Assembly (NCBI GenBank): GCA_025526915.1
Contig: JAHLKH010000109.1
Location: forward strand, 27,379-91,378
Reading direction: 5' to 3'
DNA: 64,000 nucleotides
Source: Entophlyctis helioformis
Lineage: Eukaryota; Chytridiomycota; Chytridiomycetes; Chytridiales; Chytriomycetaceae
Both the position numbers and the translations under genes were made by a program. The notes under the pieces are model-generated. The model saw only the letters and a program-made list of their open reading frames with translations, made no database searches and was not told where the DNA came from. The first letter of the stretch is position 1, and each line of letters opens with the position of its first letter. This document shows, one piece after another, positions 1-64,000 of the stretch.

Positions 1-609
1 CAGAGCGGCCAGACGCTCCTCATTGGACGCGGCAGACGTGGTGAAAGAGTCCGCCTGCTGGACTAGCAGCTCGTGGGTGTCATGCAGACGGGTCTGCAGG
101 TCCTCGATGGAGACCTGAACCGCAGACAGCGATGCGGCGTGGTCATCCAGTGTGATCCGGACGTCCTCGCTGGCCGAATCCTGCAGCTGGTGCACAGAAG
201 CGGACGCGGCGCCAACAGAGTGGACGGGAAAAGCGAGCGAGCCGCCCGCGCCGCCCAACAGAGCACCTCCGCCGCCCCGAGGCGCGGCAGAGGAGTGGCG
301 AAACGCGGGCGTGCTGGAGGCCACTGCAGAGGTTGCATTGCCCGATGGAGCACCCTGGCGGCCACGAGAGCCAGCCTGAGGGAGGCGGGATGCAGACATG
401 CCGCTGGCCATGGAGCCAAGCCCAGAATCACGCGTGCGGCTATCAGCCCAGATGGTAGAGTTACCCGTAAACCCATGCAGGAGGTGTGACGGCTCGTCGG
501 CAAACGAGGAGTCTGGCGAGGCGAATGAGGCGCTGTTGGCGTCCGGGTCGGCGTCGGCCGCAGCGCTGGCAGGGCCGGCGCCAGGGGTGGGCGTGCGAGA
601 CAGGCCCAT
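1..609 (-). CDS. Gag-like N-terminal ORF of the LTR3 retroelement (partial)
   Basis: An open frame runs from an ATG at 609 to the window edge without a stop. It starts 69 bp inside the LTR3 repeat (679-923, same strand), the usual place for gag. The product begins MGLSRTPTPG, is rich in Ala, Ser and Gly for about 130 residues, and then turns into a predicted coiled coil containing VSIEDLQTRLHDTHELL near the window edge. No zinc knuckle or pol motif is reached. Position and composition point to a Ty3/gypsy-type Gag; this is inferred, because Gag sequences are poorly conserved. The rest of the element lies outside the window. Confidence 0.5.
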   Translation of the reverse strand, partial: MGLSRTPTPGAGPASAAADADPDANSASFASPDSSFADEPSHLLHGFTGNSTIWADSRTRDSGLGSMASGMSASRLPQAGSRGRQGAPSGNATSAVASSTPAFRHSSAAPRGGGGALLGGAGGSLAFPVHSVGAASASVHQLQDSASEDVRITLDDHAASLSAVQVSIEDLQTRLHDTHELLVQQADSFTTSAASNEERLAAL

Positions 610-678
610 AGGCGCACAAAAAAATTCGACGCCGCAGGTAACGGCGGCTGGCGGCGCGTCGGTGGCGTTGGTTGTTGT

Positions 679-923
679 TGTAACTGTCCTCGTCGAGAGC
701 GGCTGGCCGTCTGGTGGCAGAGGGGCAGTGAGTATACAGGCTTACGGCTGGATACAACTTCATTGAGACTCAGGCACAGACCTGGTGGCAGAGGGGCAGT
801 GAGTATACAGGCTTACGGCTGGATACAACTACAACAACAGGGCCAAGCCAAGTCTGGGCGAGGCGCGTCCAGATCAATGCCAGCAGGTCACGTGACCACG
901 GGACTGCGGCGGCATCCGTTACA
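679..923 (-). repeat. LTR3, 5' LTR of a minus-strand LTR element
   Basis: This is a 245-bp repeat with ends TGTAAC...GTTACA. It is nearly identical to the solo copy at 43510-43754; I see one substitution in the 3' half. It contains an internal direct repeat of about 45 bp (GGTGGCAGAGGGGCAGTGAG...). Minus orientation is chosen because CACGTGA then lies near the 5' end and the internal repeat near the 3' end, as in LTR1, and because a gag-like ORF follows on that strand. It sits inside the truncated LTR2 that continues at 924. Confidence 0.85.
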
Positions 924-975
924 CATTGACACGCGGCATCAGTGCACAATGAGAGACACATTGCAGCTCGTTACA
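924..975 (-). repeat. Truncated 3' LTR of the LTR2 element
   Basis: These 52 bp match the first 52 bp of the full LTR2 at 2768-3010, read on the minus strand from TGTAAC at 975. The rest is cut off by insertion of LTR3. The sequence just inside the element (976 onward) is the reverse complement of CGTCAAGGGGGGC, the same polypurine tract that precedes the LTR1 3' LTR at 8671. Confidence 0.8.
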
Positions 976-2261
976 GCCCCCCTTGACGAGAGATCCTTCA
1001 TGGATTGATCGCCACAAAAGAGAGGTGCAATGTGGGTCACAGGTGGTGTGGCAGCCAGGTGGCTGCTGTGACAAAGACCAGCAGGCATCCAATGCGACTG
1101 TGGAGGCCGATCTGGCCGATCTGGCGGCTCTGGTGGTGGTCGCGTTGGAGCAGCTGAATCCAGATGAACAGACAGGATGGCGCAGACAGACAAGCCAATC
1201 CCACGCAATGGCGATCCAGACAGGTGGTGGGCAGAGCACAGAGATGCATCTGGCCCATGTCGATCAGTTGCGGTGACAGTTGTTGACGCTGCTGAGTTGG
1301 TAGCCGGCCAAGTGCAGGCAGTGTCGGTTGAGCAGTGGACAGGCTGCGATTGTTGATGCGGCTGGGTTGGCAGCATCTGCAAGGGCAGATCAGACGGGTA
1401 AGCGGGTGACGGTTGGTGTTCTGGCTGCAGCTGGTGCAGCTCAGTCGATGCGGTTGACGATTCAGTTGATGCAGTTGACGGTTGTTGTACTGGCTGCAGG
1501 CGATGCAGCTCAGTCGGTTCAGTTGACAGTACGGGCGACAGGTGAGGCAGATGGAGCGTTGCAGACAGTTGAGACGGGTGCGAGGGCGAGTGTGCCGACA
1601 GGCAGTGCGGCTGCTTGGCAAGGGCAGGTGCGGCGGTGTCGGCTGGATGCTGCTCAGTCGAGAGGCTGGGCAGAGCGGCTGTTGTTGCTGGTGCAGATGG
1701 CAGATCGATTGGCATCGGCGATGGATCGGCTGATGCCGACCAATCAGATGCGGCTGACCAATCGGTTGGTGCCGACCAATCAGCTGCTGCTGACCGATTG
1801 GCACGCGTTGACCAATCAGATCGCGTTGGCCAATCGGCGCGCGCTGCAGGCGGCTGGATGGGCGAGCCTGCAGGACTGGCGACTGGGCTGCAGAGCGGGA
1901 CAGACGGGGACGGGACGGACGGGTACGGGACGGACGGGTGCTCGACCATGCTGGCCGGGCTGACCGGTTCCAGAGGCGGCTGGGTCGGTCGGTGCTGCTG
2001 AGGCGGGGCCAGAGCAGTGGCGGTCGGAACGGGAGAACGATGCTGCTGATGCCGCGGCGTCAGGCCAGGCGTGCTGCCAGGGCCAGAGCGGCCGGGGCTG
2101 CGGACGGGCTGGTCGGGCAGCTGCTGCATGCAGAGCGGTTGGGGCTGTACATGGCCGGGGCCAGTGCAGATGGAACGGTGGCGAGGTCGGTGGTGCTGCA
2201 GCCGCGGCTGGTATTGCTGCTGCTGCTGCTGCTGTTGGAATCGATCAGAACGAAAAGCCAC
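939..2261 (-). CDS. Low-complexity ORF in the LTR2 non-autonomous element
   Basis: This is a 440-codon open frame rich in Pro, Ser, Gln and Thr, in a different frame from the upstream coiled-coil ORF, which it overlaps. The middle holds degenerate tandem repeats (ADWPTRSDWSTRANRS...), matching a roughly 18-bp DNA repeat at about 1735-1860. The frame crosses the polypurine tract, encoding SSRGAV, and stops inside the LTR; the LTR1 pol frame does the same. It has no protease, reverse transcriptase or integrase. It may be a frameshifted continuation of the upstream ORF or a decayed coding region. Function unknown. Confidence 0.4.
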   Translation of the reverse strand: MAFRSDRFQQQQQQQQYQPRLQHHRPRHRSICTGPGHVQPQPLCMQQLPDQPVRSPGRSGPGSTPGLTPRHQQHRSPVPTATALAPPQQHRPTQPPLEPVSPASMVEHPSVPYPSVPSPSVPLCSPVASPAGSPIQPPAARADWPTRSDWSTRANRSAAADWSAPTDWSAASDWSASADPSPMPIDLPSAPATTAALPSLSTEQHPADTAAPALAKQPHCLSAHSPSHPSQLSATLHLPHLSPVLSTEPTELHRLQPVQQPSTASTESSTASTELHQLQPEHQPSPAYPSDLPLQMLPTQPHQQSQPVHCSTDTACTWPATNSAASTTVTATDRHGPDASLCSAHHLSGSPLRGIGLSVCAILSVHLDSAAPTRPPPEPPDRPDRPPQSHWMPAGLCHSSHLAATPPVTHIAPLFCGDQSMKDLSSRGAVTSCNVSLIVH

Positions 2262-2734
2262 GAATGGATTTTCTGCTCAGTGCAGTTGATGGCGGCCTGT
2301 TTGTGCTGGATGGTTGCACGCAGGTCGCCGATCGTCTGCTCGAGCTGCTGCTGCTCCAGCTGGAGGCTGTCAAGCCTGGCCACGCCCTCCCGCAAGGCTG
2401 CGGCAGCCTGCTCGTAGCGGAGGCGGCCGGTTGGTGTTGGAGGGCTGAAGCAGGCGCGGCGGATGATGTGCATCTCTGCAAACGCCTCTGTGCGCCAGGC
2501 TGTCAGCTGTTGGATGGCGAGCAGGCAGTCGTCATGGTCAAGTCTGGTGGTGCGCAGCTGCCGGCGGGCCAGGCGCAGCTCCTGCCGGAGGCTGCTGGCG
2601 GTCGCCTGAAGCTGCTGGATCTGTTTGTTGGTGGCGGCAGTGGCGTGCTGCTGCTGCTGGTGAGTGGTTGCAGCAGTGGTGCGCTGCTGCTGCTGGTTGA
2701 TGCCGCCTGGCTGGCCTGGGCCGCCAGAGGGCAT
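2060..2734 (-). CDS. Coiled-coil Gag-like ORF of the LTR2 element
   Basis: The ORF starts at an ATG 34 bp inside LTR2 (2768-3010). The product begins MPSGGPGQPGG, has a Gln-rich segment, then a long predicted coiled coil (QIQQLQATASSLRQELRLAR, followed by a LQLEQQQLEQ helix). A small structural Gag-like protein is a reasonable reading, but there is no zinc knuckle and no detectable Pol. The element is therefore probably non-autonomous and mobilised by a relative; the polypurine tract shared with LTR1 points to that family. Confidence 0.45.
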   Translation of the reverse strand: MPSGGPGQPGGINQQQQRTTAATTHQQQQHATAATNKQIQQLQATASSLRQELRLARRQLRTTRLDHDDCLLAIQQLTAWRTEAFAEMHIIRRACFSPPTPTGRLRYEQAAAALREGVARLDSLQLEQQQLEQTIGDLRATIQHKQAAINCTEQKIHSWLFVLIDSNSSSSSSNTSRGCSTTDLATVPSALAPAMYSPNRSACSSCPTSPSAAPAALALAARLA

Positions 2735-2767
2735 GGCGTTGCTGCTCAGTCGGTGTCGGTCGCTACT

Positions 2768-3010
2768 TGTATGAGAGCTGTCGTGTAAGGAGACGGAAGT
2801 ACTGCAGTCGGATGCACAAGAGTTCATTGTCAGACCAGTAGCAGAGACAGGCAGGGGAGATGGAGGGTACCTGCAGTCGGATGCACAAGACGACAGCTGG
2901 GGCAAGTCTGGTGCATCGACCGCTGGCAAAAGGCGCGTTCCAATAATGCCCATGCAGCCATTGACATGCGGCATCAGTGCACAATGAGAGACACATTGCA
3001 GCTCGTTACA
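2768..3010 (-). repeat. LTR2, 5' LTR of a minus-strand non-autonomous element
   Basis: This 243-bp LTR begins TGTAACGAGC on the minus strand and ends CATACA. It contains a duplicated 19-bp motif CTTGTGCATCCGACTGCAG near its 3' half. It abuts CGGTA at 3011-3015, inside a minus-strand gag fragment. Its first 52 bp recur at 924-975, which defines the two LTRs of a roughly 2.1-kb element. Confidence 0.8.
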
Positions 3011-3821
3011 CGGTACCTGCGGTTGCCCACCTCAATGACCTGGGCCAATGAACGCAGCTCTCGCGCCTGGACACGCGGCATCACAGTGTTGGAGAACCAC
3101 TCTCGGGCAGAGCCCCTCAAGCAGCGTTCTAACATGCGAATGCGAACAGGTTCCTCCCTGTAGAGCGCCAGGCAAATGCCCATGCTGCTTTCCAGGGCCG
3201 GGTGAATACTTTCCAGGCCCGGGCGTTGCCCAGCGGATCGGCCGCTGGGTCGCCATCAAACCTGAGCTCCTTGAGGTTGTTCTCAGCCTCTGTCTGCCGC
3301 GCGCGGAACAGCGTGGCATCGGAGGCTGCCGCTGGCGTCGGTAGATCCATCGTGCCGTGCTGACTGATGCTGATGGATTGCGATCGCGACGGTGCGGGTG
3401 CTTGAGCCAGAGACGAGTGAGCAGCAAACGCCGCTGAGTTGAACTGGGCGCTTGAGGAGTGAACCGACTGCGAGCTTGCTACCGAGGCCGCCTCGTCCTG
3501 GATGGCAGAATCCCGATGTCCCAGCGCGGCGAGGAGCGACCCATAATCCGCGACCGGTTGGATGTCTCCATCCTGCAGCAGGCTGCCGCCCTCAGGCACC
3601 GCGTCTCGCATCTCGGCCATCAACTCGGGTCTCTTCAAGAGCAGCCTCATGGCCGCCTCTGCCAGGCTTGAGCCAAGGCGGTAGTTGGTGACAGTGCGGA
3701 CGACGGTGACGGGTGTTGGCAGGCCGGTCTGGTGTTGCTGGTGTTGCTGGTGTTGCTGTTCAATGCTGCTGTCTGCTCCGACCGCACCAGTGCCCTCGGC
3801 ACTGAGGCTGTCGGTCGTCAT
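3011..3821 (-). pseudogene. Ty3/gypsy gag, 5' fragment (minus strand)
   Basis: The fragment starts at an ATG at 3821 downstream of the inverted LTR1 at 3858-4100. It codes for a 230-residue frame containing FDGDPAADPLGNARAW. A frame change near 3180-3210 then leads to CLALYREEPVRIRMLERCLR and GSAREWF, a typical Ty3/gypsy Gag core (the SA.EWF motif before a helical bundle). The reading frame ends at GNRRYR, where LTR2 begins. The plus-strand gag at 4101 resumes with YRPAHLIQ, so the two pieces are complementary halves of the same Gag split at the codons around TACCG. Confidence 0.75.
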
Positions 3822-3857
3822 TCCTTCCGTCTGGTCACTGACTGTCTTGAGTCGTCG

Positions 3858-4100
3858 TGCAACAGGACGATGTGCAACGAGACAATGGGCGGCCTGACAG
3901 ACGGCGGGTTTCAGTACACAAGGTTATTCATTGATATAGCTTCGTAGTAATAAAGGCATATGCATGGGCAATACCTGACAGACGGCGGGTTTCAGTACAC
4001 AAGGCGACGACTGGGGCAAGTCGCCTTGTGGTCTGTCAGGATTCAAGTGGGACGCGCGACCGGTTGCACGCGTGTCACGTGATCGCGGCTGACTGTTACA
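3858..4100 (-). repeat. LTR1, inverted copy
   Basis: This is 243 bp and, by eye, identical to the reverse complement of 8671-8913. On the minus strand it runs TGTAACAGTC...CTGTTGCA and is followed by a gag start, so it is the 5' LTR of the minus-strand fragment. It contains a direct repeat of 29-30 bp (CTTGTGTACTGAAACCCGCC...). The outer end joins TACCG of the plus-strand gag directly. Confidence 0.9.
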
Positions 4101-4994
4101 TACCGTCCGGCGCATCTCATCCAGCGTGCACAGCTCGTCATCGATCGTTTTGTACCCGCACCTGGCGAGGCGTGTGCCCAGTGGGGCGATCGTCTCACGG
4201 CCCTGCAACGCGACGCCGACGCCTCGGACGCCGCGATGATCAAGAAGGCGTACTCGCTGTGCTCACAGGAGCTGAAGGCTCGGATCGACATCTTGGAGGG
4301 TCCGGATGGTCTCGACGGCCCACAGACGTTTGCAGACTACCTGGAGCTGATCGAGAAGCTCGACGCCAACATGCGGTCCAAGGCCGAGTATGCCCAGGCG
4401 GCTGTTTTGACGGCCGCGGCACTCAATGGCACCCTGTCGACGCCATCTGCCAATGTGGGCTCAGGATCGGCTTCTGGAAGTGGACGCCGCCGCACGCAGA
4501 CGGCTCCTGCACCGGCCAGAACGCCGCCGGCTCCAGTGACGATCCCAGCAGCGCCGAGGACGCAATCCGTGTCAGCCCCAGCAAACAGCGCCGGCCTGGC
4601 CAGCGAGTGGCAGGCGGTGATGTCGCGCGTTGGTCGACCGCTCTCAGAGGCGGACCGCGAGTTCCTGAAGGCCAACCACGGCTGCTACGCCTGCCGCCGA
4701 CCCGATCACGCATCCATCAGGAACCCGGCATGCCCATTCCACCGCAGCGGCGGTGCACCAGTCGCAGTCGCCAGTGTGGCCCCCCTAGTGATCATGGTTC
4801 GGGAACAGCTGACAATACATCTGTTACCCACTGCTCGTCTTTGCCCATGCCGCCGGTCCGCTCGCCTATCCGATCGCATGTCATGGCAACCGCGATGGGT
4901 TCCCGTGCGTGGCCCTGCTGGACACCGGCGCATCTGGTATGGTGATGTCGCGCAGTTTCGCGCGTCGGATTGGTGCACAGACCTGCTCCATTGA
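4101..4994 (+). pseudogene. Ty3/gypsy gag, 3' part with zinc knuckle
   Basis: The open frame runs directly out of the inverted LTR as YRPAHLIQRAQLVIDRF. It continues through a helical capsid-like region (KKAYSLCSQELKARIDILEG), an Ala/Pro-rich linker, and a zinc-knuckle-like CYACRRPDHASIRNPACPFH. The N-terminal half is missing here and is found inverted at 3011-3821. The frame overlaps the protease frame, which is in a different phase, so a frameshift (programmed or decay) separates gag from pro. Confidence 0.75.
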
Positions 4995-5388
4995 GCCGTT
5001 CACGGTCGAGTATGCCAACCAGGAGTGCCATCGCGTTGCGGAAGCGGTGACCATTACTCTTGGGGTTGGGGACTACGCGCAGCAGCTGCAGTTCTTTGTC
5101 GCGGACATCAGCACCGATGTGATCCTGGGTACGCCATGGTTTGCTGAGGTGGTGATCACCAAGGGCGATATGGCCGACCGCTCATTTGCATTCCACCACA
5201 AGGCCATGGGGCGCGACTTTGTATGGCGTCTGCACCCCTCAGCGGCACCCACACTTGACCCGACACCCGAACCAGTACCCGAACCCGCATCCAACCCGCA
5301 TCCGAACCAGCACCCGAACCAGCACCCGAACCAGCACCCAACCAGTACCCGAACCCGCACCCGAACCAGTACCCGAAACAGCATCTGA
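4840..5388 (+). pseudogene. Retropepsin-like protease region of LTR1 element
   Basis: The frame carries VALLDTGASGMVMS, the DTGA catalytic motif of retroviral-type aspartic proteases, followed by ADISTDVILGTPWF, the flap and ILG motif. It continues into a Pro/Glu/Asn/Gln repeat linker (PEPVPEPAS and PNQHPNQH) at 5260-5390. The polymerase frame enters in a different phase in the same repeat, so one or two single-base indels in the tandem linker disconnect pro from pol in this copy. Confidence 0.75.
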
Positions 5389-8300
5389 ACCAGCACCCGA
5401 ACCACCCTGCGATCATGCTCCGATGTCCCTTGAGGCCATTGCTGCGCAGCACGGCATTGAGTTCGTCAGCTACGAGGATTTCCATGCGGACGAGTCATCA
5501 TATGTCGAGATCATGGCCCTGACCAGCTGTGGGGACGCAGATACGGCAACCGACGCGGCCATTGCGGCGATTGACGAGGCGGATCCACTCGCCCATCTGA
5601 GCCTGGAGACGCAGCCTGAGGTTGTCCATCCGCTGTTGATCCAGTTCCAGGACCTCTTCCAACCGGGCAACCTGCCGCCGTCGCGGCCTGAGGATCATCG
5701 TATCAAGCTGGTGCCTGGTTCCAAGCCGCCGCCGCGCCGCCCTACGCGCAGCCTGCCGACTGAGCACCAGGATGCTGTCAAGGCGTTCTTGGACGACCTC
5801 GCCGCGCGTGGCATGATCCGCGGCTCTGTGTCGCCATTTGCTGCGGGTATCGTGATCGCCAAGAAGAAGGACGGCGGTCTGCGTCTGTGCATTGACTATC
5901 GTGGGCTGAACAACATCACGGTCAAGGATCGCGCGTCGATGCCCAGTATCCAGTCGCTCATTGACCGCGTCGCAGGCAAGCCGTTCATGTCGTCGGTCGA
6001 TCTGCGGGACGGCTACTACAACATCCGCATCTACGACGAAGACATCCCCAAGACGGCGTTTGTGACCCGTTACGGCCACTACGAGTTCAAGGTGATGCCT
6101 TTTGGGCTCTGCAACGCTCCTGCCACCTTCAACGCCATGATGAACCGCATCTTCCACGACCTGCTGGACGTCTGCGTTGTCGCCTACATGGACGACATCC
6201 TGATCTACTCGGAGACCGAGGCGGACCACCTGCTGCACCTGGAGGAAGTGTTCCGTCGTCTGCGCGCCGAATCGCTCCGCCTGAAGATGTCCAAGTGCGA
6301 GTTCTTCTCGTCGCGGCTCGAGTTCTGCGGTCATCTGTTGCTGGGTGACGGCTACTCGATCCAGGACAAGCATCGGCTGGCACTGAAGACTCGGCCGATC
6401 ATTGGGTCTGTTGGCGATCTGCGGCGCTTCATTGGGCAAGTCGTGTGGGTCAAGGATTTCATCAAAGACTACGCCGACATCTGTGTGCCGCTCACGGACA
6501 TGCTGCGCAAGGACGTGCCCTTTGTGATGGACGAGGCCAAGTGGGCCATTGTGGACTTTATTCTGGACGCCATCACGAACGCTCCGGTGCTCAAGTACTT
6601 TGACCCATCGCTGGAAACGCACGTGTACATGGACGCATCCGAGTTTGCCATTGGTGGCTGGATTGGCCAGAAGCATGTCGAGGCAGATGGCACGGCCAAG
6701 ATCCATCCGGTCTCGTTCTACTCGCGCAAGCTCAATGATGCGGAACGCAACTACCCGACCCACGAGCGCGAGATGCTGGCGATCGTGGACACCTGCGACA
6801 AGTACCGGCACTACCTGCTCAGCGTGCATTTCACCATCCACACCGACCATGCCTCGCTGCGATGGATCTCGACGCAGCCCAAGCTGTCGTACCGCCAGGC
6901 TCGCTGGATCATGGAGCTGCAGGAGTTTGATGCTGTGGTCCAGTACATCCAGGGGGGCGACAACAACCTTGCCGACATGCTGTCGCGCCATGTGACTGTT
7001 GCCCCGCACTGCGCTCGATGCCGTGCAAAGGTTGAAGTGGATGCCTTGACCACCGCAACACCCGACATTGCCGACCGCGTTCGCCCGCTGCTGGCTGCCG
7101 ATCCGTTCCTGCTGGACGTCGCTCGCTGGAAGGCCGATCCTGCTGATGCTGCTCTGCACGAGCGTCAGTTGGCCGCCAAGCTCGAGCTGGTCGACGGCCT
7201 GTGGTTCTACGAGGGTCGCATGTACATCCCAGAGGGTCAAGTGCGCACAGACCTGCTCACCTCGTACCACGAGCCGGCCCATGCCGGCCACCAGGGCCGC
7301 GAACGAACATACGGCCGTCTGCGTGCGCACTACTACTGGCCGGACATGGCTGCGTCGGTCGGCCGCTTTGTGGGCTCGTGCGACGCCTGCCAGCGGTTCA
7401 ACTCGTCGACGCAGGCGCCTGCCGGTCTGCTGCACCCGCTGCCCATCCCTGCCGACCGCTTCCAGTCTGTGGCCTGCGACGTTGCGTTCATGCCCATGTC
7501 GGACGAGGGCAACGACGCTGCGTTTGTGATTGTGGATCGCCTGACAAAGCTTGTCAAGTGCGTGCCGACGCGACGCGATGCGACTGCCGAGGATCTTGCC
7601 GCGCTGTTCCTCAACCGATGGGTGCTTGCTGGCCACGGCCTGCCGTCGTCTATCGTCTCGGACCGCGACGCTCGCTTCCTGTCTGCCTTCTGGACGGCGC
7701 TCTGTGCGGCGCTGGACATTGAGCAGGTCATGGCAACGGCCCGCCACCAGGAGACCGACGGCCAGTCCGAACGCACCATCCGCACGCTCAAGGACCTGCT
7801 GTCCAAGTACGCCAACCACCGCGGCAGCAACTGGGAGCACATGCTCGATGCGGCTGTCCACGCCCTCAACTCTGCTCCAAGCGCATCGACTGGCTATGCT
7901 CCGTACTTCCTCGCCTTTGGTCTCGAGCCTCGCACGCTGCCACACGAGCCGGCAGCATCATCGCCGCCAGCTGTCCGCGACCTACTCGCCGCCATTGACA
8001 AGGCTCGCGTGGATGCCACAGCCAACCTGACCAAGGCTCAAGAACGACAGAAGCGCAACGCCGATCGCCACCGCCGGGATGCTCCTGCCTACGCTGTCGG
8101 CGACATGGTCATGCTGCAAGCCGCCGGCATTGTGTGGCCCACCGACACGCATCGCCCCAATGCGTTCCTGCCCAGCTGGTTGGGTCCATTCCCGATCACA
8201 GAGGTCAATGCCGCACTGGATGGTCTCAACTGCAAGCTGGCTTTGCATCCAACCATGCATCGTCTGCATCCGTGGTTCCACGTCCGTCTTCTGAAGCCGT

Positions 8301-8728
8301 ACCGCGATCCGGCCGCCGCCTTCCCAGGCCGGCCGCTGCCTGCTCAGCCGCCTGCAGTCGCCTTTGCTGATGACCCTGCAACAGCTGAATGGGAGATTGA
8401 CGCGATTGTGGGACACAAGGTCGCTCGCAACGGCCGCCGCTCCTTTGTGGTCTCGTACCTCGGCTACGGCCCGCAACACAACGAGTACCGATCGGAGGCC
8501 GAGTTGCGCGAGACTGCACCTGATCTGCTGGACCAGTACCTCGCCGCCCTCCCAGCACAGCCGCCGGTCCGTCGCAGCCGCCGCCACGCTGGGGATGCAT
8601 TGGACGTGAATGTGGCTTCCTTCTTTGTCTGTGCCGATTGTTCTCCAGAGGATCCCTCGTCAAGGGGGGCTGTAACAGTCAGCCGCGATCACGTGACACG
8701 CGTGCAACCGGTCGCGCGTCCCACTTGA
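5186..8728 (+). CDS. pol: Ty3/gypsy Pol: reverse transcriptase, RNase H, integrase, chromodomain
   Basis: This is a long uninterrupted frame without a genuine start; it is part of a polyprotein, and the first ~90 codons are linker. Reverse transcriptase: LRLCIDYRGLNN, VDLRDGYYNI, VAYMDDILIYS (YMDD-type, about 6184). RNase H: YMDASEFAIGGWIGQ (about 6625) and HTDHASLRW. Integrase: HHCC finger (HAGHQGRERTYGRLRAHYYW then CDACQRF, about 7280-7400), then DDE residues in DVAFMP, SDRDARF and QSERTIRTL. C-terminal chromodomain: WEIDAIVGHK...YLGYGPQHNEY (about 8390-8490). The frame crosses the polypurine tract as SSRGAV and ends 58 nt inside the 3' LTR. The core looks undamaged, so recent activity is likely even though the 5' half is rearranged. 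Confidence 0.95.
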   Translation: MHSTTRPWGATLYGVCTPQRHPHLTRHPNQYPNPHPTRIRTSTRTSTRTSTQPVPEPAPEPVPETASEPAPEPPCDHAPMSLEAIAAQHGIEFVSYEDFHADESSYVEIMALTSCGDADTATDAAIAAIDEADPLAHLSLETQPEVVHPLLIQFQDLFQPGNLPPSRPEDHRIKLVPGSKPPPRRPTRSLPTEHQDAVKAFLDDLAARGMIRGSVSPFAAGIVIAKKKDGGLRLCIDYRGLNNITVKDRASMPSIQSLIDRVAGKPFMSSVDLRDGYYNIRIYDEDIPKTAFVTRYGHYEFKVMPFGLCNAPATFNAMMNRIFHDLLDVCVVAYMDDILIYSETEADHLLHLEEVFRRLRAESLRLKMSKCEFFSSRLEFCGHLLLGDGYSIQDKHRLALKTRPIIGSVGDLRRFIGQVVWVKDFIKDYADICVPLTDMLRKDVPFVMDEAKWAIVDFILDAITNAPVLKYFDPSLETHVYMDASEFAIGGWIGQKHVEADGTAKIHPVSFYSRKLNDAERNYPTHEREMLAIVDTCDKYRHYLLSVHFTIHTDHASLRWISTQPKLSYRQARWIMELQEFDAVVQYIQGGDNNLADMLSRHVTVAPHCARCRAKVEVDALTTATPDIADRVRPLLAADPFLLDVARWKADPADAALHERQLAAKLELVDGLWFYEGRMYIPEGQVRTDLLTSYHEPAHAGHQGRERTYGRLRAHYYWPDMAASVGRFVGSCDACQRFNSSTQAPAGLLHPLPIPADRFQSVACDVAFMPMSDEGNDAAFVIVDRLTKLVKCVPTRRDATAEDLAALFLNRWVLAGHGLPSSIVSDRDARFLSAFWTALCAALDIEQVMATARHQETDGQSERTIRTLKDLLSKYANHRGSNWEHMLDAAVHALNSAPSASTGYAPYFLAFGLEPRTLPHEPAASSPPAVRDLLAAIDKARVDATANLTKAQERQKRNADRHRRDAPAYAVGDMVMLQAAGIVWPTDTHRPNAFLPSWLGPFPITEVNAALDGLNCKLALHPTMHRLHPWFHVRLLKPYRDPAAAFPGRPLPAQPPAVAFADDPATAEWEIDAIVGHKVARNGRRSFVVSYLGYGPQHNEYRSEAELRETAPDLLDQYLAALPAQPPVRRSRRHAGDALDVNVASFFVCADCSPEDPSSRGAVTVSRDHVTRVQPVARPT

Positions 8729-8913
8729 ATCCTGACAGACCACAAGGCGACTTGCCCCAGTCGTCGCCTTGTGTACTGAAACCCGCCGTCTGTCAGGTAT
8801 TGCCCATGCATATGCCTTTATTACTACGAAGCTATATCAATGAATAACCTTGTGTACTGAAACCCGCCGTCTGTCAGGCCGCCCATTGTCTCGTTGCACA
8901 TCGTCCTGTTGCA
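8671..8913 (+). repeat. LTR1, 3' LTR
   Basis: The LTR runs TGTAACAGTC...CTGTTGCA, preceded by the polypurine tract CGTCAAGGGGGGC. It holds the same internal direct repeat as the inverted copy at 3858-4100. The flank GCCGC (8914-8918) lies within Fanzor copy 1, equivalent to copy 2 sequence around 47,819-47,823. Confidence 0.9.
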
Positions 8914-10402
8914 GCCGCGACATCCTTGCTGATATCTGCGAGAATGCAAGCAAGCAGCTGCTGCAGGCTGTGCATGACTGGCGTATCGCTAAAGAAGCAT
9001 ATGCAAAGCTCAGTGCGGCTGGCAAGATTCTTTATCATGCATTGGTGGGTTTTGCGAGGCTTGGATGCGTGTCTTGGCTGTCCACTGCATGCTGTTGCTG
9101 ATCTTCAATGCTGCCGGCTTGATCCATTACTGGGCCGAGCAGAAGGTGATAGCAAGACTGAATGAGCGGCTCAAGAAGTATCCAGGCTTGAAATGCGCAT
9201 CTTTCAGGCGTCTAAAAACGCCAGGTTCGCTCTGCACGGGTTGACACAGTGTGGCATTGTGTATTCACCACTGATCACGGCATTTGTGTGACAGTCAAGG
9301 GTAAAAAGACAAAGCAGCCGCTCAGAAGGAGCACACGGATCGCGACCCCAGAAGCTGTTGCCGATATTCGCGAAACGGCCATAAAGACGCTCAACGCCCT
9401 GACAAACCCAACAGATGTCAGGCATGCTGATTTCCAAGTGTCAGAATTTGGCGAGTGTTATGACCAAGCAAAGCAGATGCTGCAGTCGATTATCAATCGA
9501 GTACCGGTGCATCTTTGCATTTGCTGGCTCTGTTTGCATGCAATGGCTTGCTGCGATTGCTTATCCTTCCACTCAACAGGCCGTCAAGCCACCAAAACCA
9601 TGCAAGATGCTGCTGCCACCTCGAGCCGCAGATGATAGAGGCACAGATCGCGACAAGATCCTCTACATTGATGTGCTTCAAGACACAAGGACAACTGTGA
9701 GTTGAACTGCAGGCTTGTGATTGCGAGCATCTTGTGCACATTCAAGATGCATGCCTAACATTGCATTCAACCACGGCAGGATCCATATCTGGTCACACCG
9801 GCCATGCAGGCTGAGCGTGATAAGGAGCGAGCTGAGCAAGCTGAGAAGGCCAAGACCAAGAAGTTCATCCAGGAGCACAAGAAGGATGCAAGCAGGCAAG
9901 CCCGCCAGGCTCCATCTGAGGACGAGACACGGGCGTAAGTGGCATATGGCATGGCATGTGCCTTGAGTGTGTGTGCTGACTGGTGCGTTCTTTGACAGAT
10001 ATGAGCGTGGTGAAAGATCGGCGATAGAGCAGATGCTTGAAAAGATCCACCGCATGATGGCATTGCCAGTCATGACGGCTGCTGCTGCCATCCATGGCAA
10101 TGAGCCAAGGCCAGTGGAGAGCACATACGATTGCCCTGAGCAGATCGTCAAAATGGAGGTATGAGTTTGGATTGCCAGGTTGCTCTGCATGTCTGGCTTT
10201 GTGTATGTTGACTTGTGCTACATACAGGAAATGCTCTCTGGAGATCCAATGCTTGCAAAGTATTTTGGACACCAGGCCAAGACGGCACCGGCCACACAGA
10301 CCCGCGGTTCGGTCTCAGAAAGCATCTTCAATGGCGTGTACCGATACACGGCTGACGTGCGGCGTGCATGCATCACTATGATTGGCGCCATCGTTGAAGA
10401 GC
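8914..10402 (+). pseudogene. Fanzor-transposon protein, middle exons (copy 1)
   Basis: The exons match copy 2 in order: RDILADICENASKQLL; a segment reading KKTKQPLRRSTRIATPEAV; GTDRDKILYIDVLQDT; the Lys/Glu-rich helix EHKKDASRQARQAPSEDE; and ERGERSAIEQMLEKIHRMM, separated by short GT-AG introns. A one-base loss near 9,240 breaks the frame between FALHG and the following segment. No known domain is recognised in this part. It links the FEN-like N-terminus (present only in copy 2) to the RuvC part. Confidence 0.65.
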
Positions 10403-10407
10403 TCGTC

Positions 10408-10590
10408 TGTTAGATTATTGTCTGTTGGCTTTTCCAATTCCGTGTCTCGCGACTCTCCCTTCCCCTTGCTGTTCTATTCAATTGCCTGCCACAGACACTG
10501 TCGCCTGACAGCTCCTCTTCCTTTTGTCTGTGCCTCAGCCAAACCCGCAGTTCCCTGTGCCTTCGCCGCACTCGAGCAGGAACTCTGACA
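10408..10590 (+). repeat. LTR5 5' LTR
   Basis: 183 bp, TGTTAG...TCTGACA, identical by eye to 12268-12450; preceded by the target duplication TCGTC. Confidence 0.93.
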
Positions 10591-11049
10591 AGAACAGCCC
10601 GTAGAAACAACTACCTCGCCGCTCGCGGCACCCACCGGCCGTCCGGCCTGTTTGTCGCTTGCGGCACCGACCGGTCGCCCAGCCCCCACGTCCTTTGTGA
10701 CATCCACCTCGTCGCTTGCGGCGCCTACCGCTTCCTCAGTCCCTATACTGCTCTCTTCGTGCTTCTCATCACGTTCAGTGCCCACACTATCTCTTTGTTG
10801 TCTCGCACCCGATCTGCTCAAACATCACGCCCTTCGCCCACAACGCGTCTCCGATCCACTTCCTTGACATCCCGTCTCTGATTGGTCAATTTCTCCGATC
10901 CTCTTCCTTGACATCTTGTCTCCGATTGGTCAATTTCCACCGCGACCACTGCTCAGCCTGACGCGTCTCCAGCCCCCACATCGCACCCTGCACGGCCCAG
11001 CGACCACTGCTCCGCCTGCTGCGTCTCCAGTCCACCTTTACTACATCCT

Positions 11050-11480
11050 CCTCGTCGCTTGCGGCGCCTACTGGTTTGCCAGTCCCTACACTGTTCTCGT
11101 CGTCCTTCTCGGCGCGCTCAGCCTCCACCGGTCTCCCGGCCCCCACGTCCTTTGTGACGTCCTCCTCGTCGCTTGCGGCGCCTACTGGTTCGCCAGTCCC
11201 TACACTGTTCTCGTCGTCCTTCTCGGCGCGCTCAGCCTCCACCGGTCTCCCGGCCCCCACGTCCTTTGTGACGTCCTCCTCGTCGCTTGCGGCGCCTACT
11301 GGTTCGCCAGTCCCTACACTGTTCTCGTCGTCCTTCTCGGCGCGCTCAGCCTCCACCGGTCTCCCGGCCCCCACGTCCTTTGTGACGTCCTCCTCGTCGC
11401 TTGCGGCGCCTACTGGTTTTCCAGTCCCTACACTGTTCTCGTCGTCCTTCTCGGCGCGCTCGGTGCCCACTCCATCTCTT
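11050..11480. repeat. 114-bp tandem repeat array inside LTR5
   Basis: Units beginning GTCGCTTGCGGCGCC start at 11054, 11168, 11282 and 11396, an exact 114-bp period (38 codons), so frames stay open on both strands. On the minus strand each unit would encode an acidic stretch including ERAEKDDENSVGTG and ASDEEDVTKDVGAG. On the plus strand it would encode a hydrophobic one. A more divergent unit is visible upstream at about 10,620-10,760. Whether either strand is translated is unknown. Confidence 0.9.
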
Positions 11481-11614
11481 TGTCGTCTCAGTCCAAACAT
11501 CTCGCCCTTCGTCCGCAACGCGTCTCCGATCCTCTTTCTTGACATCTCGTCTCTGATTGGTCGATTTCTCCGATCCTCTTCTTTGACGTCTTGCCTCTGA
11601 TTGGTCGATTTCTG

Positions 11615-12135
11615 CCGCGTCCATCTCACGTCCCACCACCGCCCTGATCGCATCCTGCACGGCTCAGCGACCACTGCTCGGCCTGCCGCGTCTCCAGTCC
11701 ATCCCACATCCCACCACCGCCCTGATCGCATCCTGCACGGCCCAGCGACCACTGCTCAGCCTGCCGCGTCCATCTCACGTCCCACCACCACCCTGATCGC
11801 ACCCTGCACGGCCCAGCGACCACTGCTCGGCCTGCCGCGTCTCCAGTCCATCTCACATCCCACCACCGCCCTGATCGCATCCTGCACGGCCCAGCAACCA
11901 CTGCTCAGCCTGCCGCGTCCATCTCATGTCCCACCTCTGTCCTGATCGCATCCTGCATGGCCCAGCGACCACTGCTCAGCCTGCCGCGTCCATCCCACAT
12001 CCCACCACCGCCCTGATCGCATCCTGCACGGCTCAGCGACCACTGCTCAGCCTGCCGCGTCTCCAGTCCATCACACGTCCCACCACCGCCCTGATCGCAT
12101 CCTGCACGGCCCAGCGACCACTGCTCAGTCTACTG
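11615..12135. repeat. 72/78-bp tandem repeat array inside LTR5
   Basis: About seven units contain CCACCACCGCCCTGATCGCA and CAGCGACCACTGCTC. The spacing alternates between about 72 and 78 bp, depending on whether the hexamer CTCCAG follows GCCGCGT. The array fills the 3' half of LTR5 and carries no recognisable gene. Confidence 0.85.
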
Positions 12136-12267
12136 TGTCTTCTTCACCGCCCACCCATGCTCAAGGCTTTTGACGTCCTCCGCGGATCATCAGGGGATGA
12201 CGAGGCTTAAAATTTTTCTCTCCTTCTGCCGCCTTGGGTCCTCTTGGCCTCCTCGGCTAGGGGGGGG

Positions 12268-12450
12268 TGTTAGATTATTGTCTGTTGGCTTTTCCAATTC
12301 CGTGTCTCGCGACTCTCCCTTCCCCTTGCTGTTCTATTCAATTGCCTGCCACAGACACTGTCGCCTGACAGCTCCTCTTCCTTTTGTCTGTGCCTCAGCC
12401 AAACCCGCAGTTCCCTGTGCCTTCGCCGCACTCGAGCAGGAACTCTGACA
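12268..12450 (+). repeat. LTR5 3' LTR
   Basis: 183 bp, preceded by a run of seven G (polypurine tract) and followed by the target duplication TCGTC. Confidence 0.93.
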
Positions 12451-12455
12451 TCGTC

Positions 12456-15400
12456 GCACTCGACCCATATGCACCGCTGCCACTCAAGTTCTGCGTCATG
12501 GAGGCCAGGAGGAATGGTGAGATGGAATATGTGTATATTGATCCTGATCACTTCAAGGATGAGAGCACGTGGCTCTACGCCGCTGGATGCGTCCTCAGAT
12601 GGCCCGTTAATGCCCGGCGCATGTACGGCGAGGGCCCGCTCTGCAGCAACACCGACATTGCTCACTATGGCGACTTGGTGAGACTTGAGGCGGGCACGAT
12701 GGTCAAGATCTGCACCTTCACCGACGACACAGCACCAGCAGTAGCAACAGCAGCACCAGCAGCAGTAGCCGCCGCATCCAGCAGCACCGATGCCCAACCA
12801 CCAGCCATCGAGCCACCACTACAACGGGCAGTACCATTGGCAAATGATCTGCTCAAGGTGCTTACAAACAGCACCTCTAGTGGCGAGGGAGCCGTCACGA
12901 TGCTTCTGCGATACCTGGGCTACATTCTCACTGGTCAGGAGTCGGTCATGCCGTGGGCAACAAAGCATGTTGCCCACTCATGGATTGTGACGGTCATGCA
13001 GATGATCATCAACCGCAAATGGACGCAGCAGATGATCCGGGACAGCATGACCAAGATGCGGGCTGGTGTGGCGCGGGCAGCAAAGATGGACGCGACGCAG
13101 GCCAGCTCATTGCTGTCAGCCATTGTGCACATGGACGCAAGCATGATGCATGCCGTTTTGCCTGGCAGGCTTGATGACAGTTTGTGTACAGCTGCTCGGA
13201 ACGACATCTACAAAAATCTGGCACAGGGCATCTGTGGCATGCTTGCTGTGCACTTCATGACCCACCAGTCAATGCTCATTGACTGGGCAATCCACCGACT
13301 GATTCCTGGTTTATCTGCTGACAAGGCAGCGGAATTTGCCAAGGCAATGGATACAGCCACCAGGGACGCCACGTCTGGCACGCCACTGTCGACCAGACAA
13401 GACAGACGCATTGTCGAGATCCCACAAGCACTGCACAGGCTCACGGCGGTCGTGCGCAACAAGTCGCTGTCAGAGGCGGGCAAGTTCAAGCAGTTGTGTG
13501 ATCTCGCAGGCTCATCCCTCAAGTTGTGTCCGCAGCCTGCAGGCCGCAATCCGTTTGTCCTCATCACTGAGACCACCCTCTTTTGGGCGGTGATGAGGAC
13601 AAAGGATGAGCGCATCCGTGGCAATCAGGATCCTGCTTTGCAGGCATTGAGACTACAGCTTCTGGCTGCACTCGGTTGGTCGCACTGCCTGTATATGCCA
13701 TGTGTACACAATTTGATGCTGACACTGCACTTTTCTCCAAGGCTATGAAGATGCTGAGTCAGCTCTTGAGTTGCCCAATGAGGATATCAGGAAAGCATTC
13801 AGCGCAAGTCGTGAGGTTTGCATCTTTGACATCCTTCTCCCAGGTCTCTGCCCCAAGAAAGGTCGCTTCCAGACACCTTCAGAAGCCAAAGATGAGATGG
13901 ACACGGTTACCAAGGCCACAGCCAAGGGACGCAAGAGGCTGATGAGCAGGGTCTCGGATGGCAAGGAGCGCGAGAAGCATATCAAGGCTGCGATTGATGC
14001 TGTGCGTCCAGCAAGACCAGCCAAGGCGATCCTACTTGGCAGCATCATGACGGATGGATACAGCATCTACCAGCTGGCTCTGGACTGCCGCACAAACCGT
14101 CCAGAGTCACCTCGCAGTATGTGGCGTGCTTGAATGCGATGGTGCACACATGGATTCTGACTGCCGCCTCGATCTGCAGATCCCAACGCGGCGTCTTCAG
14201 GCGAGCAGCTGTGGCTTGTTGACGAGGCTGATGGCGAGCCCGATTACATTAATGGCAAATGTGAGTTGCTGTACCAATCCAGACGCGCACTTGTTGACCA
14301 CACCGACTGACATGCCATCCACAGCCGCCAATCCAGCCAACCCGTCAGCCACCAAGCCATACACGCCCAATCCTGTAAGCCACTTGCATGCCAACCTCGC
14401 ACTTTGGTGCACATGCATTGCACATCCTCACTCATGCCATGGCATGACAGGCAAGCGCAACTTTTACGCTCACAGCGACTGCCCAACATCGTCAACGCCA
14501 ACAATCTGTTCACTGACCAAGGCTACCAGACTGTTCGCATTGTCAGCTTTGATTGGGGCCAGCGGTACCTGTATGGCGCGTCCAGTATCTTGGTTGATCT
14601 CAGAGACTTTTTGTATAAGCTCGAGTCCAACTACGTGCTCTCCTCTGGCATGGCACATGCTGAGGGCATCTTTCAGCGGTGGTATGCATGCAATGACTCT
14701 GCCACGCGCACTCTTGACCAGATCAACTCACAGTGCCTGCCTCTTGTGCCAGGTTTGCTGATCGATATGCCAAGGCGTCCGACATCCAGGCGGCCATTGC
14801 ATTCAAGACAGCAAAGCATGCTGATCCAAACGCCAAGCAGGCGAGAGAGCCTTTTGGGATCTGCGCTGCCATGCGTACTGCACGCCATTCCTGAATGCAC
14901 GGGTACGTTTTCTCTGTTTCTGGATGCCCATTGCCATGGCCGCCATGCTGCTTGATTGCCTGCTGATTGCACTGGATGGCATGGCATGGCATGGCATTCC
15001 ACAGAAGGTCAAGGCCAAGCGGTTCACCATGCGCAGCACCGCACGTCTGATCGCGGAAACGCTCTTGAGGGCATCATGAAGCTGGCAGGATCGACCACTG
15101 GAAGCGCGCATCTGCTGCATCTCAAGGCCGCTGTGACAAGCCAACAGAGAAGGACATTCCCGTTGTGTGGGCATTTGGCATCGACTTTACTGGCAAGGTG
15201 GCAGGCATGCTGTGTTTGAGAGGTTTCTCATCAGGCATCTGCGGTCGTCTGGATATGCCTATGTGCGTCTGATGCCGCGTTGTCCATCCATCCATCCATC
15301 TGTGCACCAACTGACACACGATCATGCACACACACGCACAGATCTACCGCTGCAACGAGAACCTGACCAGCCAGATGTGCCCGCAGTGCAAGCAGCGGAT

Positions 15401-15836
15401 CCCATACGAGAACCGCACCAACCTGCGACGCTACGAGTGCATACCATGCGAGACTGTCTACCACCGAGACGTGCTTGGAGCCACCAACATCGGGATGGTC
15501 GCACTGTGGCATCTGCTTTTTGGACACCGGCCGCTCTACTTGACACACACCAAAGCCGACAGCAATCCAGCCACGTCAGAGTACCTTGCAGACATCAAGG
15601 CAATGCATCTATTCATCCAGGATTGTGCACGAAATGCTCCACCTGTTGTCCCACAGCCTCAAACGCGGAAACACTTCAAGTCGCATGTGGCCTCATGGGA
15701 CCAGATCAGCCTGCCGTCCTGTGGCGCTCAAGACACGGTCCATCCGTCGTCCAGCAGCGACCAGTACGCAGACAGCCTGCCCTCAAGTCACTTGACCTGC
15801 ATCCCACACAGTGACTTGTTTGACTACCAACTATGA
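12456..15836 (+). pseudogene. Fanzor (TnpB-like) RuvC nuclease, copy 1
   Basis: A long exon (12456 to about 13,675) encodes PLKFCVMEARRNGEMEYVY, an MLLRYLGYIL region and GKFKQLCDLAGSSLKLCPQP. Exons after 13,743 give IMTDGYSIYQLAL (a TDG strand motif typical of Fanzor/TnpB), then YQTVRIVSFDWGQRYLYG (RuvC-I Asp, about 14,555), VVWAFGIDFTG, CNENLTSQMCPQC (RuvC-II Glu next to a zinc ribbon, about 15,350), and YECIPCETVYHRDVLGATNI (second zinc-ribbon CxxC and RuvC-III Asp, about 15,435-15,500). It stops at 15834. Introns lie at about 13,676-13,741, 14,120-14,180, 14,258-14,322, 14,371-14,449, 14,905-15,005 and 15,263-15,341. Frameshifts relative to copy 2 lie near 14,465, 14,845 and 15,197, so this copy cannot make an intact protein. 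Confidence 0.8.
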
Positions 15837-16039
15837 ATCGGGGGACCTCCCGATCGACCTAACGGGTCACTTTTTCTAACGATAAAGGTAAGACCCTTGT
15901 TGGATGTGCCTCGCCCGCCTGTCGTCGCATGCTCGTTGCTGACTCGAACCTTCCATCGTGTGATACGCGGGCATCTATTCGACGCCTCTTGCGACGAATC
16001 CAATTCCAAAATCCTTGGTAATTGTATGAATATCGGGCC
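15837..16039 (+). ncRNA. Conserved 3'-terminal segment of the Fanzor transposon; candidate guide-RNA scaffold
   Basis: This ~200-bp non-coding segment follows the stop codon and is closely conserved in copy 2 (42198-41998) and copy 3 (about 62513-62295). It starts with a small palindrome TCGGGGGACCTCCCGA, holds GACCTAACGGGTCAC and AACCTTCCATCGTGTGAT, and ends TTGGTAATTGTATGAATATCGGG. Sequence diverges immediately after this point in all three copies, so it is the element's right end. In TnpB and Fanzor systems the guide RNA comes from this position; assigning that role here is inference. Confidence 0.5.
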
Positions 16040-16123
16040 CGAAATTAGCGTTTGAGGCACGCATTTCACCCCCTCCATTTCGCGCTTCCCCCTTTCACTC
16101 TCAAACATACACCAAAGGCCACC

Positions 16124-16620
16124 ATGTCGCAGCAAGACGAGCAGGCGCAGCACATCCAGCAGCAGCTGCAGCAGGCGCAGCAGCAGCAGGCACAACAGCA
16201 GCAGCAGTATCTCCTGCAGCAGCAGCAGCAATCGGCAAAGCACTTCCCGCCCTCGGGCACGGCCAGCGCGGCAGGGTCTCCGACTCCGACACAGGCCTTT
16301 GTGCCGGCAGCGGTCACCGCATCGGCCGCAGCGCATGCCGACCCTGCCACCGCGCCATCCATGCCCCCAGCGTCCGTGCCGTCCGACTCGCCCAAGCCGT
16401 CGGTCGAAGCCGTGCGCACGCAGCTGGCCACCATGTCGGTTGCAGCCGCCCAGCCGCAGCCGCCGCAGCCCGTCGCCGTCACAGACCTTGTGTGGAACCG
16501 AGAGTCGTTTGTCAGGCTGCTCACCGACGCAGCGCTGGCTGCCGAGTTCAAGGACTTTGTGCTGTCCAAGGAGCGGGTGCGTCTTGGTCTGTCTGTCCAT
16601 CTGCCTGCCTGCCCTGTCCA

Positions 16621-16655
<35 letters not shown>

Positions 16656-18777
16656 GCCCTGCCCCGTCTGTCTGCCATTCGCCTGCCGCTCTGCCCCTTC
16701 AGTCGTCGCTTGCTCGTCGACGGCGACGACGACGCCAGACTCGGACACGAGCGAGCAAGCGTGTGGCATGATGGGCGCACCTCGTTCCCAGTGTGCCGTT
16801 TCTGTGTCGGAACAGCGGCGGTGATTTGCCGGTTGGCCGCAGCGCATGTGTGCAAGCCTGCGGCAGATAATCCGCGCGTGCGGTGTGCATTGCCCCCACG
16901 TTGCACGGCATCCTGCGGGGCCATCCGGCAAATAGTGCGATGCGCTGCCCCAGCTGAGGCGCTGACCATCGGCGGCGGCTGTCTTTGCGTGCTATTTTGT
17001 CTGTTTGGCAGATGCGGGTGCCGCTGCGTGTGCCGCTGCGGGTGCTGGCGGGGTACCGTTGCGGCCAGGTGTACTGGTGCGCCGCAGCCTGTCCCACTGA
17101 AACCGTTTAGCCTGGCTGTTTCGGCGCTGGCGCTGGCGCTGTTTCAGTGCTGGCGGTGGACTGCGGCCCATGAGTGCATGCGCGCTTGTCCCGGCTGAAC
17201 GGTTCAGGCATCAACCGCAGATGATGCAGCGCTGACTGACCACCACCCACCGCCCTGCAATGGCACCGACAGAAGCACTCGCCGCCCAACAAGCCCATGT
17301 TCCAGTTCCTCGAGGGCTTCTGGAAGCTGCAAGAGGTCCTGGATGACATCAAGCGCAACCCAACTGCGCCTGCAAAGGGACCGTCCAACCAGTCGCCTCG
17401 CATCATCGCCTCGCACCCCGTCATGCGCGAGTTTGCGTCCCGCGTTGCCAGCAAGCGTCGCGGCAGCGCTGCAACGCCGCTCATGATCACCGGCGACTCG
17501 CTCGACGATCTGGTGACGGTGCCGTTTTGGCTTGCCACGCAGATGCTGCGCTACTACGCCACGTTCATCGTGCCAGGTGCACCCGAAGAGATCCGCCCGC
17601 TGACGCTCAAAGCCCGCGAGAAGATTGCAGAGTCCCTGCTCGATCTCGGCGGCGACCGCAACATCTCGGTGCACTCGTTCAGCCCCGCGGCAGTCGAGGT
17701 CATTGAGCATCTCTTTATGGCGTGGTTCCCCAAGTTCCTGCTCGCATGGGGCATCGCCGTGCCGGACATCACCGTGACGCGACTGTCGACGCAGAGACGG
17801 GCACAAGCAGCGGCGACGAGAGCAACAGTAACGGCAACGGTAATGGCAACGGTCAGACCGTGCCTATGCCCTTGGTGCGCGGCGGCGCGTCTGCAGGCGG
17901 CAGCGGCAGCAGCGACAGCCGCGAGAACATGGCCAACATCCAGCCACGGACGTCATCGCAGCCGTCCATGTCCTCGTCGCCGTCGCTCTCGTCTGTCACC
18001 GGCAGCGCTGCAGCAGGCGCATCCAACTCTTCCGTCATTGGCTTCAACGCCGACGGCCGCGGCACCGGCCGAAACTCGTCGAGCTCGTCGTCGGGCAACC
18101 TCAACAACGGCAACAACTCGGGCTCGTCCACATCCAACGTTGCCAAGCAGACCGGCAAGGCGATTACCAGCTTCTTTGCCAAGCTCAAGCCCAAAAAGGC
18201 CGTCAAGGAGGAGCAGCTCGAGCTCGGCTACTCGCGCGACTGTCTTGTGCGTCTCTTCCACCACCCGACCCTCTACCGCGACTTTGCGCTCTTTGTGCAG
18301 TCCACCCATTGTGGCGAAAACCTCATGTTCTACGAGGCGTTTCTGAAGCTCGAGAGCCGGCTCGTGAGCTCGGCAGCAGGCGCAGCCACCGCGGCCAACG
18401 GCGTTCCAGTCTCATCGACTGGTCTCCCCTACGAGCAGTCGCCCTGTCTCGAGCGCTTCATCCGCGTCGGCGGCACCACGAGCCAGCTGTCCGAAGAAGC
18501 CGTCCGGTCCGGCACCGTCCCCGTCATCCTCGTGCCCCTCGTGCTCCTCTTCCACTCCATGTTCATCGCGCCTGGGTCGCTCCACGAAGTCAACCTCACG
18601 CACTCGATGCGCAAGACGATCGCGTCCGAGCTGAGCAGGGGTCGCGGCCTGCGGATCCCCATCACCATCTTTGACGACCCCATCGACCATGTCCTTGCGC
18701 TCCTGTACGACAACTCGTTCAAGCTGTATCTCAAGAGCAAGGCACAGCAGCAGCAACAGCAGCAGCAGGACATGTAG
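16124..18777 (+). CDS. Protein with two RGS-like domains
   Basis: Start at 16124 in GCCACCATGTCG. Exon 1 (16124-16576) has a poly-Gln N-terminus and ends in FVRLLTDAALAAEFKDFVL. A 696-bp intron separates it from 17273, which continues KHSPPNKPMFQFLEGFWKL, then TLKAREKIAESLLDLG and AAVEVIEHLFMAWFPKFLLA: a first, divergent RGS fold. A Ser/Asn/Gly linker leads to a clearer second RGS domain (RLFHHPTLYRDFALFVQSTH, GENLMFYEAFLKLESRL, LTHSMRKTIASELSR, FDDPIDHVLALLYDNSFKLYL). RGS domains act as GTPase-activating proteins for G-alpha subunits. The two domains are in different frames with no plausible intron between; a one-base indel near 17,770-17,790 is required, either a sequence error or a real lesion. 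The product ends in a poly-Gln tail. Confidence 0.75.
16577..17272 (+). other. Unusually long intron with (TCTG)n microsatellite
   Basis: A GT-AG intron of 696 bp joins codons CGG and AAG in phase 0. It holds a TCTG tandem repeat at about 16,620-16,655 and GC-rich sequence. No internal exon or RNA gene was recognised. Confidence 0.7.
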
Positions 18778-19028
18778 TAGTTGACTGGGTCTATCCAGCC
18801 CCGTTTCTTTAATTCTTGGCCGTGCCTCTCATCTTTTTGATATCATAAACACCCCTTGTAGAATGACCCTTTGAGAGAGACGTTCACGGAGACGCTGCAC
18901 AGGGACGCTGCATAGAGACTCGCTGCACATTGCTTATCTTGAAACAGCCACAAGCAGCCACAACAACTTTTTGCGACTTATTTGTTGACGATTTTGTGCC
19001 GCGCCTTGCTGCAAATTGGCACACTCGA

Positions 19029-19392
19029 ATGACCCAACGCAAGACCGCCAAGCAGCGACAACGACAGGCACTCAAGGCCCGCAGACACTCGCAGCTGTCC
19101 CTGGCGTCCTCGCATGCAGCGTCATCAACCGAGTCGCTCGTTGTCGAGAGCGTCGAGCAGCACGAGCACCAGCAGCACCAGCAGCAGCAGCACGAACTCC
19201 AGCAGCATGTGGAAGAGCAGCAGCAGCTGACCGCCAGCGATGAACTGCTGAAACATGAGCAGGCCGTCACGCTGGTGCACACCGCATCGGCCGAGTCGCT
19301 TGTCTCGGCGGCCGAGAGCACGATGCAGAGCAGCAGCGCCAGCACCACCATCGACACCACTGCAACGGCCACGTCCTCTGCTGCCCTTAACG

Positions 19393-19426
<34 letters not shown>

Positions 19427-22400
19427 GGCGCAGTCTGAGCGTCCTCCTGCGCCGACCGAGCCGTTGGCAGCACTGCCAGAGAATATTCCCGCTGACGGCC
19501 AGGCTGCACCGGCCCACGCACTGCTGGAGGGGCAGTCCGACAACAAGCGCTCTGTGGAGCAGCGGACAGCCGCTGCTGCAGAGCTGTCTGTCGAGGCCAT
19601 CACCACCACCACCACGACGACCACGACGACCACCACCACGACGACCACCACGACCACGGCCACGGCTGCAGCCAGCGACACAGCGGCGTCGGCAGCTTCG
19701 ACGGAATCCGTGGCCGTCGAGCTCGTTCACACGCACACGCACATGCGCACCAGCTCAGCCGCCACTGTGCTGGCAGCCGCTGCCGTCGCCACCACGGCCA
19801 CGGCCACCGAGGCGGCTGCGACCGCCGAGACCGGCACGGCCGCTGCCGAGCATGCAGCCGACGTCCCCGCCGTCCTCCTGCCCAGCCCGCCCGGCTCGCC
19901 GATGCACCAATCACATGTCTTGGCGCACCACGACCTCGAGCCATTCCACCACCACAGCCAACCTGCTGCCCAGCACGACGACGTCGACGACGACCTTGAA
20001 CTGATGGTGCAGCACACGCAGCAGCAGGTGGCCATCAACGCAGTCCACGTCGCCGCCGCCCTCGAGGCAGGCAGCACAGCCAACATCAACGACAGCGTCG
20101 CCTCTCTTGCGTCGATGGCGTCGATGGCCTCGATGGCCTCGATGGCGTCGGCCGAGTCCAGCGGGGGAGCATTCACACCACCGCTCACCGACACCGACAC
20201 CGACTCGGCGTTTGCGGCCCTGCCGTCGTCTGCGAGCCTTGCGCACCTGGGCATGTCGTCCAACGCCGCGCTGGCCAGTGCCGCCGACCTGTCGTCGAAT
20301 GCTTTCCTCGACCATGAAGACCAGCAGCAGCAGCAAGATGGCCACACGTCCCAGTCTGTTGTTGTGGATTCGGCGGCAACGTCAGCAACAGCCACCCACG
20401 GCCGCCGTGACGAGGGCCAGATCAACAATGTCAGCAGCACCCGTGACCAGCAACAGCAACACGAGCAATTACAGCAGACGCAGCAGACGCAGCAGCGCAA
20501 CACGTCCGGCATGCGCATCCACACAAGCGCCAGCTCCAGCACGCTCGCCAACAACGCCAACAGCTTCACCAGCCCAGACAGCACCAACCAGCAGCAGCAG
20601 ATGCCCGAACACGCGCTGTCTGGAAAGCGCAGCTCTGCTTTCAAGCGCTTCAAGAACAACGTGTCGGCCATCTTCGGCCGCTCGTCGACTAGCCTGCACG
20701 CGCCGGACGACGCCAGCAGCATCGCGAGCTCGAGCACAGACACCCGCAACCACTACGGCATCGCAGGCAGCAGCGTCCAGAACTCACCGTACCCCGACTC
20801 GGCCCCGGCATACCTGCAGCACGCGCCGTCGCAGTCGTCGCCCTCGCTCCTGCTGTCGCACAACCAGCCGCTCCCGTCACCCGAGTCTCCAAAGGTGTCG
20901 TCCACGTCATCGGCTGCCACAGGCACGTCGGCTGCGACCAGCACCAAGCGTCGCTCGCTCATCCGATCCGCGTCCTTTGCCAAGCTCACGTCGCTGTTCC
21001 ACTTTGGCTCGCAGAATGATCAGCAGCATGAGAGTGCCTCTGGTCAGGCAAGTGCCGGCAGCGGCAGCATCGGCAGCAGCAGTAGCAGCGCTACCAGCAG
21101 TGCCCACGGCTTGTACGGCCGCCGCCAGAGCCAGCAGCAGCAGTTCCACCACCAGCGTGGCGGCATTCGCGCCAGTGTGAGCACCATGGCCAGCGCCAAG
21201 AGCAACAGCAACCTCAGCATCAACGGATCGTCTGCGTCTCTGTACGGCGTCAATGGAGCCAACGCATCCAAGCTCTCGATGGCGTCGTCGTCCATGGGCG
21301 GATCCTCGTCTGCACTCTCGCCATCTGCGTCCATGGCGTCGCTCAACCTCGCGTCTGCAACTGGATTTGGCTCGGAGACGTTCAACCAGATGCACTCGGG
21401 CAGCCACGCCTCGGGCAGCAACAGCAACAGCAGCAGCAACGAGGGCAGCCCCAGCGGCCTCCGCGCCAACCGATTCTTGGGAAGCAAGTTTGTGCGTCGT
21501 GCGCAGTCGCACATGGTGCTTGGATCCAAGGCCAAGCAGCAGCAGCACCAGCAGCAGCTCGAAGACAACCAGCTGCGGCCCGGCCCTCTCATGACCGGAT
21601 TTGGCAGCATGAACGGCGGCTTCTCCGAGACGAGCAGCCCCACGGCCGTCGGCACGCCCAAGGGCAATTCGCTCGACACGGACGTGTCGGACGTGAGTGC
21701 ACTCAACAGTACGGTCATCTCGGTGTCGTCGACCAACGGCGTCGTCGGGTCCACGGCGTGGGCCAATCTGCCGCCCATGTACGGCAACGGCAATGGTAAC
21801 GGCTACAGCAACGGGCACAGTCAGAGTCACACGCGCAGCTCGTCCACGCAGTCGACCGCGTCCACCAAGTACAAGACGAGCTACTCGTCCAACTCGGTGC
21901 GGCTGTCCAACGCCGAGGTCAAGCCCAGCGACTTTTCCAAGATCCGGCTGATTGGCAAGGGCGACGTGGGCCGCGTGTACCTGGTGCGCAAGCAGGACGA
22001 CGACCGGCTGTTTGCCATGAAGGGTGCGTTTGGCTGGTTGTCATTGACTGTTGTGTATTGACTGTCGTGTATCGACTGTCGTGTATCGACTGTTTTGTAT
22101 CGACTGCCATGCACTCGTACTCACCATCTCTCGTCTCGCGTGCGCACAGTGCTGTCCAAGAAGGAAATGATCAAGCGCAACAAGATCCGCCGCGTGCTCG
22201 CCGAGCAGGAGATCTTGGCCACGGCCAACCACCCGTTCATCGTGACGCTGTACCACTCGTTCCAGAGCGACAAGCACCTGTACTTTGTCACCGAGTACTG
22301 CTCCGGCGGCGAGTTCTTCCGCGCGCTGCAGAGCCGCCCTGGCAAGTGCTTGCCCGAGCAGGACGCGCGCTTCTACGCCGCAGAGGTCATCTGTGCCCTC

Positions 22401-23141
22401 GAGTTCCTGCACCTGATGGGCTACATCTACCGCGACCTCAAGCCCGAGAACATCCTGCTGCACCACACGGGCCACATCATGCTCGCCGACTTTGACCTGT
22501 CCAAGCCGTCCAAGTCGCCCGGCACGCCAAACATCATGCGCTCGGCTGCTACGCCCTTTGGCTCCAACCCGACCCAGACCGTCATCGACACCAAGTCGTG
22601 CACCTCGAGCATCCGCACCAACTCGTTTGTCGGCACCGAAGAGTACATTGCCCCCGAGGTCATCCGCGGCAACGGCCACACGAGCAACGTCGACTGGTGG
22701 ACCCTCGGCATCCTCATCTACGAGATGCTGTACGGCACGACGCCGTTCAAGGGCGCCAACCGCAGCATCACCTTTAGCAACGTGCTGCACATGGATGTCC
22801 AGTTCCCCGAACACCCGTTCGCACCTATCTCGGCGCCATGCAAGCACGTTGTGCGCAAGCTGCTCATCAAGGACGAGAACAGGCGGCTGGGCTCGCGTGC
22901 CGGCGCTGCGGATGTCAAGGCACACCCCTTCTTCAAGCCCGTCAACTGGGCACTCCTGCGCAACTCGACGCCGCCCATCAAGCCAACGGTCCGCGACCCC
23001 ACCGATCCCAAGCTGTTCCGGTCCATCCGCGAGAGCCGCAGCCTGGACCTTTCAAAGGAGTCGCTTCTGGCCGAGGCCGATCTGTTGGGCGATGCCAACC
23101 CGTTCCGTGGATTCGAATCTGTTACCCTGCACCATTCCTGA
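19029..23141 (+). CDS. AGC-family kinase of the KIN82/FPK1/NRC-2 type
   Basis: Two exons (19029-22023 and 22150-23141) give 1,328 residues. The first ~960 residues are low complexity: poly-Gln, poly-Ser, a run of about 17 Thr, His/Gln runs. The C-terminal catalytic domain has the glycine loop [12 protein letters not shown], the Lys in [18 protein letters not shown] in place of DFG (ADFDLSKPS), a long activation-loop insert, and [15 protein letters not shown]. It ends with an AGC tail containing [12 protein letters not shown]. The DFD variant, insert and GTEEYIAPE signature are those of the fungal flippase-kinase/NRC-2 group, related to plant phototropin-type AGC kinases. Yeast members phosphorylate phospholipid flippases; that role here is inferred. 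The start is the first in-frame ATG. Confidence 0.9.
22024..22149 (+). other. Kinase-gene intron with 16-bp tandem repeats
   Basis: A GT-AG intron separates AAG-G from TG-CTG in the kinase N-lobe. It contains about four copies of a TGTATCGACTGTCG-like unit and is otherwise unremarkable. Confidence 0.85.
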
Positions 23142-23239
23142 TCGCTTTCTTATTGGACAGTCATCATTGTCACCTTCATTTTTGCCCGTCCCTCCCCTCT
23201 CTATATTGAAAACGTTGCATCGTCCCCTTGCCCGCTTCA

Positions 23240-26118
23240 ATGCCGGAGCCTTTGCCAGATCCAGACCATGCTCCTGTGGATACCCGTCACGTTGACGCAG
23301 CTGCCCAACCGTCTGTGCCGTCGCCTCTGAAGCCTGATACACAAGCAGCGGCATCGGCAATCGCGGCGGGCGAGCACGACAAGCAGCAGGCTTCCAAGAC
23401 AATGGCCATGCCCGCCATATCGTCCAAGAAGCAGGCAGTCACGATTCCTGTCAATGCCAGCACGGCGTCCAGTGCGCCGACGTCAGCCATCCCAGCCCGC
23501 CCACACCGCCCACAGTCGGCCAAGTCGTCTGCGTCGGCACCTGGCACAGGCGCATCTCACGGCACCTTCCCTGCATCATCCCTCGGCTCGCACCAGCCCA
23601 GACAAACGCGCTCTCCGTCGCCAGTCTTTATCGGCCTCGACATGCCGCCATCCGCCCCCGCCATCAGCAGATCTGCGTCACCCTCTGCCATCAACGCCGC
23701 CATCCTCAACAACCAAAACAGCATCAACTTGTCCAGCACCGTCCCTGCTGCCTCTAGCGAACGCAAAGTCTCGTTCCAAGTGCCCCTCCAGCAGACTAGC
23801 AGACCCAGCTCGTCGAAACGCGATCCGCTGCCTGGCCACCACGGACCGCCTGCGCAATCTCAGCTCCCGCTCCCCATCTTCAGCCCCAAGCGACCCGCCA
23901 CCGGCCAAGCCGGTATGGGACTCGCCAATCTGCAGGCCGTTGTTGTGGACAAGCGCGGACAACACCCGCACCACCAGCACTCTGATCACTCCCAAAGCCA
24001 CGGCCATGTGTCTGGACGGGTCAGTGCTGCCCATGAGCACCATCACGGGTTTGACCATCACCACGATGCGTCGCTGTCGGCAATCCCGCCTGGCACGCTT
24101 GTGATCCCTGGCGTGTATATTGTGGGGAGCAGTGCGGTGCCTGCCACGACGGCTACTACTGCACAAGCAGGCGGCAGTGGCGGCCAGAGACCGAGATCGG
24201 TGACACCGTCGGCCGGAATGGGTGGACAAGCCGGACAGGCCGGACAGGCCGGGCAGGCAAAGCGGCCGGGGAGTGGCGCGTCGCGAGCTGGCCGGCCTGC
24301 GAGCGCATCGTCTGCTGCTGCGAGTGCAACCAAGGTGCCCTTGTACCAACATCTGCAGTACATGAATTCTGGGCACGTTAACTTGCACCAGCATCCACCA
24401 CAAGACAAACGTACGTTCTGCACATGGCGTGGCTTGCTCTGCTGATGGCTAACCGTCTTGGATCGGTGGATCGGTGGAACGATGAACAGTGGTGCAGCTT
24501 GATGGCAACCTGGACGAGTTTGAGAGCGTGCCAGAGAACCCGTCTCTGCTGATGCGTCGTGGGTTTGATCGGCTGTCTGTGGGCAGTCGGGCATCAAGGT
24601 ACGACCACTTGGCCGGCTTAAGATGTGATGCACAGAGAACGTGCTGACAATCCACCCGAGTGCAGTCGGCCATCGTCGGCACGCAGCATCGCTCGCCGTG
24701 GCTTTTCTGGCGCTGTCGGTTCGCTTGCAGACGACCAGGCATCGCAGGACCGCAGTCTTGCAAATGGCGGCCATGGGCACGGACACCAGGCTCCGCGTAC
24801 TGGTGGCTCTAAATCTGGCCCAGGAGCCACCATCGATCAGAGCCACAGCCACGAGCATGGTCATGGCATCACTCTGAATGAGCACCATGCCCATGCTCAC
24901 GGCGGCGATGACGATCAAGGGCAGATGCGTCCGTTGACGTACATCCGGCCGAGTCTCATCAAGATGCAGTCGGTGCGCACCAACATTGACCATTTCCGTA
25001 TCGAGCAGATCGCTCTCCGTCGCCTACGGTACGTGATCGAGCACAACCAAGCCGAGCACGACCATCTGTCCATCGTGCAGCTCCTCGAGCAAAGGTACCC
25101 TCACAACACGCTCTTGCTTTATACACTAGCCGCTGACACCAACACGACCCCCCACAGCTACGTGCCGGACACACTCATCCAGCGGTACTTTGGCACATCC
25201 TACACAACCATCCACAGCCTGCGCGTTCTGCTCCTCCAGTCCATCGACGCCACCAAACGGTACCGGCTGCGCACAGCTGCACCGCGTATCACAACGTCGC
25301 GCATTGTTCCTGACGACGACGAGGTGCTCCGCGATCTCCAGACCAACACTTTTCCGCATGCTCATGTACCGCATATCCGGCCTGCGCTTCCGCCGCGCCG
25401 ACAGAACGCTCCGTCGCGCGGTTCAGCGCGATCGTACTCGACCAGACCACAGCAGCAGCAGCAGCAGTATCAGGTGGGCAACGAGCACGGACTAAAGCTC
25501 GACGGCGAGGATGAGTTGGCAGACGTTCCCGTAGGCCGCGTGCCGATCCGCATGTACAAGCAGCGGGCCGAGGTCAAGACGCCTGCAGCGATTCTGTCTG
25601 TGCTGGAATCGGTCGACCGTGCACGCGAGCGCGAGAGTGCAAAGGGCGTGCTGGGTGCTGTGAGACGGAGACGCAAGGGCGGATCGCCGGGCAGGGCTGG
25701 GAGCGGCGCGGGTGCGGGCGCTGGCCAAGCAGGTGGCAGACCATCGAGTGTTGGCATGGGTGCGTTCTTTGGCGTACACGCTCCCCGTGTCTCCCTCTCT
25801 GTCCCTGGCGCCAAGCCCAAGCACGCCAAGCCAGCCAAGGTACGCATCCCGTCTTCTCTGTCTGCCAGAGACCTTGATTGCTGTTGCTGTCGAGCTGGGC
25901 TGACGAGTGTGTGCCAGATCAAGAGTGTCAAGGGAGCGGCACCCAAGGCGTACATTGAGGATCCGCCGCTCCTGCCAAACGAGAATCTGAATGTGCCGCA
26001 GCCGGAGCTCGTTGCTGCACCGATACGCGCCAAGGACCCCGTCAAGGCGCTGGGCGTGGACAGCATCCTGCGCATGTTTGAAGCAAAACAACGAGAGCGA
26101 TACGCGATTGGTGTCTGA
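23240..26118 (+). CDS. Disordered protein of unknown function
   Basis: The product starts MPEPLPDPDHAPVDT at 23240. Exons are 23240-24411, about 24490-24599, about 24665-25095, 25159-25840 and about 25919-26118, joined by short GT-AG introns. The protein is rich in Ser, Ala, Pro, His and Gly. More ordered-looking stretches are LPIFSPKR, ENPSLLMRRGFDRLSVGSR, a helical block RPSLIKMQSVRTNIDHFRIE...RRLRYVIEH, and the C-terminus VDSILRMFEAKQRERYAIGV. I do not recognise a domain. An AATAAA at 26120-26125 lies just after the stop, and the 3' end converges on the ASH2 gene, whose stop is only about 50 bp away. Confidence 0.7.
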
Positions 26119-26164
26119 CAATAAACGCGTGGCGACAACACCTGCAATGCTTCGCGAGCATGCT

Positions 26165-29100
26165 TTATTGGCCAGTCGGTGCGGTGGGTGCATCATTCAT
26201 ATGCACATCGACAGTCTCGCCTGTTGTCGTGGCTGCCGCCTGCTTCTCGCTATGCTCGGGGTCGCTATCCGATGCTTGTATGCGAGCATCCTGGCCAGCA
26301 TCCGCGTGCTCATTGGACGCATTCTGAGGATTAGGCGGTTGCTGCTGCTGCTGCTGCTGCTGCCGAGTCTCCAGCGGCGAGTGGGCGTCGGTTGGAGGCG
26401 TCTTGACATTCGCGTCGGCCGCACCAGCAACATCAGCAGCAGTCACATCCTCCATCTTGGCCTCTATCATCACCGCGTCCGCTGCACTCACAACATCCGA
26501 GGCATCCAATATCGAGCTCAGTCCAGCAGCCTCGGTCTTTGGAGCAGCAGACGCAGCATTGGCCGCAACGTTCGCGGCGGCAGTCGCTGCAGCCTTGGCC
26601 AGTCGCTGCCGCTTCCGCTCCATCCGCAATGCCTGCTTGCGCGCAACCTCTGCTGCTGCCTCATCCGCCCGTCGTCGCTTCATCTCGTCGCGCAGCTCGG
26701 CCCACGACCCAAGCTCCTGCACCTCGCAAAACGGCCGTGCTCCGTCTGGCGGCGTGTATGCAAACTTGGGTCCAAAGTTCGCAGTCACGTTTCCGCCCTT
26801 GAACAGCGAGATGGCCGGGTGGTACTTCCCTGCAGAGTATTGCGATGCGTGAGCATGGCTTCCACGGCATGGCCAAGATCAGCCAACCAACGAGACGACA
26901 CACCTTGAACGAGATCGCGAAAGGCAACACCAAGCGGCTGGCCATTCTTGTAGTATCGGATCTCGCTGCCTGGAATGGTCGCGAGCGGCTTGCTGTGGAA
27001 TGGCATATACTGCAGCATGCGTGCAGGATCCCACAATCGACGCATCAGCTCTGGATCGACATTCAGGATCTCTGCGTGGGCTGGTGCTGCTGGTGCTGCT
27101 GTGGGCTGTGACGATGGCTCTGACGCTGCATCACTTGCAAGCATTGACACAGCGGTATCGGCCGACAGGGCCGAGTCTGGATGCGCCGTTGACCCATTTG
27201 CTGCTTCACTTGCATCGACCGCCATCGGCTGTTCAGCTGGCGGTTCTGCCTGCTGAGCGTCCTTTGGCGCTGCCGAGCTTGCGATGCCAGCAGGGAGGAA
27301 CGCGGCACTTGCTGTGGCTGGCTGGCTGGGTGGAAAGAAGATTGTCAGGCCAAGCACGTCTCCTGGTCCTGAGTGTCCATGAATTGTCAGTCTGGTGCTG
27401 CCGGGACACCAAACGCGAGGCTACAACCTACCATATCCAGCAAGGAACTGCTCGGGCATCGGCTGTTTCTTTGACCGGTGGAACAGTGCCGCAGGCTTGT
27501 CGCGGTACGAGTAGCCAAACTGATCGTATCCACACGGTGCTTGCAGGTCGCCACTGATCTGAGCCCATCCAATGCTGGCAGCCGAGTCGTTAGTCCACGA
27601 GTGCAGACGTATCAAGCAAGCCTAAACAGCAGTCCTACCGACTATTGCCAGAGTGCTCGTTGATCTTGACTTCAAAGTACCAGTATCCGTCCCAAACGCC
27701 ATGCGATGCTTTGGCCATGCGGTAGCCCTTTTCGTTGGAGACCGAGTGGCCGCTGTCAAAGACCTTGACCTGTGGCGCTGTATGGGTCGGCTCGTCGCTG
27801 ATGACGACGCGTGATCGCGGGTTGTCCACATCGGGATAGATCACTGGATGGCAACGCCGCCTGTTAGCAACAGGGTGCATCATAACATTGGCAAACAGTC
27901 TGAACCTACTGATCGCGGTGGCAGGGTCAATATCGTCCTCCAACGGAGCACCCGATGGCCCGGTTGCCACAGCTACCGATGCTCCTACTCCTGCTGGCGT
28001 TGAAGTGCTTCCATTCGCCGCTGTCGATGCAGATGTTTCGTCATCCGCCTTCTTTTTGGGCTTCTGCGTCTTCTTGGGTCGCTTTGGCGCTGTTACCGCT
28101 GCTGCTGATACTGCGGTTGCTGCCCCACTCTCAGGAGTACTGTTTTCTGTCGATGCTCCTGCCATACGAGATGCGCTTGCCACAGCCGCCGATGCTGCTG
28201 GTGTCGGCGCTGCTTCTGGCGTGCTTGCTGCATTGCTCGCGTTCACGACCGTTGTCTCGTCCGTCCCATTCGCGTTGCTGGCCGGGGTCGATGTCGCTAA
28301 TCCGCCCAATATGGTGGCAGCAGATGCAGCTGTGTGGCTCGTTTTTTGCTGTTTGGGTTTAGGTGCTGGCTGCGTCTGCGCCTGCGCCTGCGCCAGTAGC
28401 TGCGGCTGCTGTAGCAATGTCAAGACTGCTGGGCCTTCAATGGGCGACGACTCGCCTGGTCCAGTTGCCGCGCCAGACGTGGCCGACTCGGCGCCGTCTT
28501 CTTCAGTCTTTTTCCTCTTCTTGTCCTTGCGAGCCTCGTCCTCGATCAGGCTGCCATCGGCTGCAATGTCGTACGCCACGGGACGCAACTTGCGCGAGTA
28601 TTCGAGTGACACGGTCGAAGGAAACTCGAGCGCCACAGCCTCAAGTGCCCATAAGCCCTGCTCGTTGTCGTCAAACTGCTTCGTTCCAGAGATGAAGCGG
28701 ATGCCGGTCGACAGGCAGCTGGCTACGCTGTTGCGCCATGTGCCTGCGCGACTCTTGAGCCAGAGGATGTCCCAGTTGGACTCGATAAATGTGCAAATGT
28801 CTTGCTTCCAGTGGTAGAACTTGCGGCCCTCTGGCGACACTTTGCGTGCCTGCATGGTCTGGCACAGATTGAACAGCACCAGATGGACCACATCAACCCT
28901 GATGGAGACATGCACACGTCAGCTCATCCATGTGTTGCAAGAGCTTGATGCTCACGTCATGCATGCCTACCATGACAAGCTCAGCCGTCTGATGACTTCT
29001 TGGCCACTGCCGCAGCCGCGACACGTAAACTGGTAGTAGTCATCGCCAAGAAGCGGCTTGTATGACCAAGCCTTGAGCGCGTCGATGCATGCTGACGTTG

Positions 29101-29814
29101 AAACGCTCGTAAGCATCATGAGCAGTCTTTGCAAGCCATGCACTGGATGACATACATTGGTGGAACCCATTGCCACACACGATGCAGTGGAAAAGTGGCC
29201 GACGCTTGCTGATCGCAGATGAATGTAAGCGAACGCCTTGGTGGCAGCAGATACAGTCCAGGGCAGTCTTACTCTTCGCGCGCTTCACCGCAGTAGCATC
29301 GTGCTCCGTCCGATCCAGCGTTGTGGATCTGTCTGGCGGCAAGATGGGCATTGCCAATCTTTGACGGGCTGCCCGCCGCAGATACTGCGCCGCTGGACAG
29401 TGGCATAGCATGGTCTTGGTGATGCAGCTGGCTTCCGAGCGGCGATGGAAATGTGGCGGCATCCTTCATGTCCACGTCGGCTGGATTCAAGTCGGCAAGT
29501 GCAGAGTGTGTGGTATCTTTGGTGTGTGCGGTATCTGCGGTATCTGCGACAGCCTCTTGCTTGACCGGCAGCTGTGCATCCGTCGCAGGATCGTCCGCCG
29601 GGCCTTGGCTTGGATCTGAGCCTTGCACAACGGCAGGTGGGTCGGTCTCGACGGGCAGCCTGACGAGCGGACGAGCTGGACTTGCTGGAAACGAAGCGTT
29701 GGCCTCGGCCGAGTCTCCGAGCAGGATGCCTGTGATGGACATTTGCGACGGCGGTGCGCTTTCGCTCGGCTGGCTCTCATCTGGGCCGGCCTGCATGCTG
29801 AGCGGTGTCCGCAT
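26165..29814 (-). CDS. ASH2: ASH2 homologue (COMPASS/Set1 complex subunit): zinc finger, winged helix, split SPRY
   Basis: Read 5' to 3' on the minus strand: an acidic N-terminus from MRTPLSMQAG; Cys-rich zinc-finger segments (RCYCGEAREE, DCICCHQG, HCIVCGNGFH); YYQFTCRGCGSG; then the winged-helix region (VHLVLFNLCQ, FYHWKQDICTFIE, GTWRNSVASCLS). A large disordered insert precedes the SPRY domain: EKGYRMAKASHGVWDGYWYF, IGWAQISGDLQAPCGYDQFG, FLAGYG/PGDVLGLTIFFP, EIRYYKNGQPLGVAF, KYHPAISLFKGGNV. The order matches animal and fungal ASH2, a core subunit of H3K4 methyltransferase complexes. A Lys/Arg/Ala-rich tail with poly-Gln follows. Introns include 27575-27638 and about 28,863-28,935. The first zinc-finger half and the next exon are out of frame around 29,270; an unresolved intron or indel is needed there. 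Confidence 0.92.
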
Positions 29815-29895
29815 GACCGTCGTCAGCCGTCGTTGGTATGCGGTTGAGCGACAAGCTTGACGAATCTTTGGAATCTCAAAGGCAACTCGAGGCAC

Positions 29896-29938
<43 letters not shown>

Positions 29939-29961
29939 GACAAGGACAGCAGTACACACGC
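29815..29961. promoter_or_regulatory. Short divergent intergenic region with (CA)n
   Basis: Only 147 bp separate the ASH2 and TRAPPC2L start codons. The stretch holds a CA dinucleotide run at about 29,899-29,931. The two genes presumably share a bidirectional promoter. No TATA-like element is evident. Confidence 0.5.
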
Positions 29962-30723
29962 ATGGCTGCCAAGGTCCACGCCGTCGCTGTTATCGGCAAG
30001 AACGTAGGTGCCGTTGGGCCACAGCCCGACCTGCCGTATCTAAGCGAGGCTAACGGCATGTGGCCTGCAGAACAACCCGCTGTTCATCAAGACGTACACC
30101 GGACAGGCAGACCTCAAGTACCACTTTATCGCCCACACCTCGTGCGATGTCATTGAGGAGCGAGGTGCGTTGCTGGCTGCCCGGCCCTTGCGTGCCTGCT
30201 CTCTGTTCGGCCGCCGTGGCGTGGCGTGGCGTGGCTGGACGGGCCGTTGAATGAAGCTTGTTCGAGGCTCACGCCAACACGACACGCTCCTTGTGTGCGG
30301 TGGACAGTCGCGCCAGGAACCAAGAGCTTCGACCTGTATCTGGGCCTGCTGTACGTCATGGAGGATCTGGCCGTGTTTGGCTACATGACCAACACTCGGG
30401 TCAAGTTTGTGCTCATGGTCGGTGCCGCAGACGTGATCATCAAGGACCAAGAGATCAAGAGTGTGAGTTGGCCGGTGCTTTGCAAGGCGATCTGCTGCGA
30501 CTCTTGTCGGCTGCCTGGCTGCCTGTCTGTCTGGTACCGGGCTGTCTTCCTGCCCAGCTGACGCATGCGTGTACAATGACAGCTCTTCAAGAAGATCCAT
30601 GCCGCATACATCGATCTGCTGCTGAATCCGTTCTGGGACCCCGAGGCACCAGCGATGATCAAGAACCGCCAGTTTTCTCGCCGCATCGATGATGTTATCC
30701 AGTCTGTCAATACACGAGCATGA
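29962..30723 (+). CDS. TRAPPC2L: TRAPP complex subunit, TRAPPC2L/Tca17-like
   Basis: Four exons (29962-30003, 30071-30164, 30308-30462, 30583-30723) encode about 143 residues. The sequence has VHAVAVIGKN, NPLFIKTYTG, LKYHFIAHTSCDVIEER, YLGLLYVMEDLAVFGYMTNT, KFVLMVGAADVIIKD and a C-terminal FFK-like helix (LFKKIHAAYIDLLLNPFW). This is the longin fold of sedlin-family subunits. The DLAVFGYMTNT strand and length match TRAPPC2L rather than TRAPPC2. TRAPP complexes act as Rab exchange factors and tethers in the early secretory pathway and at the Golgi. Confidence 0.9.
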
Positions 30724-30744
30724 TGCTGCATGACTGGAGCATGA

Positions 30745-32370
<1,626 letters not shown>

Positions 32371-32698
32371 AAGGTGCACGACAGATGCTGGGCTGTAAGT
32401 TGATGATCAGAACCCACGCGCCGAACCTGCCAAGAGCAGTTGGGTGTGTCAGCTGGACAGGAACACAATGCGAACGAGAAGGAGATGTGCAGTCGGGGCG
32501 ATGGCAGTCGGCATAGTAGGAGCGAAGACAACTCCTTCTATCCCTCGCTTTATTGCTTGGGCAGAGATTGCCAACGCTCCTATTGATGCTCAGCCAGGGA
32601 GGCAGGGGAGGCAGCCAAGATTATAGAGTTGGGAAGAGGGGGAGAACAGCAGTCTATGTCAGGGTTGGGTTGAAGAGAAGGGGGGAATGGATCGGCAC
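32371..32698. other. Convergent intergenic region DIM1/VPS45
   Basis: These 328 bp lie between two facing stop codons. A TTTATT at about 32,549 would be a polyadenylation signal for the minus-strand VPS45 gene. Nothing else is seen. Confidence 0.5.
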
Positions 32699-35179
32699 TC
32701 AGAAAGCTCTGGCGCTTCGCTGGACCGTCTCGGCAGGCGGCTGGCGTGTGCCTTCCTTGTCGTCCACGTCCTTACCGGCAGTTGTCCAGTGCAGCGTCGA
32801 CTCAAACACCTCGCGCATAAAGCTCTTGGAGTTATGGATGGTCGTGCCGCCAAGCACTATCCGCACTCCAGGGTTCGTGGCGTTGAGCTTGGCAATCTCG
32901 CGAGCCTCGCCATAGGTCGCACCGCCGATCATGAACACAATCAGGTCTTGAGGCCTGCCGCACAATGCAGGTGTGAGAAACCTGGACATACACACACATG
33001 CACCTGCATATGCAAAGCGCATGCAAAGCGCGTGTCGTACTTGTCGCGAGTCGATCCCTCCAGGAAAGGATAGTTTTGCTCCTTGAGCTTGCCCTTGATG
33101 GCTTCGGTAAGAGTGTTGACGATGGGCGGTGTGTGCTGCGTGTACACATTCTCGACGCCTTTGAGACCCTTGAGTACGTTCTTGGTGCGTGCGATAAGAT
33201 CGCTGTTGAGCATAATGTCTTCCAGACGCACATCCTTGCCTCCATACTGCAGAATCGCCGGGACAAGCTGTGCGTTACAGGCATAGATAAGTCACGGCAC
33301 TACTAATACTGCTGGTACTGCTGCTGCTGCTACTGTGGATAGAATGACGCGACTTACAGCCACTTTGCGGTCACTAACGCCGGCATTCTTGAGTGCGTTG
33401 ACAAGGCCGGATAGGGCGTTGCCAGGCATCTTCTCGTATCGCAGGGCATAGAGCATGGCAAGGCGGACCTTGACATCTTCGCTGAGGATGGGATCTGAAA
33501 TCAGGCGTTGCAGCGTCTGCCATTGGCGCATCGTCAGTGCCAGCCACAAGGAGTAATGCAATGCCTTCTTGGATAATGGCCACCATCTGCCCGTTGCCCA
33601 TGCCTACCTTGATGTCTGTGTTGTGGCTCTCGACACAGGCCAGACTCTGCTCTAGCTCGCCGGCTTCCAGCAGATTGCCCTTTTCAACGCGCTTGCTGAG
33701 CTCGCCAACCAACGTGACGTGCTTGGAGACATTTCCAGAGAGCTTGCGGAACTCTGGATAGTCCTCGACAAACTTCTTCATGTCGGAAATGGACTCGATG
33801 TTCTTGGACGAATGATGCTTCTGTTGAAAGTCGTCGACATAGCTCTTGATGTTGGCGCCAAGATCGCCAATGTTGAGGTACATGTTCTTGCCGTAGAACT
33901 GGTCATGTTCAATGGACAGCACGACTTCCTGCGGCGTCCAGAGATGCACAGAAGCTTAGAGATGGCAACGGCGAATAAATGTCAGACAGTTCATCGCAGT
34001 CTACCCACCCGCATCTCTGGTCTGACATCTGCCATCTCGGACAGATCGACTCGGCCATTGAGGATTCCAAGCAGCTCGTGGACAAGTGCCTGGTAGGTCC
34101 ACTGATGCAGGAGAGGCGTCACAGGATCGTTGCGGCGGTCGAGAATGAGAAGAATGGGAGGCGTGTCTGGCTTGCGAAAGTCAAACAGCGGCCCCTCGTT
34201 CTGGATAGTGTACTGCAACCGACCGATGCGGCACCATATCAAGCCGTGTCAGAGCTACTGGTGTTGGCCATGCACAACTCTGTGGGTATACATACGGTGA
34301 TCTCTGCTGCCAGCTTTCGTGCGAGAGCCGAGTTGCGCTCGTAGCGGATGAGCGGCTTCTTCTTGAGTGAGAGCAGGATGCTGGCAATGCCCTCTGTGAC
34401 GCGCGTCAGAGTGTTCGAGTCCCACGATGACGAGTTTTCGACGTAGAGCGGGTACTCTGGCACCGTGACGTTGAGCGAGAACAGATCGTTGTTGATGGCA
34501 AGAAAGTCTGCAAAGTACTCTTGGACCTCGCGGACGACTTCGTGCGTGTCACCCTCGGCCAGCCGCTCGATGGCCGACTTCTGGAGCGTGTTGGAGAAGT
34601 CTGGCGGTTTGGAGTGTTGGCCGGATGTGTTGATTGGAGGCAAGACGAGCAGGCCTGCGACGGCAACTTACACAGGTAGTAGTCGCCGTAGCACGGATCG
34701 CGCAGCTCCTCAATCAGCCACTGGATGGATGCCGGGGTCGGACGCACAAAGGCGACGCACTTGAGATGGCGCATCTTCTCGCGGTTGCGGTTCTCGATGC
34801 GGTCGACCAGGTAGATCTCGCGGGCGAGCAGCTGCGACTGGGTCACGACGACCGATATGATGGGTGTCTGTTTGCGTGCAGGCAGCGCCGTGGCAGGCGG
34901 TCAGCACGGCACAGGTGGGCCAGCAGGTGGGCCAGCAGGGGATGCCAAGCTGGCAGATTGCCTGTGGCTCTGCCAAGCTGGCAAGCGTCTGGCAGATGGA
35001 GGCATGCCACGCACCGTTTCCTTGTCGAGCAGCAGCACTTTCATGCCGGTGACCTCGGAGGTCATCTTGGTCAGATATCCCTAGCAGGCGCTTGTGTGTG
35101 AGCTCGGCTGCGTCCCAAGGCGGCCGCACACAGCACGCACACAGCACGCACACACCTGGACTGCGCTGATGACGTTCAT
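32699..35179 (-). CDS. VPS45: VPS45-type Sec1/Munc18 protein
   Basis: The gene has many exons. From the N-terminus: [196 protein letters not shown], and [14 protein letters not shown] with [17 protein letters not shown] near the end. Length and order match VPS45, the SM protein that binds Tlg2/syntaxin-16 SNAREs and promotes fusion at endosome/trans-Golgi membranes. A short extra C-terminal tail follows. The first exon is only 24 nt or so (MNVISAVQ). Confidence 0.95.
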
Positions 35180-35226
35180 GGCGGTTTCCGCGTTGACGGC
35201 AAACAGCAACAAACGATCGATCTACC
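35180..35226. promoter_or_regulatory. 47-bp divergent promoter region
   Basis: Only 47 bp separate the start codons of VPS45 (-) and maleylacetoacetate isomerase (+). Both transcripts must start within this gap or inside the neighbouring gene. It contains CGATCGATC and CAACAAAC but no TATA box. Confidence 0.6.
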
Positions 35227-36201
35227 ATGGCAGACGCAGCCGCCGGCCAGAAGCTCAAGCTGTACTCGTACTGGCGCAGCTCGGCCAGCTGGCGCATCCG
35301 CATCATCCTCAACCACAAGGGCATCGACTACGAGACGCTGTCCGTCAACCTTCTCAAGAGCGAGCAGGTGCGTGTGCGTGTGTGTGTGTGTGCAGCCATC
35401 CACTCGGCGCTCATGTGCTCACATGGCGCTCATGTGCTCACTCGGCCGACGCCGTCACAGCGCGGCGAGGCGTTCCTCGCCGTCAATCCCGCCGGCCTGC
35501 TCCCGGCCCTGCAGCTTCCCAGCGGCGAGATCATTGTCGAGTCGCCTGCCATTGCCGAGCTGCTCGAGGAGATGCACCCAGAGCACCCTCTCCTGCCCAC
35601 GGACCTCGTTGCCCGTGCCAAGGTAACACGGCGATCGTTTGGCTGCGCTGCAAGGCACGCTGGCTGAACTCTTGCGGATGCACACAGATCCGGGCCATCA
35701 TGAGCTTGATTGCATGCGACATCCACCCTGTGCAGAACCTGCGCGTGTTGCAGTATGCCGGCGAGGACCGCAAGGCAGACTGGGCCAAGCACTTTATGAC
35801 GCTTGGCTTTGAAGGTGCATACGAGCATGCCATGGCCACCAGACTTGACTTGACCAGACCAGACCAGACTGCTGACACTCACAGCGATCGCGCGCAGGTC
35901 TCGAGGCTCTGCTCAAGCAGACTGCCGGCAAGTACTGCTTTGGCGACGAACTGACGCTTGCCGATGCGTTTCTTGTGCCGCAAGTGTTCAATGCCTACCG
36001 GTAAGACGATTGCCATGCCACCATGGCAGATCGCAAGCCATGATGCTCACCTCGTGCATGCGCACCAGCTGGGGCGTGGACATGACCAAGTTCCCGCTGA
36101 TTGCCGCTATCGATGCCCGTCTGGCCGAGGTCGACGCCATCAAGAAGGCGCACGCCTCGAACCAGCCGGACGCCGTGCCTCCCCCTCCCTCATCTGCTTG
36201 A
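35227..36201 (+). CDS. GSTZ1: Maleylacetoacetate isomerase (zeta-class glutathione transferase)
   Basis: Five exons (35227-35367, 35461-35622, 35688-35814, 35898-36000, 36069-36201) give about 221 residues. The active-site motif [11 protein letters not shown] matches the zeta-class SSCSWRVRIAL, with Ala in place of Cys. It is followed by [15 protein letters not shown] and [16 protein letters not shown] in the thioredoxin-like domain. The C-terminal helical domain has [16 protein letters not shown] and [19 protein letters not shown]. The enzyme isomerises maleylacetoacetate to fumarylacetoacetate in Phe/Tyr breakdown. It ends in a Pro-rich tail. Confidence 0.95.
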
Positions 36202-36260
36202 TCTCTGCTTGATTGTTCCCGCAGTTTTCCTTACCGGATCCTTTGCCAATATAACACCAA

Positions 36261-36285
36261 ATGGGACTTAAGTGGTTGCGTAAGA

Positions 36286-36319
<34 letters not shown>

Positions 36320-37905
36320 GCAGAAGCAGGAGAAGGAGAAGGAGCAGAAGCAAGAGCAAGAGCAGGTGCAGGACGATGCAGACCAGCTGTCTGGCCTGCT
36401 GCTGAACCTCGACATTGATGCGGCCACCGTTGCGGCCGTGACAGCCAGCCCGGCAGACCTGCCGCCGCCAAGCGCAACAGACTCGGCCTTTGGCGTGGAG
36501 GAGGACAAGCGTATTGGTGCGTTGTACTGCGCTGCGCTGCCTGCCCGCCGCTGCCTGCCTGCCTGTCTGTCTGCCCGCCGCCTGCCTCCTGCCTGCCTAC
36601 TGACACGCATGCCAAACGCTGCTTGCTGTGCGGCCCGTTGCTGTGTGGCTATGGCTGTGATGGCTACAACTATTGCACCGTGGCTGGTGGCAACCGCGCA
36701 TGGATCGGGCTCTCATCTCGCAACGACATGCAACGGCCATGCAACGACTTGCAACGGCCATGGGCACTGCTGGACACCTCGCAACTCGCAGACTTCATCG
36801 CCACCCTGCCCAATGAGCTCGCCATCCTGATCCTTGCCTTTGTCGAGGACATCCAGACGGTTGCCTGCGTGTCAAAGACGTGGTACTCGCTGTCCATGGA
36901 TAACGCCGTGTGGCATGCCCAGTACATCCGTCGCTTCGGCCTCAGCCGCACACAAAAGGAGCGCTACTACATCCCGCGCAACTGGCACTCGCTCTTCCAG
37001 CAGCGCTTGCGACTCAACGACAACTGGTACAACGGCTACGTCGAGGCAAAGTACTTTACTGGACACCAGGACTCGGTGTACTGCATCCAGTACGACTCGA
37101 AGAAGATTGTGTCTGGCTCGCGCGACCGCTCCATCAAGTTCTGGGATGTCAAGACACGCGAATGCTTCCGCACGCTCACTGGCCACAACGGATCCGTCCT
37201 CTGTCTGCAGTACGATGACAGGTACATCATTTCTGGATCGTCCGACTTTACGGCCGTCATTTGGGACATGGAAACGGGCGAGCGCCGACACACACTCGAG
37301 GGACACACCCACCCCGTGCTGGACATCCGCTTCAACCAGACTGTGGCGGCTACGTGCTCCAAGGACTTTATGATCAAGATCTGGCACCTGGAGACGGGCA
37401 ACCTGCTGCGCACGCTCGAAGGCCATCGCGGCGCTGTCAACGCCATTGACATGCACGAGCATCTGCTGGTGTCTGCGTCGGGCGAACCACGGTCCGACTG
37501 TGGGATACAAACACCGGTGCCTGTCTGCGCGAGTTTATCGGCCACACGCGCGGACTGGCGTGCGTGCAGTTTGACGGCAACATTGTCATCTCCGGATCCA
37601 ACGACAGGTCGATTCGAGTGTGGGACGCGCACACCGGCGAGTCCCGCCTCACCCTGCTCGCGCACACGGACCTGGTCCGCACGCTCTGCTTCGATACGCA
37701 GCATCTCGTCTCGGGCAGCTACGACCAGTCTATCAAGGTCTGGGACATGAAGCGTGGCGAGCTCATGCTGGATCTCAAGGACGCACATCAGAGTTGGGTG
37801 TTCCATGTGCAGATCGATCCCACCAAGATCATCAGCGCCAGCCAGGACCGCAAGATCATTGTCTGGGACTTTACCAACGGAGAAGACATGGACGATTTCC
37901 TCTGA
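36261..37905 (+). CDS. F-box/WD40 protein, beta-TrCP/Pof1-like (one frameshift)
   Basis: Exon 1 (36261-36516) encodes a poly-Gln/Glu/Lys N-terminus. After a ~275-bp intron, exon 2 from 36792 starts with an F-box (FIATLPNELAILILAFVEDI, VACVSKTWYSLSMDNAVW). A run of WD40 repeats follows (SVYCIQYDSKKIVSGSRDRS, FWDVKTRECFRTLTGHNGSV, IWDMETGERRHTLEGH, KIWHLETGNLLRTLEGHRGA, TVRLWDTNTGACLREFIGH, IRVWDAHTGESRLTLLAHTD, VWDMKRGELMLDLKDAH, IIVWDFTNGED). It would be a substrate receptor of an SCF ubiquitin ligase. The reading frame breaks at about 37,481 (in LLVSASGE...), where one base appears to be missing between two well-conserved repeats. This is either a sequence error or a disabling mutation. Confidence 0.88.
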
Positions 37906-38373
37906 GTCCGGCATACCCTTCACGCCGTTTCCTTGGCTACCCCCTTTCTTTTTGGTTCTGTTTGTGGCCGACTTGGTGTGCGCATGTCTGTCCGTCTGTC
38001 ATTTCCTGTTGCACACTGGATCTCTCTTTTCCGTTTCTGTGTAGTCTTTCCCCCCTTTTGACCCTTGATAAACCCACCTTTGATTCCCATCTGGCCAGAT
38101 GTTGATCTGTCAAGCGGCGGAGCATCGTTTATGCTTGGCCTCACAAAGTCGAGCTGAATCGAGCAGGATCGTACGTTTGTCATCACGCGATTCATCACCA
38201 CCCACCATCCGGCCCCCACCACCGCGTTGCTTAGCCAAGCCCGCAGTGGCCAGCCACGGCAACAACAACCAAACGGTTTTCTTCACCAACTGGCCCTTTC
38301 CGCGCGTTCTTGAGATTGCCATCTCGAGCAGCCAAACCAACCTGCCCAAGCAACACACAACAGCAACACAGGA
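37906..38373. other. Intergenic region between F-box/WD40 and GH30 genes
   Basis: The 468 bp contain no supported gene. A CT-rich 3' stretch is likely untranslated sequence of the WD40 gene, and the AAC-rich part before 38374 is the probable leader of the GH30 gene. Short ORFs on both strands look like chance. Confidence 0.5.
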
Positions 38374-40800
38374 ATGCGTTTCAACGCCGCATGCGTGTCT
38401 GCCGTCTCGGCCCTGTGGTGGATCGCGCTCGTCATGTTCGCTGGGCCGTCGCCGTCCTCTGCGCAGCTCCTCACAGACCTCGCACCGCATCGGCAGACAA
38501 CAATCCTCACGGCTGCTCTCACACGCAACTACGAAGGTTGGGGAACGAGGTGAGCGACATCACCTGCTTGTTTGCCAGGCTGTCCAGCCGGTTGCCACGC
38601 ATGCGCTATTGTCAAGTGTGCCTGCCGAGCCAAAGCTTATGATCACACGGCCTCTGCGCCACCATGGCCCACTCTGGCAAGAGCCGCATTCGCGCTCTTG
38701 GCTGGCTTCTTGGCATATCGCATCTTTCTCTTCACCCCCTTGTATTGCCCTTGCATCCCCCCTTGCCTCGCTCCCCCCCTCCCTTTGTCCATCTTCAACC
38801 CCCCCTCAAAAACACACGTCTACGCGTTGGAGAACGCGTCTTGCCATGTCAACCTCACACGTGTAAACCTGCATTGGCCATCACCTGTCTACACCACGCA
38901 ACCTCACGACCACGACCACGAATAATCACGACCACGACCAGCCTATGCTGGTGGGCAAACTTTGCCGGCGCGCTCGACCGCTGCAAGTTCAAGAAACTCA
39001 TGGACCTGCTCTTCTCGCGCACAAAGTACCCGAGCCTCGGCCTCAACATTGTGCGCTACAATATCGGCGGGTCGCCTCCAACGACGTGGGACGGGTTCAC
39101 TCCGTCCGATAAGCTCCTTGGCCGGTTTCGTGGCATCCCGTCGTTCCAGACCGGTCCTGGCTCGTGGAACTGGGACGCGGATATGGGCCAGCGACGTACC
39201 CTTGCGGCGGCCAAGGTGGCCGGTGCGAATGTCTTTGAGGCGTTTTCAAACTCGCGTACGTCTCCTGTGATGTGTGATATGTGTGTGTCTGATGTGTGTG
39301 TTGGAAAGGCGGTGATTGGCTGATGGGGCCAAGTGTCGACTGTGCAGCGCCGTGGTGGATGACCATCTCGCAAACGGCTCGCGGCAGTTTTACTGGTGAC
39401 GATAACCTCAATCCGGCCAACTACACTCAGTTTGCCGGTAAGCGCTGCCGGCCGATTTGCGCTGGAGGTTGACAGCACGACGACTGACATGGCACGGCGC
39501 GGCAGTGTATCTTGCCACGGTTGTGCGGCAGTTTCGGCTGTTTTACGGTATCAACTTTACGTCGCTTGAGCCGTTCAACGAGCCAAACGTGTTTTGGTGG
39601 CGTGCCGATCCTGTCAAAACTGGCCAGCAGGAGGTGTGCGAAACCGTGCGTCGTGAAGGCGGCGGCATTGGTGCATTCAGCTGACACTAGGATTGCAGGG
39701 ATGCCGGTTTGCACCAAGGAGCCAAAAGGCGTTTCTGCCGTTCCTTGTTCGCGCAATGGAGACGGCCGGACTGTCCAGGACCGTTGAAGTATGTCAATTG
39801 AGGGAGCCGTCTTTGCTGCAATGACGAGAGGGCTGCGACTGACGTGAGCGTGTCTGCCTCGACTGCCCAGCTGACCACGGCTGACGAGTATGCGTACAAC
39901 TGGGCTGGCTTTGTACGTGTGCACAACTGCTCGCTTGCGGCTGCAATGGTTGGCCACTCACTCGCGATTCTGCCGGACAGAACCTCAACGAGGGTGCAGA
40001 CTTTTCAGTGTCAGCCAAGGCCAATGTGCACGGATATGGGTACGCGCAAGGCAAACAGCTTGGACGCACATCATCGCATGGCATGGATGTCATGGATGAC
40101 TTGGATGGCAACTGAAAGAGACTCTGTGGACAGATTCTCGATGCCGGCCATGAATGACTTTCGTCGCATGTACCGCAACCGCGTGCCGGCCAACATCAAC
40201 CGCGTCTGGCTGTCTGAAGTCGGCGGGTTCGGCCGTACCAACGAGAGCGTCGCGCAAATGGCGGCCACGATCATGCACGACCTCAACATTGCCCGCGTCA
40301 CAGGCTGGGTCTACTGGCAGGTTCTCGACACGCACCCGGACTGGTCGCTCATCCACCCCATGGCATCCTGCGAGCGCTGCTACTGGTTCGACCCGGGCAC
40401 ATTCGACCCTGTGCCCAACGCCGCCTTCTACACTCTCATGCAGTTCACCAACCACATCCCGCAGGGCAGCACCATCCTAAACACCACGCGCTCGTTTGTG
40501 CCAGACGGATGCGTCGTGTGCGTTGTGGCGTCGTTCCACCCCGTGCGGCGCCGGCTCACGATCGTGGCCACCAACACCAACAATGTCACCAACATCAACC
40601 ATTTGTTTGATGTGTCGCGGTTCTTGACCGTGTCGAGTCGCACGCGCGGCTTGGTGTACCGCACGGCACCGTCTCGTGGCGAGTTCCATGCTGCGATGCT
40701 CGAGCCGACGATGGGCGACACAAAGACGTTTACCTATGTGCTGCCGGCACTCAGCACGACCACGTTTGAGTTTGCCAACGTCACCATGCCGACAGGATAG
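38374..40800 (+). CDS. Secreted GH30-family glycosidase (endo-beta-1,6-galactanase-like)
   Basis: Eight exons (38374-38549, 38942-39255, 39348-39437, 39506-39633, 39699-39788, 39829-39912, 39981-40039, 40119-40800) keep frame and give 540 residues. It has an N-terminal signal peptide (about 30 residues, ending PSPSSA). Mature-protein motifs: NYEGWGTSLCWWANFAG, YPSLGLNIVRYNIGGSP, VFEAFSNSPPWWMT, SLEPFNEPNVFWW (acid/base Glu in NEP), VWLSEVGGFG (nucleophile Glu in SEVGG), VTGWVYWQVLD. A C-terminal beta domain follows. The NxGxSxxWW start and paired Glu motifs are those of fungal GH30 enzymes acting on beta-1,6-linked galactan or glucan; the substrate is inferred. Exon 1 is not in frame with its surroundings and depends on the 392-bp intron; the 40-bp intron at 39789-39828 is the least certain. 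Confidence 0.88.
38550..38941 (+). other. Long intron in the GH30 gene
   Basis: A GTGAGC...CCAG intron of 392 bp joins the codons for GWGT and SLCWW. It has a C-rich pyrimidine tract and a CACGAC repeat before the acceptor. Confidence 0.75.
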
Positions 40801-41103
40801 TCGGTGATGGGCTTGCTCGTCGATCCCCTGGGAACCGGCTCCATATTGCTCTCTCGTTTTAGTTTTTCGCTTTGTTTGCTTGGATTGTACAGCTGAAGGG
40901 GTTGGATTCGGGGGGCAGGAGGCCGCCGCGCTATCATCGCGATGGTTGGATGGAGAATGAAATGCGCAACAAACGCGACGGCTCAATGGTCTCGCTGTGG
41001 GATTCTTAGTCAGATCATGCACGCCAGCCAGCCCACCGATGCTTTTTTCGATGCGACTTTGCGGCAGACTCGACGCTTGCACCGATCAGCCAGACAACCC
41101 TCG

Positions 41104-41963
41104 ATGCCGCCGTCCACCAGCTTCAGAGTCGCATGCATTCTATGCTGTGCATTGGCATTCGCAATGTGCATCTACAACATTGTCACCGTGGCCTATGTGC
41201 GACCGTCGCTCATGGACCTCGGCTTCTTTCTGTGGAACTTATTCGCGAGCGCCTTCATCGTCATGGGTTCATTCGCCATCTGGTCCAACCTCGTGCTTGG
41301 AGTGACCATCTTTGCATGGTTCTTTGCGCTGCACACGGCGGTCCAGGTTGCGTACTGTGCGTACATTGAAGTGTCGCGGACAAGGAGCGTCCATGCCGTA
41401 TCAGTGATGTTTGCGATCCTGTCGGTGGGTCCGTGTGCTTGTGCCGGTGCTCACGATCGATGCGGTGGATGTGCTGACGCATGGGTATGGGACCAAAGAT
41501 TTACTTGACTGTGACGCTGTTCCTGCTGGCTGGCATGCTGCGCGATGAGCGAGATGCCCAGCGCTTGAACGTGCACAGTCATCCCCGCCGTGCGCACAAC
41601 CATCGCCACCACCACATCCCTGGCCCAGATCCGGCAAGCTCGCAGGACGATCCGCAGTGCTGCCGCAGTGGCTCAGCGCATCGCTCTGTGGCAGGGGCTG
41701 GGACCGATGATGACTTGGAGCTGGTGTATGTCAGTATGGGCGACCGAGGCACCGCGCAGTCGCCGTTCCCGCCACCCTACACGGGTGCTGCAGACGTCAG
41801 CGACGATCGCGCAACGACGACTGGCGCTGCCTCAGCACCAGCGGCACCAAGCCCGCCGGCCCCTGCCGTGCCAGCCAATCTTCCGCACTCTCGCCCGGTG
41901 TCCCTGCCTCGTCGCGGCAACACTATTGCACCCGTGGCATCGTCATTGGATGTAAAACAGTAA
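41104..41963 (+). CDS. Four-helix membrane protein with PPxY tail (left paralogue)
   Basis: Exons 41104-41424 and 41499-41963 give 261 residues; an in-frame ATG at 41017 would add 29. Four hydrophobic helices are visible: VACILCCALAFAMCIYNIV, GFFLWNLFASAFIVMGSFAI, LVLGVTIFAWFFALHTAVQV, and VSVMFAILS joined across the intron to IYLTVTLFLLAG. The cytoplasmic tail is His- and Pro-rich with FPPPYTG (PPxY, a WW-domain/Nedd4-Rsp5 ligand). The overall plan matches the gene at 49987-51261 on the other side of Fanzor copy 2, so the two are probably paralogues. Function unknown. Confidence 0.7.
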
Positions 41964-41993
41964 AGGTTCCCCTTCGCATTGCGAACCATATAC
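41964..41993 (+). repeat. Left member of a ~30-bp direct repeat flanking Fanzor copy 2
   Basis: AGGTTCCCCTTCGCATTGCG followed by AACCATATAC begins right after the stop codon of the PPxY gene. A near-identical copy (a few mismatches and one extra base) lies at 49954-49984 in the same orientation, on the other side of the transposon. Confidence 0.7.
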
Positions 41994-41997
41994 ATAT

Positions 41998-42198
41998 CCC
42001 GATATTCATACAATTACCAAGGATTTTGGTGTTAAATTCGTCGCAAGAGGCGTCGAAAAGAAGCCCGCGTATCACACGATGGAAGGTTCGAGTCAGCAAC
42101 GAGCATGCGACGACAGGCGGGCGATGCACATCCAACAAAGTGCTCACCTTTATCGTTAGAAAAAGTGACCCGTTAGGTCGATCGGGAGGTCCCCCGAT
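41998..42198 (-). ncRNA. Conserved 3'-terminal segment, copy 2; candidate guide-RNA scaffold
   Basis: Same segment as 15837-16039, with about a dozen differences by eye over ~200 bp. It contains the palindrome ATCGGGAGGTCCCCCGAT (plus-strand view), and the last shared bases are CCCGATATTC. Flanking sequence differs from the other copies beyond 41998. Confidence 0.5.
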
Positions 42199-44640
42199 TC
42201 AAAGTTGGTAGTCAAACAAGTCACTGTGTGGGATGCAGGTCAAGTGACTTGAGGGCAGGCTGTCTGCGTGCTGGTCGCAGCTGGACGACGGATGGACCGT
42301 GTCTTGAACGCTGCTGTACAGCACGTCTTGAACGCTGCTGGTCGACAGGCTGATCTGGTCCCATGAGGCCACATGCGACTTGAAGTGTTTCCGCGTTTGA
42401 GGCTGTGGGACAACAGACGGAGCATCTCGTGCACGCAGCTTGATGGCAGTATGCATTCTTGCGATGCGTTTGAGGTGCTCTGGCGTGGCTGGATTGCTGT
42501 CGGCTTTGGTGTGTGTCAAGTAGAGCGGCCGGTGTCCAAAAAGCAGATGCCACAGCGCGACCATCCCGATGTTTGTGGCACCAAGCACATCGCGGTGGTA
42601 GACAGTCTTGCATGGTATGCACTCGTAGCGTCGCAGGTTGGTGCGGTTCTTGTATGGGATCCTCTGCTTGCACTGCGGGCACATCTGGCTGGTCAGGTTC
42701 TCGTTGCAGCGGTAGATCTGTGCGTGTGTGTGCATGATCGTGTGTCAGTTGGTGCACAGATGGATGGATGGATGGACAGCGTGGCATCAGACGCACATAG
42801 GCATATCCAGACGACCGCAGATGCCTGATGAGAAACCTCTCAAACACAGCATGCCGGCCACCTTGGCCTGTAAAGTCAATGCCAAATGCCCACACAACGG
42901 GAATGTTGTCCTCTGTCGACTTTGTTCGGTCGACAGGGAGGCCTTGAGATGCAGCAGATGCGCGCTTTCCAGTGGTCGATCCTGCCAGCTTCATGATGCC
43001 CTCAAGAGCGTTTCCGCGAATAGACGTGCTGTTGCTGCGCATGGTGAACCGCTTGGCCTTGACCTTCTGTGGAATGCCATGCCATGCCATGCCGCCCAGT
43101 GCGATCAGCAGGCAATCAAGCAGCATGGCGGCCATGCCAATGGGCATCCAGAAACAGAGAAAACGTACCCGTGCATTCAGGAATGGCGTGCAGTACGCAT
43201 GGCAGCGCAGATCCCAAAAGGCTCTCTCGCCAGGCTTGACGTTTGGATCGGCATGCTTTGCGGTCTTGAATGCAATGGCCGCCTGGATGTCGGCTGCCTT
43301 GGCATATCGATTGTTGAGCCTGGCACAGGAGGCAGGCACTGTGAGTTGATCTGGTCAAGAGTGCGTGTGGCAGAGTCATTGCATGCATACCACCGCTGAA
43401 AGATGCCCTCAGCATGTGCCATGCCAGAGGAGAGCACGTAGTTGGCCTCGAGCGTATATGAAAAGTCTCTGAGATCGACCAAGATGCTGGACGCGCCAAA
43501 CAGGTACCGTGTAACTGTCCTCGTCGAGAGCGGCTGGCCGTCTGGTGGCAGAGGGGCAGTGAGTATACAGGCTTACGGCTGGATACAACTTCATTGAGAC
43601 TCAGGCACAGACCTGGTGGCAGAGGGGCAGTGAGTATACAGGCTTACGGCTGGATACAACTACAACAACAGGGCCAAGCCAAGTCCGGGCGAGGCGCGTC
43701 CAGATCAATGCCAGCAGGTCACGTGACCACGGGACTGCGGCGGCATCCGTTACATACCGCTTGCCCCAGTCAAAGCTGACAACACGAACAGTCTGGTAGC
43801 CTTGGTCAGTGAACAGATTGTTGGCGTTGACAATGTTGGGCAGTCGCTGAGAAGCGTAAAAGTTGTGCTTGCCCTGTCATGCCATGACATGAGTGAGGAA
43901 TGTGCAACGCATGTGCACCAATGCGCAAGGTTGGCATGCAAGTGACTTACAGGATTGGGCGTGTATGGCTTGGCGGCTGATGGGTCGGCTGGATCGGCGG
44001 CTGTGGATGGCATGTCAGTCGGTGTGGACAACAAGTGTGCGTCTGGATTGGCACAGCAACTCACATTCGCCATCCAAGCCATCATCCAAGCAATTATTCA
44101 CGCCACCAAGGCCACCAAGACCTCCATCATCAAAAATACTGTGCTGCTCGTCTGAAGACGCCGCGTTGGGATCTGTAGAGCAAGGCGGCAGTCAGAACCA
44201 ATGTGTGCACCACAGCATTCAAGCATGCCACATACTGCGAGGCGACTCTGGACGGTTTGTGCGGCCATTGAGAGCCAGCTGGTAGATGCTGTATCCATCC
44301 GTCATGATGCTGCCCAGTCTGATTGTCTTGATTGGCCTCGCTGGACACGCGGCATCAATCGCAGCCTTGATATGCTCCTCGCGCTCCTTGCCAACCAGAC
44401 CCTGCTCGTCAGCCTCTCGCGTCGCCTTGGCTGTGGCATCGGCTGTGGCCTTGGCAACCGCGTCCATTTGCGCTTTGGCCTCCGCAGGAGTCTGGAAGCG
44501 TCGCTCGCTCAAACAGAGTCCAGGAAGGAGGATGTCGAGAACACAAACCTCACGGCTTGCACTAAACGCCTTCTCAATCGTGTCATTTGGCGACTCGAGT
44601 GTCAAGTCTTCATCTTTGTAGTCTACGATAAAAGTGCAGT
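42199..44640 (-). pseudogene. Fanzor (TnpB-like) RuvC nuclease exons, copy 2 (split by a solo LTR)
   Basis: Minus-strand exons: REVCVLDILLPGL, GSIMTDGYSIYQLAL (about 44,282-44,310), EPDYINGK-like linker exons, then YQTVRVVSFDWGKR (RuvC-I Asp, about 43,770), where LTR3 cuts the frame. After the LTR: SILVDLRDFSYTLEANYVLS, RYAKAADIQAAIAFKTAKHA, KRFTMRSNS, VVWAFGIDFTGQGGRHAVF. The final exon (about 42,199-42,710) has YRCNENLTSQMCPQCK, NLRRYECIPCKTVYHRDVLG and ATNIG: RuvC-II Glu, CxxC...CxxC zinc ribbon and RuvC-III Asp. The order is that of Fanzor1 proteins. Apart from the LTR this half is better preserved than copy 1. Confidence 0.82.
43510..43754 (-). repeat. Solo LTR3 inserted in the RuvC-I exon, with TACCG target duplication
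   Basis: The repeat is 245 bp, TGTAAC...GTTACA, matching 679-923 at all but about one position. The 5-bp duplication TACCG flanks it (43505-43509 and 43755-43759). The empty site is preserved in copy 1 (CAGCGGTACCTGTATGG, about 14,560). A solo LTR implies recombination between two LTRs of a former full element. Confidence 0.95.
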
Positions 44641-44669
44641 GTCAGCATCATATCATGCAGACATGGCAT

Positions 44670-46778
44670 TTACAGGCAGTGCGACCTACTGAGTGCAGCA
44701 AGGAGCTGCTCTCTCAATGCTTGCAAGACAGCATTGTCCTTGGTGGGTACGCGATCCTTCTTTGCCCCCATCACAGCCCAAAAGAGGGTGGTTTCTGTGA
44801 TGAGGACAAAGGGATCGCGGCTCGCCGGCTGCGGGCACAGCTTGATAGCTGTGCCTGCAAGATCTCGCAGTTGCTTGAACTTTCCTGCCGGGGACAATGA
44901 CGCGTTGCACTCAACCGCCATGAGCTTGTGCAATGCTTGCGGTAGCTCAACGTCGTCCTGGCCCTCTGTGGCTTGCGTTGTGCCAGGCGTACCGTCCTTG
45001 GTGGTAGCCTTGTCCTTCCTGCGCCGTTGCCTCTTGGGTTTGGCGCTGTTGGTGGCCGATGAAGAGCTTGATGCAGGCCGCTTGCAGCCTGCTGTGGGAG
45101 GGGCGGCATCCAGAGTGGCTTGTGGTGTGGCGTCCTTGGTGGCAGCAAGCTTGGCGGCCTTGGCGTCCTTGGCAGCAGCAGCCTTGGCGGCCTTGGCAGC
45201 CTTGGCGTCCTCGGCGTCCTTTGCAGCCTTTGCAGCCTTGGCAACATCGGCAGCCTTGGACATGATCTCGCGCCATTTCTTGACATCCTCGGCAGACGAG
45301 CCAGGAACCAGGCGGTGGATCGCCGCGTCCACCAGCATCGACTGGTTCGAGATAAAATGCGTAGAGAGGGTGCCGCAGATATCCCTGGCCAGATTGCTGT
45401 AAATGTTCTTTGTGGCATCAGCGCATAAGCTGTTGTCAAGAATGCCAGGCAAAACGCCATCCAAGGCATCTGCCTCCATCTGCACCGTGTCATCCTGCAT
45501 CTCAGACGCCTGGATCATGGCTGCCTGCTGCGTTGCGGCCGCCGTGTCTGCATCCATTGCAAACATGCGCAGCTTGGCCGCATCCTCCTGCATCTGCGCC
45601 ATGCTGTCCTGCACCATCCCCTTTGTCCAAGTGCGATGAATGATCATCTGCATGGTCGTAACAAGCCATGAGTGCACAACATGCTTGTGCGCTCGTGGCT
45701 TGACCATCTGGCCACCTGCCAGAATGTATGCAAGGTATTGCAGAAGCATCGTGACAGCTCCCTCGCCGCCAGAGACGCTGCTGGTGAGCGCCGCGAGCAG
45801 ATCATTTGCTGTTGGGACGGCTGGTCGCTGGACAGCTTGTGGTGGAGCATCGGTGCCGCTGGATGCTGCTGCTGGATTGTGCACATCATGCTCGTCATGG
45901 GTGTCCAAGTCGTCAGGCTGCACAGGCAGCTCAGGCACATTGTGCAAGGAGATCTTGAGTGACACGCCCTGCTCATCATGCTCGCCGTGGTCATCGTGGT
46001 CGTCATGGTCGTCGTGGTTGTTGTGGCCATGATCGCCGTGGTCATCAGGCTGTGTGGCCTTCTTGGCTGCCTTGAACTCGCAGATCTTGAGCACTGCGCC
46101 GCTCTCGAGGGTCACCAAGTCGCCATACCGATGCAGCTTGCTGTTGCTGCTGCGTGGGCCATCGCCATACATCTGCCACGCGGTGATGGGTTGTCTGAGG
46201 ACGCACCCATTGGCATAGAGTCCCATGATCTCATCCTTGAGGTCATCAGGATCAATATAGACATATTCCATCTCACCATTCCTCCTGGCCTCCATGACGC
46301 AGTATTGAAGTGGCAGCGGTGCGTCCGGGTTGAGCATGACCAACTCCTCGATCATCGCGGCGATCAGAATGAGACCCGCGCGCCATATGCTTGCCGTAAA
46401 CCGATACACGGCATTGAAAATGTCCTCGACGACCGTACCGTGCGTCTGCATTGCCGGCGGCGTCTTGACTTGGCATCCAAACGCCTTCATAAAGATGGGG
46501 TCGGCAGAGAGCATTTCCTGCACATCACACAAGTCAACACACACAAAACCAGACGCGCAGATCAACATGCCAATCCAGAACCATACCGCGAGATTGACAA
46601 TCTGCTCAGGACGATCGTATGTGCTCTCCACCGGCCTTGGCTCATCGCCATGGATGGCAGCGGCACCCGTCATGACTGGCAATGCAATCAGGCGATAGAT
46701 TGCTTCCAGTAGCTGCCGTATTGCTGATCTCTCACCACGCTCGTATCTGTCAAAGAACGCACTGGTCAGCATGCACAT
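44670..46778 (-). pseudogene. Fanzor-transposon protein, long central exon (copy 2)
   Basis: A 702-codon open frame reads through one short intron. From the N-terminus: YERGERSAIRQLLEAIYRLI, AGLILIAAMIEELVMLNPDA, LQYCVMEARRNGEMEYVYID, a His/Asp-rich tract, MLLQYLAYILAGGQMV, an Ala/Lys-repeat linker (KAAKAAKDAEDAKAAK), a strongly basic segment KPKRQRRRKDK resembling a nuclear localisation signal, and GKFKQLRDLAGTAIKLCPQP with DPFVLITETTLFWAVMG. The corresponding copy 1 exon at 12,456-13,675 aligns along its length but lacks the His/Asp tract and most of the Lys/Ala linker. No known domain was recognised apart from its position upstream of the RuvC core. Confidence 0.7.
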
Positions 46779-46789
46779 TCAAGGCACCG

Positions 46790-48640
46790 ACATGCCATAT
46801 GCCACTTACGCCCGTGTCTCATCCTCAGATTGAGCCTGGCGGGCTTGCTTGCTCGCATCCTTCTTGTGCTCCTGGATGGTCTTGTCCGTCACGGCCTTCT
46901 CTGCACGCTCTTCTCGCTCCTTCTTGAATACAGCCTGTCTGGCCAGTGTGACGAGGTATGGCTCCTGCCGTGTTTGGATGCAATCTTAGGCGTGCATTTT
47001 GAATGTGCGCAAGATGCTCATGATCACAAGCCTGCAGTTCAACTCACGGTTGTCTTTGTGTCTTGAAGCACATCAATGTAGAGGATCTTGTCGCGATCTG
47101 TGCCATCAGCTGCGGCTGGAGATGGCAGCAGCATCTTTGGCGCTTTCGGTGGCTTGCCGACCTGTCAAGTCAAAGCATGAGCAGGTGCATCAAGCCGCCA
47201 CATGCAAACAGAGCATAGAAATGCAAAGACGCACTGGAGCCCTGTCAATGATCAGTGTCAGTGTGTCTGTGGCTTGTTGATACTGCTCAGAAAGTGCCAG
47301 CGGCTTGAAGTCGTCCGGGCTGTGTTTCTTTTGGCATTCCAAGAGATTCAGCGTATCTACGGCCTGTTTGCGAATGGCAGCGACAGCCTTTCGAGTCGCG
47401 ATCCGTGTGCTCTTTCTGCGGTGCTGTTTAGCCTTGCGGTTGCCTGCCAGAAGAATGCCGTGATTGATTGTGAATACACAAGGTCGCACTGTGCCAAACA
47501 AATGCAGAGCGAACCTGGCTTCCTTGAACGCCTGAATGGTGCACATGCGATGCCTGGATACCTCTTGAGCCGTTCCTGCAGTCTCAGGATCACTGTCTGC
47601 TCGCCCAGTGATGGATCAAGTCAGCCATGCTCAAAATCAGCAACAGCATGCAGTGGACAGTCAAGACACGCATCCAAGCCACCCAAAACTCACAAAGGCG
47701 TGTAACAGGCTCTGCTCAGCTGGGCTGAGTATCTCATATCCTTTTGTAGCGAGATCCTTCTCGTGCACAGCCTGGAGCAGCTGCTTGCTTGCATTCTCGC
47801 AGATATCAGCAAGAATGTCGCGGCCGTTGATGCTGTCATTGGCAAGCTGATCTGCTGTGCACCGGAGGATGCAGCCAAGCACGACACGGCAGCCATTGAG
47901 CATGACAAAAACGTCGTCCAGTCGCCTTGTGTTGACAATGTGGTTGGCGAGCTCTGTGACTGCGTCCCGTGTGAGGTGGAAAACCGCACGACTGGCATTG
48001 CCCTTCAGCTGCTGTGCCGTGTGGCTCAAGCAGCAGTCGCTGTAGGCCGTGCATGCAGAGGCAGATCTGCCAGTGGCATCCATCAGAGTCAGTGCCACAA
48101 GAATCCTGCAGAGATCGCAGCCATGCCTACCTGTTTTGGGGCAAGATGGCCCTGTTGGCAGTCATGCTGTTGCCATTGGATGGTGCATGCATTCATGTCA
48201 ATGCCATGCTGTCCAAGTGCATCCAAACCAAGACTTACTGCCGCATCTGTCCTGCAAACACACTGGCATAATGGTCACATGCTGGGGCTGTGATCTCTCC
48301 AATATCGGCTCCAGTTTCGTCACGGTTGAGAAACACCGCGAAGGCATTGCTGAATGACTGAGCAAGAGGCTTGCCGCCGATCTTGTACATCTGCCACATG
48401 AACGCGATCTTGATGACATGCACAAACATCCTGGCAATGTCGGGGTCTTGGAGGCATTCACAGACATCCGCAAGGAGATACCCAGCTGCTCTGCCTCCAA
48501 ACGAATGCATGCCATGATGCACTTTGCAGCCGTGACGATCCTTTCAAGTCCACATCGCAGGATCACGAGTAAGTCAAGGTCGCAGTGCATGGCATCCAAA
48601 AATGCAAAGCAGGCAAGCCAACCTACCAATCCCAACACAA
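46790..48640 (-). pseudogene. Fanzor-transposon protein, exons between FEN-like and central regions (copy 2)
   Basis: Minus-strand exons with GT-AG introns encode HHGMHSFGGRAAGYLLADV and FSNAFAVFLNRDETGAD (about 48,550-48,240). Next come LTLMDATGRSASACTAYSD through RDILADICENASKQLLQAVH (about 48,095-47,700), FKEARFALHLFGTVRPCVF (about 47,540-47,225), GKPPKAPKMLLPSP with DRDKILYIDVLQDTKTT, and EREERAEKAVTDKTIQEHKK. Frames can be joined without internal stops, which suggests one continuous coding unit from the FEN-like start to the RuvC end. Copy 1 matches from RDILADICEN onward. Confidence 0.6.
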
Positions 48641-49598
48641 TGGAAATAGTCGTTGCTCGCCATTGCGGCCACCAACTGGCAGACAAAGGGAATGTCTGGC
48701 AAGCCTAAGGCGGCTGCAATAGAGGCAATCCCATGGTGATTGTAGGATCGCATTCTATTGATCTGCCCACTGCGCATTTGCAGCAGCAGGACAGGGCAAT
48801 AGCCGGCACAGTGGAACACCAGATCGGAGTCGCCACTGATGACAATGACTGGCACATTGCTGTCAAGAAGGCGCGTGAGCCATGGATTCTAGAAGCATGC
48901 AGAAGACCAACCAACCTTGCTTCGCGGGAATGGCGTGCAATGCAAACATCCGCCTCATTCTCGCAAAGGCACACAGACGACCCGCCTTTGAAGTATCCCA
49001 GAAGACTGCCCAGGCCCTCGAGATGGCCGCCTTACGCTCGCGTGTGAGGGGGTATGCCTTCTGCAGGTGCTGCATCTCGTTTCTGGAATGGCATTGAGTC
49101 AGTACAGCATGCAGATCAACAGCAGCAAGTGGCACACCTCGAGAGCTTGCCGCTCTTCTGGCCGGCATTTCGCTTGGCTGCCTCGGCCATGAGAAAGGAT
49201 GCCGCCTCCAATGCTGCCCAGGCCCGCCCGGCATAAGCAGCCTTGATGGCGGTGTCGAGCTGCGACCCATCCACATGCAGCTGGACTGTGTGCAGCTGTC
49301 CAATGGCCGCGGCGAGGCTGCTGATGAGCGGCTCAAGTAGCAGCCTCCAGTCGTTGTCAGACTGGGGCGGCTTTGCGGCTGCTGCTCTCATAATGTCAAT
49401 GAAGAGCAGGCAAACGATGTCGACATGGATGATGCAGCTGATGGGCTCGGAGTCGGCTGCTGCTGCTGCTGCTGCTGCTGCTGCATCTGGCTGCTGCTGG
49501 GCAATGGCCTGAATGGCAGTGGGCAGAGGGGTGTCTGCTTTGTATGTCTTGACACCACCTCTCTTGTCGATGGTGGGGAGACTGTCGTCGACTCCCAT
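48628..49598 (-). pseudogene. FEN1/XPG-like 5' nuclease domain at the start of the Fanzor transposon
   Basis: Start taken at MGVDDSLPTI (49598), since FEN-family proteins begin MGV/MGI at their functional N-terminus; an upstream ATG at 49643 adds 15 residues. Motifs in family order: CIIHVDIVCLLF (first metal-binding Asp), VQLHVDGSQLDTAIKAAY then RAWAALEAA (FDG and R-rich helix), ENEADVCIA (the EAEA motif, about 48,950), VIVISGDSDLVFHCAG (SGDSDL, about 48,830), and LVAAMASNDYFHCVGIG (G-NDY-GIG region, about 48,650). A frame change near 49,015 between TRERKAAISRA and LGSLLGYF disables this copy. A poly-Ala insert follows residue 30. The fusion to a Fanzor downstream is inferred from exon continuity. 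Confidence 0.75.
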
Positions 49599-49639
49599 GT
49601 GTGTTTGTTGCGTGTTGTTTTGTGTCGGTCGTTTTACAG

Positions 49640-49986
49640 GCAAGCTGCTCTCGTAATATCAGACTGATGGTTGGCAGCAACACATGGAGCACTGGTCTGT
49701 GTGTGTGTGGAATGGCATGCTCCTCAGAGAGAGAGAGAGAGAGCGTTGCACATGACTATGCATTCGCCCCTCTTTATTCATGGAGGACACACACGCACGG
49801 CCCAGCGAGACAGCAGCGCTGCTGCCTGCACCACTGCCGTTGCTGTGCTCGCATCGCGCAGTGTCAGCACTGTGCAAGGGCTCTCTAGATCGACCAATCA
49901 CAGCGATTCCACCAAGATGACCAATCACAGCGATTCCACCAGGAGTTACTGATAGGTTCCCCTACGGCATTGCAAACCATATACCG
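49640..49986. promoter_or_regulatory. Transposon 5' region / intergenic stretch with CCAAT-like repeats
   Basis: Between the FEN-like start and the next gene there are two copies of GACCAATCACAGCGATTCCA (about 49,889 and 49,914; ATTGG boxes on the transposon strand), a GA run at 49,726-49,743 and a GT run near 49,699. The CCAAT-type repeats are plausible promoter elements of the transposon or of the downstream gene; direction is undecided. Confidence 0.4.
49954..49984 (+). repeat. Right member of the ~30-bp direct repeat flanking Fanzor copy 2
   Basis: AGGTTCCCCTACGGCATTGC followed by AAACCATATAC, two bases before the ATG of the right-hand PPxY gene. It pairs with 41964-41993. Confidence 0.7.
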
Positions 49987-51261
49987 ATGGCTGGTGGTGA
50001 ACGCATCCCACGATGCTGCGGCTTCGTGGACCTGCCCGTCGGCGTCTACTTTATCTCCATCGCCACAGTGGTGAGCCCGTCTGCCGCCGCCCCCTCTCTC
50101 TCACACACTTTCCGGCTGTTGTCTGTGCAGTCAGCCAGCCAGCCAGTCTGAAACCGACCCTTGAACTGACGTTGATCCTTGGGCCCGGCACCGGCCTGCC
50201 GACGGCACCAGTTCTTTGGCCTGAGCAACATGGTGTCGCCTCGGTACACTGAGATGGCACTGCAGCTGGCACTCGGGTGTCTGGCCGTTGTCACCGGCGT
50301 CACTGGGTTTGTCGCCACCTCGTTTGTAAGTGGTGGCTGCCTGCCGATGGGTTTCTCCGTTGAGCCGCACGACTCGCATGCTTGCACGGCTCGCGTGCTT
50401 GGACGACTGGCTCGCTTGCTTGGCTCACTGACTCCACTGAACACACCCGACAGAGCCAGAGCGGCAATGATATTGGTCATCGGGTCATGGTTGCGTTTGT
50501 CGTCCTGTACTCCATGTTCGCATGCAAGTGCCCATGCCAACATGTCTTGTGTTGGATCCATTGCAAATCTGACCCGGCTCCGTGTCCTGTGTGCACTTAC
50601 AGTGGCGACAGATGGCTGGGCAATCTACACGACATGGTTTTATAACACCCACAAGGCTGATCTCATCCAAAGCTGCCTCGAAGAAACGCCAAATGACCCC
50701 GATGGATGCTACAGATCCATTGACCGGTTCCTCATCCAACAGCGGACTCGCACAGTTCTCACGGTCATTCTAACCGTACGTCACAGCCACCCTGCCGTGT
50801 TGGGATGTCGTCACCCCGGCACTGACACTCTTGTGCGCAACGGCCAACAGTCATACTTCGCGTACCTCGTGTCGGTGTTTGTGTATGTGTCGATATACCA
50901 CCCTGAACGGTTTCTGACCGAGGGCGATACCGAGATCCAGGCGTATGAGATCCAGAACCGCACGAGACAGGAAGAGTTGCCCGTGTACATTACGGATCCC
51001 GTGCCGGCATACACGCCGCGGTACGAGCCGCCGGCCGGTGCACCCGGGTCGAGACTGTCGACTGAACCGCCGCCGCCTGTGTATCCCGCGACGCCTGCTG
51101 CGTCTGTGCAGCCTGTCGCTCCAGGTGGAGCGACTGCATCGGCAGACGCGTCAGGCACAGCGTCCGAGACAGCAGAATCAACAGAGGCTGCAAAACAAGA
51201 CCAGAATGCCGTGATTGCTGTGGCACCAACAAAAGAAAACAGCTCGTCGTATGTCCCTTGA
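49987..51261 (+). CDS. Four-helix membrane protein with PPxY tail (right paralogue)
   Basis: Exon 1 (49987-50070) encodes MAGGERIPRCCGFVDLPVG and a first helix (YFISIATV). Later exons give ALQLALGCLAVVTGVTGFVA, VMVAFVVLYSMF, ATDGWAIYTTWFYNTHKADL, an extracellular-type loop with paired Cys (QSCLEETPNDPDGCY), VLTVILT and SYFAYLVSVFVYVSIY. The Pro-rich tail has PVYITDPVPAYTPRYEPP and PPPPVYP (PPxY). The exon junction near 50,520-50,610 is unresolved. The topology and the tail motif resemble the gene at 41104-41963. Possible adaptor for a Rsp5/Nedd4-type ligase; inferred only from PPxY. Confidence 0.7.
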
Positions 51262-51593
51262 GCAACGTGTACGGTCATGTCTGATCTATCCATTTACATT
51301 GTCGTACAACTAGCTGTGAATAAATGACTGCGAATGCCAGATGGAGAAGGACTCGTTGTTTGATTACAGACAGATGGGAAAGTGATCAGGATAAGACGAT
51401 CATGGAAAGTGCGGGAACCAGAAAGAGCGCTTAGAGGCTGCCAGGAGTGCTGAGGCGACTGCAGGATACGGGAGGACGAGCGTGTAATAATGGAAAGGAG
51501 AGTGAGAGAGCGGACATTGCATAGTTCCTTGCGGCGTCGTTACATGGTATCCACAACTCGACGTATTGGTGTTCTTTTCACAGGCATTCCTGT
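51262..51593. other. Convergent intergenic region
   Basis: 332 bp between the right PPxY gene and the KH gene. AATAAA at about 51,319 on the plus strand is a likely polyadenylation signal. No other feature seen. Confidence 0.5.
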
Positions 51594-53256
51594 TTAGCGC
51601 TGAACGCGGCTGTCGTCTTCGGGGCCACCGACAGCGCCATTGACGGGCACGGCAGAGGCAGCGGCCAGGCTGATGCGACGCTGCTTCTCGGCATCGAGCT
51701 GGTTGTACAAGAGGCTGAGTGCCTTTTGGTTGGCGGCCTCGGTGCCAGTGATGGTGACTTCGCGGTCCGTGCGGCCCTCGAGCTGCTCGGCAATGTGGAG
51801 CTTGGCGCCAGACAGACGGCGGATCTGGTTGATGAAGGATCCGCCCTTGCCAATGATGCAGCCGACCATGTCGGCAGGGACAGAAAGCGCGCGCGACTGG
51901 GTCTCGGCGCCAGGCGCAGACGCAGCGGCAGCGTGGTCGTTGGGAGAGGCGGCGGGGGCAACCATGGGCACGACGGCAGCACCGGCAGGGGCGCCACGTG
52001 CACCCGCGGGCGATGTGGGAGATCCGGCCGGCTGGCCGTGGTGTTGTGCGCGGCGGGTCATGGGCTGGCCGCCGTGCATCAGAGCAGCGCCAGTGGGGTG
52101 CATGCTGCAAGGAGAGGGATGGCAGACAGGTTCGGCACGGGTTAGAAGCTTGTCGGTTGCGCTGGGAGAGATTGCAGATCCAAGACCAGATCGACATACC
52201 GCATAGCGCTCTGGGGATCATAGAGGATGATGTTGGCGGCACGCTCGGCGTCGCTCTTGATGCACTGGCCAATGTGGTAGACGGCAAGGTGGATCGAGTC
52301 GACGAGACCGTAGATCTCGACAACACGCTCGGTCGACTGGGGGAGCATCTCCTTGGACACGACAATCTTGGCGCCGGAGGCTTCCTGGATCTCGCGGATC
52401 TTGGCGCCGGCCTTTCCAATGACGGAGCCAACGAGCTGGTGGGCAACGAGCAGGCGGATGGTGGTGGCATCGCTGGGGGTGGGAGCGGCGGGGTTGGGCT
52501 GGGAGGGCGAGGCAGGGTTGCTCTCGAGCAGGTTCTTGGCGATCATGGCATAGGCCTGGCAGGGGCATCGCCGGCGATGTCGTTGATTGGCCGCGATGGC
52601 AGGAACGTGATCAGAGCGGCAGGATTGTCAGCACGAGGCTCGAACATTCATGCGGCAGGGAAGCAGCGGGGAGCAGGAAGCGGGTTCATGCGGGACGGGG
52701 ATAGGGTGGGATGGGGTGAGACAGCCGTCGCTGGACGGGATGGATGATGGACCGAGGGAAGCGGGTGAGACAATAGGGGCAGGCAGGCAGATGAGGCAGA
52801 TGAGGATGCTTGGACGGGGGGAGTGGGGCAGGCGTGAGACAGAGCGGGGGGAAGGGCAGAGGGGCCTTGGAGAGGGGCCGTGGAGGGGCCCGAGAGGCAG
52901 CGTACCTTTGCGACGTTGGCAATGGGGCCGACGACGTTGAGGATGCGCTCGCTGACGCCGGGCACGACCTTGCTGACGCCGACCTTGACGGCCGTGAGCT
53001 CGCGGATGTGGGCCACGTTGGAGCCGGCCTTTCCAATGACGATGCCGGCCTCCTTGGTCGAGACCAGCGAGCGCACGGCCATGTCGGCGGCGGCCACGAC
53101 GGCAAAGTCGTGCGGCTGCTGGCTGTTGTGCTGGAAGCCCTGCTGCGCGTGGTCGTGGTGGTCGTCGTAGGCGTCCGTGGCCGCTCCGGCGGCGGGTGCG
53201 ACTGCGGGTGCAGCCTGTGCCTGGCTCTGGCTTGCGTCGGCGAAAGTGGTGGACAT
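51594..53256 (-). CDS. Triple KH-domain RNA-binding protein (PCBP/HEK2-like)
   Basis: Three exons (53256-52906, 52555-52200, 52104-51594) give 405 residues. KH1 has STKEAGIVIGKAGSNVAHIR, KH2 has AHQLVGSVIGKAGAKIREIQ and KH3 has PADMVGCIIGKGGSFINQIR; each has an intact GxxG loop. The order, spacing and an Ala/Pro linker before KH3 match the poly(C)-binding/hnRNP K-type proteins (yeast Pbp2/Hek2, fission yeast Rnc1), which bind mRNA and affect stability or localisation. The first intron is 350 bp. Confidence 0.9.
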
Positions 53257-53583
53257 GATCAGGCGGGTCGGTGGTGCTAGGCTGTGCTGGGCTGGGCTAG
53301 GTGGTGTGCGGGACGAGGCGGGGCGAGGCAAAGGTATAGGTGGGCGGGTGTGTGCGGGCGTGAGTGTGCGGACGCTGGGGCTGGTGGGGTCCGTGAGACG
53401 AGGGCTATGGGCCGGTGGGAGGTGGTGGGATGTGATGGAGGGGCGGGCGGGCGAGTGCTAGTTTGGGGTAAGAAATGTTATTGATATCGACACAAATGGA
53501 TACTGACAGATGCTGATAAATACGGCAGTGCATTCTGCAGCGCATGCAGCAGTCAATAGGGCGGGATGTGCCTGTCTATCTAT
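53257..53583. other. Intergenic, G-rich upstream region of the KH gene
   Basis: 327 bp of G-rich plus strand (C-rich on the transcribed side) with TGGGCGGGTG-type runs. Probably promoter and leader of the KH gene and 3' UTR of the next gene. No gene found. Confidence 0.45.
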
Positions 53584-53626
53584 TCATTGCGGGCCCGCTG
53601 GCCGGTCTGCACCCACACCACGCTGC

Positions 53627-53669
<43 letters not shown>

Positions 53670-56600
53670 GCATGCCGCACAGGCACCCGCCGGCCTCCTT
53701 GAACCGCTTCGCGACCAGACGCGTCGGGTACGTAGCCACAAACCGCTGCATGTCGCCGCCGTGGCAGCTAAAGTAGCAGCCAAGGATCGGCCGCAGACAC
53801 TGCGTGATCCACGTCTTGCAGCCGCCCGTGACGAGCGACGACATGGACGACTTGCGCTGCAGCACCCACTTGAGCGTGGGCTCCTCCTCGACCACGCGCA
53901 GCAGCGTCTCGATCTGCTCGCGCACGCTGATGGTCGGGCTCGAGAAGCGCACCATTGCAATCCGCCGCTTGGGGCAGTCGTCTCGCGCCTGCGACCCGTG
54001 CAGCGTGCTCGTGGCCGCGACAGCCGTGCTGGACGATGGCGATGCGGCCGGCGCATACGCGGGTTGGCGCTGGCTGTCAGAGTGTCTGGACGGCGTGCCC
54101 GGCACCTCGTATGTGCTTGGCGTGACCGGCATGAGAGCCGATGCCGACGCGCTCGTCCCTGTCCCTGTCCTTTCCCCTGTCCCTGTCCCTGTCCCTGTCC
54201 CTGCCCCCGTGCCTGGCAATGGCGATGGGAATCTGAGCGATGAACCTGCATGCGTGGGATCCATTCCAGTGCCAGGAGCCAGATGAGGCGACTCGGTGGG
54301 TGAGGCAGACGGTGCGAAATAAGTGACAGACGGCGGCGCCATGGACGGCAACGACGACGATGACAATGACGACGACGACGCGAGATGAGCGTGTGGATTA
54401 GGAGGTGCCATGCTGTTCCATGCGTGGCGGCTTGCGCTGTGGCTGGAGGCATCGGCCATGTGCACATCACCCAGCGAGCCATCATCGCCAAAAGACCCAC
54501 GAGACGAGTGGCGAGGCTGTGGTGGGATGCTGCCGTGTGTCGCCTGGTACGGCAATGGCGGGATCTGGTGCCGATCAGCCACGGCGCTGGTTCGGCTGCT
54601 GCTCGGGTCGACTGCCATGCTGCCGTGCGAGCCAGAACTCTTTGCCAATGGCGGTGCTAGTTGCAGACGCATGCGCTTTTGCGTGGGCGACCCAGAACCC
54701 GTCAGGGCCAGTGTGGTCGCCGAGTAGCTTTGCCTGTGCAGATGCGCGTGCAACGTGGGCGGAAGCGTCTTTGGTGGGGACCGTGACGATTGCCGCAGCT
54801 GCGGGGTTGAGAGCGCAGACTGCGGCTGCGAGTGGGTCGATGACGATGCCGACAAAGCAAGCGCGGCGGCCGTCGGAAGCGAGGGCGGCGCGGCTGAGGA
54901 TGCCGACGACGCCGAGTGGGTCAGCGGCGGCGTGTCAAGGTGGCCAGACTGCCCGCTGTCAGCCGTGGCAGTGTGCAGTGGCGACAGGGCCGCGTGGGCA
55001 GAGATCTCTGTGCGCTCGCCATGCTCAAACGATTGCCTGTCTGCTGCATGAGGAAGGTCCGTGTGTGCGACCAGAGATGGACGCGGTGTGTGATGTGCCA
55101 GAGAGACCAGAGAGACCAGAGAGACCAGAGAGACGCTGTTGCGCAGATCGGCCCCAGAGGGCGATGGCGGCGAGAGAAGGGCGTGGGGTGTGTCCATGGG
55201 TGTGTCCATGGGCGTGTCTGATGAACGCTGTCGTGACTGGTCGCTTGCCATGGGAGCGGGATCGGATGCGTCCTGCTCGCGGGACTGCTGAGAGAGCAGG
55301 GGAGAGTCGTCCGCACCCAGAGGCCCACGAGCCGGGATGCCCACGGCGCTGATTTCGGTCTCGGTTGTTCTGCTGCCGCAAACGGTCGTTACAAGCAACA
55401 GCCACGGCACATGCGCACATGTCAGACACGACGCTGATCACCAAACAGAACCGGCAGAACACGTCGCAAAAGGAGGGGAGGGTGGTAGACGGACACACAA
55501 TCCGCAGCATCAACGCGCCACCGACATTCGCTACCGGGCTAGGGGGCCGAAAGGGTAGCACGGAGCTGCGAGGCTGGTGTCGGAGGGACGGAAGGACGGA
55601 GAGATGGCAGGACGGGGGCAGCCAGCAGATGGGTGGAACAGTACGCAAGTGGGGCGGGGACGGGCTGGACAGTTCAAGTACGTACTTGGCCTCGCTGAAC
55701 ATGGACAGCCCGTTGACAATATCAGCCGCCGCCAGACTCACGTCGGCAGACGCTTGGACAAGGAGGTTGACGTCGGGAAAGTCGGCTTGGCGGGCCAGAG
55801 TCCACATGTAGTGCCAGCCAGCCGCAAGACGAGCGACGGCATGCGACTGCTGGTGGGCAGCAGATACAATGCTGCCGGCAGACGGAGCATGAGCCATGTC
55901 AAACTCTGGCCACGGTTGGGTAGCCTGGTTGTCGCGCTCCAGATCTGCTCTACCAGGCGGCATGCGAGGTCTGTGTTGTGGCTCTTGGTGGCCGTGATGG
56001 TGATGGTATGTGGCTGGCACTTGGGGATGGACAGAGGGCTGAGGGGCCTGGGCCAGGCTATCAGGACGGCTTGCATGCAACCGAGCCAGCGGCTGCAGGT
56101 CGGCCATGCCACTGGTGGCACCTGCGTTGTTGTATGGTAGTCGCGACGGAGAGAACGTCGGCAGGAGCAGCGCTGACGACAGAGGCAGCGCTGACAGTGG
56201 CGGCGGATGTTGCAGCGAGGGCGGCTGTTGCGATGGTGGACAGGGCGGTGGTTGCGAAAGGTGTTGGCGGGATTCTGAGAGAGGGTAGTGCTTGCCGGCC
56301 GGCAAATGCTTCGGGGTCGCTCCAACAGAGGCGATCGCTGCTGCTTGTTTGGCCGGTCGTGGCTCTTGGTCTGCCGAAGGCTGAAAGGCCAGCCGAGGCG
56401 AGGATGCGACTGTGGCGACGGGTAACGCACGTCTGGATGTGGCGAAAACAGCAGAAGTCGAGGGGTCTGTGGGCAGTAGCGATGTAGAAGAGGAGGAGGA
56501 GGGGGGCAAAGGGGATGGTGGCGACGAGCTGGGCAACGCGCCAGGGGTCACAGACTCTGCAAGGCACAAGCGGCCCTCGGCAGATTGGGGTTGGGCGGTC

Positions 56601-57586
56601 ACCGGGTCGCGATTATGAATGTCCTGACCGTGATGCTGACGATGCTGCTGCTGCTGCTGCTGCTGCTCGTGACCCGTGTACCCTTGTTGCTGAGGATGGC
56701 GCTCAGGATGTTTGGCACTGTTGGCCTTCATGGTGGTGGGCTGGTCGTCGCGCGGGTTCCGGCCACTGAAAAGTGTCACGGTTGATGTTGCCGTCAGAGA
56801 TTCTGTTGACGCCGTAGGTTCGTAACCCGGTTACAATGCGAGGTTGACAGGATGGTAACGTCAGAACACCGAGATGACTGATCACACATACAAGAGGCTC
56901 ATACCTGCATCGCCAACGGCCTGTCGGAGGTGCGCGTTGGTGTCGGAGTTTGGCACGAGACTCGCGTGCAGAGTGGTATCTGACGAGGAAGGGTCAGGGT
57001 CTGCATGAACTGCAGGTGGCGCCGTGAAAGCAGGTCGAGCACTGCCGTGTGTGCTTGGATCGGTCTCGCCGACAAGCGCAGCGCCGTCTCGCACAACAGC
57101 AGCGTCGGCTTTGAAAGCCGATGTGTGCGCAGCCGAGAGGTCCTGCTGATCATGGCCTGCAGTATCAGCGTGGCTCTCTGGTGTGTGGCAGTGGTCTGTC
57201 TTGATTCGCTTGCGGGCCGCACCGTCCATGGCAGGAGGGCTGCCGCTGCCGTGCTTGACGAGGCGGTCGCATTCGCTTGTGTCTGCATTGTCGTTGCAGC
57301 CGGCTGCAAGCGCAATGGGGCTGGGGCTTTTGCGATGGCAACCCGGTGACGCCAGACGCTCCGGATCCACCAGACGCTTTGTGCCTGCTGGATGGTGATG
57401 GGGCGGGCGTGGTGGTTGGCGGGCGGGTGCATGGCTGTCGACAGCAGAGGCTGCAGCTGTTGGGGGCAGCGGCGACGGTGGGGGCGGCGGCAGCGACGGT
57501 GGTGATGGGGGTGATGGGGGTGATGGGGGCGGTAGCACAGCGTGTGCGGGCGACGGCGAGCTCATGGCAGCGATAGCCTTGGACAT
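53584..57586 (-). CDS. Large disordered protein with a conserved-looking Cys-rich C-terminal domain
   Basis: Three exons (57586-56905, 56802-55686, 55372-53584) hold frame and give 1,195 residues. The start is MSKAIAAMSSPSPAHA. Most of the protein is Ser/Pro/His/Gln low complexity. One ordered segment is AHQQSHAVARLAAGWHYMWT with DFPDVNLLVQASADVSLAAA. The last ~110 residues before a poly-Gln tail look globular: VREQIETLLRVVEEEPTLKW, TGGCKTWITQCLRPILGCYF, CHGGDMQRFVATYPTRLVAK, FKEAGGCLCG. The six-Cys/one-His pattern could bind metal. I do not recognise the family. A (GCT)n run at about 53,632-53,665 encodes the poly-Gln tail. Confidence 0.7.
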
Positions 57587-58008
57587 GACGTTTTCCGAGG
57601 CAAGGCTGCCGCCGCGGCAGCCCACACCCCACCAGCCGCCACCGGCTTCCACCGGCAAATCTCGGTTGCATCCGATTGGTCCACAGAATGCCGAGCCTGG
57701 TTAGCACCGGCGGGTATCCGGGAACGGGGCTTTGGCGTCTGCCGCCGTGCACGAGCACGAGGCTGTGCGCATGTGTGTGCGCATGTGTGTGCGAGTGCGC
57801 CGGGTGCTTGCTGGGCTCGACGCCGACAGGGCTGGAGCGTCGGGGTCGACGCAGGCCAGAGCAGGCCTGCCCAAGCAACCGCTTGGGATGTGACTGGCTG
57901 CCCTCAGCGGCCGACGCCTTCTCTGCGGCAGCCGCCTGCTCTGCGTCGGCCAAAAGCGGCGGCAGCCCGACTCGACACAGACCACGTGACGGCAGTAACA
58001 AGGACATT

Positions 58009-58018
58009 TCATTCTTGC

Positions 58019-58051
<33 letters not shown>

Positions 58052-59609
58052 GCCTTGCGGGCAAGAAAGCGTGCCCGTGCGTCCATCACGCGCTCGTCCG
58101 ACACCTTTGTCTGTGCCCGCTCGAGCGCCGCCTGCCGCTCGCGCTCGGCCTCCTCTTGCGCCTTGCGTGCGGCTTCTGCCCGCTGCTGCTCGACATACTG
58201 GATGCTGCGTGCCGCCTGTGCACGAGCACGCTCTTGCCTCGCCTTGTGCTCTGCCGCGCGCGCTGCCGCCTCTTCCAATGCGCGCTTCTCCTCCAGCGCG
58301 CGTGCCTCCTGCTCGCGCTCCTGCCGCTCCAGCTCTTGCTGCCGCTGTGCCTTGACCGTCAGATTGAGACCGCCGGCCAGCAGCTGCCGCTTGTCCACAA
58401 TCTCCTGCGAGTCATTGACCACCACTTGGCCAGACGCCAGAATGCTGCGAACGCGAGCCTGTTCTTCCTGCTCCAGCCGACGCTCTGCGTCAATGAGCGC
58501 CATGTTTCTTGAGGAGGACACAGAGGCAGCCGATCCGGTCGGCTGGGCTGTTGCTGGCGCCAGCGTCCGAGTGGCGCCTGTTTCCTGCTCGCGCCGGTCG
58601 AGCATGGTGCGATAGAACCCAGTCATGTCGCGATCCTTTTCCTCGCGCGCTGTTCATCCGTCCATCCGTCCATCCGCCTAATAGTCAGCACAAGAGCCAC
58701 CAAAGTCTGCAAGTCAACCATATCGCACCTTCTCGCTTGCGTTCCTCCTCTTCCTGGATCTTGAGCTCCTCTTGCCGCTTCAGGTACGCCTCGGTGACAA
58801 ACTTTTCCTTGTCGCCAAACATCTCGCCCTCCTCGTCGCGCTCTTTCTGGATCTTGCGCTCCTCTGCGCGCTCCAGCTCGACATCACGCTTCGCTTTGGC
58901 CTTGAACAGCCCCTCGACGTATCTCGACTGCATGCCACGTCTCGCTGTCAGTGCCCGCCAGCCAGCCACAATCGCAGCGCACACCTGAGCAACGCACCTT
59001 TTTGCGCACAGTGCCGTCCTCGGCACCGTCGCGCTGCTTGCGTTTCTCAATCTCGGACTCTTTTAGCTGGTCGTAGATGGTGTCGTAGTCGAACACGCTG
59101 GGATCCTGCTCTAGCGCCAGCCGCTGGGCTTCTTCGACTGCCCGGCTCTGCTGCTGCTGGACGGCCCGCAGCTGCATGTTCACGCGACGCTGCTCCTCTT
59201 TGGCAGCCTGCTGCTGCCGCTCCTTCTCCAGCTGCTGTTCTCGCTGCTGCCGCTGCAACCGGCGCCTGGCAATATCGTCGTCGTCGTCGTCGTCATCGTC
59301 ATCGTCGTCTCCTCCTCCAATGCTGGAAATGGCCTCTGCCTTGCCTGTGCTGGCTGTCTGCAGCAGATGGACCTTGCCGTCCTCGACGTCGTCGTCGTCG
59401 TCAGCATGGCTGCCAGCAAGCGGATTGGCAGCGCGCTTCTTGACCAGCGAGAACGAAAGCTTTCCTGCCGTGCCTATGCCTGTGCCTGTTCCACTTGCTG
59501 CGCCTGTGTCTCTAGAGGCCCCCTGTAGACGGAAGCCTCCGCCGGTTGTTGTGGCAGCCTTGTTGCTGCTGCTGCTGCCGCCCAAGCCAAATTTGAGTGT
59601 TGGCTTCAT
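58009..59609 (-). CDS. NSRP1: NSRP1/CCDC55-like nuclear speckle splicing regulatory protein
   Basis: Exon 1 (59609-58998) starts MKPTLKFGLGG and includes an Asp run, a long charged coiled coil and DPSVFDYDTIYDQLKESEIE. Exon 2 (58927 to about 58,735) has SRYVEGLFKAKAKRDVELER, ERKIQKERDEEGEMFGDKEK and FVTEAYLKRQEELKIQEEEE. After an intron, exon 3 has EKDRDMTGFYRTMLDRREQE and a Glu/Arg/Ala-rich coiled coil ending in poly-Gln. The YDxxYD, KYxxxLL-type and GFYRxxL motifs are the DUF2040 core of NSRP1, a splicing-associated nuclear speckle protein. Confidence 0.88.
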
Positions 59610-59809
59610 TGGATGAGTTTGACGTTAATCGAGACAATCGCTGGCTGCTGCAACGTCCTTCATACCATCTCCATGTCCTCTGCAGGTCAACCCTTTTGAG
59701 ACGAGCGCCTCATTCATCAAGTACTTGGCAATCGTGCATTCAGATACACCAGAAGAAACCCTTGAGCTCGGCGTCTGCATCTGGCCGTGACAGACAGGCT
59801 GCATCTTGC
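59610..59809. promoter_or_regulatory. Divergent promoter region NSRP1 / F-box-ankyrin gene
   Basis: About 200 bp lie between the NSRP1 ATG (minus) and the first in-frame ATG of the ankyrin gene (plus). No motif stands out. Confidence 0.45.
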
Positions 59810-62008
59810 ATGGTGCACGGCGATTCAGTTTGCCCCGAAATGCAACAAAGCGAGGGTGAGGCAGCGGAAATAGCCAACCAGCCGACAACGGTACCGTCAT
59901 GGATTACCAGGCTGCTTGCAGCCGTGTTGCAGCAGCAGTACAAGCCGCAGCGAGCCTACCAGATGATAGTCGCCCTGGCGTGGTACTACGACACGCTGTA
60001 TCCGCTCCCTGGCAGAGAGTCGTTTGCGATGTTCGGCGTCCAAGGCCAACTGCTCATCTTCGGCGACAGCGGCATCTTCTTGCTCCACACCATCGTTAGG
60101 GAGCCCATCAAGACGAGCTCTCCTATCCTCTGTGACTTTGACGAGAGGAAGTGGCCATCCCAGCAACCAGTCAACACACCAGCGTTGGCTGCTGAGCAAG
60201 TCAGCCAGCCGCTGCCTAATCACTGGGACAGGCTGCCCAGGGAGCTGCAGCTGCGCATCCTCTGGTTCGCTGGCCCGCTCACTCGGTTCCTGTGCGGCGA
60301 CGAGCCAACACTCGCCGAGAAGAAGTCCGCCAATGAGCGCTTTGACACACTCGTGCTGTGCGACGCATTCAAGCTCGAGTGGCAGGGCGATCTGGCACGG
60401 CTGCCTTCACTTGACTTACGTAACCCGCCTAGGAGGTGTTTTCCTCGTCCGCACCGGCAGCATCCTCTCTTCTTCCGCGAAAACTACATGGACTACGTGC
60501 AGACTCGGTCCATGTACGAGCGGCTCTGCTTGGTGGAACCCGATCAATATCAGTACTCTTGGTTCAAGGATCGAGACCGCTTGGCGAACGTGTACGGCGA
60601 CGAGGCAGTTGTCAACGGCAATGCAGTCATTGGCGATGGAGATCAGCTGCAGCAAGGCGTCGAGGCACTCCAGATCAACCACGACGACGGCCCTGCGCCA
60701 GTCGAAACCCCCGATGACGGTTCTGCGGCAGTCGACAACGATGAGCAGCAGCAAAACGAGCAGCAAGCGGAGAAGCCTCTGGGGCATACGTTTGGAGAGT
60801 ATCGTTTGACCCACATCCCGATGCGACACTGCTGGTTCGATCTGCTGGACTTTGACCTCTCCATCAACATGGCACGCGCAGCCATCGAGTACGGCTACAC
60901 CGATCTCCTCAGGCATCTCATCTTCGAGCGCAAGACGGTCGATGTGCAGCGTCTGCGGCTCATTCACGGCTATATTGACGATCAGTATAGCAACAATTAC
61001 CGCAATGTGCTCGTGATGGACTATGCGGCGTACTGCGGCCATTTCGATGTGCTCAAGCTGCTGCACGAGGCAGGCAGCGACGCGTGCTCGGACAATGCGA
61101 TGGACTGGGCAGCAATGGGTGGGCGACTGGACATGCTGGAGTGGCTTTGGGACAACACACAGTTGGACTGCACCGAGTGGGCGATGGCATGGGCGGCAGA
61201 GGGCGGGTTCCTGGACGTTGTCATCTGGCTGCACGACAAGGGATACCAGGGGACTGAAGACGCAATGGATCGTGCTGCTGGTTGTGGACGAATGGCAGTG
61301 GTGCAGTGGCTGCACGAGCATGGATATGGATGCACGACCAAGGCGATGGACTGGGCTTTGGAGTATGGGCACTACGACATGGTCAAGTGGCTCCATGCCA
61401 ACAGACAGGAGGGATGCACGGGCTGGGGATGGGACAATCTTGGCTACAAAGGATGGCATGCATTTGCACAGGACCGATTTCAGCAAGAGAGCAAAGAGGG
61501 GCTGGAGATGCTCAAGTGGCTTCACAAGAACCGAGGCGAGAGATGCACGACACTGGCGATGGACCTTGCTGCACGTCTTGGCGACCTGCCTCGAGTCAAG
61601 TGGTTGCACGAGCACGGATATGGATGTACAACCAACGCGATGGATTATGCGGCTTCGACGGGACAACTGGATGTTGTTGTTTGGCTCCACGAGAACCGCA
61701 CCGAAGGATGCACGACCAAGGCACTGGATAGTGTGCTGCATAGTATGTACGGCACCAAATATGAGGCGGTTGCCGAGTGGCTGCTTGCACATCGCCGAGA
61801 GGGATTCACGCGCGAGGCAGTCGATTTCGCATTTAGGTACCGCCGTGCCAACGCCATCCGGTTTCTTCTCAAGAACTGCCTCGACCAGTTGACAGTGCAC
61901 GACATTGCGCGTTTGAAGTTCTCGTTTACCACACTTGATGTGTCTGCCGGCCACGCATCGGACCAAGATCCAGATGAAGTGCCTGGAGGCAATGGCGGAC
62001 GCCTATGA
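59810..62008 (+). CDS. F-box and ankyrin-type repeat protein
   Basis: Single exon, 732 residues from the first in-frame ATG at 59810; the frame is open further upstream without an ATG. An F-box-like segment (NHWDRLPRELQLRILWFAGP) lies near residue 135. An acidic Gln/Asn linker is followed by about nine ankyrin-like units of the type VLKLLHEAGSDACSDNAMDW, MLEWLWDNTQLDCTEWAMAW, VVIWLHDKGYQGTEDAMDRA, VVQWLHEHGYGCTTKAMDWA, MVKWLHANRQEGCT and VVVWLHENRTEGCTTKALD. The W-L-H-E-x-x-x-x-G-C/T-T-x-x-A-M-D pattern is the expanded protist/chytrid ankyrin variety. Probably an SCF adaptor; target unknown. Confidence 0.88.
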   Translation: MVHGDSVCPEMQQSEGEAAEIANQPTTVPSWITRLLAAVLQQQYKPQRAYQMIVALAWYYDTLYPLPGRESFAMFGVQGQLLIFGDSGIFLLHTIVREPIKTSSPILCDFDERKWPSQQPVNTPALAAEQVSQPLPNHWDRLPRELQLRILWFAGPLTRFLCGDEPTLAEKKSANERFDTLVLCDAFKLEWQGDLARLPSLDLRNPPRRCFPRPHRQHPLFFRENYMDYVQTRSMYERLCLVEPDQYQYSWFKDRDRLANVYGDEAVVNGNAVIGDGDQLQQGVEALQINHDDGPAPVETPDDGSAAVDNDEQQQNEQQAEKPLGHTFGEYRLTHIPMRHCWFDLLDFDLSINMARAAIEYGYTDLLRHLIFERKTVDVQRLRLIHGYIDDQYSNNYRNVLVMDYAAYCGHFDVLKLLHEAGSDACSDNAMDWAAMGGRLDMLEWLWDNTQLDCTEWAMAWAAEGGFLDVVIWLHDKGYQGTEDAMDRAAGCGRMAVVQWLHEHGYGCTTKAMDWALEYGHYDMVKWLHANRQEGCTGWGWDNLGYKGWHAFAQDRFQQESKEGLEMLKWLHKNRGERCTTLAMDLAARLGDLPRVKWLHEHGYGCTTNAMDYAASTGQLDVVVWLHENRTEGCTTKALDSVLHSMYGTKYEAVAEWLLAHRREGFTREAVDFAFRYRRANAIRFLLKNCLDQLTVHDIARLKFSFTTLDVSAGHASDQDPDEVPGGNGGRL

Positions 62009-62294
62009 ATCCATCGCCGACCCGTCTGTGCCGCCTCTTGATGAGTCAGTTGCAAAGATCCCCGATCTCGGCATTGTGTATTGGTGATAAGCGAATGAAA
62101 GGATGCAGTGGGTTTCTCTTTTGGACCAGCATTCTGCTTGAACGTGATGTCCAGTGTCATCCCACACTCCGAGATGCACGCGCCGTGTGGCTGCCGCCCG
62201 CAGCGTCTTGAACGGAAGGGACGCCGAGTGCGCAGGCATACACAGGGAGGGGTGGGCAATAGGGCGAGGGAATGCCGGCAAACCGCCGGCAAAT
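62009..62294. other. 3' flank of the ankyrin gene next to Fanzor copy 3
   Basis: 286 bp with no gene; likely 3' UTR. A short direct repeat GCCGGCAAAC/GCCGGCAAAT occurs at about 62,274-62,296 at the junction with the transposon end. Confidence 0.45.
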
Positions 62295-62733
62295 GGCCCG
62301 ACATTCAAACAATTACCAAGCATTTTGGAATTAAATTCGACCCAAGAAGCGACGAACGCAAGCCCGCACATCACACAATGGAAGGTTCGAGTCAGCAAAG
62401 AACATGCGACGACAGGCAGGCGAGGCACATCCACATGCATGAGCGGCTTACCTTTCTCGTAAGAAAAAGTGACCCGTTAGGTCGATCGGGAGGTGCCCCG
62501 ATTCAAAGTGTTGGTAGTCAAACAAGTCACATGGAGTGACGTGCTGTGTCCGTGGAGGACACTGCTGCGATGCTGTTGACAGGCTGACTGGCTGGCGTGT
62601 GGGTCAAGTAGAGTGGCCGTTGTCCAAAGAGCAGATGCTCCAGTGCGACCATTCCGATGTTGGTGGCTCCAAGCACGTCTCGGTGGTAGACAGTCTTGCA
62701 TGGTATGCACTCGTAGCGTCGCAGGTTGGTGCG
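62295..62733 (-). mobile_element. Fanzor transposon, copy 3 (3' fragment)
   Basis: Starts inside the final Fanzor exon (TNLRRYECIPCKTVYHRDVL, then GATNIGMVALEHLLFGQRPL) and runs to the conserved 3' end (last shared bases GGCCCGACATTC on the plus strand). It is cut at 62733/62734 by the LTR4 element, exactly between codons for NLR-side and upstream zinc-ribbon residues. The coding tail is shorter than in copies 1 and 2. Confidence 0.85.
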
Positions 62734-62917
62734 TGTAGCACTGGGCCTCCAGGCAGACTTGCCGGCTGGTTGCAGGGGCAGTGAGTATGCACGCGAGGAA
62801 GGGCGGGCAGACGACTGCAAGAACGGGGGCAACCAGAGCGGGGGACGCGGCCGGGCGATGTCTGTCCGGTCACGTGGGTCACGTGGATCACGTGACCGCG
62901 ACCGAGCATCCGTTACA
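62734..62917 (-). repeat. LTR4, 3' LTR of a minus-strand chromovirus
   Basis: On the minus strand it begins TGTAACGGATGCTCGG with several CACGTGA motifs and ends GTGCTACA (184 bp). It is preceded on that strand by a polypurine tract GCTGGGGGGAG. It shares GGGGCAGTGAGTAT with LTR3, so the two families are related. The flank GTGCG is Fanzor sequence. Confidence 0.85.
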
Positions 62918-62970
62918 CTCCCCCCAGCGTAGACAGCCACTCATAAGAAAGAAGAGTGGATGAACAGCGA

Positions 62971-64000
62971 CTAAGAGGATGCAGGGGCGTTGCACACACG
63001 AGAGGCAGAAGTGCGGGCAACGATGGACGCATAGGACACAGGACGGGGAACCGTGCGCTCAGAGCGGCGAGGTGGGGCGGGATGGTAGAGAGGGGGGAGA
63101 AACGAGAGAGAGAAGGAAGGAGGAGAAGAGGGAGGAGGGAGAGGAGGGAAAGATGGAGAGAGAGAGGGAGATGCGGGTGCAGCAGGTGCGATCGGCTCGT
63201 CAGCCGGAGCAGGTGCCGCGGGCGTGGCTGCCGCTGGAGCAGGGGCCACTGGTGCAGGTGCAGGCGCAGTGCGCTTGCGGCGAGAGGGCTTGGATGCCTT
63301 GGGCTGCGTGGGAGCGGGCGCCGCGGCGGGAGCAGGAGCAGCCGGTGCAGGAGCAGCCGGAGCAGGAGCCGCGCGCGTGGGCTGAACCGGTTTGGACGCC
63401 TTGCCCTTAGGCGCTTTGGTCGGTCGAGCGTGGAACGCCTCGACGAGGTCCTGGGCCTTGCGCATGTCGGCGGCTGGGACCCATGTGTTGTCGTCGGCTG
63501 GATAACCGACCCACTTGACCAGATACTCGATCTTGCCGCGATAAGTGCGCGAGTCAACGATCCGCTCGACCTCGTAGTTGTCCGACGTGCCGTCGTCGGC
63601 GTGGTACTCGGGGTCCGGCCGGGAGGGCACATCCTTGCGGCCGGTGGGCGCAGACAGAGGGTCGACATACGGGCAGATCCGGTCGGCATGGAACACGTTG
63701 TGGACGCGGTGCAGCGAGGCAGGCAGCGCGAGCGTGTAGTTGAGGCCAGATTCACCAGAGTCCAGGCTGGTGATGGCAAAGGGGCCGAGCCACTTGGCGG
63801 CCGTGAGCGGCGGGCGGTGCGAGTCCGCCGGCCAGGAGATGCCCTCAGCATTGAGGAGCACCATGTCGCCGACCTTGTACGCAGGGTGGCGGCGGCGACG
63901 CTTGTTTGCCTGAACGGCCATGGCTGCCTGGGCTTTGCGCCGATTCAGAATGGCCGAGTCGCGAGCAGCAGCCATGTCCAGCAGCAGGTCGCGGGCCGCG
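62971..64000 (-). CDS. pol: Ty3/gypsy integrase C-terminus with chromodomain (partial)
   Basis: The frame enters from the window edge and stops at 62971. It has the integrase C-terminal GPY/F-type region (HPAYKVGDMVLLNAEGI, AAKWLGPFAITSL, LHRVHNVFHADRICPYVD), then a clear chromodomain (YEVERIVDSRTYRGKIEYLV, KWVGYPADDNTWVPAADM), and a long Ala/Pro/Lys tail with Ser/Pro runs. Chromodomain integrases of this class direct insertion to modified chromatin. Upstream RT and RNase H lie outside the window. Confidence 0.93.
   Translation of the reverse strand, partial: AARDLLLDMAAARDSAILNRRKAQAAMAVQANKRRRRHPAYKVGDMVLLNAEGISWPADSHRPPLTAAKWLGPFAITSLDSGESGLNYTLALPASLHRVHNVFHADRICPYVDPLSAPTGRKDVPSRPDPEYHADDGTSDNYEVERIVDSRTYRGKIEYLVKWVGYPADDNTWVPAADMRKAQDLVEAFHARPTKAPKGKASKPVQPTRAAPAPAAPAPAAPAPAAAPAPTQPKASKPSRRKRTAPAPAPVAPAPAAATPAAPAPADEPIAPAAPASPSLSPSFPPLPPPSSPPSFSLSFLPPLYHPAPPRRSERTVPRPVSYASIVARTSASRVCNAPASS

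Follow-up and report, generated by a model that had tools for sequence, protein, structure and literature searches.

A high-copy transposon family of Entophlyctis helioformis that appears to pair a 5'-nuclease-like domain with a Fanzor-like RuvC nuclease

Can one fungal transposon carry, within a single protein, both a flap-type 5' nuclease and a Fanzor nuclease? The question arises from a 64,000-nucleotide stretch of the Entophlyctis helioformis genome (contig JAHLKH010000109.1, positions 27,379 to 91,378; here called the window), for which the original prediction described a transposon coupling a FEN1/XPG-like nuclease to a Fanzor in one protein of roughly 1,900 residues. We consider it reasonably probable that a high-copy DNA transposon family encodes a protein of ~2,000 residues with an N-terminal FEN/XPG/XRN-type 5' nuclease and a C-terminal Fanzor-like RuvC nuclease. 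The observed basis is the colinear pairing of the two halves across subfamilies, the retention of catalytic residues, dN/dS ratios below 1, and the element ends.

The window copy occupies positions 41998 to 49944 of the minus strand, where 41998 marks its 3' tip and 49944 the outermost of its subterminal repeats, as delimited by the tip pattern and the 5' flanks of seven copies. It lacks the 5'-terminal ~21 bp present in other copies. Two subterminal direct repeats of ~27 bp each lie near its 5' end (49892 to 49944, minus strand); the other copies examined carry two to six per element. As predicted, minus-strand exons from 49598 to 42199 encode FEN-like motifs (VDIVCLLF, HVDGSQ, ENEADVCIA, ISGDSDL, and SNDY) and, 5 kb farther on, Fanzor-like ones (FDWG, VVWAFGIDFTG, NENLTSQMCPQC, and YHRDVLGATNI). 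The FEN-like exons (48239 to 49598), placed by alignment with five other copies (alignment A1), lie at 49598-49138, 49082-48916, 48859-48627, and 48540-48239. They are followed on the same strand by a middle region (44236 to 48105; large exon, 46517-44690), in which a Pfam search of the window protein found zero matches and whose end aligns with the segment preceding RuvC-I in metagenome relatives. The interrupted RuvC-I exon with FDWG (43391 to 43873, recognized by comparison with other copies) and a block containing RuvC-II/III, the glutamate of NENLTSQMC, the zinc ribbon, and the last D (YHRD) up to the stop codon (42199 to 43319) come next, also on the minus strand, and a conserved 3' noncoding end, the candidate guide-RNA region, closes the element (41998 to 42198, minus strand). 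In the window copy, the two ends share a similarity of ~30 bp (TATATGGTTYGCAATGC..GGGGAACC) that was not seen at six other 5' flanks or at the other 3' flanks compared.

Relative to other copies, the window copy has lost its reading frame inside the second and fourth FEN-like exons. A single frame of 1,973 aa could be forced through it but was rejected: when it is set against other copies, two of the joins that it needs, the intron 49035-48986 and an acceptor at 48522, prove to hide frameshifts. Just after D-W-G sits a 245-bp inserted repeat with the ends TGTAAC...GTTACA (43510 to 43754, no strand assigned) and CGGTA on either side (43755-43759 and 43505-43509); other copies read uninterrupted FDWG.RYLYGASS at this place, and a piece related to the insertion lies at window positions 815-922. 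The window copy looks like a decayed, dead member of its family.

A second, diverged copy in the window retains its 3' end (8892 to 16039, plus strand) and contains a ~2-kb insertion (about 10407-12447). Its 5' part lies apart, with FEN matches upstream of the window (C109:19445-20785), probably split off by a gypsy-like open reading frame (5156-8728). The third copy is a 3'-end fragment with a longer, class-2 tip (62297 to 62745, minus strand). Genome-wide (29.6 Mb), at least 150 zinc-ribbon matches were found. Among the matches listed, 43 of 70 FEN-like clusters had a RuvC/zinc-ribbon partner 3 to 10 kb downstream on the same strand and 27 had no RuvC partner; the control placements gave 0/70 upstream on the same strand and 0/70 on the other strand. 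Centered instead on the 12 zinc-ribbon loci whose upstream sequence extends for 7 kb or more, the search found a FEN part upstream in eight and none in four. The motif order is more than chance, because it recurs in divergent copies. Every finite dN/dS estimate was below 1 in both halves, and both look to be under constraint. At the level of the family, a transposon pairing the FEN-like with the Fanzor-like half is supported by these pairing counts and by sharp element ends; the copy that gave rise to the prediction is itself broken. Loci L012 and L031, together with the second window copy, had suggested that insertions upstream of host genes prefer the sense orientation, but open reading frame lengths did not bear this out.

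The ends of the element are sharp in the copies compared, and the sequences at its two tips are imperfect inverted repeats of ~21 bp. The 3' tip pattern occurred at 145 places in the genome (≤2 mismatches), and a backwards control occurred at none. Among seven complete copies, two had exact target duplications (10 and 11 bp), two had duplications of 6 to 7 bp, a length also reached by the control (maximum, 7), and three had no matching duplication. No transposase was matched by Pfam in the window protein. Section 12 of PMC3627910 describes MuDR-like Fanzor elements that have 9-bp duplications and lack a transposase. It is quite possible, if not the reading that we prefer, that the back half travels as a passenger nuclease on an element mobilized in trans by a transposase of the host or of another source. 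Such movement has been suggested for those Fanzor1 elements whose ends are MuDR-like, and the existence of a 984-bp derivative (L015) is in keeping with it, whereas an intron-blind search of the genome for the MULE domain (PF10551), the sole transposase family searched there, gave 0 matches.

The conserved 3' end contains a donor-like AAG/GTGAG, a branch-like GCTGAC, an AG-free stretch, and the terminal inverted repeat. Of 26 related copies, 25 contain no AG over about 143 nt, where 5.8 per copy would be expected; among 27 flanks, 24 supply an AG within 9 nt past the tip (controls, 0.38 and 0.42). Both observations favor a module for intron-like splicing that borrows the AG of the target and is unrelated to a guide RNA, a reading to which we give somewhat less than an even chance; however, splicing and guide functions could coexist. 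In one copy the RNA of this end folded with a z-score of -2.24. The stems tested were nearly all invariant, with two covarying pairs only (one from RNAalifold and one from a hand-made stem set), and no Rfam match was found in 41900-42400 at E values up to 1. Introners can likewise take their 3' splice site from the insertion site, according to PMC9860276; in the family described here, the last ~150 to 200 nt look intronic, they lie within a coding element of 7 to 8 kb, and splicing is putative.

The front half is tentatively placed in the 5'-nuclease superfamily by its acidic residues, which stand in the expected order, and by a weak match in fold. D7, D57, D146, D167, D169, and D227 were invariant in five divergent copies and E144 was kept in four of the five (alignment A1); we take these positions to correspond to FEN1 residues, and their order is shared with the FEN1/EXO1/XPG/XRN 5' nucleases. 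Fold ranks 1 to 36 were all XRN, EXO1, FEN1, or T5 5' nucleases, with a best E value of only 0.027 for a low-confidence model (pLDDT 57) predicted from contiguous translations, and no match at E ≤ 0.001. XPG_I_2 matched the N-terminal part of the window copy alone at E = 2e-4 (21.3 bits, below the cutoff of 24.2) and three of five divergent members at E values up to 1. The FEN part of one copy (L019) matched no Pfam family at all, a PHROGs search of the FEN part gave nothing useful, and the database searches made returned no close relative of this half. In FEN exon 3, dN/dS was 0.16 to 0.27 (between-subfamily pairs with finite dS), and some FEN comparisons reached 0.83. The family further differs from the named nucleases in a long Ala/Gln tract at its N terminus. 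The label FEN1/XPG was too precise, because the Pfam match is below the cutoff and the best fold matches, to chains of XRN1 and EXO1, have E values of 0.027 or worse. Academ transposons may carry an XPG nuclease, a point that literature searches did not confirm and that lies outside the argument.

A rather unlikely alternative is that the N-terminal half acts on RNA, as a PIN/XRN-type ribonuclease that matures either the transcript or the guide RNA, and does not cut DNA flaps. The two top fold matches were human XRN1 chains, and the only Pfam hint is XPG_I_2, a family that includes noncanonical Asteroid-like proteins. However, EXO1, T5 FEN, and FEN1 chains followed XRN1 closely, and the stretches EADVCIA and GIG..AAK presumably resemble FEN/EXO1, although this register, when aligned, was not significant.

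The zinc ribbon of the window copy matched Pfam PF07282 above its cutoff (E = 1.2e-9), and all five members of alignment A2 matched this family too. Two TnpB models also matched 5/5 A2 members at E values up to 1 (best, 1.1e-7), below their curated cutoffs. Six metagenome relatives of the RuvC half were 22 to 29% identical to it, four of them spanning 84 to 99% of the query, and the fold of one (P0024) had the Fanzor SpuFz as its closest solved structure (rank 1, E = 1e-8). Pattern matches in viral contigs (17 and 42) yielded no confirmed relative. RuvC-I reads D-W-G in 11 of 12 modeled copies, not the D-P-G of the Yoon Fanzor fingerprint, and D-L-G in four of the six metagenome relatives, those covering RuvC-I. 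The alternative glutamate of the same fingerprint stands six residues ahead of the first CxxC in 12 aligned copies (E-NLTSQM-CPQC). In the Fanzor motif of Bao and Jurka, D-X(125,275)-[TS]-[TS]-X-X-C4-X(5,50)-RD, the D(WG) and TS were 154 to 231 residues apart in 10 of the 12 modeled copies, some with retained introns. In the window copy the 245-bp insertion widens this spacing to 290 residues, and the L019 model is garbled around this stretch. The back half is also carried in a eukaryotic transposon with ends and multiple copies, as expected of a Fanzor. Judged by these signatures, it is Fanzor-like apart from D-W-G, and the name Fanzor needs a caveat because D-W-G stands where published Fanzors have D-P-G.

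As to whether the halves form one protein, one copy (L029) was modeled as ~2,000 aa through both halves with no stop, and gene models of 12 copies span both halves with GT-AG introns; as splice sites could be chosen freely, these models are permissive. The single long gene is a modeled property of the family and not of the window copy, with its two frameshifts and 245-bp insertion. A search for full-length homologues that scored 7,990 candidates, a set in which low-complexity words probably took up much of the room, found none at E = 0.001, and another with 1,060 candidates found none at E = 10. There is perhaps one chance in a few that the transposon instead carries two neighboring genes, for a 5' nuclease and for a Fanzor-like protein whose own REC/WED part would be the middle region. 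This fits a database without any protein of about 1,070 to 3,450 aa for full-length queries, E. helioformis included, E. helioformis gene calls of 168 to 332 aa (from a search admitting only about 156 to 497 aa), and the middle region without a Pfam domain; the joined models, permissive as they are, speak for one gene.

For the two-nuclease protein, we propose that the conserved 3' end would be transcribed into an RNA specifying the DNA site that the RuvC half cuts. This site could for instance be the empty donor site, so that repair would restore the element, and the 5'-nuclease half would trim flaps or resect ends, at the RuvC cut or during transposition. It is improbable that the protein is itself the mobility machine, with 3'-end RNA aiming the RuvC half, the FEN-like half processing ends, sites that supply AG being chosen or surviving, and the tip acting as a splice module toward host transcripts; if true, the element would be a eukaryotic transposon that is self-contained, guided by RNA, and compatible with splicing, and that dispenses with a classical transposase.

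Fanzor1 elements, as described for SpuFz of Spizellomyces punctatus (PMC10432273) and for the MuDR-like ROr-4, PBl-3, and MCi-4 (PMC3627910), likewise have early-diverging fungal hosts, a RuvC domain and C4 ribbon with the alternative glutamate, and inverted-end transposons with many copies and short derivatives. Compared with these accounts, the present family has a protein of ~2,000 aa (modeled), a 5'-nuclease-like N-terminal half, D-W-G for D-P-G, a guide RNA that is a candidate only, and an element length of about 7 to 8 kb versus about 2.1 kb for SpuFz. Both RuvC signatures fit the TnpB clade with the alternative glutamate and D-Phi-G described in PMC10711439, although here a eukaryotic, intron-bearing gene is joined to a second nuclease-like domain. 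MCi-2 of Mucor, as presented in section 12 of PMC3627910, similarly combines variable 5' parts with a nearly identical Fanzor-bearing 3' part; unlike the present family it is without recognizable inverted ends, and that description gives it no nuclease N terminus. From its sequence, the family is a variant of the Fanzor-type transposon with an added 5'-nuclease-like half, and its mechanism is putative.

The family bears on the persistence of Fanzors in transposons. If a family of this size retains 5'-nuclease-like and Fanzor-like domains together, apparently both under selection, the repair step that follows RNA-guided cutting could be put to the test, and nature would offer a precedent for linking a guided cutter to a flap nuclease. 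An AG-poor 3' end that uses the AG of its target would, in addition, tie such elements to intron creation.

The pairing of a FEN-like 5'-nuclease half with a Fanzor-like RuvC half, which the original prediction placed in one element, is real at the family level as judged by the arrangement of its copies. FEN places were drawn from the matches listed (about one or two per locus) and grouped into 70 clusters, and RuvC/zinc-ribbon places were taken from the PF07282 and RuvC exon matches listed. Among these matches, 43 of the 70 FEN clusters had a RuvC place 3 to 10 kb downstream on the same strand (median, 6.0 kb), versus 0/70 upstream on the same strand and 0/70 on the other strand; the 27 unpaired clusters may include ends of contigs, places that were not called, and genuine absences. 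Conversely, when the top 20 zinc-ribbon matches were taken as starting points, 12 of the 20 surrounding loci had at least 7 kb of upstream sequence, and a FEN part lay upstream in eight of them (L009, L010 in part, L017, L019, L020, L022, L023, and L024) and was absent upstream in L011, L012, L013, and L015. None of the eight loci with less than 7 kb upstream contained a FEN part. The order FEN-middle-RuvC was colinear even in copies with FEN parts just 35 to 42% identical to that of L029, a copy modelled through both halves.

In the 29.57-Mb genome (482 contigs), at least 150 PF07282 matches were detected, the 150 listed (150 scored of 205 candidates) all being over the cut-off. Exon-level matches, which do not equate to loci, came to at least 178 (FEN part), 197 (middle), and 312 (RuvC part). 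The 16 protein matches comprised 10 named Entophlyctis helioformis proteins and six metagenome proteins (22 to 29% identity). A second, diverged copy with an internal insertion of ~2 kb lies at 8892-16039 (+) in the window, and a gypsy-like retroelement (ORF 5156-8728) has probably separated it from its 5' part. Elsewhere in the window, a long ORF at 59597-62005 (+) carries repeated GH.DVV.WLHE motifs that are ankyrin-like by eye.

In the window copy (41998-49944, minus strand), FEN-like and then Fanzor-like motifs run from 49598 to 42199 in the order claimed beforehand. The single long protein envisaged for it is readable in L029, which gave an open model of about 2,000 amino acids, although the models of 12 copies were built with free splice-site choice rather than from cDNA and include doubtful joins in several others. 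By comparison with these models, however, the FEN part of the window copy has two frame breaks, and its RuvC-I exon is interrupted by a 245-bp insertion (43510-43754) that is flanked by duplicated CGGTA and has TGTAAC/GTTACA as its inverted tips. The window copy is thus, by its sequence, a decayed family member. Parts of the inserted repeat also occur at window positions 815-922 and in L011, L013, L021, and L023. Similar sequences of ~28 bp (TATATGGTTYGCAATGC..GGGGAACC) adjoin both ends of the copy (~49955-49985 and ~41965-41995); the other flanks displayed showed none.

Profile searches with the window-copy protein recovered the C-terminal zinc ribbon (PF07282; E=1.2e-9, over the cut-off), but the sole Pfam match of the N-terminal half, XPG_I_2, stayed under it (E=0.004 with the whole protein, 2e-4 alone). 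phmmer gave no useful match to solved structures for either half, nor did profiles built from other copies. The FEN/XPG identity of the front half was likewise borne out in part. In five divergent copies other than the window copy, the acidic residues of VD, HVDG, EAD, D-S/T-D, and DY are kept, save for a single E that differs in one of the copies. The model built for L019:1872-2711, including two in-frame introns (mean pLDDT, 57; pTM, 0.55), had no Foldseek match at E≤0.001 (best E, 0.027), yet ranks 1 to 36 were all XRN, EXO1, FEN1, or T5 5'-nuclease chains. Comparison with a profile made from two XPG-type fragments of the host brought DSD, DY, and GIG into register, with a nonsignificant E of 0.079. 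The FEN half is likely a 5'-nuclease-superfamily domain and best called 5'-nuclease-like, and we infer that it may have flap activity.

The Fanzor assignment also held with a qualification. In an alignment of five RuvC halves (four 81 to 86% identical to the first), the D of D-W-G, the E in NENLTSQMC, the C4 ribbon, and the D in YHRD are kept. Two NCBIfam TnpB models matched 5/5 members (best, 1.1e-7), all far below curated cut-offs. The predicted fold of the RuvC part of a metagenome relative, P0024 (block pLDDT, about 67 to 93), rather than of the window sequence, best matched the SpuFz Fanzor among solved structures (E=1e-8), with AsCas12f, a second Fanzor, and TnpB next in rank. Yoon et al. 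(PMC10711439) define Fanzors by D-P-G together with a glutamate that precedes the ribbon by six residues; a separate clade in their account has the same glutamate with D-Phi-G. The family, in contrast to that definition, has the glutamate with D-W-G, i.e., the pair of the D-Phi-G clade, and its back half is best called Fanzor-like RuvC.

Estimates of dN/dS (NG86 on model alignments, 12 pairs per region) exceeded 1 in no region. Values for FEN exon 3 were 0.16 to 0.27 between subfamilies (five pairs with finite dS; four were saturated), 0.10 and 0.15 within the window-copy subfamily, and 0.32 for L024-L022; those for FEN exon 1 were 0.24 to 0.59, 0.10 to 0.11, and 0.71, respectively. FEN exon 4 ranged from 0.06 to 0.83, RuvC-I from 0.28 to 0.68, and RuvC-II/III plus ribbon from 0.06 to 0.58. 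As dS of this last region was just 0.08 to 0.22 in pairs with FEN exon 1 dS of mostly 0.8 to 2.4, the 3' module has, on these estimates, been homogenised across elements whose 5' halves diverge. Similar 3' homogenisation alongside divergent 5' parts is described for MCi-2 by Bao and Jurka (PMC3627910).

The 3' tip (AATTGTATGAATATCGGGCC, ≤2 mismatches) occurred at 145 genome places and the 5' tip (CCCGGTTCTCATACCATTACC) at 86, with no occurrence of either backwards control; the tips pair as an imperfect inverted repeat of ~21 bp. Elements measured 7.2 to 8.0 kb, with one derivative of 984 bp. An intron-blind search of the genome for the MULE domain (PF10551) gave no match. Exact shared flanks in seven copies with both tips were 7, 6, 10, 11, 0, 0, and 0 bp and exceeded the control in two copies only, as mismatched pairings (n=42; mean, 1.7 bp) reached 7 bp.

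A conserved 3' stretch of ~200 nt (41998-42198 in the window) was shared by the 26 copies aligned from 28 3' ends (L016 and L027 left out). Donor-like AAGGTRAG was present in 22/26 and GCTGAC in 26/26, after which 25/26 copies were AG-free for about 143 nt and the other had one AG (expected, 4.9 to 6.7, the rows being related sequences). The class 2 form of the tip has ~50 additional nt, is rich in pyrimidines, and lacks AG in the copies displayed. With the class 2 tip placed by eye, GCTGAC required, and L027 dropped, the first flank AG fell ≤9 nt beyond the tip in 24/27 copies (class 1, 12/14; class 2, 12/13), compared with 0.38 and 0.42 at later offsets within these flanks (P=4e-4 and 2e-4, respectively). 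The element 3' end looks like an intron 3' half whose AG would be supplied by the target; introners with a target-supplied splice site are already known (PMC9860276). The conserved stretch is also a candidate guide-RNA region; its fold in one copy had a z of -2.24 (5/200 shuffles equally good), and its predicted stems hardly vary among copies. In L012, an ATG lies about 12 nt past the tip, and its frame, starting MKMWNFSAGPGVLPKPV, presumably resembles phosphoserine aminotransferase.

No report of a Fanzor paired with a FEN, XPG, flap, or PIN nuclease was found among the papers listed from the literature searched, which lay mostly outside subscription papers and preprints; in the Fanzor literature examined by word, 'fused' referred to tags only and 'FEN' occurred only in an author's name. 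We propose that the two halves of these elements may act in a joint mechanism.
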